This document shows, piece after piece, positions 1 to 64,000 of a stretch of 64,000 bases of DNA (the first letter of the stretch is position 1; every line of letters starts with the position of its first letter). The DNA comes from Chelativorans salis (lineage in GTDB: Bacteria; Pseudomonadota; Alphaproteobacteria; Rhizobiales; Rhizobiaceae): contig NZ_JAOCZP010000003.1 in the NCBI RefSeq assembly GCF_025336525.1, forward strand, positions 124,001 through 188,000, in the 5' to 3' direction. The translations under genes and the position numbers were made by a program. The notes beneath the pieces were generated by a model that saw only the letters and a program-made list of their open reading frames with translations, had not been told where the DNA came from and searched no databases.

Positions 1-1780
1 AGGTGACCTCGCCCGCCGCCTCCGGCCAGGCGGTGAAGTAGCCGACATAGACCGGGATCTTCTGCGGGGCGTCGCGCCTTGCGTTGCGCCCCTTGCCGAC
101 CTCCCGGCCGATCTCGTCCACCGATGTGCCAAGCACTGCGGCGGCCATGGCGCGCGGGTCCTGCAGGCGCACACAGCCATGGCTGTAGGCGCGGGTATCG
201 CGGCTGAACAGGTCCTTCGCCGGGGTATCGTGCATGTAGATGCTATGCTTGTTGGGAAACATGATCTTCAGTTCGCCCAGCGCGTTCTTCGGTCCGGGCG
301 GTTGGCGCACGCTGAAAGGAATGTTGGTGCCGTAGCGGTTCCAATTGACGGAGGCGGAGGAGACACGCCGGCCGCGCGAATCCGTCACCTCATAGCCGGC
401 CCGATCAAGATAGCCCGGATCGCGCCTCAGCTTCGGCAGCTTCTCGTTGACGAGAATGGAACGCGGCACGCCCCAATAGGGGTTGAATTCCACATACTCG
501 ATCTCGTCGTGGAAAAAGCTCGTCTGGTTGGACGGCTTGCCCACCACGACGCGCATGGAAAGCGTTTCCCTGTCGCCCTCCAGATATGTAGCGGTGAAGG
601 AGGCGGCGTTGATCATCACCCGCCTGCTGCCGAGATGGGAGGGATGCCAGCGCAGGCGCTCGAGCGCCAGAAGCACCTTCTCAATGCGGGCCTGCTTCGA
701 TTCACCGGCCAATGCGCCCACCGTGCGGCGGCCGATGATGCCGTCGGGGTTGAGGTCGTGCAGCTTCTGGGCCGCCTTGACGACCGGCACCAGCTCCTGC
801 GCATAGGTTTCGCTGCCGGCATGGGCGACCAGCACCTCGCCGTGCTCGGCACGGAAGGCCGGGTTGGCGTCACGCTCGATAATCTGCAGGATCTTGGGGA
901 ATTCCGGATGGCTGGAACCGGGCCGGACAAAGGTGTCGGTGTCGACGACGATCTCCTTCTCCGCGCTCGCCCTCAGCGCTTTCAATTCTTTGCGAAGGGC
1001 GGCGTAGAGCGTGTTCTGCGGGTGCAGCGATTCGAGGTAGTCCGCAGGCTTCTTCGCACCCGCCAGCACCTCGAGCACGGCCGCCTCCACCAGCGGCTTC
1101 TTCGGAAAATCGTGGTAGCCCGACAGCTTGTTGGGGTCGACGCGGCCCAGGCGGGCGTCGCGTGCATAGCGCAGCGCGCGCGCCGAAAGCGCCATCTCCA
1201 AGCGGATGAGCGCCTGCCGCCGCCCCGCGGGCGTATCGAGGACGGCTGACGCGGCGAGCGGCACGTTGACAGCGTAGTCTGTCTCCGAAAGCCCAAAAGC
1301 GGCGGCATCATTGAGGACGCGCAGCACCGCATCGGCCTTGCCGTTCGGCCCCGTCCCTTCGACCCAGATGAAAGCGGGGTTGCGCTCGTAATGCGTGACA
1401 AGCGCCTCGGCGATTTCCTTCTCCGCGAGCAACTCGAACCCGGCAAGGCCGTCAAGCGCCTCGACGAAAGGCGACGACGCGGCGCGCTTTTCCCCGTCCT
1501 CCTGTTCCAAGGCGACCGTGAGAGCCGCGAAATCCACCTTTACAGGCGCCTCCGGCCGGTAGTTGTAGAAGGAGGGTGCGGAGATCTTCGGCGCTGCCAC
1601 CCGCGGCGCGGGTGCGGTGGCCTGGCGGGGTGGCTCCTGGACGCGCTGCCTGGTGGCGCGATTGCCGAACAGTATGTCGAACAGGTTTTGCTCGGCGCTG
1701 GCCGACGACGCTGTCCCGGTGAGCGCGACCGCAAGCGCCAGGATTGAAAGGCCGCCGCGTTTCGCAAGCTTCATCGTCAT
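1..1780 (-). CDS. L,D-transpeptidase, YcbB/LdtD type (3' end outside window)
   Basis: Periplasmic peptidoglycan cross-linking enzyme forming 3-3 bonds. The reading frame is open from 1780 to the left edge, so the C-terminus is missing. It starts with a signal peptide (MKLAKRGGLSILALAVALTG, then an Ala-rich cleavage region) and a Pro-rich linker. Further on are the YcbB scaffold and a peptidoglycan-binding-like stretch. The YkuD catalytic motif SHGCVRLQDP lies at about 160-185, and its Cys is present. The segment just before the edge, VYVGYFTAWPE, is typical of this family after the catalytic loop. ATGs at 1780 and 1774 are both possible; a GGGGTGA stretch precedes them. The upstream hydrolase gene has the same orientation, about 195 bp away. 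The family call is strong; the exact start is not. Confidence 0.9.
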   Translation of the reverse strand, partial: MTMKLAKRGGLSILALAVALTGTASSASAEQNLFDILFGNRATRQRVQEPPRQATAPAPRVAAPKISAPSFYNYRPEAPVKVDFAALTVALEQEDGEKRAASSPFVEALDGLAGFELLAEKEIAEALVTHYERNPAFIWVEGTGPNGKADAVLRVLNDAAAFGLSETDYAVNVPLAASAVLDTPAGRRQALIRLEMALSARALRYARDARLGRVDPNKLSGYHDFPKKPLVEAAVLEVLAGAKKPADYLESLHPQNTLYAALRKELKALRASAEKEIVVDTDTFVRPGSSHPEFPKILQIIERDANPAFRAEHGEVLVAHAGSETYAQELVPVVKAAQKLHDLNPDGIIGRRTVGALAGESKQARIEKVLLALERLRWHPSHLGSRRVMINAASFTATYLEGDRETLSMRVVVGKPSNQTSFFHDEIEYVEFNPYWGVPRSILVNEKLPKLRRDPGYLDRAGYEVTDSRGRRVSSASVNWNRYGTNIPFSVRQPPGPKNALGELKIMFPNKHSIYMHDTPAKDLFSRDTRAYSHGCVRLQDPRAMAAAVLGTSVDEIGREVGKGRNARRDAPQKIPVYVGYFTAWPEAAGEVT

Positions 1781-1975
1781 CAAATCACCCCGCAATTATC
1801 CTGCGTCTTTTTTACAACGCTTTTCAGCAACGGATCGTTCGCCACCCGGCTCCACAAGCCGACTGAAAGAGAATCTCTTCGACCGCGAAACTTATAGCCG
1901 TTTGGTGAACCAAGCGTAACCGCAGCCATCTCGACCCCGGATTCGCGCATCTTCACGAGATCGTGACCGAACGTC

Positions 1976-2887
1976 CTACTGCGCGGCGGCGAGGAAGAAA
2001 GGCCGCGCCATGAATTCGCCCACCTGCATGACGGCACGCCGGTCGGACAGGATGCGCCGGTGCCCGGCACCCTCCACCCAGATGCGCTCCACATGCGGGC
2101 CAGCACGGCAAAGCGCTTCCGCATCCGCCGCCGACACCTCGCGATCATCCGGCGCGTGCAGGACGAGCACCGGCACGGACAGGCGCGTCAGTTGCGCTGC
2201 GCCTTCGAAGGCGCGAAGCGGTCGCCCCGTAACACGCTCGACCTCAGCATAGAAGGCGTCGCGCGTGCTACGCCCGAGGCCGCAATGACGCGCAAAGCTG
2301 TCGAACACATTCTGCATCGCATTGGGCGCGGAGATCGTTACCAGCCGTTGCGCGGCAACGGGCGCGATGCCTTCGATCGAGCCGACGGCTGCGTTGACGA
2401 CCACCGCCCCACCGAGTGAATGGCCGACCATGATGGAGAATGGACCGAGCCAAAGCTCCGCCGTCTTCACCGCCGCGACGGCCATCGCCATGTTCAGCCG
2501 CCGCCCCGTGGAGGCGCCGTGGCCAGGCAGGTCCAGCGCCACCACACGCATCCCCTTCCCGCGCAGTTCCTCGATGATGGCGCGCATGTGCTCGCCGCGC
2601 GAGCCCCATCCATGCACCACGAGCGCAGTCGCCCACCCCCTGCCGCCGGCCGGCGGGCGGAACTCGTGGCACACGAAATGCCCGTAGTCGCTAGTCAGCC
2701 AGTGCCGGCGCGCCTCCATCATGAAGGGCTCCGCTGCCCGCAATGCCTCCCGCGCCCTCGGCGAGACACGCCGCGGGTTCGGCGTGCGGCAGAAGAGAGC
2801 GAACGCTGCGCGGCCGGCCAGACGTGGCGCCGCGTGCTCGGCTATGGCAAAAAGGCTGCGAACGAGCTGCAACGGGAAGGAAACCAT
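1976..2887 (-). CDS. alpha/beta hydrolase (lipase/esterase-like)
   Basis: A 303-residue alpha/beta hydrolase of unknown substrate. Visible elements are the oxyanion motif VVHGWGSRG, the nucleophile elbow VGHSLGGAV (catalytic Ser), an acid in HAPDDREVS and the catalytic His in EGAGHRRIL near the C-terminus. No signal peptide is evident, although the N-terminus is hydrophobic. I chose the ATG at 2887 because AAGG lies about 8 nt upstream of it; the ATG at 2918-2920 falls inside the putative MarR operator. It is divergent from the marR-type gene, with only 45 bp between the start codons, so this hydrolase is the likely regulatory target of that repressor. Confidence 0.85.
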   Translation of the reverse strand: MVSFPLQLVRSLFAIAEHAAPRLAGRAAFALFCRTPNPRRVSPRAREALRAAEPFMMEARRHWLTSDYGHFVCHEFRPPAGGRGWATALVVHGWGSRGEHMRAIIEELRGKGMRVVALDLPGHGASTGRRLNMAMAVAAVKTAELWLGPFSIMVGHSLGGAVVVNAAVGSIEGIAPVAAQRLVTISAPNAMQNVFDSFARHCGLGRSTRDAFYAEVERVTGRPLRAFEGAAQLTRLSVPVLVLHAPDDREVSAADAEALCRAGPHVERIWVEGAGHRRILSDRRAVMQVGEFMARPFFLAAAQ

Positions 2888-2904
2888 CTTGCGCGCCTTA
2901 TTCT

Positions 2905-2938
2905 GTTCAATCCTGAACATTATAGTTCAATCATGAAC
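2905..2938. promoter_or_regulatory. Tandem palindromic operator, probably for the MarR protein
   Basis: Two near-identical 14-bp copies, GTTCAATCCTGAAC (2905-2918) and GTTCAATCATGAAC (2925-2938), start 20 bp apart, close to two helical turns. Each has GTTCA/TGAAC half-sites. They fill the gap between divergent hydrolase and marR starts, and the second copy contains the marR ATG. Known MarR proteins bind such inverted repeats in divergent promoters; occupancy here is inferred. Confidence 0.7.
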
Positions 2939-3385
2939 AAGCGGCAACCGCTCCCCTGGGACAATCCCCGCTTTCGCAACTGGATCGCCGTGGTGCGGGC
3001 GGAGAAGGCCGTGGTGCGTGCCCTGTCCCAGGCGCTCGCTCCCCTCGGCCTGAAGATCGCCCAGCTCGACGTCCTGATGAACCTCTACCGCCATCCCGGC
3101 ACGTCCCAGCACGAGCTGGCGCGCCGCCTGCTCGTCGGCCGCTCGAACATCACCATGCTTCTGCCGCAGCTCGAACAGCAGAACCTCCTGCGCCGCGAAG
3201 GCGACCCCAGGGACAAGCGCATCATGCGCCTCTACCTCACCGACGAGGGCGAGGCACTGCTGATGAAGGCGCTGGAGGTCTACACGGCTCTCATCGACCG
3301 CGTCATGGCACAGTCGAGCCCGGAACTCTGCGACGCCATGGGCGACCAGATGCGCCGGATCGCCGAGGAGTTGGAGGGAGAGTAG
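2933..3385 (+). CDS. MarR family transcriptional regulator
   Basis: A 150-residue winged-helix regulator of normal MarR length. The helix-turn-helix reads TSQHELARRLLVGRSNITMLLPQLEQ, split here as TSQHELARRLLVGRSN plus the following recognition helix, and the wing REGDPRDKRIMRLYLTDEG is diagnostic. It probably represses itself and the divergent hydrolase gene. The start codon at 2933 lies inside the second copy of the palindromic operator, and no Shine-Dalgarno sequence precedes it, so translation may be leaderless or the true start may be a later GTG. The ligand is unknown. It is convergent with the VOC gene downstream. Confidence 0.9.
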   Translation: MNKRQPLPWDNPRFRNWIAVVRAEKAVVRALSQALAPLGLKIAQLDVLMNLYRHPGTSQHELARRLLVGRSNITMLLPQLEQQNLLRREGDPRDKRIMRLYLTDEGEALLMKALEVYTALIDRVMAQSSPELCDAMGDQMRRIAEELEGE

Positions 3386-3434
3386 AGGCAGACTGAAGTC
3401 GGGCGGGGGCGTCTGGGTCGGGTGGAAAGGCGAC

Positions 3435-4076
3435 CTACGTCGCATCTCCTGCGAAGCAAAGCAGGTTCCCATCTGGGTCTTGCACTATGAAGGTGCGAGA
3501 CCCCCAAGGCTCCGTCTTCAAAGGCTGATGGAACGTGACGCCCGCTTGCTGAAACTCCAGGAACAGCGGCTTGACATGATCAATGGTGAGCGTTGCAGAA
3601 AGGGCATCTCGTTCCCTCATCCGAAAGCCGCTATCGAACACTGGGCCACTGACCTTTCGCAGGTTTAAGCGACCGCCGTCGCGAACGACCTGAGCATAGA
3701 ATGGCGGTTTTCCGTAGGAGAAGTCGATCTTGAAGCCGAGCTGGTTCACGTAGAACTGGCAGGAGGCCTCAATGTCGAAGACGAAAAGCTGCGGCTCCGC
3801 AGCGATGATCAGAGGTGCGCCGATGCTGGATGCTGTTGATGCTGTCATCGTTTCGATGCCTTTGATTAGCGCCGACCAACTCTCAAAACCATGTTTTCTG
3901 GCGACAAGCTCCTGTGCATCGCTGAGCCTGAAGTCTGTGTCCAAGACTTCCCTGTCGGGCAAGTCTCGGAATCGCGCTAGCAAGCATCTGATCTGCGCTG
4001 CGACGGGGAAATATCGTTCACGGTGCCATCGCACGTATAGCTTGGCTTGTTTTCGGAGGTTTTCGATATTCGGCAT
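3435..4076 (-). CDS. VOC (glyoxalase/bleomycin-resistance) protein with N-terminal helical domain
   Basis: A 213-residue two-part protein. Residues 1 to about 75 form a charged helical domain ending in LVARKHGFESWSALIKG, a motif often found in ankyrin-like or VOC-associated N-terminal domains of alphaproteobacteria. The rest is one VOC unit (APLIIAAEPQLFVFDIEASCQFYVNQLGF through IVQDPDGNLLCF, only key parts given), with the terminal Glu metal ligand replaced in the usual DPDGN context. Function is uncertain: VOC proteins include lyases, dioxygenases and antibiotic-binding proteins. The single VOC unit implies dimerisation. It is convergent with marR and has no operon partner; about 190 bp without genes lie upstream. 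Confidence 0.8.
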   Translation of the reverse strand: MPNIENLRKQAKLYVRWHRERYFPVAAQIRCLLARFRDLPDREVLDTDFRLSDAQELVARKHGFESWSALIKGIETMTASTASSIGAPLIIAAEPQLFVFDIEASCQFYVNQLGFKIDFSYGKPPFYAQVVRDGGRLNLRKVSGPVFDSGFRMRERDALSATLTIDHVKPLFLEFQQAGVTFHQPLKTEPWGSRTFIVQDPDGNLLCFAGDAT

Positions 4077-4268
4077 GGGCGCGCATTGTTGTGGACCTTG
4101 TTGTAGGCGGGCAATGCCCCTCCGGCTCGAAAGCCGACGCGCCCTACAGCAGCACCCTCAAATTATGCCGACGGAGTATTTGCGTCAAGGAAGGGCGTTC
4201 AGGACGTCGGCTTCAGGTCGAAACCAGCACCCTTCTTCACCGCCGCGGCTCCCGAACCGGCGGCTCTC

Positions 4269-4901
4269 CTACCACATCGTCTTCGCCGCGCGCCCCGGCC
4301 ATTCGGCATCGTAACTCTTCCCATCGATGTCGCCCTGGCTCAGTTCACCCAGAATATCGCCCGGCGTCGGCAGCGAACCCGCACCCACCTGCGCCTCCTT
4401 CTCCCACAGCTTCGACCGACGGATCGCCCGTGCGCACTGGAAGTAGACACTTTCGACGCGGATGACGATAACCGAGCGCGGCGCCTTTTCCTCAACGGCG
4501 AAGGAGGCGCAAAGCTCGGGATCGGCGGAGAGATGCGCCCGGCCGTTGACGCGCAATGTGGTGCCGGAACCGGGCACCAGGAACAGGAGGCCGACGCGGC
4601 CGTCGCGGACGATGTTTTTCAGGGAATCGATGCGATTGTTGCCGCGCCGGTCCGGCATCATCAGGGTGCGCGGGTCGTGGATACGCACGAAGCCGGGGCG
4701 GTCGCCGCGTGGCGAGCAGTCGAGCCCCTCCGGGCCGGCGGTGGCCAGTGCTACGAAGGGCGAGGCTTGAATGAAGGCGGCATAGGCGGGAATGATGCGG
4801 TCGATCTCCTTGACCAGCGAAGCCTGGCCGGGCTTCCCGTAAAGCGTCTCCAGTTCCTCGACCGTCTCGATCGCCCCCGCCTCCATCGTCTCAGTGCTCA
4901 C
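4269..4901 (-). CDS. Pyridoxamine 5'-phosphate oxidase-like FMN-binding protein
   Basis: A 210-residue flavin split-barrel protein of the PPOX superfamily (the subgroup often annotated as the MSMEG_1061 family). The pattern ATAGPEGLDCSPRGD, then LMMPDRRGNNRIDSLKNI and VGLLFLVPGSGTTLRVNG, is the FMN-binding barrel of that group. It is a probable oxidoreductase, possibly using FMN or F420-like cofactors, with unknown substrate. Its start overlaps the end of the DUF971 gene by 11 bp, so the two are probably co-transcribed and translationally coupled. Confidence 0.85.
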   Translation of the reverse strand: MSTETMEAGAIETVEELETLYGKPGQASLVKEIDRIIPAYAAFIQASPFVALATAGPEGLDCSPRGDRPGFVRIHDPRTLMMPDRRGNNRIDSLKNIVRDGRVGLLFLVPGSGTTLRVNGRAHLSADPELCASFAVEEKAPRSVIVIRVESVYFQCARAIRRSKLWEKEAQVGAGSLPTPGDILGELSQGDIDGKSYDAEWPGRAAKTMW

Positions 4902-5244
4902 GGCTCAGCCCCTTTTCTTCCAGTTCATTGAGATAGTCCTGCCAGCGCTGCTCACGCTCGCTGCCGAGCGTAGCGAGATAGCTCCAGCTGTATAGCCCGG
5001 TGTCGTGGCCGTCGTCGAAGATGATGCGCACGGCGTAGTTGCCCACCGGCTCCACGCGCGAGATTGCCACGTCCTTCTTGCCGCCGACCGTCACCCGCTG
5101 CTCCGGGGAATGGCCCTGCACCTCGGCCGAAGGCGAGAGAACCCGCAGCATCTCGGCGCTGAGCGACATCGGCTCTGTGTCCGGAAAGCTCACGGTCAGG
5201 AGCTTCCGGTCCTTCGAGACGCATAGTTCTTTCGGTGGTTTCAT
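4891..5244 (-). CDS. DUF971 (GBBH-like N-terminal domain) protein
   Basis: A 117-residue protein consisting of one DUF971 domain, related to the N-terminal domain of gamma-butyrobetaine hydroxylase. Typical parts are LLTVSFPDTEPMSLSAEMLR, VAISRVEPVGNYAVRIIFDD and GHDTGLYSWSYL. Family members are often found near iron-sulfur cluster carriers, but no such gene is adjacent here. It is the first gene of a two-gene operon with the PPOX-like protein downstream (11-bp overlap). The biochemical role is unknown. Confidence 0.85.
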   Translation of the reverse strand: MKPPKELCVSKDRKLLTVSFPDTEPMSLSAEMLRVLSPSAEVQGHSPEQRVTVGGKKDVAISRVEPVGNYAVRIIFDDGHDTGLYSWSYLATLGSEREQRWQDYLNELEEKGLSREH

Positions 5245-5398
5245 CGCCAGCCTCCTGCCTTCATCCGCTTATACACTGTTGGGATGGAAGGCACCGGCGA
5301 TGCAAGGGCCAATTTTGCCGCCCCTTTCCCCGAAAAGGGGCCGGAAGAAACGCACTGCTCCCTCCGGCCCCGAGAGGCTAAAATTGATAGAGCTTCAC

Positions 5399-6424
5399 TC
5401 AGGCGAGGAAGGGAAGGCCTTCGTCGAGATCTAACGGATCGAGATCGCTTGGGCTCAGTACGTCAAACTCGAACCCGGGCGCGAAATCGGTATCCTCCAC
5501 CGTGTCGGAAAACAGATCGTCATGAGTGATCTCCTCGGAGAGCTCCGGCGCCTGTTCAGAAGAATCCGGTACCTGATCGGCATCGGCATTCGAGGGCTGG
5601 CTTTCCCGGATGGCTTCGAGCGCCTGCCACTGTTCCTCAATGAGTTCGCTGACTTTCTCGGGAGATTGCGTCAGTTCCTGCATGGCTTCGTCGCCCATCA
5701 GGATCGATATCTTTTCGCCATCGAGCTCGAAGTCGATCTGGTAGAAGTAGTCCGGCTGCTCGGACAACCACCACTTGTTGGGATGCTCCTGCACGGTAAC
5801 GTCGCTCAGATCGGTGACGGTCTCCGGCTCTAAAAACTCCAGGTCCGCATCCGGGCCGTATTTCACACCGAGCGAGACCCGGAATTCGGTCACCTCGGGT
5901 GCGGGAGACTGGTCCGCATCCGGGCCGTACGGGACCCGGACCTGGGGAGCATACGGGGGGCAGACCGCGACTTGGGGTGGGAGAGGAATGTCGGCATTGT
6001 CGGCAGCGCCCAGCGCTTCCTCTCCGACGACCGTCGCGTGACCGCTCACTGAGGAGGTACCGTCGTTGGTCGTTTCAGCATTGACGCCCGACATCTCGGA
6101 CCCCAACGGCGTCAGTTCACCGAGATTGGAAGAAACGTTCCAGTCAAGCGAGCCTTCCGAAGAAGTCGTAGCGCTCACCTGCAGGCCAAGCCTATCCTCC
6201 TCGGAGCCAGTCGTACCGTTTGAATCAGGCGTAGAGACAGCGAAATCAATATTCACATCTCCGCGCTTTGCACCATTCAGCCCCGACGAATACCCTTCGT
6301 CGCTCTTTTCGGTGTCATTTGAGTTTCCCCCAACACCTCCCGCAGCTTCAACGGCAGAATTCCCAAATTCAACGGGATCGAAAATTGTAGTATTCTTGAC
6401 AGAAACGGAATTATTATTCGCCAT
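5399..6424 (-). CDS. Orphan acidic protein, possible secreted substrate
   Basis: A 341-residue protein I do not recognise. It is strongly acidic, with few Lys or Arg. The N-terminal third is Asn/Ser/Thr/Gly-rich (MANNNSVSVKNTTIFD), the middle has a duplicated YGPDAD motif encoded by a 19-bp direct repeat (5842-5860 and 5911-5929), then comes a more globular stretch (WWLSEQPDYFYQIDFELDG) and an Asp/Glu-rich tail ending DLDEGLPFLA. There is no signal peptide. The start and the 60 bp upstream are markedly AT-rich compared with neighbours, which suggests acquisition. An acidic tail ending in hydrophobic residues would fit a type I secretion signal, but that is inference. It stands alone between the DUF971 operon and moaA. 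Confidence 0.65.
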   Translation of the reverse strand: MANNNSVSVKNTTIFDPVEFGNSAVEAAGGVGGNSNDTEKSDEGYSSGLNGAKRGDVNIDFAVSTPDSNGTTGSEEDRLGLQVSATTSSEGSLDWNVSSNLGELTPLGSEMSGVNAETTNDGTSSVSGHATVVGEEALGAADNADIPLPPQVAVCPPYAPQVRVPYGPDADQSPAPEVTEFRVSLGVKYGPDADLEFLEPETVTDLSDVTVQEHPNKWWLSEQPDYFYQIDFELDGEKISILMGDEAMQELTQSPEKVSELIEEQWQALEAIRESQPSNADADQVPDSSEQAPELSEEITHDDLFSDTVEDTDFAPGFEFDVLSPSDLDPLDLDEGLPFLA

Positions 6425-6618
6425 AACAATATAGCCCTACTTAAATATACTCCATACACCCATTACTACACGACGTTGGGCCTGTCTAGAGTACATGGCT
6501 TTCTTACAAAACACCCGCATTGCCGGAAACCGACGCGGGATGCTAGGTTAATCGGGATGGCTTGAAACTGCTGCTATCGTGGCCACATCAGAGACAGGCA
6601 AACAGGCGACAAAACCGC

Positions 6619-7626
6619 ATGAACCATGCTGGCGACATGATCGACCCCTTCGGCCGCGCGATCACCTATCTGCGCGTATCGGTGACGGACCGCTGCGACT
6701 TTCGTTGTGTCTACTGCATGGCCGAGGACATGCATTTCCTGCCCAAAAGGGACCTTCTGAGCCTCGAAGAGCTGGAGCGGTTGTGCGCCGTCTTCATCGA
6801 AAAGGGCGTGCGCCGCCTGCGGCTTACCGGCGGCGAGCCGCTGGTGCGCAAGAACATCATGTACCTGGTGCGCCAGCTTTCGCGGCACCTGGAAACGGGC
6901 GCGCTGGACGAACTGACGCTGACCACCAACGGCTCTCAGCTTGCCCGCTTCGCCACCGAGCTTGCCGATTGTGGCGTCAAGCGCATCAACGTCTCGCTCG
7001 ACACGCTCGACCCTGAAAAGTTCCGCGCCATCACCCGCTGGGGCGTGTTCGACAAGGTGATGCACGGCATCGAGGCGGCGCAAACTGCGGGGCTGAAGAT
7101 CAAGATCAACACCGTCGCGCTCAAGGGCTTCAACGAGGACGAGATCCCGGAAATGCTGCGCTGGGCGCACGGCCGCGGCATGGATATGACCGTGATCGAG
7201 ACCATGCCCATGGGCGAGATCGACGCCGACCGCACGGACCAGTATCTGCCCCTGTCGGAATTGCGCGCGCGGCTTGAGCAGCGGTTCACACTGACCGACA
7301 TTCCCTACAAGACCGGCGGCCCCGCCCGCTATGTCGAGGTGACGGAGACCGGCGGCCGGCTCGGCTTCATCACACCGCTGACGCACAATTTCTGCGAAAG
7401 CTGCAACCGCGTACGGCTCACCTGCACGGGCACGCTCTATATGTGTCTCGGTCAGGAGGATGCAGCCGACCTGCGTGCGCCGCTGCGCTCTTCGGAAGGC
7501 AATGAACTCGTCTCCAACGCCATCGACGAGGCGATCGGCCGCAAGCCCAAGGGCCACGATTTCGTCATCGACCGCACGACGAAACGCCCCGCCGTCTCCC
7601 GCCATATGAGCGTCACCGGCGGCTGA
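6619..7626 (+). CDS. moaA: GTP 3',8-cyclase MoaA
   Basis: A 335-residue radical-SAM enzyme for the first step of molybdenum cofactor synthesis, GTP to cyclic pyranopterin precursor together with MoaC. The N-terminal cluster motif CDFRCVYC (CX3CX2C) and the C-terminal cluster [18 protein letters not shown] (CX2CX13C) are intact, as is the SAM-binding [11 protein letters not shown] start at MNHAGD (6619), since family proteins begin shortly before DPFGR; an in-frame extension to 6562 is unlikely. mobB lies 2.3 kb downstream on the same strand behind two exporter genes, so this may be a loose molybdenum-cofactor operon. The C-terminal GG is retained. Confidence 0.96.
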
Positions 7627-7711
7627 CATCATCTTTTCCGAAGCTGGCCCGATTGCGTTGCCGACGCCGGGATCGTAAGGCAAGCTTACGAAATCCAACT
7701 TTGGAGCCGAG

Positions 7712-8632
7712 GTGGCCTTTTCCCCCATTTTGCGTGGTCCGCTTTTCATGTCGATCGCCATGGCCGGCTTCACGATCAACGATGCGCTGGTGAAACTCGT
7801 ATCCGTATCCATGAATATGGGCCAAGCGATGCTTTTGCGCGGCATTTTCGCCACCGCGCTTCTCGTTCTTCTGATGTTCCGCAACGGCACGTTCGGACAG
7901 CCCGCCCTGCTTAAGCAGAAAAGCGTGGTGATCCGTGTCGTGTGCGAGGTCGGCGCCACGATCACTTTTCTCCTGGCGCTCTTCAACCTGCCGATCGCCA
8001 ATGTGCACGCCGTCCTCCAGGCGCTGCCGCTCGGCGTGACGATGGGTGCTGCGCTGGTCTTCTCCGAGCCCGTCGGCTGGCGCCGCTGGAGCGCGATCTT
8101 CGCCGGCTTCCTCGGCGTGCTCATTATCGTGCGCCCCGGCTTCGCGGGCTTCAGTATGTGGTCGCTCCTGGCGGTTGCGACAGTGGGCTTCTGCATCGTG
8201 CGTGATCTGGCGACGCGGCGCATTCCGGCCAACACGCCGACGGCGCTCGTCTCCGCCGCCACCTCTTTCGCCGTCATGGCCTGCGGCGGCATTCTCGTCC
8301 TGCCGCTCGGCGGCTGGGCGCCGCTCACCCTATCGTCCACGGCGAGCCTCTTTGCTGCCGCCGTCGCGCTCGTCGTTGCCTACCAGTTCATCATCACGGC
8401 CTTGCGCACGGGCGACATCTCTTTCCTGGCGCCGTTCCGCTATACAGGGCTTTTGTGGGCGATTGCGCTCGGCTTCTTCGTCTTCGGCGACGTGCCCGAC
8501 GGCATGATGCTTCTGGGTGCTGCAATCGTGGTGGCGTCGGGCCTCTACGCGCTCTACCGCGAGCAGGTCGTGGGTCGGAGGAAGCTGATCGCCGAGAGCA
8601 CCGGGCCCGGCATGGCACCCGAGGGAACATGA
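7712..8632 (+). CDS. EamA/DMT family inner-membrane transporter
   Basis: A 306-residue protein with about ten hydrophobic segments and the internal duplication of EamA drug/metabolite transporters (ALVKLVSVSMNMGQAMLLRG in the first half; SAATSFAVMACGG and YQFIITALRTGDISFLAPF in the second). The substrate cannot be inferred. The start is GTG at 7712 with GGAG at 7703-7706. It lies 85 bp after moaA and 68 bp before an MFS gene on the same strand, and may be co-transcribed with both. Confidence 0.88.
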   Translation: MAFSPILRGPLFMSIAMAGFTINDALVKLVSVSMNMGQAMLLRGIFATALLVLLMFRNGTFGQPALLKQKSVVIRVVCEVGATITFLLALFNLPIANVHAVLQALPLGVTMGAALVFSEPVGWRRWSAIFAGFLGVLIIVRPGFAGFSMWSLLAVATVGFCIVRDLATRRIPANTPTALVSAATSFAVMACGGILVLPLGGWAPLTLSSTASLFAAAVALVVAYQFIITALRTGDISFLAPFRYTGLLWAIALGFFVFGDVPDGMMLLGAAIVVASGLYALYREQVVGRRKLIAESTGPGMAPEGT

Positions 8633-8700
8633 GGTGAAGAAGGAGCGCTGGGCGGCGACCGCCGGCGCGCAGTGACATTGCCGAAGAAGTGATTGCAGAG

Positions 8701-9909
8701 ATGACAACCGTGCGACCGTTCGACAGCACCACACCGCCCCATATCCTGACGCTCGTCACGGCGGCGGGCACGGCAGCGATCGCGATGAACCTCTTCCTGC
8801 CATCGCTGCCCGGCATGGCCACCTATTTCCAGGCGGACTACGGCATCGTCCAGCTTGCCGTATCGCTCTACCTGGCAGCCACCGCTATCTTGCAATTGGG
8901 CATCGGCCCGGCCTCGGACCGTTTCGGCCGCCGCCCGGTGATGCTGTTCTCCTTCGCCGTTTTCATCCTCAGCACGTTCGCGGCCATATATGCGCCCACC
9001 ATCGAATTGTTGCTGCTGTGCCGCCTCTTCCAGGCCTTCGCCGCCGCCGGCATGGTGCTGGCGCGCGCCATCGTGCGCGATACGGTCGGCACCGACGAGG
9101 CGGCCAGCCGCATCGGCTACATCACCATGGGCATGACGGTGGCGCCGATGGTCGGGCCGGTCATCGGTGGCATCCTCGATGAGCTTTACGGCTGGCAAGC
9201 CACCTTCCAGCTCATGCTCGCCTGCGGCATCGTGGCCTTCATCGTCGTCTATCTCGACCTCGGTGAGACCAACACCCACCGCTCCGCCAGCATGACGGGT
9301 CAGATCAGGACCTATCCCGAGCTCTTCCGCTCGCGCCGCTTCTGGGGCTATTCGTCCGCCGCCGCCTTCACCTCCGGCGCCTTCTTCGCCTTTCTCGGCG
9401 GCGGGCCCTTCGTGGCGACAAGGCTTCTCGGCCTGTCGCCCTCCTCCTACGGCCTGTATTTCGCCGTCATCACAGTCGGCTATGCGCTCGGCAACTTCCT
9501 GTCCGGGCGCTATTCGCGCGCCATCGGCGTCAACCGCATGATGCTCACCGGAAATCTCATCGCCGTCGCCGGCACGGCTCTTTCCATCCTTCTCTTCTGG
9601 CTCGGCTATTTTCATCCGCTATCGCTCTTCGGCCCCACCTTCTTCGTCGGCATGGGCAACGGCATCTCGCTGCCCAGCGCCAATGCCGGCGTCGTCAGCG
9701 TGCGGCCACATCTGGCGGGTTCGGCCTCGGGGCTCGGCGGAGCCTTACAGATCGGCGGCGGGGCGGCTCTCTCCGTGTTGGCCGGCGCTTTCCTGACGAT
9801 GCAGTCCGGCCCCTACCCGCTGCTCTTCGTCATGTTCCTTTCTTCCCTTTGCGCGGTCGTCTCCACTTTCTATGTCATCTATGTCGCCCGCCAGGCCGGC
9901 GAATTGTGA
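8701..9909 (+). CDS. MFS multidrug transporter, Bcr/CflA type
   Basis: A 402-residue major facilitator with 12 predicted hydrophobic segments. The loop 2-3 signature GPASDRFGRRPVML and the motif C region GPVIGGILDELYGW identify the drug:H+ antiporter group related to Bcr and CflA. The ATG at 8701 is preferred; a GTG at 8689 would add four residues. It is followed after 15 bp by mobB. The exported compound is unknown. Confidence 0.88.
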   Translation: MTTVRPFDSTTPPHILTLVTAAGTAAIAMNLFLPSLPGMATYFQADYGIVQLAVSLYLAATAILQLGIGPASDRFGRRPVMLFSFAVFILSTFAAIYAPTIELLLLCRLFQAFAAAGMVLARAIVRDTVGTDEAASRIGYITMGMTVAPMVGPVIGGILDELYGWQATFQLMLACGIVAFIVVYLDLGETNTHRSASMTGQIRTYPELFRSRRFWGYSSAAAFTSGAFFAFLGGGPFVATRLLGLSPSSYGLYFAVITVGYALGNFLSGRYSRAIGVNRMMLTGNLIAVAGTALSILLFWLGYFHPLSLFGPTFFVGMGNGISLPSANAGVVSVRPHLAGSASGLGGALQIGGGAALSVLAGAFLTMQSGPYPLLFVMFLSSLCAVVSTFYVIYVARQAGEL

Positions 9910-9924
9910 CATAATGTGTGCGAT

Positions 9925-10431
9925 ATGACAGAGCGCGTCTTCGGCATCACCGGCTGGAAGAATTCCGGCAAGACGACACTGACCGTGCGGCTTACCGCCG
10001 CCTTGGCCGAACGCGGGCTGAAGGTCGCCACGGTGAAGCACGCGCATCACAGCTTCGAGGTCGACCAGCCAGGCACCGATTCCTTCCGCCACCGCGAGGC
10101 CGGCGCGACGGAAACCGCCATCGTCTCCGGCCGTCGCTGGGCGCTCATGCATGAGTTGCGCGGCGAGGACGAACCGTCGCTCACTGACATCCTCGACCGG
10201 CTTTCGCCCTCCGACGTGGTGTTGGTCGAGGGTTACAAGCGCGAACCGCATCCGAAGATAGAGTGCCGCCGCCTTGATGCCCTTGACCGGACGCCGCTTG
10301 CCGGCGCGGTGCCGGGGGTCGTCGCCGTCGCCAGCGACAGCCCAGAAGAGGGAGTAAGCCTACCGCTTTTCGCCCTCGACGACATCGAAGGAATCGCCGA
10401 CTTCATCGTCCGGCATCTCGGCATTATCTAG
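9925..10431 (+). CDS. mobB: Molybdopterin-guanine dinucleotide biosynthesis protein MobB
   Basis: A 168-residue P-loop GTPase-like adapter that assists MobA in making the molybdopterin dinucleotide cofactor. The Walker A GWKNSGKTTL is near the N-terminus, followed by VATVKHAHHSFEVDQPGTDS, ALMHEL and VLVEGYKREPHPKIE, which are characteristic MobB segments. The ATG at 9925 is chosen; a GTG at 9916 is also in frame. It is the second molybdenum-cofactor gene on this strand after moaA. Confidence 0.93.
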   Translation: MTERVFGITGWKNSGKTTLTVRLTAALAERGLKVATVKHAHHSFEVDQPGTDSFRHREAGATETAIVSGRRWALMHELRGEDEPSLTDILDRLSPSDVVLVEGYKREPHPKIECRRLDALDRTPLAGAVPGVVAVASDSPEEGVSLPLFALDDIEGIADFIVRHLGII

Positions 10432-10465
10432 GAATGAATCCCTGCCGATTACACGGTTTTGTCGC

Positions 10466-10482
10466 TTGCAATTTTATTGCAA
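10466..10482. promoter_or_regulatory. TTGCAAT-N3-ATTGCAA dyad upstream of the amino-acid ABC genes
   Basis: A perfect 7-bp inverted repeat with a 3-bp spacer lies 78 bp ahead of the substrate-binding protein start, in a locally AT-rich stretch. Position and symmetry suggest an operator; the regulator is not identifiable. Confidence 0.5.
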
Positions 10483-10559
10483 AGGATGGGAGTATCGGCC
10501 CAAGCCCTGTTCTTTACAAAGGAAAATACGGGGCAAGAACGCGACAGAGAGGAACACTT

Positions 10560-11318
10560 ATGCGTATCACAAGGCATATTGCACTTGGTCTTTCGGCAGC
10601 CGCACTGGCGCTGACGATCGGCGGAGCCACGGCACAGGAGAAGCTCCGGATCGGCACCGAAGGCGCCTATCCGCCCTTCAATAATCTCACCGCCAGCGGC
10701 GAGCTCGAAGGCTTCGACATCGACATCGCGCGTGCGCTGTGCGAGGAGATGGGTGCCGAGTGCGAGTTCGTCACCCAGGATTGGGACGGCATCATCCCGG
10801 CGCTGCAGGCCGGCAAGTTCGACGCCATCATTGCCTCGATGTCGATCACGCCGGAGCGCGACGAGCAGGTCGATTTCACCAAGCCCTACTACACGAACTC
10901 GCTGGTGTTCGTGGCGCCGAAGGAGGCCGAGTTCGACCCGAGCAACGTCGAGGGCAAGGCTGTCGGCGTACAGTCCGGCACCATCGCCGCCGAATTTGTC
11001 GAAGAGAACTATCCGAATGCCGAGCTCAGGGCCTATCCCTCGCAGATCGAGGCCTGGGCGGATCTGAGCAATGGGCGTGTCGAGGCCGTGCTCGCCGATT
11101 TCGGCGTCCAGTACGAATGGGTCAACAGCGAGGACGGTTCCTGCTGCGAATTCAAGGGCGAGACGGTCAGCAGTGATGACGTGATCGGCATCGCCGTCCG
11201 CGAGGGCGAGACGGAGCTCGTCGAGAGGTTCAACGCGGCGATCGACGCCATCCGCAAGAACGGGACCTACGCGGAAATCAACGAGAAGTACTTCCCGTTC
11301 GACATCTACGGCGAGTAA
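10560..11318 (+). CDS. Amino-acid ABC transporter substrate-binding protein
   Basis: A 252-residue periplasmic binding protein of family 3 (HisJ/ArgT/LAO type). A signal peptide ends in GGATAQEK, then come KLRIGTEGAYPPFNNL, EGFDIDIARALCEEMG, WDGIIPALQAGKFDAIIASM and SITPERDEQVDFTKPYY, the hallmark of this family. The ATG at 10560 has AGAGGA upstream. It is the first gene of an importer operon with two permeases; a strong hairpin separates it from them, as is common where the binding protein is needed in excess. Lysine/arginine/histidine-like specificity is plausible but not proved. Confidence 0.93.
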   Translation: MRITRHIALGLSAAALALTIGGATAQEKLRIGTEGAYPPFNNLTASGELEGFDIDIARALCEEMGAECEFVTQDWDGIIPALQAGKFDAIIASMSITPERDEQVDFTKPYYTNSLVFVAPKEAEFDPSNVEGKAVGVQSGTIAAEFVEENYPNAELRAYPSQIEAWADLSNGRVEAVLADFGVQYEWVNSEDGSCCEFKGETVSSDDVIGIAVREGETELVERFNAAIDAIRKNGTYAEINEKYFPFDIYGE

Positions 11319-11326
11319 GCGCGCCG

Positions 11327-11357
11327 GCTGGATGCGGGACCGTCTCCCGCATCCAGC
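11327..11357 (+). terminator. Strong intercistronic hairpin after the binding-protein gene
   Basis: A perfect 13-bp stem (GCTGGATGCGGGA, 11327-11339, pairing with 11345-11357) with a 5-nt loop begins 9 bp after the stop codon. No T tract follows. It probably protects the binding-protein mRNA 3' end or causes partial termination before the permease genes. Confidence 0.7.
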
Positions 11358-11417
11358 TTCGCACCGCAGCGCCGTTCCGGCCTCTATTGAGCCGCCGTCC
11401 GGACGCAGGTTGAGGTC

Positions 11418-12128
11418 GTGGACTATACCGCGCTACTCAGTTTCGGCCCTGAAGGCTGGGGAGACGACATCGCTTCCGGCGTTGCGGTGACGGTGAGCCT
11501 TGCGCTGGCAACCCTGCCGCTCGGCCTTGCGCTGGGCTTCGTCGTGGCGCTCGGAAAACGCTCCGCCGAGCCGACATTGCGCCTGTCGGCCAACATTTTC
11601 ACCACGATCTTTCGCGGCCTGCCCGAGCTTCTGACGCTGTTCCTGGTCTATTACGGCGCACAGATCGCCATTCAGCAGGTCGTAAAGGCGGCAGGTGGGG
11701 AGACCTATATCGAGATCAACGCCTTCGCGGCCGGCATGGTGGCCCTCGGCGCGGTGTTCTCCGCCTATGCCAGCGAGGTATTCGCGGCGGCCTTCAACGC
11801 CATTCCGCACGGCCAGTACGAGGGCGCCCATGCGCTCGGCCTGTCGCGCCGGCGCACCATGCGGCTCGTGATCCTGCCGCAGCTCATCCGCATCGCCCTG
11901 CCCGGCCTTTCCAATCTTTGGCTGATCCTCCTCAAGGAAACCGCGCTCGTCTCCATCATCGGCCTTTCCGACATTCTGCGCCAGACCGGCATCGCCTCCC
12001 GCACCACGGGCGAAGCCTTTCTCTTCTATGGGACGGCATGCCTGCTCTACCTCGTTCTCGCGCTCATCTCTTCGGTGGCGCTTTCGGCCGTGGAACGGCG
12101 GGTTTCCGCTAGCGGGGCTGCGCGATGA
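11418..12128 (+). CDS. Polar amino-acid ABC transporter permease (HisQ type)
   Basis: A 236-residue inner-membrane permease with five or so hydrophobic segments. The N-terminal pattern SGVAVTVSLALATLPLGLALG and the EAA loop EVFAAAFNAIPHGQYEGAHA followed by LGLSRRRTMRLVILPQ are diagnostic for HisQM permeases. The start is GTG at 11418 with TGAGG before it. Its stop overlaps the next permease start (ATGA, 12125-12128), so the two subunits are translationally coupled and likely form a heterodimer. Confidence 0.92.
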   Translation: MDYTALLSFGPEGWGDDIASGVAVTVSLALATLPLGLALGFVVALGKRSAEPTLRLSANIFTTIFRGLPELLTLFLVYYGAQIAIQQVVKAAGGETYIEINAFAAGMVALGAVFSAYASEVFAAAFNAIPHGQYEGAHALGLSRRRTMRLVILPQLIRIALPGLSNLWLILLKETALVSIIGLSDILRQTGIASRTTGEAFLFYGTACLLYLVLALISSVALSAVERRVSASGAAR

Positions 12129-12985
12129 GCGAGCCTCCTTCCGCCATCGGCGCTCCTGGCCTGCCGGCGCGCGGCGGAGCCGAGGTGCTGCCGCCTCCCC
12201 CGCCTGCAAGAGGCCTGACCCGGGCACGCGTGACGGGCATCGTCCTGCTCGGGGTGTGGGCGCTCGTCGGCATCGGCACCGTGCTCTTCCTTCTCGCTTC
12301 CTGGAATGTCGAGCTCTTCACCCGCTATGCTCCGCGCTATCTGTCCGGTCTGCTGGTGACGGTCGAGCTCGTCGCCATCTCGGTGCTGGCGGGCGCGGTG
12401 CTGTCCGTGCCCATCGCCCTCGGCCGCCGCTCGAAAAGCCGCATCATCGGGGTCCTCGCCTATACCTACGTCTATTTCTTCCGCGGCACGCCGCTGCTCG
12501 CGCAAACCTTCCTCGTCTATTACGGCCTCGGCTCCCTCCGGCCGGAGTTGGAGTCGGTCGGCCTGTGGTGGTTCTTCCGCGAGGCCTGGTACTGCGCCAT
12601 CTTCACCTTCTCGCTCAACACCGCCGCCTATCAGGCGGAAATCCTGCGCGGCGCCATCGAAAGCGTCGGCCGCGGCCAATGGGAGGCGGCGTCAGCACTC
12701 GGCCTCTCGCGCCTGCAGACCGTCTACAAGATCATCATTCCCCAGGCCGCCCTCGTGGCGCTGCGCCCCTACGGCAACGAGATCATCCTGATGATCAAGG
12801 GCTCGGCCATCGTCGCCATCATCACCGTCTACGATCTGATGGGCGAGACGCGGCGGGCCTATTCACGCACCTTCGACTTCCAGACCTATATCTGGGCAGC
12901 ACTGATCTATCTGGGCATAGTGGAAATGCTGCGCATGACGATCGACCGCATCGAGCGGCGGTTGACACGGCATCTTCGCCGGTAA
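12125..12985 (+). CDS. Polar amino-acid ABC transporter permease (HisM type)
   Basis: A 286-residue permease with a Pro-rich cytoplasmic N-terminus (VLPPPPPARG), unusually long for the family, then HisM-like membrane segments. The motifs RYLSGLLVTVELVAISVLAG, FFRGTPLLAQTFLVYYGLG and the EAA loop YQAEILRGAIESVGRGQWEA are clear. It completes the membrane part of the importer started at 10560. No ATP-binding subunit gene follows; the next gene is a beta-hydroxyacid dehydrogenase 50 bp on. Confidence 0.92.
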   Translation: MSEPPSAIGAPGLPARGGAEVLPPPPPARGLTRARVTGIVLLGVWALVGIGTVLFLLASWNVELFTRYAPRYLSGLLVTVELVAISVLAGAVLSVPIALGRRSKSRIIGVLAYTYVYFFRGTPLLAQTFLVYYGLGSLRPELESVGLWWFFREAWYCAIFTFSLNTAAYQAEILRGAIESVGRGQWEAASALGLSRLQTVYKIIIPQAALVALRPYGNEIILMIKGSAIVAIITVYDLMGETRRAYSRTFDFQTYIWAALIYLGIVEMLRMTIDRIERRLTRHLRR

Positions 12986-13035
12986 ACCCTGAGACTATCC
13001 AATACCACCCCGGAACAAGCGGAGGAACGAGCCGA

Positions 13036-13905
13036 ATGGCGAATGTTGCATTCATCGGACTTGGTGTGATGGGCTATCCCATGGCCGCGCATCTGAAGGA
13101 GCGCGGAGGCCACGAGGTGACCGTCTACAACCGCACGATTGCCAAGGCGGAGAAATGGGTGGCCGAACATGGCGGGGCTATGGCCCAGACGCCGGCCGAG
13201 GCCGCCCGCGACAAGGACTTTGTCTTCTCCTGCGTCGGCAACGACGACGACCTGCGCGCCGTCGCGCTGGGCGGGGACGGCGCCTTCCAGGCCATGAAGG
13301 CAGGCGCCATCTTCATCGACAACACGACGGCCTCGGCTCTCGTTGCGCGCGAGCTGGCGGCGGAAGCGGAAAGCCGCGGTTTCGGCTTCATCGACGCGCC
13401 GGTCTCCGGCGGCCAGGCCGGCGCGGAAAACGGCGTTCTGACGGTGATGTGCGGCGGCGAGCAAGGCACCTTCGACAAGGCCAAGCCGGTGATCGACGCC
13501 TATGCGCGCATGGTCGGGCTGATGGGGCCCGCGGGTGCCGGGCAGCTCACCAAGATGGTCAACCAGATCTGCATCGCCGGCCTCGTGCAGGGGCTGTCTG
13601 AAGGCATTCACTTCGGCAAGAAGGCCGGCCTCGACATCGAGAAGGTGATCGAGGTGATCTCCAAGGGGGCGGCCGGCTCCTGGCAGATGGAGAACCGCTA
13701 CAAGACCATGAACGCCGGCGAATACGGCTTCGGCTTCGCCGTCGATTGGATGCGCAAGGACCTGGGCATCTGTCTTGCCGAGGCCAACGACAACGGCGCC
13801 AAGCTGCCGGTGACGGCGCTGGTCGACCAGTTCTACAAGGAAGTGCAGGAGATGGGCGGCAAACGCTGGGATACCTCCTCGCTGCTGGCGCGGCTGGAGA
13901 AGTAG
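13036..13905 (+). CDS. NAD(P)-dependent beta-hydroxyacid dehydrogenase (3-hydroxyisobutyrate dehydrogenase family)
   Basis: A 289-residue enzyme of the family holding 3-hydroxyisobutyrate dehydrogenase, tartronate semialdehyde reductase and succinic-semialdehyde reductases. The Rossmann motif is FIGLGVMGYPMAAHL, the substrate loop FIDAPVSGGQAGAENG, and the catalytic Lys region AGAGQLTKMVNQ with further conserved KDLGICL. GGAGG precedes the ATG at 13036. It sits 50 bp after the importer permeases on the same strand, so it may act on a product of the imported compound. Exact substrate unknown. Confidence 0.9.
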   Translation: MANVAFIGLGVMGYPMAAHLKERGGHEVTVYNRTIAKAEKWVAEHGGAMAQTPAEAARDKDFVFSCVGNDDDLRAVALGGDGAFQAMKAGAIFIDNTTASALVARELAAEAESRGFGFIDAPVSGGQAGAENGVLTVMCGGEQGTFDKAKPVIDAYARMVGLMGPAGAGQLTKMVNQICIAGLVQGLSEGIHFGKKAGLDIEKVIEVISKGAAGSWQMENRYKTMNAGEYGFGFAVDWMRKDLGICLAEANDNGAKLPVTALVDQFYKEVQEMGGKRWDTSSLLARLEK

Positions 13906-14752
13906 GCATTGGGAGGGTTCGCGCTTTGCTCCCTTGGCCGGGATGACGCATGTTTGGAGGAACTCCACAGCCCTTCCGGCCAAAGGCGCGGCTACTGGAC
14001 AAGCGGGGGATAAATTTCGACCCGATTACCCGCCAACCCATTGATCTCCTAGAATCTGCAAACTTTTTTCGCACGAAAATACGCCCCCTGCCCAGGCCGC
14101 CCCTATCATGGTCCCGTCCCTCCCGCGGGAACGCGGATCGCGACGGCGGTCTCGTGGGGAGGGGTCGGCGCCTCCGGCGGGCCGCTAACGTGGCGGCCGG
14201 CCCGGGGAGGCTCCGCCCAAGGGTTCCCCTGCCGCCACTACGGGCGGCGCGTGCCGGACGGTGCACTTTAAAGGGGAGCGGAGGAATGACGGGCAACGTG
14301 GCAGCCCCGAGCGGGTCGAAGGGCCACCCCCGTCGCGGAAGGCAAAAACCTTCCACAATCCACTCCCTGGAAGCGGAACGGGCGGAGACGGAAATCGCCG
14401 GACGGGCGGCCGAGAGGTCGCTGAAAAAAATTTAGACTGGCGACATTTTGGCCGCCCGTCTTCCCACCACCTCAAGGGAGCCTTCCCGAAGGTGGGTTCT
14501 TTGAAATGGCCAGACGCGAGCAGCGGGCGTGGCAATGATGGCGCACGCCTGTCCTCACCCTGAGCTTGTCGAAGGGGGAGCCTGTCGAAGGATCGAAGGA
14601 TGAGCTTGCCGAAGCATCGAAGAACCGAAGGAAAAGCCCCGATCACCACAGATCCGCGCCAGCGCCCAACCATCTTCAGAACGGCCTTGCCTTGACCAGT
14701 CGAAGCGCCCAGAGTTTATTTTCTCGGTGGCTCACTGAAAGCGGCGGTGACA
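13906..14752. other. GC-rich, structured intergenic region without a convincing gene
   Basis: About 850 bp with no ORF that looks real. It contains many short dyads: GGCCGC/GCGGCC near 14178-14196, CCGCC/GGCGG near 14233-14248, and GGAAGG-N6-CCTTCC around 14336-14353. The second half resembles decayed repeat sequence seen in rhizobial intergenic DNA, ending in the imperfect repeats at 14562-14615. A 49-codon ORF at 14286-14435 has a purine-rich leader but repeat-like composition. It is either a cluster of palindromic repeats or an undefined structured RNA. Confidence 0.5.
14562..14615. repeat. Imperfect GAGCTTGTCGAAGG repeats
   Basis: Three copies of a 14-bp unit lie at 14562-14575 (GAGCTTGTCGAAGG), 14578-14591 (GAGCCTGTCGAAGG) and 14602-14615 (GAGCTTGCCGAAGC). 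This motif is a familiar short intergenic repeat in alphaproteobacteria. Spacing is irregular, so it is not a CRISPR. Confidence 0.7.
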
Positions 14753-15307
14753 ATGCGGGTCGGGGTTCTTTTCACGGTTGCGGTGGGCAGTCTTCTCCTG
14801 CCCGCAACCACTGCTGCGGAAAGCCTGAAGATCGGCTGGCGGGACCTGCTCCCCGAGGGCCATGCGCCTCTCGCCCCGCAAAAAATCCGCCCCACGCCCT
14901 CCGCAAAGCCCCGGGAGATCGCCCTTTCCACCGCACTCGACGGCAAGACGGTGGAGCTTTCCGGCTATCTCCTTCCCGCCGACCGGGAGGGCGAGCTGGT
15001 CTACGCCTTCATGCTGGTGCAACGGAGCGGCGCCTGCAGCCATATGGTCCAGCCGCCGCCGTCCCAGGTGGTTCGTGTCGTGCCCGAGGAGCCGTACCGG
15101 CTCAGCATGAACTACGAGCCTGTCTCGGTGACCGGCACTCTGACGGCGGGCCTGGAGAAGACCCAGCTTTTCATCCTCGACGGCGTGGCCGTGATCGAAT
15201 CCGGCTACCGTATGAGCATGGCTCAGGTGGCCAATGCGGACTTCGTAGAGGAATCCCGCCCGCCGACCCCGTGGAGCTTTCTTGGGAACCGCGAGCAGGG
15301 CAAATAA
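14753..15307 (+). CDS. Exported DUF3299 protein
   Basis: A 184-residue protein with a clear signal peptide (MRVGVLFTVAVGSLLLPATT, then AAES). The mature part has the DUF3299 pattern ELSGYLLPADREGELVYAFM, LVQRSGACSHMVQPPPSQVV and a late GVAVIESGYRMSMAQV. The Cys in GACSHMVQPPP is conserved in the family. The role is unknown; related proteins lie near metal or lipoprotein export systems. An in-frame GTG at 14747 is an alternative start. It is convergent with the Lrp-family gene, only 8 bp between stops. Confidence 0.82.
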   Translation: MRVGVLFTVAVGSLLLPATTAAESLKIGWRDLLPEGHAPLAPQKIRPTPSAKPREIALSTALDGKTVELSGYLLPADREGELVYAFMLVQRSGACSHMVQPPPSQVVRVVPEEPYRLSMNYEPVSVTGTLTAGLEKTQLFILDGVAVIESGYRMSMAQVANADFVEESRPPTPWSFLGNREQGK

Positions 15308-15315
15308 GCAGGCGC

Positions 15316-15807
15316 TCACGCCGCCGCGTGCGCAGCCTCCTTATCGAGCACCAGATAATCGAGCGGCAGCTCGGTCGTGTACTTGATCTGCTCCATGGCG
15401 AAGGAGGAGGAGACGTCGCGGATCTCGATCTTGGAGATGAGCTTTTTGTAGAAGGCGTCATAGGCGGCGATATCGGGCACCACGACGCGCAGGAGATAAT
15501 CGACCTCGCCGCTCATGCGGTAGAACTCGACCACCTCCGGAAACTCCTTGATGACCTCGGCAAAGCGGCGCAGCCACTCGTGGCTGTGGGCGTTGGTGCG
15601 GATCGACACGAAGACCGTGACGCGGGCGTTGACCTTGACCGGGTCGAGGATGGCCACCCGGCGGCGGATGACGCCCTCTTCCTCCAGCTTCTGGATGCGC
15701 CGCCAGCACGGCGTCGTCGACAGGCCCACCTTCTTGGCGATGTCGGCCACGGCAAGGGTGGAGTTCTCCTGCAGGAGGCGCAGGATCTTGCGGTCGAGAC
15801 GGTCCAT
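15316..15807 (-). CDS. Lrp/AsnC family transcriptional regulator
   Basis: A 163-residue regulator: N-terminal helix-turn-helix (DRLDRKILRLLQENSTLAVA, then GLSTTPCWRRIQKLEEEG) and C-terminal RAM effector domain with EWLRRFAEVIKEFPEVVEFY and GEVDYLLRVVVPD. Such proteins sense amino acids. The ATG at 15807 is preferred over an ORF extension to 15903 because family proteins start two residues before LDRKIL. No amino-acid gene is next to it apart from the importer 2.3 kb away, so the target is unknown. Confidence 0.93.
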   Translation of the reverse strand: MDRLDRKILRLLQENSTLAVADIAKKVGLSTTPCWRRIQKLEEEGVIRRRVAILDPVKVNARVTVFVSIRTNAHSHEWLRRFAEVIKEFPEVVEFYRMSGEVDYLLRVVVPDIAAYDAFYKKLISKIEIRDVSSSFAMEQIKYTTELPLDYLVLDKEAAHAAA

Positions 15808-15918
15808 GATGGAATCTCCAAGTGGAAATTTTTTCCAATCGTGGGGGAATCTGCGGGCGGATTCAAGAAAAATTTTCTCAACCTTGATTGCAATCCCCTT
15901 CACAAAGAAGGGATACGG

Positions 15919-16533
15919 TCACGTCTTCGCCTTCACTTCCTCCTTAAGAACAGGCAGCAACTCCTGCTCAAACCACGGATTTTTCTTCAGCCAAGCGGTA
16001 TTGCGCCAGGACGGATGTGGCAGCGGCAGGAGGCGTGGATGCTCCCAAGCGGCGAAAATCGTCTTCCAATCGCCCACCGTCTCCGTCACGCCCTTGCGGT
16101 GTAGGTCGCCCAGATGCCACGCCTGTGCATACTGGCCGATGGCCAGGACCAATTCGATCTGCGGCATGGTGGCCATCAGGCGGGCGCGCCAGGCCGGCGC
16201 GCATTCGCGGCGCGGCGACAGGTCGCTGCCTTTCGCGTCGTAGCCGGGAAAGCAGAAGCCCATGGGTGCAATGGCGAAGCGCTGCGGGTCGTAGAACTCT
16301 TCCCGGTTCACACCCAGCCAGTCGCGCAGGCGGTCGCCGGAGCGGTCGTCGAAGGGCAGGCCGGAGGCATGCACGCGCGTCCCCGGCGCCTGGCCGGCGA
16401 TCAGAATGCGGGCGGTGCGCGAGCCGGTCACTACCGGGCGTGGCTCGTGGGGCAACGGCGTGCCGTGGGGGCTCTCCCGGCACAGCCGGCAGGCGCGAAT
16501 CTCCTGCAACAGGGCTTGCAGCGTATCGGTCAT
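15919..16533 (-). CDS. Uracil-DNA glycosylase family protein
   Basis: A 204-residue protein of the COG1573 glycosylase-like superfamily. It shows CRLCRESPHGTPLPHEPRPV near the N-terminus, the active-site loop ILIAGQAPGTRVHASGLPF followed by DDRSGDRLRDWLG, and the C-terminal LPLPHPSWRNTAW motif. The four-Cys iron-sulfur signature of family 4/5 enzymes is not complete (CRLC is present, later cysteines do not follow the family spacing), so it may be a cluster-less relative. It is the first of three same-strand genes with GST and nuclease genes further upstream (36 bp to the GST). Confidence 0.85.
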   Translation of the reverse strand: MTDTLQALLQEIRACRLCRESPHGTPLPHEPRPVVTGSRTARILIAGQAPGTRVHASGLPFDDRSGDRLRDWLGVNREEFYDPQRFAIAPMGFCFPGYDAKGSDLSPRRECAPAWRARLMATMPQIELVLAIGQYAQAWHLGDLHRKGVTETVGDWKTIFAAWEHPRLLPLPHPSWRNTAWLKKNPWFEQELLPVLKEEVKAKT

Positions 16534-16568
16534 GAGGATGCCGTTCCGAGGCCGCCCTTAGGCGGCCG

Positions 16569-17180
16569 CTATGCCGCCGCGCTGGGCCTCGCGGCGACGT
16601 CGTCGTACCAGCGTCTCAGGTGGTGGAGGTCCGCCGGCATTTCAATGCGGGCCGGCTTCATGAACTGGATGGCGACGAGGCCGGTGATGTCGGCGACAGA
16701 GAACTCGTCGCCGGCAATAAAAGGACGGGTCGCCAACTCGCCGTCGAGGAAACGCATGAACTCGACCGCCTTGGGTTTGTTCGCTTCACCCCATTCGGGC
16801 ACCTGCGGAACCTCCCACTCTTTCATCGCCGGATGCAGGTGGCGGAAAGCCGCAGCGACGCTCATGAAAAGACCAAGCTCGACGCGGCGCTGCCACATCT
16901 CTACCAGAGCCCGGCCGAGCGCATCTTTTCCGAAAAGTGCCGGCTCGGGATGCAACTCCTCGAAGTAGCGGCAGATGGCGACGGATTCGGTCAGCACCGT
17001 ACCGTCGTCGAGCTCGAGCACGGGCAGGCGCCTCAGCGGGTTGAGGCGGGCAACGGTCTCGTCACGATGCTCCATGGCGCCCATGTCCACCGGCACCAGC
17101 GGCACCTCGATGCTCTTCTCGGCCAGGAATATCCGCACCCGCCGCGGGTTGGGCGCCCTGCCCCCGTCGAAAAGCCTCAT
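16569..17180 (-). CDS. Glutathione S-transferase
   Basis: A 203-residue GST. The thioredoxin-fold half contains MRLFDGGRAPNPRRVRIFLA, NPLRRLPVLELDDGTVLTES (the cis-Pro and the ES glutathione-binding pair) and ICRYFEELHP; the helical C-terminal half contains FIAGDEFSVADITGLVAIQF with the conserved N-capping Asp. A Ser from GGRAPNP, rather than Cys, would be expected near the glutathione thiol, but the position is Ala/Pro, so the class is uncertain. GAGGAAG precedes the ATG at 17180. It is spaced 24 bp from the nuclease gene upstream on the same strand. Confidence 0.9.
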   Translation of the reverse strand: MRLFDGGRAPNPRRVRIFLAEKSIEVPLVPVDMGAMEHRDETVARLNPLRRLPVLELDDGTVLTESVAICRYFEELHPEPALFGKDALGRALVEMWQRRVELGLFMSVAAAFRHLHPAMKEWEVPQVPEWGEANKPKAVEFMRFLDGELATRPFIAGDEFSVADITGLVAIQFMKPARIEMPADLHHLRRWYDDVAARPSAAA

Positions 17181-17204
17181 CGCTGCTTCCTCCTTCACAC
17201 AGAT

Positions 17205-17819
17205 TCACGCGACATCCTGCCCCCAGAGGAGCTGCCGCAGAAAGTTCAGGGCCTGGCCGATCCAGTCGTGCGGCACCTCGTCGATGCTCCGCCGGTCGGC
17301 ACGCCAGTCGTGCGGCGTCCGAAAGGTGCCGGCCCACAAGCCCCGGCCGGCGCCGCGCGCCTCCGCCTCGGCTCCGCGATAGTCACCGTAGGAGATCGCC
17401 CAGCCCAATTCCACCATCGCCTGGCCGAGATCGCGTCCGCCTGCCGCGCAGCGCGCCAGAAGTCGGCCGTAGCGGTCGCGCTCCCAGCCTTCGCAGCTGA
17501 CGGCCAGACCGTCGGTCAGCTCCGCCAGCGCCTGCCGCGCGCGCCGCCCGCAGGGATAGGCACGGCCGTCGCGGCTGCATTCCTGGGACAGTTCCGGCGC
17601 ATCGATACCGCGCAAGCGGACAGGCTCGCCGGCGAGCCACAGGCTATCGCCGTCGGAAAGCGTCACGGCACCGGCCACCTGCCGTGTCGCCACCCGGTCG
17701 AGCCGTGCTGCCGTGAGCGTTAGGAGAGCCAGGACCGCCAGCGCGAGCGCCCAATCCCCATAGCGGCGCGCACGGCTTGTCCGCCCCCAGCCGCGTCTAC
17801 GGCGTCGCCATACACTCAT
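17205..17819 (-). CDS. Membrane-anchored thermonuclease (SNase-like)
   Basis: A 204-residue staphylococcal-nuclease-fold protein. An Arg-rich N-terminus and a hydrophobic segment at about 24-40 anchor or export it. The catalytic elements are DGDSLWLAGEPVRLRGIDAPEL (first Asp/Arg set, cited in part), the paired Cys region CSRDGRAYPCGRRAR, and ERDRYGRLLARC with the second Arg. The final Trp-rich tail is unusual. It is probably an extracytoplasmic nuclease. Confidence 0.86.
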   Translation of the reverse strand: MSVWRRRRRGWGRTSRARRYGDWALALAVLALLTLTAARLDRVATRQVAGAVTLSDGDSLWLAGEPVRLRGIDAPELSQECSRDGRAYPCGRRARQALAELTDGLAVSCEGWERDRYGRLLARCAAGGRDLGQAMVELGWAISYGDYRGAEAEARGAGRGLWAGTFRTPHDWRADRRSIDEVPHDWIGQALNFLRQLLWGQDVA

Positions 17820-17886
17820 GCGTTGAAGGGTCTCTTAATCATTCGGACATAGGTTTGGTTCGTAAACGGCGGGAACGAAGCACGCG

Positions 17887-19413
17887 ATGGCGCGCGACAG
17901 AAGCTATACGGTGGACAAGTTCATTGTCGACCGCAGAAAGCCACACCGCAACAGCGATGTGGCTCGCGCTGTACGTCGCACGCGCGAGCGCCTGTCGCAA
18001 ACGGTAGGCAATCCCGCCTTCGACCGCGAAATGCTGAAAATTCACGCAGCGGCGATCATCAGCTGCACGCCGGCGGTGCTTCTTCTCGTCTTCGTCGTCG
18101 GGCTGATGGGTTTTGCCGCGGGCATGGAGCGCGAGATATTCATTTGGATTCTCGTCACGGCCGCCGGCTATGCCGCGCTTTATCTTTTTGCACGGCGGGT
18201 GGACGCGCTGCCCCTGGCCGAGATGGACGAGAAGGCCCTTGCCCGGCAGTTCCTGCTTCTACACTTCGCAAGCGGTATAAGCTGGGCTTATTTCGTTTCC
18301 CTCGAGTGCGCGGCGTGCGGGCTCGACCACATCCCCGTCGTCATGGCCATCATTCTCCTGATGACGATCGCCGCCACCGCCCTCGTCGCCGCCTCCCTAC
18401 GCGGTGCTCTGCTTTCGACCTTTGCCCTGCCCGTGGCGTTCTACGCGGTGCTCTATGTACGAATGCCGCTTGATGTAGAGCCGATCATGGCGGCGCTTCT
18501 GATCCTCTCCCTGCCCTTCTTTTCCTACGTCGCCCATCTGCGGAACCGGGCCTCGGTGCAGCTCTTGTCCTTCCGCAGCGAGAAGGATGCGCTGATTGCC
18601 GAACTGGAGACCGCCAAGGCCATGTCAGACGAGGCGCGCCGGCGCGCCGAAGAAGCCAACTTGGCAAAGTCCCGCTTCCTCGCCTCCATGAGCCACGAAC
18701 TGCGCACGCCGCTCAACGCCATTCTCGGTTTCTCGGAGGTGATGGCCAAGGAAGTGTTGGGGCGGATCGAAAACGACACCTACCGCGAATATGCAAAGGA
18801 CGTGCACGAATCAGGCCAGCACCTACTCGATCTCATCAACGAAATTCTCGATCTTTCGCGCATCGAGGCAGGTCGCTATCAGTTGAACGAGGAGCCGCTG
18901 GAGCTCGTAGATGTGGTGCAGGAATGCTGCCGCATGATGGAGCTGAGAGCGCGCGCCAAGGACATTCGAATTGAACAGCAGGCCGAGCCGACATTGCCGC
19001 TGCTTCTGGCGGATGAGCGCGCAGTGCGCCAGATCACCCTTAATCTCCTGTCCAATGCCGTCAAGTTCACCCCTTCTGGCGGCGAAATCCGTGTGCGGGT
19101 CGGCTGGACGGCGGGCGGCGGGCAGTATGTGGCCGTGCGGGACAACGGACCGGGCATTCCCGAGGACGAACTGCCGGTGGTGCTGGCAGCCTTCGGCCAA
19201 GGTTCCATCGCCATCAAGAGCGCCGAGCAAGGCACCGGCCTTGGCCTGCCCATCGTGCAGGGCCTGGCGAAGCTGCATGGCGGCATGCTGGAATTGAAGT
19301 CAACGCTGCGCAAGGGAACGGAGGCGATCGTTGCCTTCCCGCCGGGACGCGTGATGGAGGAATTGCCGGCCATCCCCACACTGCAGGCGATGCGCAAGCG
19401 CGCGAGCGCCTGA
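17887..19413 (+). CDS. Membrane sensor histidine kinase (PleC/PdhS-like)
   Basis: A 508-residue hybrid-free histidine kinase. The first 55 residues are basic and cytoplasmic, then come five to six hydrophobic segments (about 55-215) without a large periplasmic domain, a short coiled coil (residues 230-260), the H box FLASMSHELRTPLNAILGFS with the phospho-accepting His near residue 269, and N, G1 and G2 boxes (NLLSNAVKFTPSGG, RDNGPGIPEDEL, GTGLGLPIVQGLAKLHGG). The H box matches kinases acting on DivK/PleD-type cell-cycle regulators, but no response regulator is next to it. It is divergent from the nuclease gene. Confidence 0.9.
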   Translation: MARDRSYTVDKFIVDRRKPHRNSDVARAVRRTRERLSQTVGNPAFDREMLKIHAAAIISCTPAVLLLVFVVGLMGFAAGMEREIFIWILVTAAGYAALYLFARRVDALPLAEMDEKALARQFLLLHFASGISWAYFVSLECAACGLDHIPVVMAIILLMTIAATALVAASLRGALLSTFALPVAFYAVLYVRMPLDVEPIMAALLILSLPFFSYVAHLRNRASVQLLSFRSEKDALIAELETAKAMSDEARRRAEEANLAKSRFLASMSHELRTPLNAILGFSEVMAKEVLGRIENDTYREYAKDVHESGQHLLDLINEILDLSRIEAGRYQLNEEPLELVDVVQECCRMMELRARAKDIRIEQQAEPTLPLLLADERAVRQITLNLLSNAVKFTPSGGEIRVRVGWTAGGGQYVAVRDNGPGIPEDELPVVLAAFGQGSIAIKSAEQGTGLGLPIVQGLAKLHGGMLELKSTLRKGTEAIVAFPPGRVMEELPAIPTLQAMRKRASA

Positions 19414-19419
19414 TACACG

Positions 19420-20397
19420 TCATCCCGTGCGCGCCTTTACCTCCGCCATGCCGGCGCCGAGTTCCCCCGCCGCCTTCACCAGCCCCGCGGCGAGCACGGC
19501 ACCGATGCCGTCATGCCCATTGGTGCCGAGGTCCAGGAGCGGCCGCAGGCCGCTTCTTTCCGCCGCCTTGCGGTGCTGCTCGCTTCGCGTGTCTGCAAGC
19601 AGGCAATGGTCGAGCGCAGTCGGATTGAGCGTATGGAGCACGGCCGCTGCGGCCGTTGCCGCAAGCCCATCGAGGATGACCGCCACCTTCTGCGTGCGCG
19701 CCGCCAGGATGGCACCGGCAAGCGCGGCGATCTCGCGCCCACCGAGCCGGCGCACCACCTCTAGTGGATCTCCGAGATGCCCCTCATGGGTGCGCAGCGC
19801 CTTGCCAAGTAGCACCGCAGCCTCCTCCCCCGCCTCCGTCCATTCCTCCGCTCCGCCCTTCTGAAGCGCGCTCAGTACGGCCATGGCCGAAAGATCGGCA
19901 GCGCCGCCCACCGCACCCAGGCATAGGAGATCGGCGCCGAGGGCCACCGCCTCCATTCCGAAAGCCATAGTGGCGGCTGCCGCGCGCTCGTCGAGCGCGG
20001 GCGCCTCGGTGATATCGCCCACCGGCAGGTCGAGCGCGAGATCGAAGACGTTGAGACCGAGATCCCCGGCCGCGCAGAGGTGGCTGACGGGAGCAGCACC
20101 AGAGGCGATGGCCTCCACCCTGCCCCGCGCCTCCGCCACCGGGTCGCCGGTGCCCAGATGGCGCGCGATACCGTGAGAGGCAGCGAAGAGCGCAACTGCT
20201 GGCCTCGCCACCCGTGCCGGCGCACGGCCCGTCACCGCGGCCAACCACGCCGCCAGCGTCTCCAGCCGGCCGAGCGCGCGCTCCCCGCCCTCTCCCGACA
20301 AATGCCCGCGCACATACCCTGCCGCCGCCTCGTTCAGGCCGGGCAATTGGCTGGCAAGGTTGCGGATGTCGTCGAAGGGAAGTCCGCTTGTCGTCAT
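19420..20397 (-). CDS. cobT: Nicotinate-nucleotide--dimethylbenzimidazole phosphoribosyltransferase CobT
   Basis: A 325-residue enzyme that activates 5,6-dimethylbenzimidazole to alpha-ribazole phosphate, the lower ligand of cobalamin. Recognised segments are FDDIRNLASQLPGLNEAAAG, the GxHG-like FAASHGIARHLG, GDLGLNVFDLALDLPVGDIT and the C-terminal DLGTNGHDGIGAVLAAGLVK with a final GAGMAEV carrying the catalytic Glu. The long frame extends to 20532, but the family start MTTSGLPFDD at 20397 is preferred. I see no cobalamin riboswitch in the 125 bp upstream. It overlaps nothing and is convergent with the kinase gene (6 bp between ends). Confidence 0.92.
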   Translation of the reverse strand: MTTSGLPFDDIRNLASQLPGLNEAAAGYVRGHLSGEGGERALGRLETLAAWLAAVTGRAPARVARPAVALFAASHGIARHLGTGDPVAEARGRVEAIASGAAPVSHLCAAGDLGLNVFDLALDLPVGDITEAPALDERAAAATMAFGMEAVALGADLLCLGAVGGAADLSAMAVLSALQKGGAEEWTEAGEEAAVLLGKALRTHEGHLGDPLEVVRRLGGREIAALAGAILAARTQKVAVILDGLAATAAAAVLHTLNPTALDHCLLADTRSEQHRKAAERSGLRPLLDLGTNGHDGIGAVLAAGLVKAAGELGAGMAEVKARTG

Positions 20398-20522
20398 AGT
20401 CGCTTTCTCCTGCAGTCGGCCGTGGCATAGAGCGCAGGGCGGTCGCTGGCAATGGCGGTCCGGGACAGGCTTGCGTTCGCCGCCGGACACCCCCATGTGG
20501 AACCAACGACAGGAAGGCGGTG

Positions 20523-20759
20523 ATGGACGCAATCGAATCCCCCTGTATTCTCGTCTGCTCGGTCGACGAGGCGACCGGCTATTGCTTCGGCTGCGGGCGG
20601 ACGCGCGCCGAGATCGGCGCTTGGCTTTCCATGACGCCGGCCGAGCGGCGCGCGGTCATGCAGGCATTGCCGGCGCGGCTGGACACTATTGAGCGTAAGC
20701 CTCGGCGCGAGACGCGGCGGGCACGGTTGGCGCGTGAGCGCGCCGGAAAGGCGGGATAG
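20523..20759 (+). CDS. DUF1289 protein
   Basis: A 78-residue protein with the DUF1289 motif ESPCILVCSVDEATGYCFGC followed by GRTRAEIGAWLSMTPAERRA. The four cysteines could bind a metal or iron-sulfur centre. A basic C-terminal tail (KPRRETRRARLARERAGK) is present. A GTG three bases upstream is also in frame. It is followed after 5 bp by the aspartic protease gene, so the two form an operon. Role unknown. Confidence 0.88.
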   Translation: MDAIESPCILVCSVDEATGYCFGCGRTRAEIGAWLSMTPAERRAVMQALPARLDTIERKPRRETRRARLARERAGKAG

Positions 20760-20764
20760 GTCGT

Positions 20765-21463
20765 ATGCGGCTCTTCTGGATCATCATCGCCGTCATGGCC
20801 GCAGGCCTCGTTCTGCTTATCGCCAACCACGAGAACGGCCAGGTCTTCGGCATCGAAAACAACGCCTTTGCCTCGGTGCTCTATCTCGGGCTTTGGGTGG
20901 CCGTCCTCACCGTCGGCATCGTCGGCTCTGGGATGCGCTTTTCCGCCGTGGCGCGCGATCTCGCCTACTGGCTTCTTATTCTTTTGGTCCTGACGACGGG
21001 TTACCAGTACCGCTACGAGCTGCAGGACGTGGCAAGCCGACTGACAGCAGGCCTCGTCCCCGGCAGCCCGATGACGGTCGCCGGTTCCGAAGGGCATGCA
21101 GTGATGCTGGACAAGTCTTCCAACGGCCATTTCGAGGTGCGCATGCAGGTGAACGGCACCACCGTTCGGGCGCTGGTCGATACCGGCGCCTCGGCAACGG
21201 TGCTGACGGCGGCGGACGCCGAGCGGGTCGGCATCGCGGCGGAAGATCTTCATTTCACCACTCCCGTCATGACGGCCAATGGCCGCGCACTTGCCGCAAG
21301 CGCCAGCCTGGATGAGCTACGCATCGGCCCCATCGAACGCTCGAACATGCCGGTTCTGGTGGCTGAGCCAGGCCGGCTGGAACAGAGCCTGCTCGGCATG
21401 CAGTTTCTGAGCAGCCTGTCTGGCTTCGAAATGCGCGGCGACCGCCTGATCCTGCGCGACTAG
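20765..21463 (+). CDS. Membrane-anchored retropepsin-like aspartic protease (TIGR02281 family)
   Basis: A 232-residue protein with three hydrophobic segments at the N-terminus (MRLFWIIIAVMAAGLVLLIA, LYLGLWVAVLTVGIVGSG, LAYWLLILLVLTTG) and a clan AA protease domain: VRALVDTGASATVLTAADAE with the catalytic Asp in DTGAS. The second half has the flap-like ALAASASLDELRIGP and a late SLLGMQFLSSLSGFEM. Such rhizobial proteins resemble PerP and other cell-cycle proteases; function here is unproven. Operon with the DUF1289 gene. Confidence 0.88.
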   Translation: MRLFWIIIAVMAAGLVLLIANHENGQVFGIENNAFASVLYLGLWVAVLTVGIVGSGMRFSAVARDLAYWLLILLVLTTGYQYRYELQDVASRLTAGLVPGSPMTVAGSEGHAVMLDKSSNGHFEVRMQVNGTTVRALVDTGASATVLTAADAERVGIAAEDLHFTTPVMTANGRALAASASLDELRIGPIERSNMPVLVAEPGRLEQSLLGMQFLSSLSGFEMRGDRLILRD

Positions 21464-21555
21464 ATCGGATCATCGTTCCGATCTAACCCATTGTTTTGTC
21501 GCAGTCGCAATTCCGGACGGAAAACCGGTTTCCACTTTTCCTGGAATTGCTCCAG
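21462..21555. repeat. Rhizobial intergenic mosaic (RIME-like) repeat
   Basis: The whole gap between the protease and TauE genes consists of a known rhizobial type of element: an AGATCGGA/TCCGATCT hairpin (21462-21484) followed by CGCAATTCCGGACGGAAAACC and CACTTTTCCTGGAATTGCTC blocks. This is typical RIME-family sequence and a good pointer to Rhizobiales. It may also end transcription from both sides. Confidence 0.75.
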
Positions 21556-22377
21556 CTAAAGAAGGCTCCAGGCGAAGCGGGCCGACACGAACAGTGCGAA
21601 GAGACCGAACGCGATCTCGAGGTGCCGCTTGTTGAGGGCGTGGGCAATGCGCACGCCGAGCGGGGCAACGAGGAGCGTGACGGGGATGACGAGTATAACG
21701 GCGATCCAGTTGACATAGCCGGTCGAGGCAACAGGCAATTGCGGCAGGCCCCAACCGGCCCAGATGTAACCCAGGAAGCCGGGAACAGAGATCAGAACAC
21801 CGACGCCTGAGGAGGTGGCCACCGCCTGGTGTATGGGCCGGCCGAAGAGCGTCATGAACGTGTTGTTGAGAATGCCGCCGCCAATGCCCATCAACGTCGA
21901 CAGATAGCCGATGAAAAAGCCGACGAGCGAGCGTACGGGATTGCCGGGAATGGTATCGCCGATACGCCAGCCCCGTCGGTTGAACAGGAGCTTGAGGCCG
22001 ACCAGGAACAGGATCACGGCAAAGACGGCGCGCAAGCCCGCGCTGGAGATGAAGGCGGCTGTCAGCGAGGCGGCAACAACGCCAGCCGGCACAGCAACGA
22101 CAAAGCTGCGCAACAGCTTCATGTCCACCGCACCGCGCAGGACATGAGCGCGGCAGGAGCGCAGCGACGTGGGCACGATGATGGCGAGCGAGGAGCCGAC
22201 GGAGAGGTGCATGCGCACAAGGTCGTCGACGCCTAAGAGCCCGAACACCTGATAGAAGACAGGCACGAGGATGGCGCCGCCGCCAATGCCGAAAATGCCG
22301 GCCATAAGTCCCGCCACCGCGCCGGAAGCCGTAACGGCCAGCGCAAAGGCCGCAACTTCACCAGCCGGCAATTCCAT
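21556..22377 (-). CDS. Sulfite exporter TauE/SafE family protein
   Basis: A 273-residue inner-membrane protein with about eight hydrophobic segments and the family pattern GLMAGIFGIGGGAILVPVFY, an internal duplicate with LSTLMGIGGGILNNTFMTLF, and LRAVFAVILFLVGLKLLF. Members transport sulfite, sulfoacetate or other small organic anions. The ATG at 22377 gives MELPAGEVAAFALAV; a longer frame to 22422 is less likely. It stands alone between the RIME-like repeat and dusA. Confidence 0.9.
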   Translation of the reverse strand: MELPAGEVAAFALAVTASGAVAGLMAGIFGIGGGAILVPVFYQVFGLLGVDDLVRMHLSVGSSLAIIVPTSLRSCRAHVLRGAVDMKLLRSFVVAVPAGVVAASLTAAFISSAGLRAVFAVILFLVGLKLLFNRRGWRIGDTIPGNPVRSLVGFFIGYLSTLMGIGGGILNNTFMTLFGRPIHQAVATSSGVGVLISVPGFLGYIWAGWGLPQLPVASTGYVNWIAVILVIPVTLLVAPLGVRIAHALNKRHLEIAFGLFALFVSARFAWSLL

Positions 22378-22470
22378 CCCGCCCTCGCTCCTGTTGCCTG
22401 CGCCGGACCGTTGTGGAGGCACTGGCTAGCCCGTGCGACGGGGGAAAGTAAATTGCCGAGGACGGCGCCT

Positions 22471-23475
22471 TTACGCCGCCTCGGCGGGTGCGGAGCAGTC
22501 GACTGCGGCGAAGGCTTTCAGAAGCACCTCGGGACCGGCATCGGCCTTAGTGGCGTCGGTGGAAAGGATCTGCCGATAACGCCGAGCCCCCGGCAGCCCG
22601 TGGAACAGGCCCACCATGTGGCGCGTGACGTGGGCCAGACGGCCGCCTGTGGCGATGTGGCGCGCGGCATGGGCCGCCATCGCCTCGACGACTGACGCAA
22701 GGTCGACCGGTTCTTCCGCCTCGCCATAAATACGGCCATCGACGGCGGCGAGGATGGCAGGCGTATGATAGGCGGCGCGACCAACCATCGCCCCGTCGGC
22801 CCGCTCCATGTGCGCCACCGCTTCATCAAGTGACTGAATACCACCGTTCACACCGATGAATTCCTTCAGATATTTTTCCTTCAGCCGATAGACGCGGTCA
22901 TAATCGAGCGGCGGGATATCGCGGTTCTCGCGCGGGCTCAGGCCTTCGAGCCAGGCCTTGCGCGCATGCACCCAAAGCGCGTCGGCGCCGGCCGCGAAAA
23001 CATGCTCCGCCAGCCGGTCGAGCGCTTCTTCCGGATCCTGATCGTCGACGCCTATGCGGCACTTTACAGTGATCGGCACGGATACCCTGCCCTTCATCGC
23101 CGCCACGCATTCGCCCACCAATTCCGGCACCTTCATGAGGCAGGCGCCGAAGGTGCCCGATTGCACCCGGTCTGACGGGCAACCGACATTGAGATTGATT
23201 TCGTCGTAGCCGAAATCGGCGCCGATGAGCGCCGCCTCCGCCAGCTTCCCCGGCTCGCTGCCGCCAAGCTGCAAGGCTACTGGATGTTCCGCGGCGTCAA
23301 AGCCGATCAGCCGGTCGCGATCGCCATGGATCACCGCGTCGGCGACAACCATCTCGGTATAAAGCAGCGCCCGCCGCGTAAGCTGGCGGTGGAAGAAACG
23401 GCAATGACGATCCGTCCAGTCCATCATCGGCGCGATGGCCAATCGCGGCCCCGAGCAACTCACTTCCGCGCGCAT
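22471..23475 (-). CDS. dusA: tRNA-dihydrouridine(20/20a) synthase DusA
   Basis: A 334-residue flavoenzyme that reduces U20/U20a in the tRNA D-loop. FMN-barrel motifs APMMDWTDRHCRFFHRQLT, YTEMVVADAVIHGD and NLNVGCPSDRVQSGTFGACL are clear; the catalytic Cys is in FGACLM. EFIGVNGGIQSLDEAVAHM and GAMVGRAAYHTPAIL complete the barrel. It is the last typical core gene before the accessory region that begins at about 23.5 kb; the first 500 bp upstream lack genes. Confidence 0.95.
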   Translation of the reverse strand: MRAEVSCSGPRLAIAPMMDWTDRHCRFFHRQLTRRALLYTEMVVADAVIHGDRDRLIGFDAAEHPVALQLGGSEPGKLAEAALIGADFGYDEINLNVGCPSDRVQSGTFGACLMKVPELVGECVAAMKGRVSVPITVKCRIGVDDQDPEEALDRLAEHVFAAGADALWVHARKAWLEGLSPRENRDIPPLDYDRVYRLKEKYLKEFIGVNGGIQSLDEAVAHMERADGAMVGRAAYHTPAILAAVDGRIYGEAEEPVDLASVVEAMAAHAARHIATGGRLAHVTRHMVGLFHGLPGARRYRQILSTDATKADAGPEVLLKAFAAVDCSAPAEAA

Positions 23476-23513
23476 ATCGTCCTTATCTCACTTCTTCCCG
23501 GGTGCAGGGTTCA

Positions 23514-23541
23514 GGTGACCATGCTAGAAATAGCAGTCACC
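23514..23541. other. GAAA-capped hairpin upstream of dusA
   Basis: GGTGAC/GTCACC plus TGCTA/TAGCA stems, with a 2-nt bulge and a GAAA loop, lie 38 bp before the dusA start. The symmetry is clear; function unknown. On the plus strand a C-rich run follows. Confidence 0.4.
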
Positions 23542-23782
23542 CCCCTCCCCCGCCAGTCTGTTGATACCAACGTGATCCAAGCGAACAAGAAGCTTATCAG
23601 AACCGGTCCGGCTATCGCCCCGAAGCGGCAGTACGGACGCCTTCTTTCAGGACCGCTTTGCGCCATATCTACCAGGAAGTGCGGACCACATTCGTCTTTG
23701 CGCTCAAGGCCGACGGTAGGCTGCCTGGCTCGCCGGCGCTTTGCGCCTCATGCACGATCCCGCTTCGCGGGATGGTAACCGC

Positions 23783-23840
23783 GCGTGTATCCCCACCGGC
23801 CTGGCCGGGTTTGAAGCCGCCCGTGCGAGTGGACGCAACC
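23783..23840 (+). pseudogene. Fossil of a cyclic-glucan-synthase (ndvB-like) C-terminus
   Basis: About 55 bp (GTGTATCCCCACCGGCCTGG and on) align with the 3' part of the large glucan synthase gene at 42013-42065, which encodes CIPSAWPGFEATVRM. The copy has one inserted C and, 16 bp later, one deleted G, then more substitutions, so it no longer codes. No similarity was noticed on either side. It lies in a 495-bp stretch (23476-23970) that otherwise holds only the hairpin at 23514 and no convincing gene. It marks either a lost second ndvB-type gene or a rearrangement. Confidence 0.5.
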
Positions 23841-23970
23841 CGGACGTGAGCCTGAATCACTTTGCAGTGAATGCAGAAAGAGCGTACGGTGAAGAGTTGG
23901 CGGCTTCTTACACGGGCGCCGTCGATTGAGGGTGGCCGTCGCGCCCTGGCCCTGACCAAAGGAGGACATC

Positions 23971-24504
23971 ATGTCTTCCACCCATCTTACTTCCGACGAC
24001 CTGATGATGATTGAATGCCTGCTCGCCGAGGTCCGGGCAGCCGGGCCTGAAGGCAGGTTCGACATCGAGACCGCACAAGCACGTCTACTCATCTATGCAT
24101 TTGCGGACGGAATCTCGGTCGAGGCTGACTTGCGCAGCCTTTTGGCCAAGCACACTGCATTAAATAGCAGTCTTGACTGTTCGTCTCGCCGGTGGAGGGC
24201 TGAAGGAGTCGCACCCAATCACAGGCAAGAGCACATGCTCCCGTCGCCCGAAGAGGAATTCAACGCGGCCAAGACCATCCATCCGATGACCGCCGCACCT
24301 CATGATGGCAAGCCACTGGTTGGCCGAAACGCCGCTGGCGAGACTGCAATGATCTCCTGGATGCCTGACCGCGGCGCGGCAAACAGCGGGTGTTGGGTGC
24401 GTCTGGATGACGGCAAGCATTTCGAGGCAGTCCACTGGGTGCAAACGACATGGACTGCGATCGAGGTGCTGGAACATTCGAGCGTGTCGGGATCCTCAAG
24501 ATGA
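23971..24504 (+). CDS. Hypothetical protein
   Basis: A 177-residue protein I do not recognise. The N-terminal 70 residues look helical (DDLMMIECLLAEVRAAGPEG) and resemble small alphaproteobacterial helical domains; the C-terminal half contains MTAAPHDGKPLVGRNAAGET and GCWVRLDDGKHFEAVHWVQT, a compact beta-rich pattern like that of phage or plasmid hypothetical proteins. A strong AAAGGAGG precedes the ATG, so it is probably expressed. The TGA overlaps the ATG of the next tiny ORF. Confidence 0.6.
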   Translation: MSSTHLTSDDLMMIECLLAEVRAAGPEGRFDIETAQARLLIYAFADGISVEADLRSLLAKHTALNSSLDCSSRRWRAEGVAPNHRQEHMLPSPEEEFNAAKTIHPMTAAPHDGKPLVGRNAAGETAMISWMPDRGAANSGCWVRLDDGKHFEAVHWVQTTWTAIEVLEHSSVSGSSR

Positions 24505-24590
24505 TCCCGATTCACCTCGACGAGCGCGCGCTCGAGGCTGGACTGGCAGCCTACCGACAGCCGTGGGTTCCTACGCTCCGCACAGATTAG
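24501..24590 (+). CDS. Very small ORF coupled to the upstream hypothetical gene
   Basis: A 29-codon ORF (MIPIHLDERALEAGLAAYRQ, then nine more residues) whose ATG overlaps the previous stop as ATGA. Sequences like HLDERALEAGLAAYR begin longer rhizobial hypothetical proteins, so this may be the truncated N-terminus of a decayed gene rather than a true peptide. Confidence 0.35.
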   Translation: MIPIHLDERALEAGLAAYRQPWVPTLRTD

Positions 24591-24753
24591 ACTTGCGCAT
24601 CGCAAATTCCGAACAATTGGCCGACGGAGTGCGGGGTTTGCATAAGGGCATATCTCGCCACCTTCCGACGGCCACCTGATCGACCAGCTAAGACGACATG
24701 CCGACGCGGAAATCCACAACCCACTCCGCTATGTCGTCGGTACCGATCATCTC

Positions 24754-24945
24754 ATGCGCCGGGCGGCTGATCGGATTTCGATGCTTGAGGCGGAACTTGC
24801 TGATATGAGCGCGACCGCTGGCGGTCGCCCGCTTGACCCGGATGATATCGAAGAACGCGAAATCCGCAAAAGGATTGAAAAACTCGCCCGCCGCCGAACG
24901 CTCGGTAAAGCTGGCTTCGCAAAGAGCCGTAGTCAGCCCCACTGA
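24754..24945 (+). CDS. Small hypothetical protein, probably a decayed 3' part
   Basis: A 63-residue, highly charged helical ORF (MRRAADRISMLEAELADMSA ... EEREIRKRIEKLARRRTLGK). The same frame is open for about 110 bp upstream of the ATG (back to a TAA near 24641) and reads sensibly (LRRHADAEIHNPLRYVVGTD) but has no start codon, so the gene may have lost its 5' end. The gap 24591-24753 holds nothing else. Not recognised. Confidence 0.4.
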   Translation: MRRAADRISMLEAELADMSATAGGRPLDPDDIEEREIRKRIEKLARRRTLGKAGFAKSRSQPH

Positions 24946-24999
24946 TGACTACGTGCAGGAGGGGCGGTCACGAGCGGATGCTTACGCGAACTGGCCGCA

Positions 25000-26319
25000 T
25001 CAGGTCGCTCGTTCCCGCGAGGTCAACCAGACCAGCATCGCAACGCCCGCCACGGCTGAAAAGACGGAACCGGCAAGAATACCAAGCTTAGCGGCATCGA
25101 GTATTGTTGGGGCAAATGCAAGGCCGGCGATGAACAGCGACATGGTGAAGCCGATACCGGTCAGGAAGGCGCCGGCTGCCAGGAAGGACCAGCTTAGACC
25201 GGATGCGCGGGCAGCTAGGCCGAAACGCACGGCGAGCCAGCTGAAACCGAAGACGCCAATCGGCTTACCCAGAACCAGACCTGCAAAAATCGCCAGAGAG
25301 ACCGGTTGGCTGATATCCGCGACAGTGATTGCCACTCCAGCATTGGCCAGGGCGAAAATCGGCATGACCGCAAACCCAACCCAAGGGTGTAGCATCGTTT
25401 CCAGCCGCTCCACCGGGGAAAGCGATTCCGTGACCGCCCTGCTCGCCTGTCGGAGGTCGCGGCGGTTCGCGGTGTCGCCGCTCCAACGCTCGCCTCCCCG
25501 ATAGGCGAGTACACGCCCGAGGATCGCACGCAGACGCTGGTCGCTTACCCATACGCGCGTCGGCGTCATCAAGCCGAGAACAACACCGGCGATCGTCGCA
25601 TGGACGCCGGATGCGTCGAAGCACAGCCATATTATGCCTCCCAGCAGAAAATAGACAGGAACGCTTCTGACCCCGAGACCGGCAACAGCTGCGACTGCGC
25701 CAAGCCCAAGCATGCCGAGGCCGAGCGCGAGCCAATTCAACGCTTCACCGTAGCCGACAGCCACCACCAGTATCGCCCCGACATCGTCGAAAATCGCCAG
25801 AGACAACAGAAACAGGCGCAGAGCTGGCGGGATACGGGAGCCGAACAGCGCGAGACAACCGATCACGAACGCCGTGTCGGTGGCCATGACGGTCCCCCAT
25901 CCGTGCATTCCCGGTTGGCCGCCCATCAACGCTAAATAGACGGCCACCGGAACGATCATGCCACCCAGGGCGGCTGCGAAAGGAAGCGCTGCCGTTCGTA
26001 GATTCCGCAATTCACCGAGGACAATCTCTCGCTTGAGCTCCAGGGAAATCACGAAGAAGAAGAACGTCATCAGCCCGTCGTTGATCCAGTGCCGCAATGA
26101 ACGGCTGAAATCCAGCGAACCAAAATGAAGGCCGATCGGCGTTTCCCACAACGCGAGGAACTGCGCTGACCATGGTGAGTTTGCCAGGAGCAACGCGATA
26201 AGCACTGCAAGGAGCAGCAGTCCTCCTGCTGCCGCCTCGATCTTCAGAAATCGCGCGAACGGCTTGGTAACGCGGTCGGCTATCGCATGCGGCAGGTCCG
26301 TGCTGCTTCGATCGGTCAT
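25000..26319 (-). CDS. nhaA: Na+/H+ antiporter NhaA
   Basis: A 439-residue inner-membrane antiporter exporting Na+ (or Li+) against H+ at high pH and salinity. Typical motifs are LLANSPWSAQFLALWETPIG, HWINDGLMTFFFFVISLELK, MVPVAVYLAL-like segments and the essential paired Asp region LRLFLLSLAIFDDVGAILVV. The length is slightly above that of E. coli NhaA (388), with an extra hydrophilic loop (about residues 240-295). Its ATG overlaps the stop of the truncated metallopeptidase gene (ATGA), so translation is coupled. Confidence 0.95.
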   Translation of the reverse strand: MTDRSSTDLPHAIADRVTKPFARFLKIEAAAGGLLLLAVLIALLLANSPWSAQFLALWETPIGLHFGSLDFSRSLRHWINDGLMTFFFFVISLELKREIVLGELRNLRTAALPFAAALGGMIVPVAVYLALMGGQPGMHGWGTVMATDTAFVIGCLALFGSRIPPALRLFLLSLAIFDDVGAILVVAVGYGEALNWLALGLGMLGLGAVAAVAGLGVRSVPVYFLLGGIIWLCFDASGVHATIAGVVLGLMTPTRVWVSDQRLRAILGRVLAYRGGERWSGDTANRRDLRQASRAVTESLSPVERLETMLHPWVGFAVMPIFALANAGVAITVADISQPVSLAIFAGLVLGKPIGVFGFSWLAVRFGLAARASGLSWSFLAAGAFLTGIGFTMSLFIAGLAFAPTILDAAKLGILAGSVFSAVAGVAMLVWLTSRERAT

Positions 26320-26858
26320 GACAGTTCTTCACTCGCCCCGTTCCCGGGGATCAACCCATGGACGAAGCGCAGCTTTCCCATAACCGCCGGCGTCAGCACG
26401 AAGGGGTAGAGGTCGGGCTGTCCCATGCTGTGGTTGAGACTGTTGACCGCATAGGTCAAAGGTAACCATGCCGCTATCAGCGCGTTGACGGCACACTGCT
26501 CACAGGGGTCGAAGTCGACATCCATGTCGGTTGCGGGATGCCGACTCACTGGAGGATGGACGCGGAGGCCGAATGCAGCCGCGGTCTCCAAAGTATCCAC
26601 AATGTGCAGATAATGCGCCCAGGTCTCGGCGAAGTCCTCCCAGGGATGGGACCCGGCATAGCTGCTGACGTAACGTTCCTTCCAATCGGGCAGCGGGCCG
26701 TTCGCATAGTGCGCGGCCAAGGCCGCGGAATAGTCGCGGCGCTCATCGCCGAACATCTCCCGGAAGGCTTCGTGCCAAACCCCGTTCCGGACAAGGCGCT
26801 CCCACCAGGTGCCGATCACCTCGGGAAGAGGTGGTGCCGATTTCTGAGACAGGGGCAT
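26316..26858 (-). CDS. Truncated putative zinc-binding metallopeptidase (Peptidase_Mx remnant)
   Basis: A 180-residue ORF matching only the C-terminal half of the roughly 340-residue putative zinc-binding metallopeptidase family (COG4307). MFGDERRDYSAALAAHYANG, SHPWEDFAETWAHYLHIVDT and NSLNHSMGQPDLYPFVL are nearly canonical. The N-terminal zinc ribbons are absent, and where the family has the metal motif RHEIGHYYW this ORF reads PEVIGTWWERL, so both zinc-ligand histidines are lost. It cannot be an active peptidase. It still precedes nhaA with an ATGA overlap, and may survive as a translational leader for it. Confidence 0.8.
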   Translation of the reverse strand: MPLSQKSAPPLPEVIGTWWERLVRNGVWHEAFREMFGDERRDYSAALAAHYANGPLPDWKERYVSSYAGSHPWEDFAETWAHYLHIVDTLETAAAFGLRVHPPVSRHPATDMDVDFDPCEQCAVNALIAAWLPLTYAVNSLNHSMGQPDLYPFVLTPAVMGKLRFVHGLIPGNGASEELS

Positions 26859-27119
26859 AAGGTGGATCGCATTTCTCGGGTTTCCATGTCCTGCTCTTCG
26901 TTAGCCTGATCTTGGCTCCCGCCAGGACCACATTGGCGTTCGGTCAAGCATAACAGCCAACCACATGTCGGTCAGTCCTTATCGCCTTGGGCGACAAGTT
27001 CTGTAGAGGGGTAGCAGGCGCTCGAAAGACGTCCGATATAACGAGTTTGATCGACCGCACCTCGCAACAGAAGATGGTGTCGACTAGACGCCTATCGACG
27101 CAATCAGACAGGGCGGAGC

Positions 27120-28979
27120 ATGACCGAAGCGCTTGGAGGTACATTTCACATATGGGCGACGTATGTGCTGGTGGTGGTCGCGATTGCGGGCTTCGCGTGG
27201 GAGCGTATCCAAGTGGAAGTCGTTTCCCTCTTGGTGTTGGTGGCACTGCTCCTGCTGTTCGAGCTTTTCCCCCTCGCCGATGCCGATGGGGAAAACCCTC
27301 TGGACTCGCGTCGCCTTTTGGCCGGTTTCGCGAATCCGGCCCTGATCGCGGTGCTGGCGCTCCTTGTCCTGGGCAATGGTTTGTGGCGCTCCGGCGCCCT
27401 GGACTGGGCGCTCAGGCGGTTTCTCCAGCGCGTCGGCAAACGTCGCCATCTCGCGTTCGGCATCTGCTTCGCCACGGTGTTCGTCGCCAGCCCCTTTGTC
27501 AATAATACGCCCGTAGTGGTGATCTTCATTCCTATCCTCGAAACTATCGTGAGAAACTTCTCGATGCCCCCGAGCAGGGTGATGATTCCGCTGTCGTTCA
27601 CGGCCATCCTCGCCGGCATGACGACACTGATCGGGTCATCGACCAACCTGCTGGTATCCGGAGCCCTGAGCCAGTTGGGTGAAGAGCCGCTAGGTTTCTT
27701 CGATTTCACCGTTCCCGGCCTCGTGCTGGCGAGCGTCGGTTTGACCTACGTTGTGCTTGTCGTACCGCGCCTGCTACGCCCGCGACATTCTCCGATGCAA
27801 CGTCACCTTACGGGCAAGAATCGCCGCTTCATCACTCAATTAACTGTGGGGAAAGAATCGAAGCTGATCGGAAAGATTGCGCGTTTTGACCTCCTTGGCA
27901 TCCGAGGATCCCGTCTCCTCCTCGTGCAGCGCGGCGAGTATGGCCATGTGTCCCCGTTCGGGAACCTGAAGCTGCGCGAGGATGACGTTCTGGTTGTCAT
28001 GGCGACGTATGACGCGCTAGCCGAAGCCCAGACCAAATTTCCGCGTCTCATGTTCAGCGCCTCGGGAACACAGGATCTCCCGGCGAACGAAGGGGAACGC
28101 GAAGCCAGGCTCTCGCGCGGCCAAATAGTTGCCGAAGTGATGATCACGCCAGGGTCCCGCCTTGCCGGCTACTCACTGGATGAAGTTGGTTTTCGAGCCC
28201 ACTACAATTGTTTGGTACTCGGTGTCGAGCGACAGTCCCGGGTGATCCGGCGCCGTCTCACCGACACCGTGCTGCGAGAGGGTGACGTACTGGTGATACA
28301 GGGCGACCAAGAAGCGCTGGACCGGATGCGTGAGCATCGGGGCGTCGTCGTGCTCGACGGCACCACACAGCCACTGCCCGCCGCGAGAACCGCGAAGAAA
28401 GCCGGTGCCATCTTCGCCGGGACCGTGCTTGTCGCTGCGGTCGGCATCCTGCCAATTGCGGCGGCCGCGGTTGCTGGTGTCGCACTGATGTTGACTACCG
28501 GCGTTTTGACCCTGAACCAGGCAACATCCGCGCTGGACCGGAGGATTTTTCTAATGGTAGGCGCCTCGCTCGCGCTCGGCGCGGCCATGTTGGAAACGGG
28601 CGCCGCCGCGTATCTCGCGCAGGGCGTGATCGGGCTGGCCGGAGGCGCGGGTTCGGCGGTTGTTCTCTCGGCACTGTTCCTGCTGGTAGCCCTGCTGACC
28701 AACGTCTTGTCCAACAATGCCACAGCGATACTGTTCACGCCGATCGCGCTCGGCCTGGCAAGTGGGCTGGACAGCGACCCCATGCCGTTCGCGCTGGCTG
28801 TTCTGTTCGGCGCCAACTGTTCATTTGCAACGCCCGTCGCGTACCAGACCAATCTGCTCGTGATGGGCCCCGGCTACTATCGCTTCACGGATTTCCTTCG
28901 GACCGGCGGACCGCTGGTCGCATTGCTGTGGATCGCCTTCAGCCTGTTCGTACCCTGGTACTACGGTCTGCTGAATTAG
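27120..28979 (+). CDS. SLC13-family permease with two TrkA-C domains
   Basis: A 619-residue ion/anion transporter. Hydrophobic segments 1-6 (NNTPVVVIFIPILETIVRNF, LAGMTTLIGSSTNLLVSGAL) carry the NTP and SSTN signatures of the DASS/SLC13 superfamily; the middle (about 230-430) has two TrkA-C regulatory domains (SKLIGKIARFDLLGIRGSRL; GSRLAGYSLDEVGFRAHYNC with GDVLVIQGDQEALDRM); the C-terminal half repeats the transport fold (LLTNVLSNNATAILFTPIAL). Substrates of this subgroup are often sulfate, citrate or other di-anions. It is divergent from the nhaA operon, with which it shares 260 bp of upstream DNA. Confidence 0.9.
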   Translation: MTEALGGTFHIWATYVLVVVAIAGFAWERIQVEVVSLLVLVALLLLFELFPLADADGENPLDSRRLLAGFANPALIAVLALLVLGNGLWRSGALDWALRRFLQRVGKRRHLAFGICFATVFVASPFVNNTPVVVIFIPILETIVRNFSMPPSRVMIPLSFTAILAGMTTLIGSSTNLLVSGALSQLGEEPLGFFDFTVPGLVLASVGLTYVVLVVPRLLRPRHSPMQRHLTGKNRRFITQLTVGKESKLIGKIARFDLLGIRGSRLLLVQRGEYGHVSPFGNLKLREDDVLVVMATYDALAEAQTKFPRLMFSASGTQDLPANEGEREARLSRGQIVAEVMITPGSRLAGYSLDEVGFRAHYNCLVLGVERQSRVIRRRLTDTVLREGDVLVIQGDQEALDRMREHRGVVVLDGTTQPLPAARTAKKAGAIFAGTVLVAAVGILPIAAAAVAGVALMLTTGVLTLNQATSALDRRIFLMVGASLALGAAMLETGAAAYLAQGVIGLAGGAGSAVVLSALFLLVALLTNVLSNNATAILFTPIALGLASGLDSDPMPFALAVLFGANCSFATPVAYQTNLLVMGPGYYRFTDFLRTGGPLVALLWIAFSLFVPWYYGLLN

Positions 28980-29044
28980 CGACTGTCATCTTCTGTATCA
29001 TTCTGAACAGTTGACGACATGTGAAATCGTCCAGGCGTGATCAT

Positions 29045-29070
29045 AGTCCGCGCGACAAACGGAGCGGACT
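29045..29070. terminator. Candidate bidirectional hairpin between convergent genes
   Basis: AGTCCGC (29045-29051) pairs with GCGGACT (29064-29070) across a 12-nt loop, in the gap between the convergent SLC13 and desaturase genes. There is no T tract, so its terminator role is tentative. Confidence 0.4.
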
Positions 29071-29155
29071 GTGGAACCGATGCGCCGATTAGAATACGGA
29101 CCACGGTGGTTCGTCGCGCCGCCAGGAGACGTCCCTTCGCGCCGGACGCTGGAGA

Positions 29156-30184
29156 TCAGGTGGCCACCTGAGCCTCTCGAAACGATACGAGACGCTTCGC
29201 TTTTTCGTCCCACAACACGAGTTTGGGGCAGCTGAGGCTCTGAAGAAGCGTGATGCGGCCGACGTGGTGCAGATCGGGGTGATCCCGCAGCACCTCGGGC
29301 AGACGGTAGAACGGCACCTTCGCAGCCAGATGGTGGACATGGTGGATTCCAATATTCCCCGTAATCCAGCGCAGCGGGAACGGAAGATCATAGTGCGAGC
29401 TACCGTGCAGCGCGGCATCCTGGAACTTCCAGTCCTCGCCGTCCGACCAATGCGTCTGCTCGAACTGGTGCTGGATGTAGAAAAGCCACACACCCGTGGT
29501 TGCAGCCATCAAGGTGATCGGCAACTGCACCATGAGAAAGGGGCCGATCCCCATCAGCCACATCAGACCGGCCACCGGAAGCGCCGCGCCGATGTTGGTG
29601 GCGATCGTCGACGTCCAGGGCTGGATACCGGCACGCATGAGGCCGAGCGGCAATCTGTACTGGCAGATGAACAGCCAGGCCGGACCGAGACCGAACATCA
29701 CCGCAGGGTGGCGATAGAGCCGATAGCGAACGCGTCCCCACCGGGACAGCGCGCGATATTCCCTAACCGTAAGCGTATTGACGTCTCCGATCCCGCGCTT
29801 GTCTAGATTGCCCGCCGTGGCGTGATGGACCGCATGGGTGCGGCGCCAGTAGTCGTAAGGGGTGAGCGTGAAGACGCCGATCACGCGGCCCGTCCAATCG
29901 TTGACGCCGCGACTTGCGAAGAGGGCGCCGTGGCCGCAATCGTGCTGCAGGATGAAGAGGCGGACCAGAAAGCCGGCCGCAGGGACCGTCAGCAGGAGGC
30001 CCCACCAATAGCCATTCGCAACAGCCACCGCCGTCAACGTCCACAACGCGACAAAGGGAAACGCTGTTGTGGCTATCTCGACCGTACTGCGGATCGCGCT
30101 GGGTTTACGATACTGCGCGAGAACCGCAGTCCAGGAGCTGCCCTTCGGTTCCACGGCCGCACCGCCGTCAAGGTTGCTTTTCAC
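29156..30184 (-). CDS. Membrane fatty acid desaturase (DesA / delta-12-like)
   Basis: A 342-residue di-iron desaturase. The three histidine boxes HDCGH, HAVHH and HHVHH are all present, with hydrophobic segments between (FVALWTLTAVAVANGYWWGL, PVAGLMWLMGIGPFLMVQL). It introduces double bonds into membrane acyl chains and so keeps membranes fluid in the cold. The start is GTG at 30184, overlapping the stop of the 81-residue upstream gene (GTGA), so the two are coupled. The upstream neighbour beyond that is a cold-shock protein gene on the same strand. Confidence 0.92.
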   Translation of the reverse strand: MKSNLDGGAAVEPKGSSWTAVLAQYRKPSAIRSTVEIATTAFPFVALWTLTAVAVANGYWWGLLLTVPAAGFLVRLFILQHDCGHGALFASRGVNDWTGRVIGVFTLTPYDYWRRTHAVHHATAGNLDKRGIGDVNTLTVREYRALSRWGRVRYRLYRHPAVMFGLGPAWLFICQYRLPLGLMRAGIQPWTSTIATNIGAALPVAGLMWLMGIGPFLMVQLPITLMAATTGVWLFYIQHQFEQTHWSDGEDWKFQDAALHGSSHYDLPFPLRWITGNIGIHHVHHLAAKVPFYRLPEVLRDHPDLHHVGRITLLQSLSCPKLVLWDEKAKRLVSFREAQVAT

Positions 30185-30426
30185 GAGATTTCCAGGTTGC
30201 GTATGCGTCCGGCCGCCTTTTTGCCGCGACCTTTGGCCGGTGCAGGCTTCGGTTGCCGCGCTTCCATTTGCAGGCGGGCCTGCCGCAGCCTTTGGGTTTT
30301 GGCTTCGCGGCTGTCGGCTTCCGCCTGGATAATTGCGCGCGCTGTGCTGTCTGTCAGCTCCGCCTTGCTCCGCGGCGTCGTTGGAGCAGGCCGAAACAGA
30401 TTGTCTTTGGTGATGGCTTCAGCCAT
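30181..30426 (-). CDS. Small charged protein of the cold module, function unknown
   Basis: An 81-residue hydrophilic protein (MAEAITKDNLFRPAPTTPRS), Arg/Lys/Ala-rich with a Pro-Lys tail (KPAPAKGRGKKAAGR), which suggests nucleic-acid contact, though I recognise no family. A strong GGAAGGAG precedes the ATG at 30426. It is coupled by a 4-bp overlap to the desaturase and lies downstream of the cspA-type terminator, so transcription from the cold-shock promoter would reach it by read-through. Confidence 0.7.
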   Translation of the reverse strand: MAEAITKDNLFRPAPTTPRSKAELTDSTARAIIQAEADSREAKTQRLRQARLQMEARQPKPAPAKGRGKKAAGRIRNLEIS

Positions 30427-30458
30427 GTCGTCGGTCTCCTTCCGACCGGGTTGAAAGC

Positions 30459-30483
30459 AAAAAGGCCGGGCAGAAGCCCGACC
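30459..30483 (-). terminator. Intrinsic terminator after the cold-shock gene
   Basis: On the minus strand GGTCGGGC-TTCT-GCCCGGCC forms an 8-bp stem (one G-T pair) followed by TTTTT. It lies 62 bp after the cold-shock stop and 33 bp before the next gene's start, so it would separate abundant csp mRNA from a read-through transcript. Confidence 0.85.
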
Positions 30484-30544
30484 TCTCCTCTCGTCTCGAC
30501 GATCCGTGCCAGTACATCCGTGGTCACGTTTCGAAGACGAACGC

Positions 30545-30754
30545 TTATGCAGCGTGCAGGTTGTCCGCGGCACTCTTGCCCGAACGGCTGTCCTTGACAA
30601 CCTCGAAGTTCAGCTTCTGGCCTTCCACGATGGTGCGCATGCCGGCGCGTTCGACGGCGGAGATATGGACAAAAACATCCGAAGCGCCATCGTCAGGTTG
30701 GATGAAGCCGAAGCCTTTGGTCGCGTTGAAGAATTTTACGGTTCCGATGGTCAT
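30545..30754 (-). CDS. CspA-family cold-shock protein
   Basis: A 69-residue single cold-shock domain with intact RNP1 KGFGFIQ and RNP2 VFVHIS. It is an RNA chaperone that unfolds mRNA structure. The 325 bp upstream (to 31079) are non-coding and shared with the divergent chaperonin fossil; a long leader would be expected for a cold-regulated csp, but I cannot map it. Downstream lie a terminator and then the 81-residue and desaturase genes. Confidence 0.95.
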   Translation of the reverse strand: MTIGTVKFFNATKGFGFIQPDDGASDVFVHISAVERAGMRTIVEGQKLNFEVVKDSRSGKSAADNLHAA

Positions 30755-30999
30755 GACGATTTCCTTTCAATCGGCCGTTGTGAATGTGCTGGCCGCGCAT
30801 GACGCGGCAAACGGTTAAGGTCGAATCTGAGAGGGAAGATCGTCAGAGCGCCTCTGGCGCATAACAAAGTTCATCAAACAAGATCGATCCATTTTTATAT
30901 AGGCATGTCCGGCGTCCGAACAAGGCCGCAGCCAAGAAACTTGGTCTCCGATATCGCTGGACCGTCATAAGAAGAGCCTCGTTCTTGAACGAATAGTTT

Positions 31000-31026
31000 T
31001 TGGCACTCCTGTTATTCGATTGCCAA
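31000..31026. promoter_or_regulatory. CIRCE-like HrcA operator
   Basis: TTGGCACTC-N9-GATTGCCAA matches the CIRCE consensus TTAGCACTC-N9-GAGTGCTAA in spacing and in most positions (three substitutions in total, two of them a symmetric pair). It lies 54 bp before the groES-like ATG, as in real groESL operons. CCTATATAA at 31031 could be a -10 element. The rest of 30755-30999 shows nothing else I can name. Confidence 0.75.
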
Positions 31027-31079
31027 AGAGCCTATATAAAAGTGTGGCCCCATACACCCGGCCGCAGAAAGAACACCCT

Positions 31080-31382
31080 ATGAAAATCCGGCCCCTTCAC
31101 GACCGCGTCGTCATTCGACGCGTCGAAGGCAATGGCACATCCAAGGCCGTAGAAGGCTCAATCGTCGTCGGCCGGCTGATGGACGCGAAGGATTCCGATA
31201 CGGGCTTCAACGCGCAGACCGGGCGCCATGTCGACATGATCGAGGTCGTCCGCGCCCCGCAGGATGCCGGTTCGCCGATATTCCGCATGAGGGATGCGCC
31301 AGCCATGGCCGGCGCAAACGGCATGGGCGGAATGAATACTAAGCAGTGCCTGAAGGGCCTTGTCGGAGACGACCGGGCATAG
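31080..31382 (+). pseudogene. groES-groEL internal-deletion fusion (chaperonin fossil)
   Basis: A 100-codon ORF in frame throughout. Residues 1-22 (MKIRPLHDRVVIRRVEGNGT) are the N-terminus of GroES. From about residue 24 it reads as GroEL: VEGSIVVGRLMDAKDSDTGF, NAQTGRHVDMI, then VVRAPQDAG (GroEL VVRTALQDA), and finally DAPAMAGANGMGGM, the Gly-Met tail of GroEL. So a groESL operon has lost the rest of groES and some 440 codons of groEL, plus a shorter later deletion. It keeps a CIRCE-like operator. No folded chaperonin can result; a peptide may still be made. Confidence 0.85.
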
Positions 31383-31411
31383 CCGGAACAACAATCGAAA
31401 AGGAGGGTTCC

Positions 31412-31804
31412 ATGGCAACGCAGAACAACGGCAAGACATCCATCGCCCAGCGTTGGAACAACTATGAGCCATCGAAATCGACGCTCGTTTGGGCATGCGC
31501 CATGACGGCCGTTGCCACGATGGTCGTCGGGTTCAGTTGGGGCGGTTGGGTCACGGGCGGCACGTCGCGCACGCTCGCATCGACCGCCGGAGATGTCTCA
31601 CGTGGAGAACTGGCCGCGCTCATATGCGTGGAGAGGTTCAACGCCGCAGCCGATTCGAGGGCTCGCCTCGTCGAGCTCAAGGCGCTTGACGGCACCTACA
31701 GGCAGCGACAGTTCATCGAGGCCGGCGGTTGGGCGACGATGCCCGGCGACACGTCCGCCACTCGCCGTGCGGCCGAGGGCTGCGCGGTCGCGCTTGCAGC
31801 CTGA
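31412..31804 (+). CDS. Hypothetical single-pass membrane protein
   Basis: A 130-residue protein with a strong AAGGAGGG before the ATG. The first 24 residues are cytoplasmic and polar, followed by one membrane segment (VWACAMTAVATMVVGFSWGG) and a helical outer domain with two conserved-looking cysteines (ICVERFNAAA, EGCAVALAA). I do not know the family; similar small proteins occur in alphaproteobacterial stress islands. It follows the chaperonin fossil by 30 bp. Confidence 0.65.
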   Translation: MATQNNGKTSIAQRWNNYEPSKSTLVWACAMTAVATMVVGFSWGGWVTGGTSRTLASTAGDVSRGELAALICVERFNAAADSRARLVELKALDGTYRQRQFIEAGGWATMPGDTSATRRAAEGCAVALAA

Positions 31805-31886
31805 CCGACGTGCCGCGACCCGCAAAAGCTGTGCTGCACACAACCGTGCATCACGGCCAGGCGGCTAAAGGAGCAGAGCAGAACAG

Positions 31887-32138
31887 ATGAAGAACATGCC
31901 ATCCCCCCGTTTCGCTATTGGACAAGCCGTCCGCATGAACAACAGGTTCGGCCTTTCGCCCTCGACGGCGGAGACCTACCGCATTACAGCGATCCTGCCA
32001 GCCAGAGAGGATAATTCACCTCAGTACCGCATCCGCAACGACGATGAACGTCACGAGCGCGTGACGACGGAAGACAGCCTCGAAGAGCTAACAGCGCCGT
32101 CCGCCCCGGGCGATGCTGCACCCGAAGAAGGAGCCTGA
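31887..32138 (+). CDS. Small protein with SH3-like fold pattern
   Basis: An 83-residue protein: FAIGQAVRMNNRFGLSPSTA, YRITAILPAREDNSPQYRIR and ERVTTEDSLEELTA. The alternation of beta strands and the closing TTEDSLEEL resemble small SH3-barrel hypothetical proteins common in rhizobial plasmids and islands. GGAG precedes the ATG region. It is followed at once by the 48-residue ORF at 32141. Function unknown. Confidence 0.7.
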   Translation: MKNMPSPRFAIGQAVRMNNRFGLSPSTAETYRITAILPAREDNSPQYRIRNDDERHERVTTEDSLEELTAPSAPGDAAPEEGA

Positions 32139-32140
32139 CA

Positions 32141-32287
32141 ATGGCTAAAGGGCAGAAGCGCAGCAATCGCGAAACAAGAAAGCCGAAGCAAGAAAAGGCG
32201 CCTGCGAAAGTGGAGGCGCCACTCGGCTCTCAGGTCAAGCAGGCCACCAACAGCATTACGCGCGGCAAGGCAAAGAACCGAATGTAG
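32141..32287 (+). CDS. Small basic protein, 48 residues
   Basis: MAKGQKRSNRETRKPKQEKA opens a short, very basic protein ending in ITRGKAKNRM. AAGGAG lies at about 9-14 nt before the ATG, and the previous stop is 2 bp upstream, so coupling is likely. Related MAKGQ-type small proteins are known from Rhizobiales as conserved hypotheticals. Probably nucleic-acid associated by composition only. Confidence 0.65.
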   Translation: MAKGQKRSNRETRKPKQEKAPAKVEAPLGSQVKQATNSITRGKAKNRM

Positions 32288-32319
32288 GCGCGGATTGCAT
32301 TTTGCCAGCAGGTGTCTGG

Positions 32320-32697
32320 ATGAAAGTTGTCATTGAGTTCAACAGGATCCGCGCAAGCGACGGCGCACACGCAACGGTTGGCCGTGTCACCCGCGACGTG
32401 ATCGGCGCCGAAGCGGCGGTCGAGTTAGCCGCATCACTGTTGTGCTCGCTCGCCATGCCGCAGGAGCCTGACGTCGTCAGGATTTTGGACGATCGGGGTA
32501 ACCCGTTCTATTGCGCAGCAGTCGGGTCCGACCATGACACCAGGGCGGATGATGACGCTCCCGAGATCAGTCTTTGGGAGAACGAGGGCGGCGCCGTAGC
32601 ATCGCGCCATGTACAGAGCCGAGCCCGTGACGAGAACTTCTCATCCTTTTCCAACAGCAATGAGGTATCCGATCATGACACTCAGTTTTCCCAATAG
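32320..32697 (+). CDS. Hypothetical protein
   Basis: A 125-residue protein I do not recognise. MKVVIEFNRIRASDGAHATV, ELAASLLCSLAMPQEPDVVR and ILDDRGNPFYCAAV look like a folded alpha/beta unit; the last 30 residues are Ser/Asn/Asp-rich. A TTG start at 32302 would add six residues. Its end overlaps the DUF1488 start by 23 bp, which suggests an extended 3' end and translational coupling. Confidence 0.6.
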   Translation: MKVVIEFNRIRASDGAHATVGRVTRDVIGAEAAVELAASLLCSLAMPQEPDVVRILDDRGNPFYCAAVGSDHDTRADDDAPEISLWENEGGAVASRHVQSRARDENFSSFSNSNEVSDHDTQFSQ

Positions 32698-32929
32698 AAG
32701 CCGCAGCTATGACGAAGCCGGGCAGCGCGTCCGTTTCACCGGTCATGACGGCATGTTCGAGGTGCCGTTCTTCGTCGAGACCAATGCGCTCCGCCCGGCA
32801 GCGGCCAGCGAAGCGCATTATCTGGCCGCGTTCGATGCAGCGCGCGCCACGATCCACGATGTCGCACGTGAAATCTACGGGAACACCCGCAGGTCCGTGT
32901 ACGTGTTGACGGCGGCTGATTTCCGGTAA
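32675..32929 (+). CDS. DUF1488 protein
   Basis: An 84-residue protein with the DUF1488 opening MTLSFPNRSRSYDEAGQRVR, then FTGHDGMFEVPFFVETNAL and a C-terminal helix ending YVLTAADFR. Such proteins occur in many Proteobacteria with unknown role. GAGG lies about 9 nt before the ATG, within the preceding ORF. Confidence 0.8.
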   Translation: MTLSFPNRSRSYDEAGQRVRFTGHDGMFEVPFFVETNALRPAAASEAHYLAAFDAARATIHDVAREIYGNTRRSVYVLTAADFR

Positions 32930-32980
32930 GCCGGGTGGTTCGCCGGACCGCCCTCGATGGGAATATGAAGAAGAACCGCC

Positions 32981-33259
32981 ATGACCATTCGCACCACCGA
33001 TACGGAGATCACGTTCAGGCGACCGTTCATGCTGAGCGCCCTCGAGGCCCGGCAGCCTGCAGGAACCTATCGCCTGGTTGTCGACGAGGAGGAGATATTC
33101 GGTCTTTCCTTTCTTGCCTACCGGCGCACGGCCACGATGCTGCACATTCCGGCGGTGTCTGTCCAAACCGGCCGGCATCAGGTGGTTGAAGTCGACCCGG
33201 AGGAACTGGGGGCAGCTCTGGACGCGGATGCGCGCGCAAGCCGGTCTAACGAGGACTAG
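32981..33259 (+). CDS. Hypothetical protein
   Basis: A 92-residue protein: MTIRTTDTEITFRRPFMLSA, then QPAGTYRLVVDEEEIFGLSF and VSVQTGRHQVVEVDPEELGA. The first part (FRRPFMLSALEARQPAGTYRL, cited in pieces) is a recurring motif in rhizobial small proteins. GAAGAAG precedes the ATG. Function unknown. It is followed after 6 bp by the next small gene. Confidence 0.68.
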   Translation: MTIRTTDTEITFRRPFMLSALEARQPAGTYRLVVDEEEIFGLSFLAYRRTATMLHIPAVSVQTGRHQVVEVDPEELGAALDADARASRSNED

Positions 33260-33265
33260 TCATTC

Positions 33266-33571
33266 ATGCAGCACCTTGGTCGAATTCACGGGACTGGCGT
33301 CCTGAAATGTGCCGGCAAGACACTTTTCCGCATAGACTACGATTTTGACGGTTTCCTGAGGAAGCCGGCGGAAGTGACCGGCAGCGGCGAGATCCGGATG
33401 TCTCCCGACACGCTGCGGCAGGTATTCGGTCGCGAGGATCTTCATCTCCTGACGGACGACGGACGACTTCTGAGCCTTCGCTTCTCAGAGAGACATTTAC
33501 CGGAGGCCAGCGACGCCGCTCACGTCGACGTTGCCGGGGACCTGCCGTCACGGTTGGAGTGGCGTCACTGA
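33266..33571 (+). CDS. Hypothetical protein
   Basis: A 101-residue protein with a beta-rich N-terminal half (GRIHGTGVLKCAGKTLFRID) and a SGEIRMSPDTLRQVFGREDL middle, as in small hypothetical proteins of alphaproteobacterial islands. It is spaced 6 bp from the preceding gene and 144 bp from the ndvB-type gene. Not recognised further. Confidence 0.65.
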   Translation: MQHLGRIHGTGVLKCAGKTLFRIDYDFDGFLRKPAEVTGSGEIRMSPDTLRQVFGREDLHLLTDDGRLLSLRFSERHLPEASDAAHVDVAGDLPSRLEWRH

Positions 33572-33715
33572 CGGTGCAAATCTCGGCTGCCCTGATCCTC
33601 CGTCGACTCACATAGAGACGCGGGTTCCGCTCCCCGCCCGAAACCCCACGGGAGCCACGGCTTCAACAAATCGGCCCATTCGGCGCCACTCACGCTCGGG
33701 CTGGAAAGGCACTCA

Positions 33716-36700
33716 TTGAAATCCATCCTTCGCCTCCTGGGGCTTCGCTCCTCGTCACCGCCATGGAATGATGGGGCGCCGGTGAGGGAGGAGCTCTTCA
33801 GCGTCGAGCGGCTGGAGCAGCACGCGGAAAGCCTTGCTGCCGCACAGCCGGTAACCGACCGGCCTCCCGCCGTCCTGCCCCTGCACACGAGGCTCAACGA
33901 CAATGCCGCCGTTTTGCTTGCCGCTTATCGGGCGAGTGCCGCGGAATTGGAAAGCGGCAGGGGCGTGGTCCCCGCCGCGGAATGGCTGCTGGACAATTAT
34001 CACCTGGTCGAGGAGCAGATCCGCGAGATCAGGGACGATCTGCCTCCCGGCTATTATCGCCAATTGCCGAAACTGAGCGAAGGACCGTTTGCGGGCTACC
34101 CGAGGGTACTCGGGGTTGCCTGGGCGTTCGTTGCGCATACCGACAGCCTCTTCGACCGCGAGAAGCTGCGGCGGTTTCTCGTGGCCTATCAGCGGGTTCA
34201 GCCCCTGACGATCGGCGAGCTGTGGGCAGTGGCGATCACCCTGCGCATTGTCCTCATCGAGAACCTCCGCCGGCTGGCCGATCAGATGACTGTGGGCCGC
34301 GCGGCGCGCGCGGATGCGGCGGCACTGGCCGAGCGGCTTCTTGCATCCGACTGCGGCAGGACCGCGCTTGAAACGGATATCGCCTCCCGCTCACCGGAAC
34401 CGTTGTCGGAAGACTTCGCCGCGCAATTGGCCAAACTGTTGAGGAACCAGGACCCCGAAACGACGCCCGCGCTCGGATGGCTGGAGGAGCGTCTTGCGCT
34501 GCAAGACGTGTCTGTGGACGCTGTGGTGCAGCATGCCCAGCAAAGGCAGGGCGCATCCAATGTCACCGTGCGCAACATCGTCACCAGCATGCGGCTGATC
34601 TCCGATATCGACTGGGCCGAGCTGTTCGAAAGCGTAAGCCTGGTTGACGAGCGGTTGCGGGCGGGAAGCGCCTTTGCCGGCATGGATTTCCCAACCCGCG
34701 ACCTTTACAGGAACGCGATCGAGCAATTGGCCCGCGGCTCGTCGTTCTCGGAACTCGAGATTGTGGACCGCGTGCTCGAAGCTGCACGGGGAGCGGCGGC
34801 TGAAGCGGACGGTACAGCCGGCGCGAAGCGCGCCGGGGATCCCGGCTACCATCTGATCGCCCAGGGCCGCGCGGCACTTGAGCGGGCGATCCGGTTCCGG
34901 CCACCCCCACGGCTGCGGATCAGCCGCTTCAACACGCGCCTCGGCATTGGCGGCTATATCGGGTCGATCCTGCTTGTCACGGTGATGTTGCTGGCCATCG
35001 CGCTGTGGGCGCTTTCGCGTCCCGGCCTCGACACCGGCTGGCTCGTGCTGTTCGCTTTGATCTCATTTTTCCCCGCGACCGAGGTTGCGACCGCTCTCGT
35101 CAACCGTGCGATGACCTGGAGTTTCGGCGCGACGATCCTGCCCGGTCTCGCGCTCAAGCAAGGCGTTCCGGAATCCATGCGGACGCTCGTTGCGGTGCCG
35201 ACGCTTCTTACCAGTGAAGCCGACCTTCTGGAGCAGGTGGAACGACTTGAGGTTCATCACCTTTCCGGCGTCGGCGGAGACCTCGTCTTCGCTCTTCTTA
35301 CGGACGGGACTGATGCCGATCAGGAGTTCACGGAGGAGGATGCTCGGCTGCTCAACATAGCCGCCGAGGCGATCGCGCGATTGAACCGGCGCCACAAACC
35401 AGTCGCCGGCGGAAGCCGCTTCCTCCTCTTGCATCGGCGCCGGATCTTCAACGCGGGCGAAGGCAAATGGATGGGGTGGGAACGAAAGCGCGGAAAACTG
35501 CACGAACTCAACCGGCTTCTGCGCGGCGTCGAGGACACCACCTTCATGCCCATAGGCGGGAGGCCGCCGCAGGTGCCGGCCGATGTGCGCTACGTCATCA
35601 CGCTGGATGCTGACACGCGGCTGCCACGCGATGCCGCGCACCGTCTGATCGGCAAGATGGCGCATCCGCTCAATCGACCGCGCTTCAGCGCTGCCGAGCA
35701 GCGTGTCGTCGACGGCTACGGCATTCTCCAGCCGCGCGTCACGCCCTCGCTTCCGGTCGGCCGCGAAGGATCCTTTTACCAGCGCGTTTTCTCCGCCCCC
35801 GGCGGCATCGATCCCTATGCGGCTGCCGCCTCGGACGTATATCAGGACCTCTTCGGCGAAGGCACCTATACCGGCAAGGGCATCTACGATGTGGACGCCT
35901 TCGAGGCGTCTCTGGCTGGCCGCGTGCCCGAGAACACCATGCTCAGCCACGATCTCTTCGAAGGAGTGTTCGCCCGCGCCGGCCTCGCGTCCGATGTCGA
36001 GGTGATCGAGGAATTTCCGTCCCGATACGACGTCTCTGCCAAGCGTCAGCATCGCTGGACGCGTGGCGACTGGCAGCTCCTTCCCTGGGTTACCGGACTA
36101 CGCAGCGGACACCTTGCGGTTCCCTCCATCGGCCGCGGAAAGATGCTGGACAATCTGAGGCGCTCTCTGTTGGCGCCGTTCACGCTCCTCGCTCTGGGGC
36201 TCACATGGCTGATGCCGCTTCCGGCCGCGATAACGGGAACCGCGCTTCTTCTTGCCGCCGTCGCGATCCCGGCATTCCTGCCGATTTTGTTCACCCTGGT
36301 GCCGCACCGCGCCGGCATTCGCTTGCGCAATCATGTCGCCACGCTTGCCGCAGACCTGCGCCTTGCAGCCGTCCAGAGCGTCCTTTCCATCGTTTTCCTG
36401 CCCGACCAAGCGTGGCGAATGGGCGACGCGATCCTCAGGACGCTGGTGCGGCTCTTCGGGTCCCGCCGCCATCTGCTGGAATGGACCACGGCCGCGCAAT
36501 CGAAGGGAAGCCCGCGTCTGAACTTCGCCGGTTTCTATCGCCGCATGGCTTCCGGCACGCTGCTTGGGCTTGTCATGGCCGTGGGCGCCGTTGCGCTGTC
36601 GCCTTCCTCCTGGCCGCTCGTTCTGCCCTTCGCACTGTTGTGGCTGACCGCGCCGGCGCTCGCCTTGTGGGCAAGCCGGTCGCCGAAGGCCGGACCGCGC

Positions 36701-39700
36701 CTTGCGGTTTCCGATCCGGATGCGACCGAACTGCGCCTCATCGCACGTCGTACGTGGTGCTTCTTCGAAACCTTCGTGACGCCCGAAGACAACATGCTGC
36801 CCCCGGACAATTTCCAGGAGGATCCGAAGCCTGTCGTCGCGCACAGGACGTCGCCCACGAATATCGGGCTCTATCTCATCTCCACGGTTGCCGCCCGCGA
36901 CTTCGGCTGGGCCGGTACGGTCCAAACGGTGGAGCGGCTGGAAGCCACGTTGCAGACCATGCGTGGGCTCGCACGGCACGAAGGCCACTTCTTCAACTGG
37001 TATGCGACGCAGGACCTGCGTGTTCTCGAACCCGCCTACATCTCGTCGGTCGACAGCGGCAACCTTGCCGGGCATCTGATCGTGCTCGCCAATGCGTGCG
37101 AGGCGTGGATCAACGATGGCATTGCGCCAAGTGCCCGGCTCGGCATGACGGACAGCATCCAACTTGCACGTCAAGCGCTCGATGCCGTGTCCGGGAACCA
37201 CCGCGAAGCCCAACTCTCCCTGATGCTTGACGACATCGAATCCCTGTTGAACGGTCCGCAGACGCTCGACGCGTTGTCCCCCGTGCTGACGCGCCTGGCT
37301 GACAAGGCTGCCGCCACAGCGCGCGATCTAGTTCCGACGGATATCGAAGACAGCGCCCCGGATCTCGTCTTCTGGATCGAGTCCCTCAAGAAGACCGTGG
37401 CCGAACATGCACGTGACCGATCCGGGAACCCCGTTCTGAAAAACCGACTGCAGGCGCTTGCCGCGGATGCGCGCGAGATGGCGCTGGCGATGGACTTCGC
37501 CTTCCTTCTCGATCCCGAACGCAAGCTGTTGTCGATCGGCTATTCCCTCGCAGACGATAGCCTCGACCCAAGCTGTTACGATCTGCTCGCTTCGGAAGCC
37601 CGGCTTGCAAGCCTCTTCGCCATCGCCAAGGGTGATGTCGAGACACGGCACTGGTTCCGCCTGGGACGCGCCGCGACACCTCTGGGGAGCGGGTCGGCGC
37701 TGATCTCCTGGTCCGGCTCGATGTTCGAATATCTGATGCCGTCGCTCGTCATGCGCGCTCCCGCCGGCAGTCTGCTCGAACAGACCAATCGGCTGGTGGT
37801 CGAGCGCCAGCAGGCTTACGCACGGTCGCTCGGCATTCCCTGGGGGATCTCCGAGTCCGCCTACAACGCCCGCGATATGGAGCTGACCTATCAGTACTCC
37901 AACTTCGGCGTTCCAGGTCTCGGTCTGAAGCGCGGTCTCTCCGAAAACGCGGTTGTCGCACCCTACGCGACGGGGCTTGCGGCCATGATAGACCCGCACG
38001 GCGCGTGTGAGAACTACGCTCGCCTCGCACAAATGGGCGCTGGGGGCCGCTGTGGCTTCTTCGAAGCGCTGGATTTCACACGATCGCGCCTTCCTGAAAA
38101 GGAGAATTTCGCCGTCGTCCGCACGTCTATGGCTCATCATCAGGGAATGACCATCGTCGCCATCGCCAACACGCTGCACGATGGCGAGATGCGTGCCCGT
38201 TTCCATCGTGAGCCGATGATCCAGGCGTGCGAACTCCTGTTGCAGGAACGCATGCCCCGCAATGTCGTGACCGGCCATCCGAAGGCCGAAGAGGTGAAGG
38301 TTTCCCCGGCGACGGCGGATGCGGGAATCCCGACTTCACGCCGCCTTACCGCCACCACGGCGGGGCCGCCGGTCACCCAGTTGCTGTCGAACGGCCGCTA
38401 CGCGGTGATGCTCACTGCCGCAGGTGCAGGCTACAGCCGCTGGCGCGACATCGCCGTCACACGCTGGCGCGAGGACGCCACCCGCGACGACTGGGGCTCC
38501 TTCATCTTCCTGCGCGATACCCAAAGCGGAGACGTCTGGTCCGCCGGCGCCCAGCCGCTCGGCATCGAAGGAGAGCATCGCGAAGTCATCTTCGATGAGG
38601 ATCGCGCCCAGTTCATCCGCCGCGATGGCAATCTGACGACCACAATGGATGTTCTGGTCTCCGGCGAAGACGACTGCGAGGTGCGCCGCGTGTCCTTGAG
38701 CAATGGAGGGCGGCGGCCGCGCGAGATCGAGATCACATCCTACGCCGAAATCGTTCTGGCTCCGCCGGCCGCCGACATGGCGCATCCGGCGTTCTCCAAG
38801 ATGTTCGTCCAGACCGAGCATGCCGCCGAATTCGGCGCGCTCGTTGCAACGCGCCGCCTGCGCTCGCACGCTGAACCGCAGGTATGGGCTGCCCATCTCG
38901 CCGTCGTCGAAGGCGAGATCGTCTCCGATCCGCAGTACGAGACCGATCGGGCCCGGTTTGTCGGGCGCGGCCGCTCGATGGGCACCGCAGCAGCAGTGGC
39001 GGAAGATGGGCCGCTCTCGAATACCGTTGGGACGGTACTCGATCCCATTTTCTCGCTGCGCCAGCGCGTGAGGATCGCGCCCGGAAAGGTCGCGCGTATC
39101 GCCTACTGGACCGTCGTCGCATCGTCGCGCGCCGAGCTCATGGACATGATCGACAAACACCACGACCGCAGCGCATTCGAACGCGCCAGGACGCTAGCGT
39201 GGACCCAAGGGCAGGTCCAGCTTCGCCATCTTGATGTCGATGCCGGAGAGGCGGCGGACTTTCAGCGCCTGGCCGCCCCCATCCTCTACGCCGACCCTCG
39301 CTACAGGGCGCCGTCCGAGGAGATTGTCCGCGGTGCCGGTTCGCAATCCGGCCTCTGGCATCTCGCCATTTCCGGCGACCTGCCGATCGTCTTCTTGGGT
39401 ATAGACGATCCCGAAGACATGGCCCAGGTCCGCCAGCTGCTGCGCGCTCACGAATATTGGCGCATGAAAAGCCTCGCCGTTGACCTGGTGATCGTCAACG
39501 AGCGCGCATCCTCCTATACGCAGGACCTGCAAGTCGCCATCGAGACCGCCGTGCGCAGTAGTCAATCGCGGCCGCGCTTCGGGGCGGAACTCGCGCAAGG
39601 CTCTGTCTACGCGCTTCGCGCGGATCTAATGAGCGCGGAGGCGCGCGACCGGCTCCGTTCGATTGCCCGTGTCATATGCTCGGCACGCCTTGGATCGATA

Positions 39701-42217
39701 GCCGAACAACTCGATCGTTTGCCAACTCCATCCGTCGATGACCCCACGATCTCCCTCCTGCAAGAGCCCGTGCGGCAGAACTCCGAGCCGCCTGCGCCGC
39801 ACGCGCCGCCGCTCGAGTTCTTCAACGGGCTTGGTGGTTTCGACAAGGACGGACGGGAATATGTGACGATCCTCGACCGCGGCGCCGTCACGCCCGCGCC
39901 ATGGATCAATGTGATCGCCAACCCCGATTTCGGCTTTCAGGTCTCGGCGGAGGGAAGCGGCTACACCTGGGCAGAAAACAGCCGGGAGAACCAGCTTACG
40001 CCATGGTCGAATGATCCAGTGGTCGATCCGAGCGGCGAGATGATTTACATCCGCGACGAAGAGACTCTCGATCTGTGGAGCCCGTCCGCGCAGCCGATCC
40101 GCGGCAGCGGCACCTATGTTTCGCGCCACGGTTTCGGCTACAGTCGCTTCGAGCACGAGGCGAACGGCATCGCGCTCGATCTCCTGCAATACGTCCCTCT
40201 CGGCGACCCCATCAAGATCTCGCGCCTGACCCTTCGAAACGTTTCCGGTCGTCCCCGCCGCGTGTCGGTCACGAGCTATGCTGAATTGGTGCTCGGCACC
40301 TCGCGCAGCGCCACGGCGCCCTTCCTGGTGACGCAGATCGACGAGGCGACCGGCGCGATGCTGGCGCGTAATCCCTGGAGCATCAATTCCTCCGGCCGCT
40401 TCGCCTTTGCCGATCTTGGCGGGCGGCAGACCGCATGGACAGCCGACCGGGCCGAATTCCTTGGCCGCTACGGCAACCCGTCGGCACCTGGCGCGCTCAA
40501 CGGCCATCGACCGCTGTCGGGGACCACCGGCGCCGGCCTCGATCCTTGCACGGCCCTGCAGCAGACCATCGAAATCGGCGCGGGCGAGACAGTAGAGATT
40601 GTCTCGTTTCTCGGGCAGTGCGGCTCGCAGGATGAGGTCCAGGCGCTGCTCGCGCGTTATCGCGCGGCGGATCTCGATGCGGTTCTCCAGGAGGTGACGG
40701 ATCACTGGACCAGCCTTTTGCAGACGGTCCAGGTCAAGACACCGGACCGTGCGATGGACATCATGCTCAATGGCTGGCTCCTCTACCAGACGCTCGCCTG
40801 CCGCATCTGGGCGCGCTCGGCTTTCTATCAGGCGAGCGGCGCCTACGGTTTCCGCGACCAGCTTCAGGACGGAATGGCCCTGACGCTGACAAGGCCCGAA
40901 GAGACGCGGCGCCATCTCCTGCGCGCGGCCGGCAGGCAGTTCGTCGAAGGCGATGTCCAGCATTGGTGGCTGCCTCAGTCGGGGCAAGGCGTCCGCACGC
41001 GGATTTCGGACGACCGCGTCTGGCTCGCATTCGCCGCGTCGACCTACGTGAATGCTTCGGGTGATGCCGCGGTTTTGGATGAGACCGTCCCTTTTCTCGA
41101 CGGTCCGCCGCTTGCCCCCGGCGAGCACGACGCGTTCTTTCATCCAACGGGGGCGGCCGGATCCGCCTCGCTCTTCGAGCACTGCGCCCGCGGTCTCGAC
41201 CAGTGCCTGGAACTGACCGGCAAGCTCGGCCTGCCCCTTATGGGTACGGGCGACTGGAACGACGGCATGAACCGCGTCGGCGAAGGCGGCAAGGGCGAGA
41301 GCGTCTGGCTCGGCTGGCTGCTTCTGCGCACCATTGAGCTGTTCGCGCCTCTGGCGGAAGGCCGCGACCCGAGCCGCGCCGAACGCTGGCGCGCTCACGC
41401 AGCCTCCGTGCGCGAGGCGCTCGAAAAGCACGCATGGGACGGTGAATGGTATCGCCGCGCGACCTTCGACGACGGCACCTGGCTCGGCTCGAAGGACAGT
41501 GAGGAATGCCGGATCGACTCCATCGCCCAGTCCTGGGCCGTCCTGTCGGGCGCCGCCGACCCGGCGCGGGCGGCAACGGCAATGGCGTCGCTGGAAAAGC
41601 ATCTCGTCCGCCGTGAAGACGGCATGGCACTGTTGTTCACGCCGCCCTTCGACAAGACGCCGCGCGACCCCGGCTACATCAAAGGCTATCCGCCGGGCCT
41701 GCGCGAGAATGGCGGCCAGTACAGCCATGCGGCCATGTGGGCGATCCTGGCCCTTGCAAAATCGGGGGCGGGCGACAAGGCACACGATCTGTTCGCGCTG
41801 CTCAACCCGATCAACCACGCGCTTACGCCCGAGGAAATCGAACGCTACAAGGTCGAACCCTATGTGGTTGCCGCCGACGTCTATTCCGTCGCGCCGCATG
41901 TCGGCCGGGGCGGATGGACCTGGTACACCGGCTCCGCCGCCTGGATGTACCGTTCCGGCATCGAGGGCATTCTGGGCATTCGGCGCGAGGGGGCGTTTCT
42001 CATCATCAACCCGTGTATCCCATCGGCCTGGCCGGGGTTTGAAGCCACCGTGCGGATGGATGAAACCCACTACGACATCCGCGTGGACAACTCGATGCAA
42101 CGCGATACCGGTGCCTGGTCGGCTGTCATGGACGGCGAACCTCTTCAGTGCTCCAGAACATGCGTGCGCGTTCCGCTGGACGGACGCACACATAATTTAG
42201 CTCTCGGTTTCGAGTGA
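33716..42217 (+). CDS. ndvB: Cyclic beta-1,2-glucan synthase (NdvB/ChvB/Cgs family)
   Basis: A 2833-residue inner-membrane enzyme that initiates, extends and cyclises periplasmic beta-1,2-glucan. In order: an N-terminal region (1 to about 410); membrane segments near 420-460; a GT84 transferase with VRYVITLDADTRLPRD (DAD near 631) and the QxxRW motif RQHRWTRGDWQ (near 777); membrane segments near 820-870 and 945-1000; a carbohydrate-binding middle; and a GH94-like phosphorylase domain with GTGDWNDGMNRVGEGGKGES (near 2510) and VAPHVGRGGWTWYTGSAAWM. The start is TTG at 33716 behind GGAAAGG. Length is normal for the family. The exporter gene ndvA is not nearby. It serves osmotic adaptation and, in rhizobia, host infection. 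Confidence 0.95.
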   Translation: MKSILRLLGLRSSSPPWNDGAPVREELFSVERLEQHAESLAAAQPVTDRPPAVLPLHTRLNDNAAVLLAAYRASAAELESGRGVVPAAEWLLDNYHLVEEQIREIRDDLPPGYYRQLPKLSEGPFAGYPRVLGVAWAFVAHTDSLFDREKLRRFLVAYQRVQPLTIGELWAVAITLRIVLIENLRRLADQMTVGRAARADAAALAERLLASDCGRTALETDIASRSPEPLSEDFAAQLAKLLRNQDPETTPALGWLEERLALQDVSVDAVVQHAQQRQGASNVTVRNIVTSMRLISDIDWAELFESVSLVDERLRAGSAFAGMDFPTRDLYRNAIEQLARGSSFSELEIVDRVLEAARGAAAEADGTAGAKRAGDPGYHLIAQGRAALERAIRFRPPPRLRISRFNTRLGIGGYIGSILLVTVMLLAIALWALSRPGLDTGWLVLFALISFFPATEVATALVNRAMTWSFGATILPGLALKQGVPESMRTLVAVPTLLTSEADLLEQVERLEVHHLSGVGGDLVFALLTDGTDADQEFTEEDARLLNIAAEAIARLNRRHKPVAGGSRFLLLHRRRIFNAGEGKWMGWERKRGKLHELNRLLRGVEDTTFMPIGGRPPQVPADVRYVITLDADTRLPRDAAHRLIGKMAHPLNRPRFSAAEQRVVDGYGILQPRVTPSLPVGREGSFYQRVFSAPGGIDPYAAAASDVYQDLFGEGTYTGKGIYDVDAFEASLAGRVPENTMLSHDLFEGVFARAGLASDVEVIEEFPSRYDVSAKRQHRWTRGDWQLLPWVTGLRSGHLAVPSIGRGKMLDNLRRSLLAPFTLLALGLTWLMPLPAAITGTALLLAAVAIPAFLPILFTLVPHRAGIRLRNHVATLAADLRLAAVQSVLSIVFLPDQAWRMGDAILRTLVRLFGSRRHLLEWTTAAQSKGSPRLNFAGFYRRMASGTLLGLVMAVGAVALSPSSWPLVLPFALLWLTAPALALWASRSPKAGPRLAVSDPDATELRLIARRTWCFFETFVTPEDNMLPPDNFQEDPKPVVAHRTSPTNIGLYLISTVAARDFGWAGTVQTVERLEATLQTMRGLARHEGHFFNWYATQDLRVLEPAYISSVDSGNLAGHLIVLANACEAWINDGIAPSARLGMTDSIQLARQALDAVSGNHREAQLSLMLDDIESLLNGPQTLDALSPVLTRLADKAAATARDLVPTDIEDSAPDLVFWIESLKKTVAEHARDRSGNPVLKNRLQALAADAREMALAMDFAFLLDPERKLLSIGYSLADDSLDPSCYDLLASEARLASLFAIAKGDVETRHWFRLGRAATPLGSGSALISWSGSMFEYLMPSLVMRAPAGSLLEQTNRLVVERQQAYARSLGIPWGISESAYNARDMELTYQYSNFGVPGLGLKRGLSENAVVAPYATGLAAMIDPHGACENYARLAQMGAGGRCGFFEALDFTRSRLPEKENFAVVRTSMAHHQGMTIVAIANTLHDGEMRARFHREPMIQACELLLQERMPRNVVTGHPKAEEVKVSPATADAGIPTSRRLTATTAGPPVTQLLSNGRYAVMLTAAGAGYSRWRDIAVTRWREDATRDDWGSFIFLRDTQSGDVWSAGAQPLGIEGEHREVIFDEDRAQFIRRDGNLTTTMDVLVSGEDDCEVRRVSLSNGGRRPREIEITSYAEIVLAPPAADMAHPAFSKMFVQTEHAAEFGALVATRRLRSHAEPQVWAAHLAVVEGEIVSDPQYETDRARFVGRGRSMGTAAAVAEDGPLSNTVGTVLDPIFSLRQRVRIAPGKVARIAYWTVVASSRAELMDMIDKHHDRSAFERARTLAWTQGQVQLRHLDVDAGEAADFQRLAAPILYADPRYRAPSEEIVRGAGSQSGLWHLAISGDLPIVFLGIDDPEDMAQVRQLLRAHEYWRMKSLAVDLVIVNERASSYTQDLQVAIETAVRSSQSRPRFGAELAQGSVYALRADLMSAEARDRLRSIARVICSARLGSIAEQLDRLPTPSVDDPTISLLQEPVRQNSEPPAPHAPPLEFFNGLGGFDKDGREYVTILDRGAVTPAPWINVIANPDFGFQVSAEGSGYTWAENSRENQLTPWSNDPVVDPSGEMIYIRDEETLDLWSPSAQPIRGSGTYVSRHGFGYSRFEHEANGIALDLLQYVPLGDPIKISRLTLRNVSGRPRRVSVTSYAELVLGTSRSATAPFLVTQIDEATGAMLARNPWSINSSGRFAFADLGGRQTAWTADRAEFLGRYGNPSAPGALNGHRPLSGTTGAGLDPCTALQQTIEIGAGETVEIVSFLGQCGSQDEVQALLARYRAADLDAVLQEVTDHWTSLLQTVQVKTPDRAMDIMLNGWLLYQTLACRIWARSAFYQASGAYGFRDQLQDGMALTLTRPEETRRHLLRAAGRQFVEGDVQHWWLPQSGQGVRTRISDDRVWLAFAASTYVNASGDAAVLDETVPFLDGPPLAPGEHDAFFHPTGAAGSASLFEHCARGLDQCLELTGKLGLPLMGTGDWNDGMNRVGEGGKGESVWLGWLLLRTIELFAPLAEGRDPSRAERWRAHAASVREALEKHAWDGEWYRRATFDDGTWLGSKDSEECRIDSIAQSWAVLSGAADPARAATAMASLEKHLVRREDGMALLFTPPFDKTPRDPGYIKGYPPGLRENGGQYSHAAMWAILALAKSGAGDKAHDLFALLNPINHALTPEEIERYKVEPYVVAADVYSVAPHVGRGGWTWYTGSAAWMYRSGIEGILGIRREGAFLIINPCIPSAWPGFEATVRMDETHYDIRVDNSMQRDTGAWSAVMDGEPLQCSRTCVRVPLDGRTHNLALGFE

Positions 42218-42334
42218 GGGTCGATGCACATTACTCGCCGTCGTCCTCGCCGGCTGGTGGTGCGCGTTATCAAGTGACAGCGGGAGGTGCCGTGTGCAAC
42301 AATTGACGAGGGTCCCTGTCGACAAGGAATTGCG

Positions 42335-42727
42335 ATGAAATCGAGTGCTATCTGGCTCATCGCGTTGATCGCATTCGGAAGCTGGGCGGTGGCCGCAGCA
42401 GAAGGCGACCTAGCCGCTCGCGAAATGAGTGTCCACGAAATCATAGCCGCGCTTGGGGTCAACGATCTGAGCGCGAACGAGGTCCGTGCGATCGATTCCT
42501 ATGTTCGTCTTGATGTCGTGGACCTGAGCGCCTTCGAGTCAAGCGACGAATATCAAGCGCTGGAGACGGCCCTCGGCAACACCGATGACGGTTGGGCGAT
42601 GATGCAAACCGCGATCATAGGCAATGACTTAATCGAACAGGAACTCAAACGCCGTTCGGTCGAGATAGGACGCGTCGTCGCCGCGACCATGGACGACAAG
42701 GGAGTCGTCACGATTTACATTCGCTGA
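42335..42727 (+). CDS. Exported hypothetical protein
   Basis: A 130-residue protein with a clear signal peptide (MKSSAIWLIALIAFGSWAVA, cleavage after AAAEG). The mature part is acidic and helical (MSVHEIIAALGVNDLSANEV, DVVDLSAFESSDEYQALETA), ending in VVAATMDDKGVVTIYIR. AAGGA lies 8 nt before the ATG. I do not recognise the family. It follows the glucan synthase by 117 bp on the same strand and could be co-expressed. Confidence 0.7.
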   Translation: MKSSAIWLIALIAFGSWAVAAAEGDLAAREMSVHEIIAALGVNDLSANEVRAIDSYVRLDVVDLSAFESSDEYQALETALGNTDDGWAMMQTAIIGNDLIEQELKRRSVEIGRVVAATMDDKGVVTIYIR

Positions 42728-43365
42728 TGCCGAAATCGAAAAGCTGTCGAACCACCAGATGGGCGATCGCGGACCGACGCGCTGGATGGCTTGTGTGGGA
42801 GCCATATCTGCGCCCGTACCCAAGCACGTCAAAAACTATGCGCTGCAACGAAGTGCATATCGCGGCGAGATGCAGTGTGGGGAAAGGCGGCAGCGCTCCT
42901 CCGACTCGAACGTCGATGACCCAGAACTCCGGTGGCGACATGCAAGGGCAGCGTGTGAATGCCGCGACCCTCAAATTATGACCCAGGACGAGCCCCTACC
43001 CCGACGGTTCTGAATCGCCGTTCGCGAGATCACGATTGGACCGGACGACGCTCAAGGTGCACGCCGGCGCGGCTGACTTTCGCCCCCTCACCGCACTGAA
43101 TTTGCACGGGGTGTTCCCGTATCCAGCTGCAATCCATGAACTTTCTGCACAGTCCATCATCGGAGCGATGGTGAAGACTTTTTGTTTTTCAATTGCGTGC
43201 GGTACATTGCATCCAGATCATCCGGGCTAAGGAAGGCTATGGGCGGGTAGAAGTCAGATGTAATGTAAAGAGTACATCGTGCCGATGTTCGCCTGAAGAC
43301 GCGGACCAAAGAATGGGGGGAAATCGAGCGGTAGATGATCTCGGCGGGGAGCCCGTTCGATTTCG
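42728..43365. other. Intergenic region without a recognised gene
   Basis: About 640 bp between the exported hypothetical gene and the secretion operon. Short ORFs on both strands (for example 42727-42981 plus, 42708-42974 minus) have composition and residues typical of chance frames. No terminator, repeat or RNA signature was found. Confidence 0.5.
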
Positions 43366-45555
43366 TTAAAGATCCTCGTTTTGCTGCCACCAGAGATCTG
43401 CATAGTGCCCTCCATGCTTCAATAAGTCCGCATGGGAGCCTTCCTCGACAATTTCGCCATGCTCGAGAACGACGATACGATCACATAGGCGCATGGCGTT
43501 CAGGCGATGGGTGATGATGATCGCTGTGCGGTTCTCCAGGACATCCGGAAGACGTTCTATGATCGCCGCTTCCGAATCGTAGTCGAGCGCACTGGTCGCC
43601 TCGTCGAAGATAAAGATTGGCGGCTGTGCTGCCAGAGCGCGTGCGATGGCGATGCGCTGCCGCTGCCCGCCCGAAAGCAAGCCACCACGCTCACCTACTT
43701 GGGTGTCATACCCGTTTGGCAGGTCGTTTATGACGAATTCATGGGCGCCGGCGAGCCGGGCTGCCTCTACCAACTCTTCCGTCGTCGCCAGAGGATTACC
43801 GAGTCGGAGGTTTTCAAGGATGGTTCCATCGAACAGGAAGCTTTCCTGCAGGACAATACCCATGTTCTTGCGCAGTGTGGCGGTATCGGCCATGGCAAGG
43901 TCTACGCCATCGACGAGCACCTGGCCGCTTTGTGGCACGTCAAGCCGCTTGATCAACCTGGTGATTGTGCTCTTCCCCGAGCCGCTGCGCCCGGTCACCC
44001 CTAGTTTTTCGCCGGCGGCGACTTTCAAACTCAGTCGCCGTACCGCCTCCGGTGCGGCCTCGCTATAGCGGAAGGTGACGTTTCGCAGCTCGATCTCGCC
44101 GCGGACCTTATGGAGAGGGGTGCGGCTTTCCACCGACCCGGTCTCCGTCTTCTCGTTGAGTATATCGCCGATACGCTTGAGGGAAACGCCCGTGTGCTGG
44201 ACGTCGTGCCAGATCTGGGCGAGACGCAGGACCGGCATGGTGACGTGGCCGGCCAGCATGTTAAAGGCGACCAGCTGGCCCACCGACAGATCGCCGGCGA
44301 GCACATGGTGCACGCCGAACCAAAGGAGAATGGCGCTGGTAACCTTGTGAACGAGACTGATACCGCCGCCGGCCCATTCGCTGAGCATCGTAGCCTTGAA
44401 GGAAGTTCTGAGAAGGGAGGCCAGCCGATCTTCCCAGTCGCGGGAAAAACGCTCCTCTATCGCTAGGCACTTCACCGTCTCGATTCCCGTGATCGCTTCG
44501 GTTAGGTAGGCGGTGTTGTCGGCATGCCGCTCCAATTCACGCTTCATGCAGCGCCGCAGAAATGGGGCGACGATTATCCAGAAGACTAGGTAGACGACGA
44601 ACGAACCCAGGACGATCGAAGCAAGATCGACCGCATAGCTGTACATGAAGGCGACGAAGACGCCTACAAAGACAAGATCCAGCAACAGGATCAGGGCGGA
44701 TCCGATCAGGAACCTGCGTATGTGATCGAGCTCCCGCACACGCGCGATGATTTCGCCGACCTGCCGTTTGGTAAAGAAGCCGAGCGGCAGATGCACCAAG
44801 TGGCGGAACAGCTTTGTCGAGAACTCTGCATTCACGCAGCTTGCCAGATGCGCGTAGACGAGGCCGCGCAAATATTCCATGAGCGGATTGAAGAGGGCTA
44901 TACCCAGCATTCCGATTGCCAGCACTTCGAGGCTTTGCAGCCCACGGCTGACGAGCACGCGGTCGATGACGAGCTCCGACAGCTTGGGAGAGGCCAGTGC
45001 GAATAGTTGAAGCACGAAGGCAGCCGCGATGACCATGCGGAAGCTCGCCGCGTGCTTCAGGATTGACGGCAGAAACCACCCCAGATCGAAGGACTTCCCC
45101 TCTTCCTCCGCAGCCGGTGCACCTGCCCCCACAAGTATGATGCGCGTAGAAAAGCGCTGCCGGACGTCGGCGTGGGAGAGACGCAGCCGCCGGCCATCTG
45201 TTGGCGAGAGCAGTTGCACCTCTGAGTCCGTGACTGCTTGCAGAACGCAGTATTGCCCGTGGTCGCGTTCGCGGAGAAGCGCAGGCAAAGGTAGGAAACG
45301 CAATCTCTCGAACCGGATTTCGGCAGCGCGGACCCGCAAGCCAAGCCGCTTGACCGCCCGCAGGATGTCCATCTCCTGGAAAATACCTTCCGTAGGACTC
45401 TCGATATGCCAGACCTGCCAGGCATCAGCAGCTTTGCCGAGGCTGCGGGCAGCGGCTATCAGCGCCTGCAGACCGCTGTCCTGTGCGAGACTGGCCTTCA
45501 CATCCCCAGCGCCGCTCCTGCGCGCTTGCGCAACGGCTTCAACTACCGCGTCCAT
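43366..45555 (-). CDS. Type I secretion ABC transporter, HlyB-like (second ATPase of an RtxBDE-like system)
   Basis: A 729-residue exporter subunit. Residues 1 to about 150 form a C39-like domain without the catalytic Cys (substrate-binding rather than cleaving), then six membrane helices, then a complete ATPase: GRSGSGKST (Walker A), LLSGGQRQRIAIARAL, IFIFDEATSALD (Walker B) and an ITHRL switch His. Its ATG follows the HlyD stop directly (no gap). It is the last gene of a three-gene operon ABC-HlyD-ABC. It probably pairs with the first ABC protein. Confidence 0.93.
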   Translation of the reverse strand: MDAVVEAVAQARRSGAGDVKASLAQDSGLQALIAAARSLGKAADAWQVWHIESPTEGIFQEMDILRAVKRLGLRVRAAEIRFERLRFLPLPALLRERDHGQYCVLQAVTDSEVQLLSPTDGRRLRLSHADVRQRFSTRIILVGAGAPAAEEEGKSFDLGWFLPSILKHAASFRMVIAAAFVLQLFALASPKLSELVIDRVLVSRGLQSLEVLAIGMLGIALFNPLMEYLRGLVYAHLASCVNAEFSTKLFRHLVHLPLGFFTKRQVGEIIARVRELDHIRRFLIGSALILLLDLVFVGVFVAFMYSYAVDLASIVLGSFVVYLVFWIIVAPFLRRCMKRELERHADNTAYLTEAITGIETVKCLAIEERFSRDWEDRLASLLRTSFKATMLSEWAGGGISLVHKVTSAILLWFGVHHVLAGDLSVGQLVAFNMLAGHVTMPVLRLAQIWHDVQHTGVSLKRIGDILNEKTETGSVESRTPLHKVRGEIELRNVTFRYSEAAPEAVRRLSLKVAAGEKLGVTGRSGSGKSTITRLIKRLDVPQSGQVLVDGVDLAMADTATLRKNMGIVLQESFLFDGTILENLRLGNPLATTEELVEAARLAGAHEFVINDLPNGYDTQVGERGGLLSGGQRQRIAIARALAAQPPIFIFDEATSALDYDSEAAIIERLPDVLENRTAIIITHRLNAMRLCDRIVVLEHGEIVEEGSHADLLKHGGHYADLWWQQNEDL

Positions 45556-46947
45556 CTATCGCTCGCGCATTGCATTGTGCTGATGATCCATGAGCGGGCT
45601 CAGCAGGTAGTCGATGACGCGGCGGCTGTCGGTTTTGATTTCGGCGGTGACCTGCATGCCAGTGGCCAGGAGCACGTCCTTGCCATCGACGGCGATCGCG
45701 CGCGCCGACAGACGTATGTGTGCAGGATAGATCAGCCCGAGTTGCTCGTCGGTAACAGAGTCGCGTGAAACATGCAGGATCTTCCCCTTAACGGTTCCAT
45801 AGCGCGTGTAGGGAAAGCTTTCTATCTTCAGCTCCACCGGCTGGCCCGGAAGCAGGAAGCCGATGTCCTTGTTCAGTACCTTCACCTCGGCCTCCAAGGC
45901 TGCTTCGTCAGGCACGACCATCATCAGTTCTTGTCCCGCCGTCACGATGCCGCCGATCGTATGGACTGCCAGCTGCTGGACCACACCGTCGACGGGGGCG
46001 CGAATGGTCAAGTGCCGCGCCCTTTCTTTGGCCTTGATGTGCTCTTGCCTCAGGTCCACAAGCTTTCGGCGCTCTTGGTCGAGCTGCTCCATAAGGGTTC
46101 TACGCCGCTCAGTTCTTTGCTGCTGCCTTTGACTTTCGAGCGTCTTGACATCGGTCTTCAGCACTTCGAGTTCGGACCTTTTCGCTAGCAGCTCCCTTTC
46201 GCGGCTGAGCAACTGCTCCTTAAGCTCCAGAAGCTTCAGGCGCGGGAAATGGCCTTTTTTAAAGAGCTCCTCTCTGCCCTCATAGCGCTCGCGCATATTG
46301 GAAAGCAGCATCTCCAATTCTACTATGTCGCGCTGGGCGGCCTCCTGTTGGACCGTGTTGTGCGCAAGTTGGGCGGTGAAGGTTTCTTCTTCCGCCTGCT
46401 GTTCCTGATATGCACTCATCAGCCGCTCCCGCACACGCGCCACTTTGGCGGGGGCGATACCCTTGGGCGGATCGAAGCTCCCGGGATCATCCGTAAGTAG
46501 CGCTTCCAGTCGCGTAATTTCCAGAATGGAAAATTCGACCTGGGCGTCGAGACGCTCGGCCTCTGCTTCGGCGCTGATGGGGACCAGCTCGACCAGAATG
46601 TCCCCGCGGGTTACGGACTGGCCATCGCTTGCATGAATGCTGCTGATCTCGCCTAGTTCCGGCGCCTGTACGACCTTGGAATATTGGCTGGCGATGATCC
46701 TTCCAGGGGCCGAGGCGATGACGTCGATCTTGCCGAAAATCGACCATAGCAGGGCAAGTGTGCAAAGGACCATTATTGCCAAAGCGACCAGGCGCCCCAC
46801 CCGCGAGGGCGATCGTTCCAGTATCTCCAGATGGCCTGGCAGGAACTCAAGTTCCAAATCCTGCCTCCTCGGCGGCTTCTCCGTCTTGCGCTGGCTCCTC
46901 AGCGTTTGCCGGACGATGCGGAGATGATGTCGGACTCCCTGAAACAT
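45556..46947 (-). CDS. HlyD-family periplasmic adaptor of the type I system
   Basis: A 463-residue membrane fusion protein linking inner-membrane ABC proteins to an outer-membrane TolC channel. A short cytoplasmic tail and one membrane segment (LVALAIMVLCTLALLWSIFG) precede a lipoyl/hairpin region with about 170 residues of coiled coil (to KERARHLTIRAPVDGVVQQL), then the barrel with VEVKVLNKDIGFLLPGQPVE-like sequence. Its ATG overlaps the stop of the first ABC gene (TAATG). No tolC-type gene is in the window. Confidence 0.94.
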   Translation of the reverse strand: MFQGVRHHLRIVRQTLRSQRKTEKPPRRQDLELEFLPGHLEILERSPSRVGRLVALAIMVLCTLALLWSIFGKIDVIASAPGRIIASQYSKVVQAPELGEISSIHASDGQSVTRGDILVELVPISAEAEAERLDAQVEFSILEITRLEALLTDDPGSFDPPKGIAPAKVARVRERLMSAYQEQQAEEETFTAQLAHNTVQQEAAQRDIVELEMLLSNMRERYEGREELFKKGHFPRLKLLELKEQLLSRERELLAKRSELEVLKTDVKTLESQRQQQRTERRRTLMEQLDQERRKLVDLRQEHIKAKERARHLTIRAPVDGVVQQLAVHTIGGIVTAGQELMMVVPDEAALEAEVKVLNKDIGFLLPGQPVELKIESFPYTRYGTVKGKILHVSRDSVTDEQLGLIYPAHIRLSARAIAVDGKDVLLATGMQVTAEIKTDSRRVIDYLLSPLMDHQHNAMRER

Positions 46948-49181
46948 TATACCTGTTCCCCCTCCTGTGGCATGGCAGCAGCCCTTCCCGGAAGGAGCTC
47001 CGCGCTCGCCCCGATTTCATCGACATGTGCACCAGGAGCGCCATGTGACCGGCCAGACTGCGCATGCCAGAGACGGGCATACGTCCCCTCTTGGGCGATC
47101 AAGGTTTTATGATCGCCGGTTTCGACAACGGCTCCCTTGTCAATGACGAAGATCCGGTCGCAAGCACGCACCGTCGACAGCCGATGGGCGATGATGAGTA
47201 CGGTTCGGCCAATACGGATATCCCGTAGATTGCGCTGAATGATCGCCTGCGAGTGCTCGTCGAGGGCGCTGGTGGCCTCGTCGAAGATCAGTATCGCAGG
47301 ATCGGCAAGCAGGGCACGCGCAATTGCGATGCGCTGTCTTTGCCCGCCGGACAGCGATGCCCCGCCTTCTGCGAGAATCGTGCCATAGCCTTCCGGCAGC
47401 TCCAGGATGAACTCGTGTGCACCAGCCATTTCCGCCGCTCGGATAACCTTTTCCAGCGGAACCGCAGGGTCGGTGAGCGCGATGTTTTCTCTGATGGACC
47501 GGTTGAAGAGAAAATTTTCCTGCAGGACCACGCCCATGTGCCGGCGTACAGAGGCTGCATCCAGGCGCGCAAGGTCCATGTTATCGAGGAGGATGCGCCC
47601 TGCGTCCGGATGGTAGAGCTTCTGGATCAGGCGGGCGATAGTGCTCTTGCCAGAGCCGGATGGGCCCACCAGCGCAACCATGGCCCTTGATGGTATCTCT
47701 AGACTGAGGTTCTGCAGGATGGGTGGTGCATCGGGGGCATAGCGGAAGCTGACGCCTTCAAAACGGATGTCACCCTTCGGCCGCAGGCTCAGCGTCCCTT
47801 GTTGCGCTTCGCTTTCGGCCGGCGTGTTCAGCACGTCTCCCAGCCGATCGATGGCAACCCTGGCCTGAACATATTTGCGCCAAAGCTCCGCAAGGCGCAC
47901 GACAGGCTGGCTGACGTGGTTGGCCATCATATTGAAGGCGATGAGTTGCCCGATGGACAGTTCCAGGCCGATAACCATCCGCGCGCCAAACCACGTCACC
48001 AGAACCATCTCGATCTTCTGGATCGTCTGGACCAAATTGCTCGACAACTGCATGAAACGCTGCGCCTCGAAATTCGAGGCGACAAATGATCGTGTCTGCC
48101 CCTCCCAGCGCCGGGTGAGTTGCGGCTCCAAGGCAAGGGACTTTACGGTCTCGATGCCGGTAAGCGTTTCGTTGAGGAAGGCGTTATTGACCGCGCTGTC
48201 GCGGTAAAGCGACTCGATGCGCCGCTGCAGCGGTGGCGTAACCAGATAGCCTACGACAAAGTAGCAGGGGATAGAGGCGGCAACGATCGCCGTCAGAAAA
48301 GGAGAATAGAAATACATCACCGTGAAGAAGATGCCTGTAAAGGCAAGATCAATCACCAGAGTGTTGATCGCGCCGGTCAGGAATTCGCGCAGGGTATCCA
48401 GCTGGCGGACGCGCGTGACGGTAACGCCGACGCTGCGCGCCTTGAAATAGGACAGCGGGAGTGCCATCAGATGGCTGAACAGATTGGAACCCAGACGCGC
48501 ATCGATGCGAAGTGCCGTCTGCGAAGCCACGTATTGGCGCAAACACCTCAACACCACTTCCAGCACCGAGACGACAACGAGGACCGTGGCAAGCACATTC
48601 AGCGTAGCGGTGGCGTGGTGCACGAGGACCTTGTCCATGACCACCTGGAAGAAAAGCGGCGAAAGGAGCGCCAGCAGCTCCATGAAGGCGGACGCGGCTA
48701 GGACTTCCCAAGCGAGATTACGGTAGCGCAGCAACTCGGGAATGAACCAGGTCACATCAAAGGTGGGGGTGCCGTGTCCGTTCTTTCCGCCGCGGACTTC
48801 GACGATTTCGCCGCTCCAGATGGCTTCGAGCTCATCAAGGGAAAGACGCAACGGCTCGATATGCTCCTTGCGCTGAATGACTGCGCACTGGTCGTCCTTC
48901 ATGGTCAGGATCGCCCAGTCGCCATCAGTTGCTTTCCAGGCGATCGGCAGGCTGGAATCTCCCAGCTTCCGTAAGGCCCTGCGACGCCACCGGACCCGCA
49001 AACCGGCTTGCTTGCATAGATGTCGCAATGCCGTTTTCGGCGGCAGATCAACCAAGGCGGAAGCAGCACTTTCGGCCTGGACCCGGTCTTCAACAACTTC
49101 CAACACGATGCCGACGGTTAACACGCATGCCAGCAACGATGCCGTTTGCTGAGACTCAGGAATAGTATTCGATATAACCAT
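46947..49181 (-). CDS. Type I secretion ABC transporter, HlyB-like (first ATPase of an RtxBDE-like system)
   Basis: A 744-residue exporter subunit. The N-terminal 140 residues resemble a degenerate C39 domain (ALRHLCKQAGLRVRWRRRAL). Six membrane helices follow (FMELLALLSPLFFQVVMDKV first), then the ATPase: GPSGSGKST, ASLSGGQRQRIAIARALL, ILIFDEATSALDEHS and IIAHRL, all intact. It is only moderately similar to the other ABC protein at 43366, so a heterodimer is likely. The leader and first codons are AT-rich, unlike the rest. The start at 49181 lacks a clear Shine-Dalgarno. Confidence 0.93.
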   Translation of the reverse strand: MVISNTIPESQQTASLLACVLTVGIVLEVVEDRVQAESAASALVDLPPKTALRHLCKQAGLRVRWRRRALRKLGDSSLPIAWKATDGDWAILTMKDDQCAVIQRKEHIEPLRLSLDELEAIWSGEIVEVRGGKNGHGTPTFDVTWFIPELLRYRNLAWEVLAASAFMELLALLSPLFFQVVMDKVLVHHATATLNVLATVLVVVSVLEVVLRCLRQYVASQTALRIDARLGSNLFSHLMALPLSYFKARSVGVTVTRVRQLDTLREFLTGAINTLVIDLAFTGIFFTVMYFYSPFLTAIVAASIPCYFVVGYLVTPPLQRRIESLYRDSAVNNAFLNETLTGIETVKSLALEPQLTRRWEGQTRSFVASNFEAQRFMQLSSNLVQTIQKIEMVLVTWFGARMVIGLELSIGQLIAFNMMANHVSQPVVRLAELWRKYVQARVAIDRLGDVLNTPAESEAQQGTLSLRPKGDIRFEGVSFRYAPDAPPILQNLSLEIPSRAMVALVGPSGSGKSTIARLIQKLYHPDAGRILLDNMDLARLDAASVRRHMGVVLQENFLFNRSIRENIALTDPAVPLEKVIRAAEMAGAHEFILELPEGYGTILAEGGASLSGGQRQRIAIARALLADPAILIFDEATSALDEHSQAIIQRNLRDIRIGRTVLIIAHRLSTVRACDRIFVIDKGAVVETGDHKTLIAQEGTYARLWHAQSGRSHGAPGAHVDEIGASAELLPGRAAAMPQEGEQV

Positions 49182-49199
49182 ATACTATGAAGATACTTC
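49162..49199. promoter_or_regulatory. AT-rich dyads around the secretion operon start
   Basis: ATAGTAT (49162-49168) and ATACTAT (49182-49188) are a perfect inverted repeat with a 13-bp spacer spanning the start codon, followed by GAAG-ATA-CTTC (49189-49199). They may be an operator or mRNA hairpins at the ribosome-binding site. Confidence 0.4.
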
Positions 49200-50049
49200 A
49201 CTGTCTATATATGTTGAAGTCGTAGTAGATAATTGCAGTGTGCGGCTGCGGCTTCCGGAAAAGCCTTGATAATCAAGAATCTGGAAGCACTCTTAGCCGT
49301 CCTCGCTCCCTGGACGACGCGCAGGAATGTATATTGCGTACTGGCTAGGCATATAAATAATGTATACGAGATTGGCAAGTTCACGCATCTTCCCTTGCGG
49401 GCGAGCGGGAGGTCCGGCGCCAGCCGTCTGCCCGGTCCTTGTCAGCTCATGCTGCCTCCTGGCGATTTACTTCCTGCAGCGGATAGCACGCAGATTAGCT
49501 CTGCAATCGGTGGTGGCTTGAATGCCGAGCCGAGCGGGAAACCCGCCGCGGCGGAGGCGCGTGCAGGCCAATGCGCCCGACGGGGTGAGATCGCGCTCAG
49601 AAAGATTTTGGGCCGGCGAGACAGCAGAACGCGGAGACCAGAAGGGAATCAAAGGCAGCGGGCGGGCGGTTGATGTCAAACGGCATTGAATCGGGCCCTG
49701 TCGACGTCCAAAAGGGCCAAACCGCGACTGACGCCGGGGACCAGACCGACGACCATACTTGTCGACGCCTGAGGCTTGATCTGGTCTTTGCGCATCCCCG
49801 TCGGGACTATCTCACTCGGTTGTCCGATGAAGCCCTTAATTCTGCGAAAGAGACCGGGCGTCCCCGCTTGCCCCGGGTCTCCCCTCCCCCCTCTCTGTGA
49901 ACGGCTGCCGTGCGAGCTGGCCAAGCCGATATCCAGCCCATTTGCCACGCCCCGCAGAGGCGCAAAGGCGAGAGTTCAAGTCCGGCGAATTGACGTCGGG
50001 GCCCTTGCAGCCCACTATGTGCCCAAGCCTGATCAAGCAGGTTGTATAG
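49200..50049. other. Intergenic region, AT-rich then GC-rich, no recognised gene
   Basis: About 850 bp. The first 180 bp (49200-49380) are AT-rich (CATATAAATAATGTATACGA) and likely hold the promoter of the secretion operon. Further on, small ORFs on both strands (49233-49673 plus, 49674-49900 plus, 49676-49948 minus) are not convincing; no toxin or RTX repeat (GGxGxD) is encoded. A pair of GC arms around 49854-49886 could form a hairpin. Confidence 0.5.
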
Positions 50050-50757
50050 ATGACGGCGGAGCAGCCTGGAATCCGGGAAATGAGTGCCCCGTGGAGCGGT
50101 GACCTCGCTCCACGCCTGGCAAGGTTGCGCCCCGATCTGTTCGACCTTCTGTTCGGCGAATGCCGGCCGGAACGATACAGCGCCGGCGAGCACCTCTTCA
50201 TGCAGGAGGACGTGGCCGATCGCATTTACGGCGTCCTGTCGGGCACGGTGGAGATTTCGATCTACTCTCCGGGCGGGCGCAAGCTCGTTGCCAATATCGA
50301 ATTGTCGCGCAGTCTTGTCGGCGAGATCGGGGTGCTTGACGGAGGCGCCCGCACGGCGAGCGCCCTCTGCCTGACTGATTGCACGCTGGTTTCCCTCAAC
50401 AGAGCGCAGCTTTTTGACAAGCTGGAGAAAAACGCCGCCCTCGCGCTGGCGATGATAGGGCTTTTGTGCGCACGCTTACGCTGGGTGAGCGGCGAGCGAA
50501 ACGATCAGGCTTTGCTCAAGATCGAAGCCCGCCTCGCCAAACGGCTGTTGTTCCTCTCCGGGATTTTGGCTGACAAGGATGGCTGGATTGCAATTTCACA
50601 AGCTGAACTCGCCGCATTTCTGGGGGCGACCCGCGAATCAGTCAACAAGATGCTGAACGAATGGCGTAGCCGTTCGCTGATCATGATAAAGCGCAGCGCA
50701 ATCCGCGTGACGAATGCGGATGGCTTGCAGGAGATCGTCGACCTGGGGGACGCGTGA
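50050..50757 (+). CDS. Crp/Fnr family regulator, CRP-like
   Basis: A 235-residue regulator: cyclic-nucleotide-binding domain with the phosphate cassette SLVGEIGVLDGGARTASALC (Gly-Glu and Arg-Thr-Ala, close to CRP's GE and RSA), a long C-helix (about residues 130-160), and a C-terminal winged helix AELAAFLGATRESVNKMLNE whose RES recognition segment resembles CRP's RET. There are no Fnr-type N-terminal cysteines. cAMP sensing is therefore plausible. Its stop is 28 bp from the stop of the P450-peroxidase gene, convergent, and a cyclase gene lies beyond that. Confidence 0.9.
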   Translation: MTAEQPGIREMSAPWSGDLAPRLARLRPDLFDLLFGECRPERYSAGEHLFMQEDVADRIYGVLSGTVEISIYSPGGRKLVANIELSRSLVGEIGVLDGGARTASALCLTDCTLVSLNRAQLFDKLEKNAALALAMIGLLCARLRWVSGERNDQALLKIEARLAKRLLFLSGILADKDGWIAISQAELAAFLGATRESVNKMLNEWRSRSLIMIKRSAIRVTNADGLQEIVDLGDA

Positions 50758-50785
50758 TCGGTTCGGCGGCGTTCCCGGGGACGCT

Positions 50786-53700
50786 TTAAAGCTGCGAGAG
50801 CAAATAGCGCAGGCTCGACCGGCTCGGCATGAAGAAATAGCCGCCGCCGCGCGTGGTGACGAATTCGGGCAGGCCGGTCAGCACCAGTGAGCCGTCGCTG
50901 GAAGGGATTGTGAAGCGCCCCTCCCCGCCACTGGCTCCGATCGTCGGGTCCTTCTCTGCCAGAAGCCCGTGAAAGGTGGCGGCCGAGACCCAGCTTTGCT
51001 GCATGAACTCGTATTGGCGCTCAATATCGGCGTTGAAGCACATGAAGAGCAGCCCCTTTTCGCTTCCCCTCTCATAGGAGCGCCCGCAGCGCAGGATGCG
51101 GTGGCGATTGTTGAGCTTGATCTGTGTCTCCTTGTCGTTGCCCAGAGAGTCGCGCGGATTGGAACGGCGCACATGCGAGCCGAACGGGCAGCGTAGCCCC
51201 TGCGGGTCCTCCGTCGCGTAGGAGAAATCGTTGTCCGGCTTGCGTGCCTTGCGGCCGTTGGGGTTGCGGACGAGCGACGTTCCGTCAGGCCAGCGGCCAA
51301 CCATTTTCGCGGAGATCCAGCGCGCATTGATGGCGGAATTGCCGGTCTGCGACCGCGCCGTCCTTGCGGCCTTCTTGCAGTACGCATGGAACGTCTCGAC
51401 GTGCTGTTCGATCTGGCGCACCACGACAAAGGAGCCGTTCCTGCCGAAGTCCCGCAACTGTGCTGTTGCCCCGAAGAGCGGTTGATGCTCGCTCTCCACT
51501 GCCGGCAGTACGCCGCAGCGGTCGCGTGAGGAAGGAACTGTCGGGGTCAGCGGATAAAAACCACTCTCGTCCTTGTAACCCAGGAGGAACTCGCCGGGGG
51601 CCACCAGGTGCATGGAGGGGACCGGCGCATTGGCGCGCCGGGTGCCCAGAACAACCGGCTGCGAAATTCCATCTGCGAATCCGAAATGTTCGACCGCCTG
51701 CTTCCCCTGCCTGTTTATCACGAGCGGCAGTTGGGTGACGATCGTCATCCCCGCCTCTTCCGTGCACGCGTGGAATTCCCGGACATCCTCCGTGAGCGTC
51801 TCCTCATCGGCCGCGTAGCATATGACCACTGCATCCACCGGCTTTTCCGCCGATCCCCACTCCCAGCACGCCGGCGCACTGCGGCCGACGTCGTCGAGTA
51901 TGCGGCTTCTCGGCTCTGTGGCCATTCCCTGGCGGAATACCGCTGGGAAGGTCTCAAGCCCGCTCTCGCGCGTATGATCGTCGAGGCCGAGGCGCGCCAG
52001 CCCGTTCGGCCCGAACATGACTGTCATCGCCCGCTTCACGGGAAGCCCGTTGCCGAAGCTGGTCCTCTCTTCCACGAAGCGCAACCATGCCTTGCGCTTC
52101 CCTCGTGCAAGGCCCTCGGGAATGCTAACCGCCGTCATGTGCGCATGCTGGAGGGGGCCGAGGGGGCCGAAGAAAACCGTCTGTATCTCTTCCGTTTCCA
52201 GCGCGTCGTGCGGGCGCGGCTGGGAACCGAAAAGCCGAAGCCAGTCGCGCGCCTCGCTCTCGGTCTCGGCCTTCGCAATGCCGCTTCTTATGAGCGCGTT
52301 GATACGAATGCGGTTTGTGTTGAGGCCGGGATAGGCCGAATACCAGAAAAGGGTGGGTATCTGCTGTGCCCGCGCCCACCGCTTGAAGCGGGCGCCGTCT
52401 CTCGCGCCCTCGAAGAAAAGAGAACGGGTCCTCGGAAAGCCCTGCGTGTTGCTCCAGACCCCGGTCAAACCGGCGCGCGCCTTGGCGATGAAGTCTTCGA
52501 GATAGCTTTCCCAACTGCCTCCGTAGTTGCTGAAGAACACCAGCCTGTCCGTGCCAGGCAGCAACACCCAGCGCGCAAAATGGATTGTGTTAATGTCGGC
52601 GAGGAAACCGGGTCGGAAGACATTCCGGGCCGTGATGGAGATGAGATAGAAGGAAAGACGCAGCGTCAGCCGCCGCAGCATGCCGGGCTTCATGACCGAG
52701 ACGGCGGTTAGGTTGTTCTGCGGGAAGTGGTTTTCCCGCCTGACGATCTCGGCCAGTGTTTCCGGATCTGGCTGAGTGTCGCTGGGCACGTCCCGTTTCT
52801 CAAGCCGCCGGAGCGCGATATGAAGGAGCAGGCCGACGAAGGCCAGAGACATGCTGACGCCGACAAGAGCAAGCACGAGCGAGGTCCCGGCCACCAGAAG
52901 ATTGCGGAAGACGCCGGGCACGTATCCGAAGACAAGGCTGTAGGTAATCCCCCAGCACATAAGAAGCACGATTGCAGCGGTCACCAGCAGCCTCGGCGAC
53001 CGGATCGTCCTCTTGAACGCAGCCCACGCACTTCCCTTCGGCATTTCCAGAAGGCTTTGCGCCGGCTCCAATGCCCATCGATAGCAGTCACCCTGCGTCA
53101 GCTTTTCCCGCACTTCGGCAAGCACGGCGCCGGCACCATCGCCCTGCGCATTTGCCACGATCCCGCGCACCGCACTCTCCAACTCCGCCTCTGCACGAAT
53201 ACGAGCGACCGAATGGCCGGGCGTTCCGGAAAATACTAGGCCTACGTTGCTGCCGAATGTCGGAGAGATCCTGATCATTCGCGCGCGCATGAAATCTTCG
53301 AGCGGCTCTTCCGCATCCAGCCCGCATCGGTCCTCCAACAAGCCGCGAACCAGAGAACCGGCATGTTCGGCAAAAGCCTGCACCACGGCTTCATCCGCGC
53401 CGTCGCCCGAAAGTTCGAGCACGAGATGTGTCCGTTCACCGTTCGCGGGGGCGCTCGGCGCACAGACGACCGCAAGACTCGCAAAATGGATGATGCCGCT
53501 TGCGTCCAGCGCCACCGCTGCCGGCTCGTTCGCCGGGTTGCCAAGCTTGCCGACCTCCTCGCGCAACTTTTCGGCTTCCGTGCCGTCGTCGCACGCGAAC
53601 ACTACAGAGACCATGGAGTGCTCTACCGTTTTCGAAAGCGGCGAAGGTTCGAAGACGATCCTCAGGCTCTCCGGATAAGCGCCGAGCCGCGAAAGACGGC

Positions 53701-54943
53701 CGGCCCTGCCCTTCGCCCGCCGCACGCCCGGCTTTGAGAAGATTGCTCGGAAGCATTCGGCGATCTGGACGCGGGCGATTGCCGCGCCGATGCATTGGTG
53801 AATGCCGTGACCGAAGACGAGATAGTCGCGCGCCGGCCGTTCGATGTCGAACACATTCGGATTGGCCACGGCGTCCGGATCGAACATTGCCGACAGCATC
53901 GCCGGCATGACGGCGGTTCCCGCCTTGACCGCACGTTCCCGCCGCGTCCCCTTGGCGATCACGGCGTCGCGTGCGGTGTAGCGAAACGGTCCGATCCAGA
54001 TCGGCTTGAACCGCATCGCCTCCAGGATCACCCGCTCGAGACGTGTATCGTCCTTCGCGGCGACGGCCTCCTCGATTGCCTTGCGGGCCTCGTTGCGCGA
54101 AAGGACGACGTCAAGGCAGTTACTGCCGGCCAGCAGGTTGGTCGGCGCAAAGCCCGCGATCATGCCCATCATGATGGAATGGACATCGCCGATGCCGAGG
54201 TCGGAACTGGTGTCGTCGAGCAGGTCGACAAGCCTGCCAAGTGGCGTCAACCGGCTTGTCGTGCCGCCCCGAACCGCCTCTATGGACAGGTCAATCGTTC
54301 TTTTCATCCTGTCGGCGGCGACGACGGCAAGCTCACGCGCGATCGGATTGGCGAAGGGGTCGGCAAAGAACAGGCCGCTCAGCGCATTCGCCCAGTCGGA
54401 GAACTGCTTCTCGTCGTCGATCCTCATGCCGAAATAGTCACGGCAGATGCGCACCGGCACCACCTTCAAGAGCTTATCCACCACGTCGAAATCGGGAGAC
54501 GCCCGACGCATGATCTCCTCAGCATGCCGGGCCGCCAGCGGCCTCACCACCTGCTCCACCTCGTCTATGGGAAAGGCGCTCAGGATGGTGGATTTCATGT
54601 GCCGATATTGCGGCCCGTCATGCATTCCGAGGATGAAGTTTTGCCCGCCCGCGATTTCCGTCATCTCCGGGCCGTACGGCGTCTGGAACACATCCTGCCG
54701 TTCGAGGACCTCACGGACGTCCGCATTTCTGGTCACCAGAAGAAACTTGCCGAAACGCGGCATCGGCCAAAAACGCCTAAGTAGCGCAAGCGCCCAGCGC
54801 GGGTCTTCCAGAAGTCGCTCCGCGAGACGCGCCCACACGCCTCGCGTGCGCAGGCGCTCCATGTCGAACGGGGGTAGCTCAGTCGGCGGCCGCTGCTCCT
54901 TCTGACCTTTAAGAACCCCCTCGTAGTATTTGACAGCCACCAT
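50786..54943 (-). CDS. Cytochrome P450 - Dyp-type peroxidase fusion protein
   Basis: A 1385-residue, two-heme fusion. Residues 1 to about 430 form a P450: ExxR in EAMRFKPIW and the heme-thiolate loop FGHGIHQCIGAAIARVQ (Cys near 388). Its I-helix reads GMIAGFAPTN, without the usual acid-alcohol pair. A linker and two membrane segments follow (about 650-710: LLVTAAIVLLMCWGITYSLV and LLVAGTSLVLALVGVSMSLA). The last 680 residues include a poorly known domain (FFSNYGGSWESYLEDFIAKA) and a DyP peroxidase with GFADGISQP (catalytic Asp) and CPFGSHVRRSNPRD (proximal His near 1254). ATG at 54943 has GGAGGG upstream; a TTG at 54964 is less likely. No ferredoxin gene adjoins. Confidence 0.93.
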   Translation of the reverse strand: MVAVKYYEGVLKGQKEQRPPTELPPFDMERLRTRGVWARLAERLLEDPRWALALLRRFWPMPRFGKFLLVTRNADVREVLERQDVFQTPYGPEMTEIAGGQNFILGMHDGPQYRHMKSTILSAFPIDEVEQVVRPLAARHAEEIMRRASPDFDVVDKLLKVVPVRICRDYFGMRIDDEKQFSDWANALSGLFFADPFANPIARELAVVAADRMKRTIDLSIEAVRGGTTSRLTPLGRLVDLLDDTSSDLGIGDVHSIMMGMIAGFAPTNLLAGSNCLDVVLSRNEARKAIEEAVAAKDDTRLERVILEAMRFKPIWIGPFRYTARDAVIAKGTRRERAVKAGTAVMPAMLSAMFDPDAVANPNVFDIERPARDYLVFGHGIHQCIGAAIARVQIAECFRAIFSKPGVRRAKGRAGRLSRLGAYPESLRIVFEPSPLSKTVEHSMVSVVFACDDGTEAEKLREEVGKLGNPANEPAAVALDASGIIHFASLAVVCAPSAPANGERTHLVLELSGDGADEAVVQAFAEHAGSLVRGLLEDRCGLDAEEPLEDFMRARMIRISPTFGSNVGLVFSGTPGHSVARIRAEAELESAVRGIVANAQGDGAGAVLAEVREKLTQGDCYRWALEPAQSLLEMPKGSAWAAFKRTIRSPRLLVTAAIVLLMCWGITYSLVFGYVPGVFRNLLVAGTSLVLALVGVSMSLAFVGLLLHIALRRLEKRDVPSDTQPDPETLAEIVRRENHFPQNNLTAVSVMKPGMLRRLTLRLSFYLISITARNVFRPGFLADINTIHFARWVLLPGTDRLVFFSNYGGSWESYLEDFIAKARAGLTGVWSNTQGFPRTRSLFFEGARDGARFKRWARAQQIPTLFWYSAYPGLNTNRIRINALIRSGIAKAETESEARDWLRLFGSQPRPHDALETEEIQTVFFGPLGPLQHAHMTAVSIPEGLARGKRKAWLRFVEERTSFGNGLPVKRAMTVMFGPNGLARLGLDDHTRESGLETFPAVFRQGMATEPRSRILDDVGRSAPACWEWGSAEKPVDAVVICYAADEETLTEDVREFHACTEEAGMTIVTQLPLVINRQGKQAVEHFGFADGISQPVVLGTRRANAPVPSMHLVAPGEFLLGYKDESGFYPLTPTVPSSRDRCGVLPAVESEHQPLFGATAQLRDFGRNGSFVVVRQIEQHVETFHAYCKKAARTARSQTGNSAINARWISAKMVGRWPDGTSLVRNPNGRKARKPDNDFSYATEDPQGLRCPFGSHVRRSNPRDSLGNDKETQIKLNNRHRILRCGRSYERGSEKGLLFMCFNADIERQYEFMQQSWVSAATFHGLLAEKDPTIGASGGEGRFTIPSSDGSLVLTGLPEFVTTRGGGYFFMPSRSSLRYLLSQL

Positions 54944-54997
54944 CGCTCTCCCTCCGGGATTCAACAGTTGCTCCTACGTCGTTGAGCGCCCCGCGTA

Positions 54998-55013
54998 TGT
55001 GAAACAGATCACG
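54998..55013. promoter_or_regulatory. CRP-like binding site upstream of the P450-Dyp gene
   Basis: TGTGA-AACAGA-TCACG matches the CRP consensus TGTGA-N6-TCACA in nine of ten positions. It lies 55 bp before the fusion gene's ATG, just beyond the cyclase stop. A CRP-like regulator gene and an adenylate cyclase gene flank the fusion gene, which makes the site credible. Confidence 0.65.
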
Positions 55014-55023
55014 TAGCCTGTAG

Positions 55024-56775
55024 TCATCCCGCCAATTCGAAATTGCTTATAAGAGCGGCCTTCGCGGATGCATCGGCGAATGGAATCCATTCGATGCGCG
55101 CGTTCGTGAAGTCGGGGTGCCGTGTCCGGAAAATGGAAAGCTCCCGCCGAGCCTCATCAAGACGGCCGCTGCGTGCAAGCGCTCCGATCTTCAGGAAGCG
55201 TGCATAGAAATAGCCGGGGGAAAGACTGAGTGAGCGGTCCGCGGTCTTGATTGCCTCGTACCACTGGGAGGTAAGGCAATAGGCAGCGGCCAGCTCACCA
55301 AGATTGTGGAAGGCATAGATGTCGAAAGGGCTCAGCCGCGATGCCGCCTGAAAAAGCGGGATCGCCTCCTCCGCCTGTCCGAGAAGAAGGTGCGCGCTCC
55401 CCATGGCCGAGTGGGCAAAGGCGAAGCTGGGATTTATCTCGAGCGCCTCGCTCAGATGTTCGAGAGCCGCCTTCGGCTGACCGCGCATAATCGCGACAAT
55501 GCCAAGATAGGCGTGCGGGCGTGCATCCTGGCTGTCCATCAGCAGCGCCTTGCGCGAATACTCCACTACCTTGTCCAGATCGTCGCTGTCGCCCGAGCGC
55601 AGCCATGCACGCCAGAAATACCACCACGCGAATTCGTTGAGCACCGCACTTGAATTGGCATCTTTCGTCTGCGCCAACTTAAAGCACTCGAACGCCAGGG
55701 CTGTATCCTCGCGGCTGCGGCGCTGCATATGCCAACGGCCGCGCCTGACGAGTTGCCATGTCTCCAGGCTCTCCCACGGAACCTGGAAGGTACGCACCTG
55801 CTCGGCCCGCTCAACCTCCTTTTCCAGCATCGAGACGATCATGCCGCCGATCTCGTCGTGAAGCATTGCCACCTCGTCAGCCCGTCGCTTGAACTCTCGC
55901 GACCAGATCAGCCTTCCATTTGCCGCATCCGTGAGCGTGACCTTCAGGGCGAAATATGTATTCGCCCGGGCGAGCTTGCCGTCGACGATATAACGCGCGC
56001 CCAGCGCACTGCCGATCATCCGCGTACCGAGCGATTTGCCGCGAAACTGAAAGCTGGAGCTCTTGGCGATGACGGGCAGCCATCGGGTGTTGGAAAGGCC
56101 CTGGATGACATCCTCCGCAATGCCGTCCGCAACGTAGTCGAGTTCGCGGTCCCCGATCTCGTTGTGAAAAGGTAGAACGGCGACGGCCGGTGGCATGGCC
56201 GCAGAGGACTCTTGCTGACGAGGGAGGAGCACATCAGCGCCGTCGCTGCCGTCGTGAGTTGCCGTGAATATGCGCACGGGCAGCGCTATGTTCTTCAGGA
56301 CCCGCTCGCCTAGATCCGTGAAACGGGCGGCCGTCTTATCCTTCACGTGATGCCAGGTGGTCTCGGAGATCGCCAGCCCGTCATAGGGTGCAAGCTCCTG
56401 GATACGGGCGGCAATGTTGACGTCGTCGCCGTACAAGCTCTCGTCGCGGACGATCACGCTCCCGGTATTGATGCCCACGCGGAAAGGCATGCGCATCTCG
56501 TCGGAAACGGAGGCGTTCAGCGCCGCGATCTTCTCCTGAAAGTCGAACGCCGCCCTCATGGCATCGATCGGCGCTCCGAATTCGGCCATGAGACTATCGC
56601 CTGCCGCACCGAACATCCGTCCGCCGCCAGCATCGCAACTTTCTACAATGATCGCCCGCCGCGCCTCGAAAGCCGTTACAGCAAATTCGTCATTGATGCC
56701 CATCAGGCGTGAAAAGCCAGCGGCATCAATAGAAACGATGGTTGCGACATGACGGGTATATAGCCGTCCAGTCAT
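55024..56775 (-). CDS. Class III adenylate/guanylate cyclase with TPR domain
   Basis: A 583-residue cytoplasmic cyclase. The catalytic domain (1 to about 175) has metal aspartates in IVSIDAAGFSRL and FGAAGDSLMAEF, plus VGINTGSVI and YGDDVNIAARIQ with the transition-state Asn/Arg. A TolB/FlgO-like region (about 195-310, AVLPFHNEIGDRELDYVADG) follows, then TPR repeats to the end (ALEHLSEALEINPSFAFAHS). This domain order is a large rhizobial family. ATG at 56775 is chosen; a TTG at 56853 would extend it. The regulator CRP-like gene and the P450-Dyp gene lie downstream. Confidence 0.92.
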   Translation of the reverse strand: MTGRLYTRHVATIVSIDAAGFSRLMGINDEFAVTAFEARRAIIVESCDAGGGRMFGAAGDSLMAEFGAPIDAMRAAFDFQEKIAALNASVSDEMRMPFRVGINTGSVIVRDESLYGDDVNIAARIQELAPYDGLAISETTWHHVKDKTAARFTDLGERVLKNIALPVRIFTATHDGSDGADVLLPRQQESSAAMPPAVAVLPFHNEIGDRELDYVADGIAEDVIQGLSNTRWLPVIAKSSSFQFRGKSLGTRMIGSALGARYIVDGKLARANTYFALKVTLTDAANGRLIWSREFKRRADEVAMLHDEIGGMIVSMLEKEVERAEQVRTFQVPWESLETWQLVRRGRWHMQRRSREDTALAFECFKLAQTKDANSSAVLNEFAWWYFWRAWLRSGDSDDLDKVVEYSRKALLMDSQDARPHAYLGIVAIMRGQPKAALEHLSEALEINPSFAFAHSAMGSAHLLLGQAEEAIPLFQAASRLSPFDIYAFHNLGELAAAYCLTSQWYEAIKTADRSLSLSPGYFYARFLKIGALARSGRLDEARRELSIFRTRHPDFTNARIEWIPFADASAKAALISNFELAG

Positions 56776-57040
56776 CTTCGATCCGGCTAGCCGCCCCTCG
56801 CCTTCAAGCGGAAAAGAATATCTCTGCAGCAGGTTTCCGACAACCGCGAGCAACTTGAATATTCACGGCCACCCCACGCGGTCCTTTTGCATTCGTGTCG
56901 TCTGCAGTCGGTACATACGATTGCACGAATAGAAGAAGCATGTGTAGCAAATTTCACAGACGAAGGGGACAGGCACCCCTTAGTTTGCAAGCCTTCAAGA
57001 AAACCAGTTCCAATTATCAACGCACAAGGGGGTGCTCGAC

Positions 57041-57835
57041 ATGATGCTTTCTACGCATACAGGCCTTGGTCTCGAAAGGCAGGGTATGTTCCGTAGTACG
57101 GAACGCATTTCCAAAGAAGAGACGGACAATTTTGACGACGAAATGCAGTCTGATGGGAATGGTCCCGTCGAAGTCAGCGAAGGACTGCAATCGGTTGCTC
57201 TGATCGACAATCGTACGCTCCGCAGGGAGTGCTTGCGGCGCAGTCTGGTGTCACAACGCATTTCGTGGGTCGTGGCTGGCTATGGTTCAGTTGAAGAGTG
57301 GAGCACGTCGGAGGATCTTCATCCTCCCCTGGCGGCGATTGTCTTCCACCTGGGTGCGCAGAAAGCCACCGATGCGGCCGATCAGATCAAGAAGATCGTT
57401 TCCAGTGCCGGCGCGCTGCCTGTTATAGTTCTCGCCGACTCTGACGACATCGTTCAGATCGTCAGTGCACTGGACTACGGGGTTCGCGGCTATATCCCGT
57501 CCTCGGTGAGCATAGAAGTCTGTGTCGAAGCGATCAATTTGGCACTTGCTGGGGGTGTGTACGTACCGGCAAGCAGCGTTTTTGCAATTCGCCAGTCCAT
57601 CACATCCGACACGTCGCGAAACAGCCGCCTGGTAGAACTTTTCACACCGCGTCAGATAAAGGTCGCAGACGCCATCAGGCAGGGCAAACCGAACAAGATC
57701 ATCGCCTATGAGCTCAACATGTGCGAAAGCACCGTGAAGGTTCACATCCGCAATATCATGCAGAAGCTGAAGGCAACGAACCGCACCGAGATCGCTTATA
57801 AAATAAGGGATCTATTCCCCAGCGATACGGCTTGA
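57041..57835 (+). CDS. LuxR-type regulator with degenerate receiver domain
   Basis: A 264-residue regulator. Residues 1-40 are unrelated; 45-165 have a receiver-like fold (SVALIDNRTLRRECLRRSLV ... IVFHLGAQK ... VIVLADSDDIVQIVSALDYG) but the usual phospho-accepting Asp at the third strand is absent (IVFHLG). The C-terminal LuxR helix-turn-helix is IRQGKPNKIIAYELNMCEST, VKVHIRNIMQKLKATNRTEI. AAGGGGG lies before the ATG at 57041. It is the paralogue of the gene at 57965, tail to tail. Likely an exopolysaccharide or motility regulator, by context. Confidence 0.9.
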   Translation: MMLSTHTGLGLERQGMFRSTERISKEETDNFDDEMQSDGNGPVEVSEGLQSVALIDNRTLRRECLRRSLVSQRISWVVAGYGSVEEWSTSEDLHPPLAAIVFHLGAQKATDAADQIKKIVSSAGALPVIVLADSDDIVQIVSALDYGVRGYIPSSVSIEVCVEAINLALAGGVYVPASSVFAIRQSITSDTSRNSRLVELFTPRQIKVADAIRQGKPNKIIAYELNMCESTVKVHIRNIMQKLKATNRTEIAYKIRDLFPSDTA

Positions 57836-57864
57836 CCGGACCCGCACCAGCGGGTCCGGTCAAG
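57831..57864. terminator. Perfect 15-bp hairpin between the two LuxR genes
   Basis: CTTGACCGGACCCGC (57831-57845) pairs perfectly with 57850-57864 over an ACCA loop. The stem includes the TGA stop of the left gene. There is no T tract on the plus strand. It probably ends transcription for both convergent genes. Confidence 0.7.
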
Positions 57865-57964
57865 CCAGCCGCCGCGACCGCTCTCGCGGCGACTGTCGAA
57901 TTGCAGGGGCAAGAGAAGCCCCGCAGCGGCGCTGATAGCGCCGTAATCACTTTCACACCCCCGG

Positions 57965-58726
57965 TCAGGGCAGCATCTCTCTTATCTTGTAGGCCACCTC
58001 CGTGCGATTGGTGGCGTTGAGCTTTTTCATGATGTTGCGGATATGGACCTTGACCGTGCTTTCACAAAGCTGCAGTTCGTAGGCGATTATCTTGTTCGCC
58101 TTTCCACGCCGCAATGCTTCCGCGACTTCCGCCTCACGCGACGTGAACAGATTGCCGAGACCGGCAACGCGGTTGGTCGTCGAGTTGATGACGTCGCGCA
58201 TGGCGAGCACACCGCTGGCGGGTACGAACACACCTCCCGCGCGTGCCAGCAGTATTGCCTCCGCGGCCACGCCGACACCAACGTTGCTGGGGATATAGCC
58301 CCTCGCCCCAGAGTCGAGCGCCTTCAGGATCTGCCCGAGATCGTCTGTATCGGCGACGACAACGACGGGGCTTCCCTCGAATTTCCTCGCCAGATCCTGG
58401 ATTTCACCGCACACGGCCGGTTCGGCTATCTTCCTGCTGCCGACGATGAACAGCACCGCGGACGGTTCACGTGCTTCATGATGTCCGCGCCATTCGCTGG
58501 CGGAGCCGACCGCCACGATATCCATGGCGGGGTTTTGCTCGCTCAGGCTCCGTGCCAGGCACTCCCGGTCGAGCGCTCGCGGATCGATCAGCAGAACAAG
58601 ATCGTGGTGCTTCTCATCACCCGGATCTCCCCCTGCGTCATACTCTCCTATTTTCTCCAAAGTCCCTGGTATGTTTGGTACCCGTTTAAGGCCAGGTACC
58701 TGTGTAATCGCGTTCGCATATTCCAC
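57965..58726 (-). CDS. LuxR-type regulator with degenerate receiver domain (paralogue)
   Basis: A 253-residue regulator. GTG at 58726 with AGGGGAG upstream is preferred to an unlikely extension to 58882. The receiver-like region (LVLLIDPRALDRECLARSLS ... VLFIVGSRK ... VVVVADTDDLGQILKALDSG) again lacks the acceptor Asp. The C-terminus, RRGKANKIIAYELQLCESTV then KVHIRNIMKKLNATNRTEVA, is nearly identical to that of the gene at 57041, so both may recognise the same DNA. Expression is from the AT-rich interval at 58727-59052. Confidence 0.9.
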   Translation of the reverse strand: MEYANAITQVPGLKRVPNIPGTLEKIGEYDAGGDPGDEKHHDLVLLIDPRALDRECLARSLSEQNPAMDIVAVGSASEWRGHHEAREPSAVLFIVGSRKIAEPAVCGEIQDLARKFEGSPVVVVADTDDLGQILKALDSGARGYIPSNVGVGVAAEAILLARAGGVFVPASGVLAMRDVINSTTNRVAGLGNLFTSREAEVAEALRRGKANKIIAYELQLCESTVKVHIRNIMKKLNATNRTEVAYKIREMLP

Positions 58727-59052
58727 GACACAACTCCCCTGACAATTGCTTGTCTTGCACAGGCCCCGACCCCAAAGGCGGCGAACCTGCGTGTTTCCTT
58801 CTCCAGTCCCCAGTTGCCATTCCCCAAACCCTTGCGGAACAACCGTCCGCCCCCGTTTTCGAGAGGCATCCCGATTGGTCAACTTGGACCATAAGTATCT
58901 GCATACTTGTGGATAAGACGCACTAACTTGGATTAATGCCTTGCCAAATATTCATCATCCGTTAATCAAATACCCTAACAACTTTTTGGTAATATAATGC
59001 ACAGAAGTACAACCAATGGTGACTCCATAAGGCCACATCGGTCGAAAAGGGG
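58727..59052. other. AT-rich regulatory interval of the exopolysaccharide locus
   Basis: About 325 bp between two same-strand regulators. It is far richer in A+T than the surroundings over 58890-59020. It contains a perfect dyad AAGTAT-CTGC-ATACTT (58893-58908) and two AACTTGGA copies near 58871 and 58925. It must hold the promoter of the LuxR gene at 57965; the dyad is a candidate operator. Confidence 0.5.
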
Positions 59053-59787
59053 CTATACTGTTCTCAATTCGAGGTACGACGGATCGAAACTGGCGAGTTT
59101 CACCAGGCCTTGCTGATCGTAAATCTCGACAACTCCTCCCCTGAACGACACGAAGCCGCCTTCGCGCAACTCTTTCAACACGCGGTTTACATGCACTGCA
59201 GAGATGCCAAGCGCATCCCCTAAGTCGGCTTGCGTCAACGGACAGGCAAAGCCTATGGCACCGTCCTTTTCGCGCGCGTTTATGCGATATGCGAGTTCCA
59301 GGAGCAGATGCGCCGTGCGCTCGACCGCTCCCCGCCTGCCGATATTCACGACATGCTCGGCCAGTCTAGCATAGCGCCTCGCCAACCCCTTGAGAATGAT
59401 TTCCGATATCGGTTGGGGATAGGACAGCAGGCCTTCGAAAGTCGGCCCCGGCAACTCCACCACCACTGCAGGAGAAAGAGCCGTGGCGGCTTCCCGTGTC
59501 CACCCCGTCATGATGACGTCACCAGCAAGAGAAAAGTCGAGGACGGTTCGCATGCCGTTGTTCAGCATCTTGCAGGAAGCCACCCAGCCGGACATCACCA
59601 GCAGGATTGCAGGCTTCTTCTCGTCCCCATCCGAAATGGTCGTTCCTGCTTTGTAGGTCTGCCGCCTGATGGCTGATCGCGGGGTGCTCTTTGGCCAAGA
59701 GTCGTTCGACACCGCAGCTTTAGCCGGAGCCTCCGCCTCAAGAGACCTAATAATATCTCTGAAATGCCCCGTCACGTTGGAAAGCAC
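59053..59787 (-). CDS. Crp/Fnr family regulator
   Basis: A 244-residue regulator with a variable N-terminal 40 residues, an effector barrel (SDGDEKKPAILLVMSGWVAS, LDFSLAGDVIMTGW) that lacks the cAMP-cassette Arg-Ser, and a winged helix LTQADLGDALGISAVHVNRV with the recognition helix SAVHVNRVLKEL. No Cys cluster of Fnr type is present, so the signal is unknown. It belongs to the group of rhizobial Crp/Fnr proteins with HVNRVL recognition helices. It lies between the LuxR pair and polysaccharide genes. Confidence 0.88.
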   Translation of the reverse strand: MLSNVTGHFRDIIRSLEAEAPAKAAVSNDSWPKSTPRSAIRRQTYKAGTTISDGDEKKPAILLVMSGWVASCKMLNNGMRTVLDFSLAGDVIMTGWTREAATALSPAVVVELPGPTFEGLLSYPQPISEIILKGLARRYARLAEHVVNIGRRGAVERTAHLLLELAYRINAREKDGAIGFACPLTQADLGDALGISAVHVNRVLKELREGGFVSFRGGVVEIYDQQGLVKLASFDPSYLELRTV

Positions 59788-59882
59788 ACCCCCACCTCTT
59801 ACTGGTATGCTACTTATTCTTGGACTTCGCTATTTATAACACGTGCAAATTTCGCTAGGCATCTCTCCTAAGGTGGTAGCGA

Positions 59883-61208
59883 CTACATTTCTCGGTCACT
59901 CTCAGGTTCTATCGCTATTCGCTTCAAGGCAAACTGCGCGTTGCCCCCGTCGATCACATCTTGGTGATCGGGTGCCTTCCAAGCCTTCGGCCGAGCGTTC
60001 GTGGGGTCGGCGGCGTCCGTCTGGCAGACCGTTTTCCGCATCTGCTGCACAAGCAGCGCCACCGCCTGTCTAGCGTGCCCAAGATGCCTGCCGTGCGTTT
60101 CCACGTCGATGCCCTCGTCCATAGCCTTCAAGACAAGCCCGCCGATCTGCTGCGGTGTGACATCTCCCTGAAGAAAGAAGCCTTCGCGGCCGACGGATCT
60201 GAAAAAGCTCTCCACCTTGCGGTCCCATCCGAGGCCTATTTGTGGCGTACCCAGGGAATAGGAAACGATGCAGGCATGCAGCCGATGTGCGACAATAGCG
60301 GCAGGCCTCCGCAAGGTCCCGATGAGATCGGCCGGTGTGTGGGAAGGAGCAGCCGCGACAAGCAATCCCGTCGCCACGTGCGCGGCGCAGGCACGGTTTT
60401 GCATGATGCGGTCGAGAAACCGCTGGTCCTCGTTGGCGCCATTGGTGAAAAGCAGAACCCTGCAGCCGGCATTGATCAGCCACTCCGCCAGTTGCCGGTA
60501 TTCGTCCACCGTCAGAAGTGGAATCTGCGCGTCAGCGATCGCTGCATGCCGTCGTAGAACGATTGGATGGGTGACGCACACACCGATGAGCGGGCGGTCG
60601 AGCGCAGGTGCTGCTTCTCCGACCTGCGGCAGGTCGCACGCCAACAGGCCGGGATCGGGGCAGACTTCCACATCGTGTCGGTGGCCGAAGTGGGCGATCC
60701 AGTTGTCCCGCGCGGCGCGGTCGCGAACCGATATGTGAACGATCCGGCAGTCGCGCAGCCAGCCGAAAAGCTTTGCCGCACGGTCCGACCAGTGGGCCGT
60801 GACGCCGACGGCAAAGACGGCGAGGGGTCGCTCGGCGCGACATGCGCATTCCAGCACTGCCGCAATCTTAAGAGGGAAGTTGAGATCGTCGTCCTGAAAG
60901 AGATTACCGCCGCCGACGACTACCGCGTCCGCCGCCTCGACCCTAGCCTGCCATCCACCGCGCAAGCGCCGCAACTTGCGCCCGAGCACAAACGCAACTG
61001 CCGTCCTACGCAGGCGCGGCGGCAACAACCTGAGTATGGCGAGCGCGCCCATGCGGCCGCCTCCTGCGTCCCCATAGGCGCGGCGGCCGGCGAGATCGAT
61101 CGTTTCGACTTCACAGCCGCTCCGCCGCAACGTGCTCTCGAGGCACTCGGCCAGAACGCCGTCGCCAAGGTTGGGGCTGTATTTGACGTTGAAGACCAGT
61201 ACCTTCAA
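59883..61208 (-). CDS. Polysaccharide pyruvyl transferase family protein
   Basis: A 441-residue enzyme of the PssM/ExoV/CsaB family that adds pyruvyl ketals (or related groups) to surface polysaccharide sugars. The N-terminal NVKYSPNLGDGVLAECLEST, the GGGNLFQDDDLNFPL loop and the C-terminal VAHRLHACIVSYSLGTPQIG with GLGWDRKVESFF are characteristic. The first codons overlap the polymerase gene's stop (ATGA at 61205-61208), so the two are translationally coupled. The last 60 residues are poorly conserved. Confidence 0.9.
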   Translation of the reverse strand: MKVLVFNVKYSPNLGDGVLAECLESTLRRSGCEVETIDLAGRRAYGDAGGGRMGALAILRLLPPRLRRTAVAFVLGRKLRRLRGGWQARVEAADAVVVGGGNLFQDDDLNFPLKIAAVLECACRAERPLAVFAVGVTAHWSDRAAKLFGWLRDCRIVHISVRDRAARDNWIAHFGHRHDVEVCPDPGLLACDLPQVGEAAPALDRPLIGVCVTHPIVLRRHAAIADAQIPLLTVDEYRQLAEWLINAGCRVLLFTNGANEDQRFLDRIMQNRACAAHVATGLLVAAAPSHTPADLIGTLRRPAAIVAHRLHACIVSYSLGTPQIGLGWDRKVESFFRSVGREGFFLQGDVTPQQIGGLVLKAMDEGIDVETHGRHLGHARQAVALLVQQMRKTVCQTDAADPTNARPKAWKAPDHQDVIDGGNAQFALKRIAIEPESDREM

Positions 61209-62662
61209 TGGCTTGCCCTCTCGGAAGGCATGGCTGCCGCGTCGCGCGTGCGCGACGCTTCCGGCGCCAACGCTCTCGCCACGCCAGAGACCGGCATGTG
61301 CATCGCAGCTACCGCACCGGCCAACAGGTAGAACATCAACCCAAGGTCATAAACGGTACCGGAAACCAGGGCCTCGGCAAGACCAGCGACCAATCCGGCT
61401 TTTGCGGCCCGGGCGATCTTGTCGTCGATGTCTTGGCCAGCACCGCCCGGCCCTGCCTTTGAAAACAGGATAGAGCCGAAGAAGATGAAGAAAATGATCG
61501 TGCCCAGCAGGCCGACATTGGAAAGAAGCACGAGAAGATAGCTCGACGCGCGCGCGCTCCCCAGCCCCGCGCCAAGCCCCCACGTATCCAGGAAAGCCTG
61601 GTAGGCGACGGCATTCCACATGAAGCGTTCCCGCCCGGATTGACTGTCAAGCTTGGAAAACAGGATCTCGTCCAGAAATTCCATGATCCGCTCCACCATC
61701 TCGGGCATGAGGATGATGGTAAGTAGAATAAGGAGCGGAAGCCCCAACACCGCCCCGGCCAGAAAGACAGGCCGACCCACCGGCTTTCTGCCAACCGATC
61801 CGTGTGCCGATCTCAGGCCGAGGAACAGGATGACCGCCACCAGCGCGAGGAGCCCGGTGGTGGACGTCGCCAGGAGCAGCACAACGAGGAGCAGGCCCGC
61901 CAGCACACCACTGGTCCAGGAGCGCACCCGGTCGAGCCAAAGGCTGGCAATGAAGGCGAACAGCACCGCCGTGTAGCCGGCAAAGGCCGAGGCTTCGGGA
62001 AACGTGCCGGAAATGCGCTTGAAGCCGGCTTTCTCCGCGCCGGTCAGCAAAGCGTAGTTGGCTGTGCGGATGTAGTCGAACAGATAGGCGGCCCCCGAAT
62101 AGTAGGTGACCACGTCGAGCAGAGCGAAAGCCAGGTTCGCCGCCCCCAGCACAAGGATAAGGCTGGCAAGACGGGCGAGCGATCCGACGCGTCGAAGATA
62201 GGCGAATGTGAAGGCAAAGCAGATCAGCCCGCCCAACGCATAGACAGCCTGTGTTATGTTGTTGGTCGACGGTGCCAACGGAACCATGGAGATGGAGCTG
62301 CGTCCCGCCGCTATCCGTTGTACGGTCATCGTCTCCGCCATTCCCTCCAGAAGCCGCGGAAAGAACACCGCTGTGGCGAGCGCATAGACGGTCAAAAGCA
62401 GAAGCCAGAATCCAGCACGCGGTGCAGCCACGGCAGCCAGCACCGGCCCCTCGCCGAACGCCATGAACAGGCGCAGACCGTAGAAGACCAGGAACAGGCT
62501 CGGCACGAGCACCGAGGCCCCTCCCAGCCCCGACAGGCTGAACGCCGCCGCTGCACCGAAAAGCGTGGACAGAACCATGATCGAGAAGGCCCGGTGGATC
62601 GGGGCAAACAGAACGGCCACCCCGAGAACCATCGTCACAAAGCCGAGCAACTCGATATTCAT
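61205..62662 (-). CDS. O-antigen ligase/polymerase-like membrane protein
   Basis: A 485-residue inner-membrane protein with about 12 hydrophobic segments, for example LGFVTMVLGVAVLFAPIHRA and LLLVVLLLATSTTGLLALVA, and a large periplasmic loop around residues 310-375 (EILFSKLDSQSGRERFMWNA). The arrangement matches exopolysaccharide polymerases (Wzy/ExoQ type). ATG at 62662 is preferred to an ORF extension to 62743. It is the first gene of the coupled pair with the pyruvyl transferase and is divergent from the GH16 gene. Confidence 0.85.
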   Translation of the reverse strand: MNIELLGFVTMVLGVAVLFAPIHRAFSIMVLSTLFGAAAAFSLSGLGGASVLVPSLFLVFYGLRLFMAFGEGPVLAAVAAPRAGFWLLLLTVYALATAVFFPRLLEGMAETMTVQRIAAGRSSISMVPLAPSTNNITQAVYALGGLICFAFTFAYLRRVGSLARLASLILVLGAANLAFALLDVVTYYSGAAYLFDYIRTANYALLTGAEKAGFKRISGTFPEASAFAGYTAVLFAFIASLWLDRVRSWTSGVLAGLLLVVLLLATSTTGLLALVAVILFLGLRSAHGSVGRKPVGRPVFLAGAVLGLPLLILLTIILMPEMVERIMEFLDEILFSKLDSQSGRERFMWNAVAYQAFLDTWGLGAGLGSARASSYLLVLLSNVGLLGTIIFFIFFGSILFSKAGPGGAGQDIDDKIARAAKAGLVAGLAEALVSGTVYDLGLMFYLLAGAVAAMHMPVSGVARALAPEASRTRDAAAMPSERASH

Positions 62663-62835
62663 GCGGTGATCCTTGCCCCTTGCCCGGGCCCCTTGTCCGG
62701 AAGGAGCATAAATTATCACCGTTCCCCCGCGCCGTCGTTCCACCCCAGGTACCGCTTATGATGTATGGCGCGCCTCATTCGCCCGGCTGGTTACGGCCTT
62801 CGCCCGTGGAGTATGTTGGTCGGGGAGGTACCAAT

Positions 62836-63675
62836 ATGAGCTCCACGAAACGAACCCTTTTCAAAACACGAAGTGCGCATGGTGGCGGAGGTAATCTTCT
62901 TGCCGCGGCGACCCTTGCGGCAGCGATCTTCGCCGCCTCTCCAGGCTTCGCCGGCTCGGTTGAGGACCAGCTCGATTTGGAGGAGATGAGCATCTCCTTC
63001 GAAGAGAACTTCGATACCCTCAGCGTCTCCGCCTGGGGGCCAGGCACGCGTTGGATCGCACACACGCCGTGGTCAGGAGACTTCGGCGGCGCCCGCTTCG
63101 CCAATCCGGAAGAAAAGCCCTTCACCGTCGACGACGGCATCCTGCGCATAAAGGCGAGCAGGGATGCCGAGGGCGAATGGCGTTCCGGTTTGCTGGCATC
63201 CGTCGATACGAAAGGAAACGGCTTTGCGCAGCAGTACGGTTATTTCGAAATGCGCGCGCGTCTGCCAACCGGCCCGGGCGTGTGGCCAGCCTTCTGGCTG
63301 ATCGGCAAGGACCGCTCCCGCTTCACCGCTGAGATAGACGTGATCGAGTTCTACGGCGACAAGCCGGACGGCTACTCATCCGTCGTCCATGTATGGCATC
63401 GCGACGGCCGGCACTATTCGCGCTACACGCGCAACGAGGTTTTTGGCGATGCCGATCCCGGCGACTTCCATACCTACGGTGTCAAGATCGACCAAGATTG
63501 GATCCGCTTCTATTTCGACGGCGAGTTCATGTGGAAGACCGAGACCCAGGAAGAGCACAGGCAGCCGCTCTACATCCTGGTCAACCTCGCCCTGGTCGAC
63601 GGGCCGACGAAAAATCAGACCCCCGATCCATCCTTCATGGATGTGGACTACGTTCGCGCCTATCGCGCCGACTGA
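62836..63675 (+). CDS. Secreted glycoside hydrolase family 16 glucanase (ExoK/ExsH-like)
   Basis: A 279-residue enzyme. A basic N-terminus and hydrophobic stretch (NLLAAATLAAAIFAASPGFA) form the signal peptide. The GH16 catalytic motif is EIDVIEF (nucleophile and acid/base Glu), within TAEIDVIEFYGDKPDGYSS; supportive parts are GYFEMRARLPTGPGVWPAFW and FHTYGVKIDQDWIRFYFDG. It probably trims the polysaccharide made by the adjacent genes. GGGAGG lies before the ATG at 62836. Confidence 0.92.
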   Translation: MSSTKRTLFKTRSAHGGGGNLLAAATLAAAIFAASPGFAGSVEDQLDLEEMSISFEENFDTLSVSAWGPGTRWIAHTPWSGDFGGARFANPEEKPFTVDDGILRIKASRDAEGEWRSGLLASVDTKGNGFAQQYGYFEMRARLPTGPGVWPAFWLIGKDRSRFTAEIDVIEFYGDKPDGYSSVVHVWHRDGRHYSRYTRNEVFGDADPGDFHTYGVKIDQDWIRFYFDGEFMWKTETQEEHRQPLYILVNLALVDGPTKNQTPDPSFMDVDYVRAYRAD

Positions 63676-63962
63676 CGCCGGGAGTTCGACACCCGCGAAC
63701 GGGTCTTAACGCTTTTGGAACAGTGCCGCCTCGGTGTGTGAAAAATGCCCCCGCCGAATGAGCAAAAATACCATTCGACGTACAGCTTCCGGTCAGGAAG
63801 CCCTCATCCGGATGAATATCTGTTCCTTTTCTCCCACGCATGAAATCCTTGCACCAGAGAACGTGAGAAACCATTGATTTTCTTGCATTCTATCTGAAAC
63901 ACCAAGGTTCTCAGGGGCAATCGCCACAGTCGGCGCAGATCACCTTGAAGGTGGGTGCTGGA
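63676..63962. other. Intergenic region after the GH16 gene
   Basis: About 290 bp, rather AT-rich in places (TTGATTTTCTTGCATTCTAT at 63873), with no ORF that looks real. It may contain a promoter for the gene that begins near 63963. Confidence 0.4.
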
Positions 63963-64000
63963 ATGAACAGCAATGAAGGGCGGGCGGAATATCTTAATGG
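63963..64000 (+). CDS. Start of a gene cut by the right edge (uncertain)
   Basis: ATG at 63963 opens MNSNEGRAEYLN and runs off the window. AAGGTGGG lies about 8 nt upstream. Twelve codons are too few to name a product; context suggests another exopolysaccharide gene. Confidence 0.3.
   Translation, partial: MNSNEGRAEYLN

Follow-up and report, generated by a model that had tools for sequence, protein, structure and literature searches.

What is encoded by a gene that joins a cytochrome P450 to a DyP-type peroxidase, and is it confined to one genome or part of a wider pattern? The gene lies in a 64,000-nucleotide stretch of Chelativorans salis DNA (contig NZ_JAOCZP010000003.1, positions 124,001 to 188,000), the whole of which is referred to as the window. 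The gene is one open frame of 1385 amino acids on the minus strand (50786-54943), and the same fusion is intact in many species, so it is neither a chance product nor an assembly artefact. A sequence-only reading of this DNA had claimed two heme enzymes and a membrane linker in one 1385-residue chain; the frame, the Pfam and NCBIfam matches, and the hydropathy agree with it. The main find goes beyond this single fusion and is a recurrent pattern of HFA-DyP with a second heme enzyme, HFA being a label coined in this analysis for a duplicated, uncatalogued domain around a membrane hairpin. The parts of the gene are listed below.

54951..54955, minus strand: GGAGG ribosome-binding sequence, 7 bases upstream of the ATG at 54943
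50786..54943, minus strand: P450-HFA-TM-HFA-DyP fusion gene, 1385 amino acids (frame and domain searches)
53639..54943, minus strand: P450 domain, residues 1-435
52979..53623, minus strand: first HFA copy, residues 441-655 (profile across loci; no Pfam match)
52817..52987, minus strand: predicted membrane hairpin, about residues 653-709 (hydropathy)
52148..52801, minus strand: second HFA copy, residues 715-932, IHFARW...SNYGGSWESYLEDF (profile and hhalign; no Pfam match)
50789..52111, minus strand: DyP peroxidase domain, residues 945-1385 (TIGR01413 above cut-off; PDB 8re3, E 2.5e-40)

The domain search of 50786-54943 proposed by the sequence-only reading gave matches that all exceed their cut-offs: Pfam p450 (59.2 bits, cut-off 22.8), Pfam Dyp_perox_C (PF20628; 27.2 bits, cut-off 20), and NCBIfam Dyp_perox_fam (TIGR01413; 104.5 bits, cut-off 100.5). 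In the structure prediction, also proposed there, the P450 half has the P450 fold; the HFA-DyP model, in which the two ferredoxin-like subdomains that enclose the heme of a DyP would be sought, is weak (mean pLDDT 46.2), with mostly DyPs as its best fold matches among the rows shown, and because it is poor it gives no geometric support for substrate transfer between the hemes. The residues on which the following argument turns are these.

54011..54022, minus strand: ExxR, E308-R311 (motif in alignments)
53792..53794, minus strand: heme thiolate C384 (motif in alignments)
54098..54193, minus strand: I-helix, residues 251-282 (secondary structure of AF2 model)
54140..54145, minus strand: P267-T268, Pro at the acid position and Thr kept (relatives and family profile; two alignments give the other register)
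51668..51682, minus strand: GXXDG motif GFADG with distal D1091 (alignment to 8re3 and fused relatives)
51173..51175, minus strand: proximal heme ligand H1257 (alignment to Deinococcus radiodurans DyP and fused relatives)
51089..51091, minus strand: distal R1285 (alignment to D. radiodurans DyP and fused relatives)

Both heme sites look intact in the alignments. The P450 half has a heme-binding Cys loop of the standard bacterial form, FGHGIHQCIG, with ligand C384, and its ExxR reads EAMR. In the DyP half, the heme site whose absence the sequence-only reading had named as damaging is represented by D1091 (in GFADG), H1257 and R1285, which correspond to D189, H324 and R348 of the solved D. radiodurans DyP and are invariant among 11 fused proteins.

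The I-helix is less straightforward. Its AGFAPT had been read as AGx(D/E)T without the acid-alcohol pair, and that claim is borne out for the acid only. Relatives without a DyP have GGIETT, GAIETT or GAVETT and align without gaps, so that P267 falls at the acid position and T268 at that of the Thr; GLLIGAVETT of locus L097 and GLLIGAVPTT of the DyP-linked locus L080 differ solely by E to P. The family profile gives the same register against MycG (AGYEST) and TbtJ1 (AGHLTT), with T268 as the Thr. MAFFT with canonical AGHETT rows and a single-sequence phmmer comparison with TbtJ1 both favour the earlier register, in which P267 takes the Thr position and both residues are lost, but each places a gap nearby. 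That register was rejected on the E-T-T and D-T-T intermediates and the family profile, the intermediates being taken as decisive. In either register the residue before the Thr is not an acid (P267, or A266 in the other), so the acid of the pair is lost by every alignment, and T268 is most likely kept.

Acid loss goes with DyP linkage in the rows compared. The acid is absent from 42 of 46 DyP-linked P450 rows and from one of seven unlinked rows, a count in which rows are related by descent, are not phylogenetically independent, and include exceptions. Among the rows examined, those with Pro at this position are DyP-linked, apart from one on a short contig (L104). The four linked rows that keep the acid are L029, L140 and two in L143. 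The sequence-only reading had also linked the I-helix change to P450s that use peroxides or isomerise hydroperoxides; in that form the link finds no support, since acid loss alone is not diagnostic. The solved P450s TbtJ1 (AGHLTT) and EryK (AGHITT), among the closest to the window P450, lack the acid as well.

The central region is formed by two homologous HFA copies (hhalign 95.6%, E 1.3e-8), neither of which matched a Pfam family. Searching the PDB with an HFA profile likewise yielded nothing credible (best E 0.03). The hairpin between them has hydrophobic segments at about 653-671 and 691-709, with basic residues flanking both outer sides; by hydropathy, the number of membrane segments varies across 11 proteins. 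HFA was also considered as a third DyP-like domain and set aside at an hhalign probability of only 0.1-1.1% against the DyP halves, a comparison of little power because the two DyP halves match each other at only 0.3%.

In several phyla, HFA-DyP genes adjoin, or are fused to, a second heme enzyme that is either a P450 or a catalase-fold protein. A search with HFA, less biased than the set fetched through P450s, found such a partner in 13 of 15 matching genomes. Among 62 classified DyP loci (copies L106 and L159 left out; many fetched via their P450), the partner is solely a P450 in 41 and solely a catalase-fold protein in 12; one locus has both, and eight have neither nearby. There are three kinds of fusion: P450-HFA-DyP, with one origin in the tree (support 97/95); the reversed DyP-P450 (L099, L144 and L157), also with one origin (100/99); and DyP-catalase fold (L085). 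The closest split forms, L075 and L076 (joint support 100/100), have the same parts in the same order in two adjacent genes. In a first tree, L010, a canonical P450, fell within the fused clade but with a very long branch; that tree was built without L003, L004, L005, L047, L048, L057, near copies and any row shorter than 330 residues. The second tree was calculated without L105 (the same gene as L010), the near copies L013, L014, L018, L031 and L106, the rows L017, L029, L104 and L145, and any row shorter than 250 residues. The window row is absent from it, and L012 (89% identical) stands near its place. The catalase-fold family profile matches coral allene oxide synthase-lipoxygenase (E 5.5e-4; E 2.0e-6 in a second search) as well as 3e4w and catalases, and in 5 of its 12 members Asn replaces the His of the HAK motif.

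These features suggest, with a probability of about 0.4, a bifunctional di-heme enzyme, tethered to the membrane, that acts on peroxides or hydroperoxides of a substrate derived from the membrane; it would be the P450 version of a wider bacterial module in which HFA and DyP are combined with a second heme enzyme. Both enzymatic halves would lie on the cytoplasmic face, and the hydrophobic substrate would be taken from the membrane. The DyP half would activate peroxide or make an oxidised intermediate consumed by the P450, which would break the peroxide O-O bond by a peroxide shunt or hydroperoxide rearrangement and not by the NAD(P)H/ferredoxin route. This role gains context from relatives whose P450 slot is filled by a protein of catalase fold that is akin to coral allene oxide synthase, and oxylipin chemistry may be proposed for the enzyme. 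Counted in its favour are the recurrent fusion of the same partners, the split forms, the partner tallies, the acid loss among linked rows, the acid kept in ferredoxin-adjoined L029, the 19 fused loci without a credible ferredoxin, the catalase-fold matches to coral allene oxide synthase, lipid-type neighbours, and GMC oxidoreductases. Counted against it are the kept T268, which fits ordinary O2 activation, the missing acid of TbtJ1 and EryK, L140 and L143 (acid kept, no ferredoxin seen), the ferredoxin of L088, ferredoxins elsewhere in the genome, the eight DyP loci with no nearby partner, and the neighbour tallies, in which no lipid enzyme recurs (first 25 families of each list).

The redox partner bears directly on the first alternative. 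The sequence-only reading had supposed that none is needed, and a motif scan of the window and of 19 fused loci found no credible ferredoxin gene; the genome nevertheless has 15 Fer2 matches elsewhere, and a partner in trans is possible. The P450 might be an ordinary monooxygenase with ferredoxin and reductase supplied in trans and a DyP that clears H2O2 leaked by uncoupled turnover. The kept T268 and the closest solved relatives, bacterial P450s of which two lack the acid, would fit, as would L029, where annotated ferredoxin and oxidoreductase genes adjoin the P450 in a locus that also has catalase family, HFA and DyP genes, and L088, where the acid is absent and the P450 has a ferredoxin gene about 5 kb away. 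For L140 and L143, contig stretches of 6 and 11 kb were covered by the motif scan, which saw no ferredoxin in them. The fused loci without a ferredoxin and the concentration of acid loss among DyP-linked rows argue the other way, and the catalase-fold partners without the HAK His indicate that what these loci share may be something other than plain peroxide removal. An ordinary monooxygenase of this kind is judged rather unlikely.

The neighbouring genes bear on the remaining alternatives.

55024..56853, minus strand: class III cyclase and TPR gene, upstream, 80 bases before the fusion (Pfam; cyclase motifs)
50050..50757, plus strand: convergent Crp/Fnr-type regulator gene (Pfam; neighbour conservation)

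The cyclase/TPR gene and the fusion probably share a transcript. In 18 of the 19 fusions with an N-terminal P450, the gene immediately upstream is a regulator gene, and a Crp/Fnr-type neighbour occurs in 10 of the 19 fused loci. Cyclase-AAA-TPR genes adjoin three split forms (L075, L076 and L093) as well as L099, a reversed fusion; in L024, L025, L083 and L089 the N-terminal cyclase domain is swapped for another domain. Neighbour families were tallied for a lipid or redox-partner theme. Beside the fused loci (53 neighbours, first 25 of 58 families), those represented more than twice are regulators and TPRs. Beside the other loci (78 neighbours, first 25 of 103 families), transporters apart, families occur once or twice, and no lipid enzyme recurs in the families listed in either tally. 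Some loci have lipid-type neighbours (patatin-like phospholipase, acyl-CoA thioesterase, 3-hydroxyacyl-CoA dehydrogenase), and the GMC oxidoreductase genes beside L084 and L087 could supply H2O2. It is improbable that the DyP produces substrate radicals (e.g. phenol, polyene) whose coupling or hydroxylation the P450 directs in a biosynthetic step: the intact DyP catalytic residues would fit, and a fusion might better trap short-lived radicals, but among the families listed for the 53 neighbours of fused loci regulators recur and no biosynthetic family does. Least probable is a sensor whose two hemes detect O2, NO or peroxide and control the adjacent cyclase/TPR regulator, which the recurrent regulators and swapped cyclase domains would suit, but both enzymes keep catalytic residues beyond a sensor's needs and no cyclase family appears among the first 25 of 103 families beside the other loci. 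For the membrane-tethered di-heme enzyme, the cyclase/TPR and Crp genes would probably regulate the fusion through a cyclic nucleotide.

To our knowledge, DyP peroxidases for the most part lack an established natural role. Their repeated fusion or pairing with two unrelated hydroperoxide-type heme enzymes provides a concrete hypothesis and hints at such a role. A more specific proposal, quite unlikely as it stands, is that bacteria evolved, in the HFA-DyP modules, their own independent counterpart of cyclooxygenase/dioxygenase systems, in which DyP and HFA oxygenate a membrane-derived lipid and a P450 or catalase-fold protein resembling allene oxide synthase turns the hydroperoxide into a signal for the cyclase/Crp circuit. 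If true, DyPs would have a native role, and there would be one more design of di-heme oxylipin synthase.

No published P450-DyP fusion was found in the literature searched (published papers, mostly non-subscription), and the words fusion, fused and peroxidase do not occur in the main text of PMC8197338. The closest solved P450 sequences, TbtJ1 (5vws), EryK/CYP113A1 and CYP109E1, are stand-alone bacterial enzymes, and such solved P450s are about 20-24% identical to the fused window P450 in fold alignments. CYP152 enzymes are defined by an I-helix Arg-Pro replacing the acid-alcohol pair, and CYP74 by an altered heme-binding loop with an insertion; the window helix 251-282 has no Arg, and its loop is the standard one.

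The closest solved peroxidase is the D. radiodurans DyP (DR_A0145, PDB 8re2/8re3), which has the same H, D and R but is stand-alone and without a P450. The sole DyP gene in the stretch of D. radiodurans plasmid record examined sits in an HFA-DyP-catalase family cassette and is presumably DR_A0145. Met replaces the last Gly of its GXXDG, according to PMC10820274; the window DyP has Gly. Coral allene oxide synthase-lipoxygenase (1u5u, 3dy5) shares with the catalase-fold HFA-DyP loci the idea of a heme partner that uses hydroperoxide; no such catalase-fold protein is beside the window gene, and no lipoxygenase was seen in the annotated neighbourhoods examined.

Fungal fusions of the PpoA, linoleate diol synthase and allene oxide synthase type likewise carry a heme peroxidase-type domain and a P450 in one chain. 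In line with the suggestion of an independently built counterpart, the fusion is not a PpoA homologue, since a Pfam scan at E up to 1 gives only p450 and Dyp_perox_C, without An_peroxidase. Their peroxidase half is a peroxidase-cyclooxygenase and that of the window a DyP; the P450 is N-terminal in the window, unlike the PpoA family, with the peroxidase-first order found in L099, L144 and L157; and the HFA domains and hairpin are extra. The I-helix departs from the acid-alcohol pair in both, and PMC13049297 gives V-P-x-T in SRS4 of fungal 9S-AOS. If the bacterial pair hands on a hydroperoxide, it would be a separate invention of the fungal oxylipin synthase layout, and its P450 might do without a redox partner.

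Pfam and NCBIfam between them recognise a P450 and a DyP peroxidase in a single protein, whose ATG at 54943 is preceded at 7 bases by GGAGG. The gene and the regulator gene upstream of it are as follows (HFA, a duplicated, uncatalogued domain around a membrane hairpin; L-numbers, loci from other genomes or plasmids).

50786-54943, minus strand: P450-HFA-DyP fusion gene, 1385 residues
55024-56853: upstream regulator, with homologues in L024, L025, L083 and L089

The P450 half retains the Cys ligand loop and ExxR, and the DyP half retains GXXDG, the proximal His and the distal Arg. In the excerpts of PMC10820274, these DyP residues correspond to D189, H324 and R348 in the solved enzyme of D. radiodurans, from which the window protein differs in having the usual Gly at the close of GXXDG.

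Residues 441-932 comprise one domain in two copies, which flank a hydrophobic hairpin and are homologous (hhalign 95.6%, E 1.3e-8); we take the name HFA from the motif IHFARW. A Pfam scan at E ≤ 10 covered ten proteins: the two window HFA copies, which had no match, six HFA proteins of other loci, which had none or only weak ones under the cut-off, and two non-HFA proteins. Profile comparison showed no kinship between HFA and DyP, a test that also fails to link the two DyP halves. The outer flanks of the hairpin carry basic residues, and the number of hydrophobic segments differs among the 11 proteins examined. We infer a position on the cytoplasmic side of the membrane for both enzyme halves.

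The HFA-DyP pair is commonly accompanied by a second heme enzyme. Profiles were used to classify 62 DyP loci (copies L106 and L159 uncounted), and HFA is present in 60, the DyP gene of the other two (L078, L157) being near a contig end. P450-HFA-DyP fusions account for 20/62, DyP-P450 fusions for three, a separate P450 gene for 18, a catalase-fold gene alone for 12, and both partners together for one (L029); eight have neither (L027, L086, L094, L103, L119, L123, L125, L158). These shares are biased, many loci having been fetched by a P450 match. The HFA search gave 15 genomes: 13 with a P450 or catalase-fold partner and two with neither, namely G148, where the genes are near a contig end, and G418. 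Catalase-fold cassettes occur in D. radiodurans, Rhodococcus koreensis, Acinetobacter lwoffii, Sphingomonas AAP5 and Microvirga, among others. A profile of 12 catalase-fold proteins matches 3e4w (E 2.6e-8), a 'putative uncharacterized protein' that we take to be catalase-related, as well as catalases and coral allene oxide synthase (E 2.0e-6). In 5/12, Asn replaces the HAK-motif His, which is the distal His of catalases. Some cassettes include lipid-type genes, and two a GMC oxidoreductase. L088 has a DyP-linked P450 of the GGPPQPP group and, about 5 kb away, a real-looking [2Fe-2S] ferredoxin (18740-19105).

The N-terminal fusions fall into a single group of the P450 tree (97/95). Its nearest rows, joined to it at 100/100, are L075 and L076, in which two adjoining genes carry the same parts, identically ordered; those of L075 are in frame with each other and separated by one stop. 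Three fusions in the order opposite to that of the window form a separate group (100/99) of one origin.

L099, 7801-11229: DyP-P450 fusion
L144, 713-3757: DyP-P450 fusion
L157, 4688-8623: DyP-P450 fusion

In a third type the partner fused to DyP is a catalase-fold protein (L085, 9688-12390), and an HFA gene lies upstream.

Nine of 61 near genomes, the window's own included, have a match at E ≤ 1e-20, and in six of them a single open frame spans the fusion. Across the order, 26/297 genomes match at E ≤ 1e-25, most of them not with the fusion. The named genomes gave 12 loci, one cut by a contig end. Matching plasmid records number 97; the nine covering at least 80% include Pararhizobium, Novosphingobium aromaticivorans pNL2 and Sulfitobacter. 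HFA (E ≤ 1e-8) is found in 15/398 genomes of the phylum, and the P450 profile (E ≤ 1e-40) and DyP half (E ≤ 1e-30) in 11/385 and 9/385 of the class. On a Sinorhizobium medicae plasmid (L123, 6001-7848) the match begins only at query residue 677, just downstream of an IS630 transposase gene, as though the gene had been cut.

In 18/19 fused loci with flanking sequence, L077 being the exception, the gene immediately upstream is a regulator of about 550-690 residues, and 10/19 have a Crp-type gene downstream; several of the 19 are closely related. The upstream gene carries class III cyclase motifs in the window clade and another N-terminal domain in L024 (annotated SARP family), L025, L083 and L089, the remainder being shared. 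A cyclase-AAA-TPR gene adjoins split L075, L076 and L093 and reversed fusion L099. Elsewhere in the window are two adjoining convergent LuxR-type regulators (57032-57835, with a GerE domain, and 57965-58882) with similar C-termini; two ABC exporters, one with a C39-peptidase-like domain, around an HlyD-type protein (43366-49181); and a 2833-residue protein with GH94 and glucoamylase domains (33716-42217), which we liken to the cyclic beta-glucan synthase NdvB.

None of the paper listings from the literature searches described a P450-DyP fusion, and no description of the wider HFA-DyP module was found within the searchable literature. Our favoured reading (probability about 0.42) is a self-sufficient di-heme enzyme: the P450 would break the O-O bond of a peroxide or hydroperoxide, the DyP would supply or activate that oxidant, and the substrate would be hydrophobic, at the membrane. 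The main rival, an ordinary P450 with the DyP as peroxide guard, we consider less likely. The retention of Thr268, the absence of the acid in TbtJ1 and EryK too, and the ferredoxins elsewhere in the genome all tell against stating the favoured reading firmly. The sequence-only reading had the I-helix lacking the acid-alcohol pair. We take the intermediates, relatives with E-T-T or D-T-T, to decide the placement of Pro267 and Thr268, and the acid is absent under both registers.

The same reading had proposed a bacterial counterpart of fungal PpoA, whose domain order is that of the L099, L144 and L157 fusions. That enzymes built in this way can produce oxylipins is shown by the fungal fusions. 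The I-helix of fungal 9S-AOS reads V-P-x-T (PMC13049297, excerpts and Table 3), but this is no more than a likeness to the window protein, and the register may differ.
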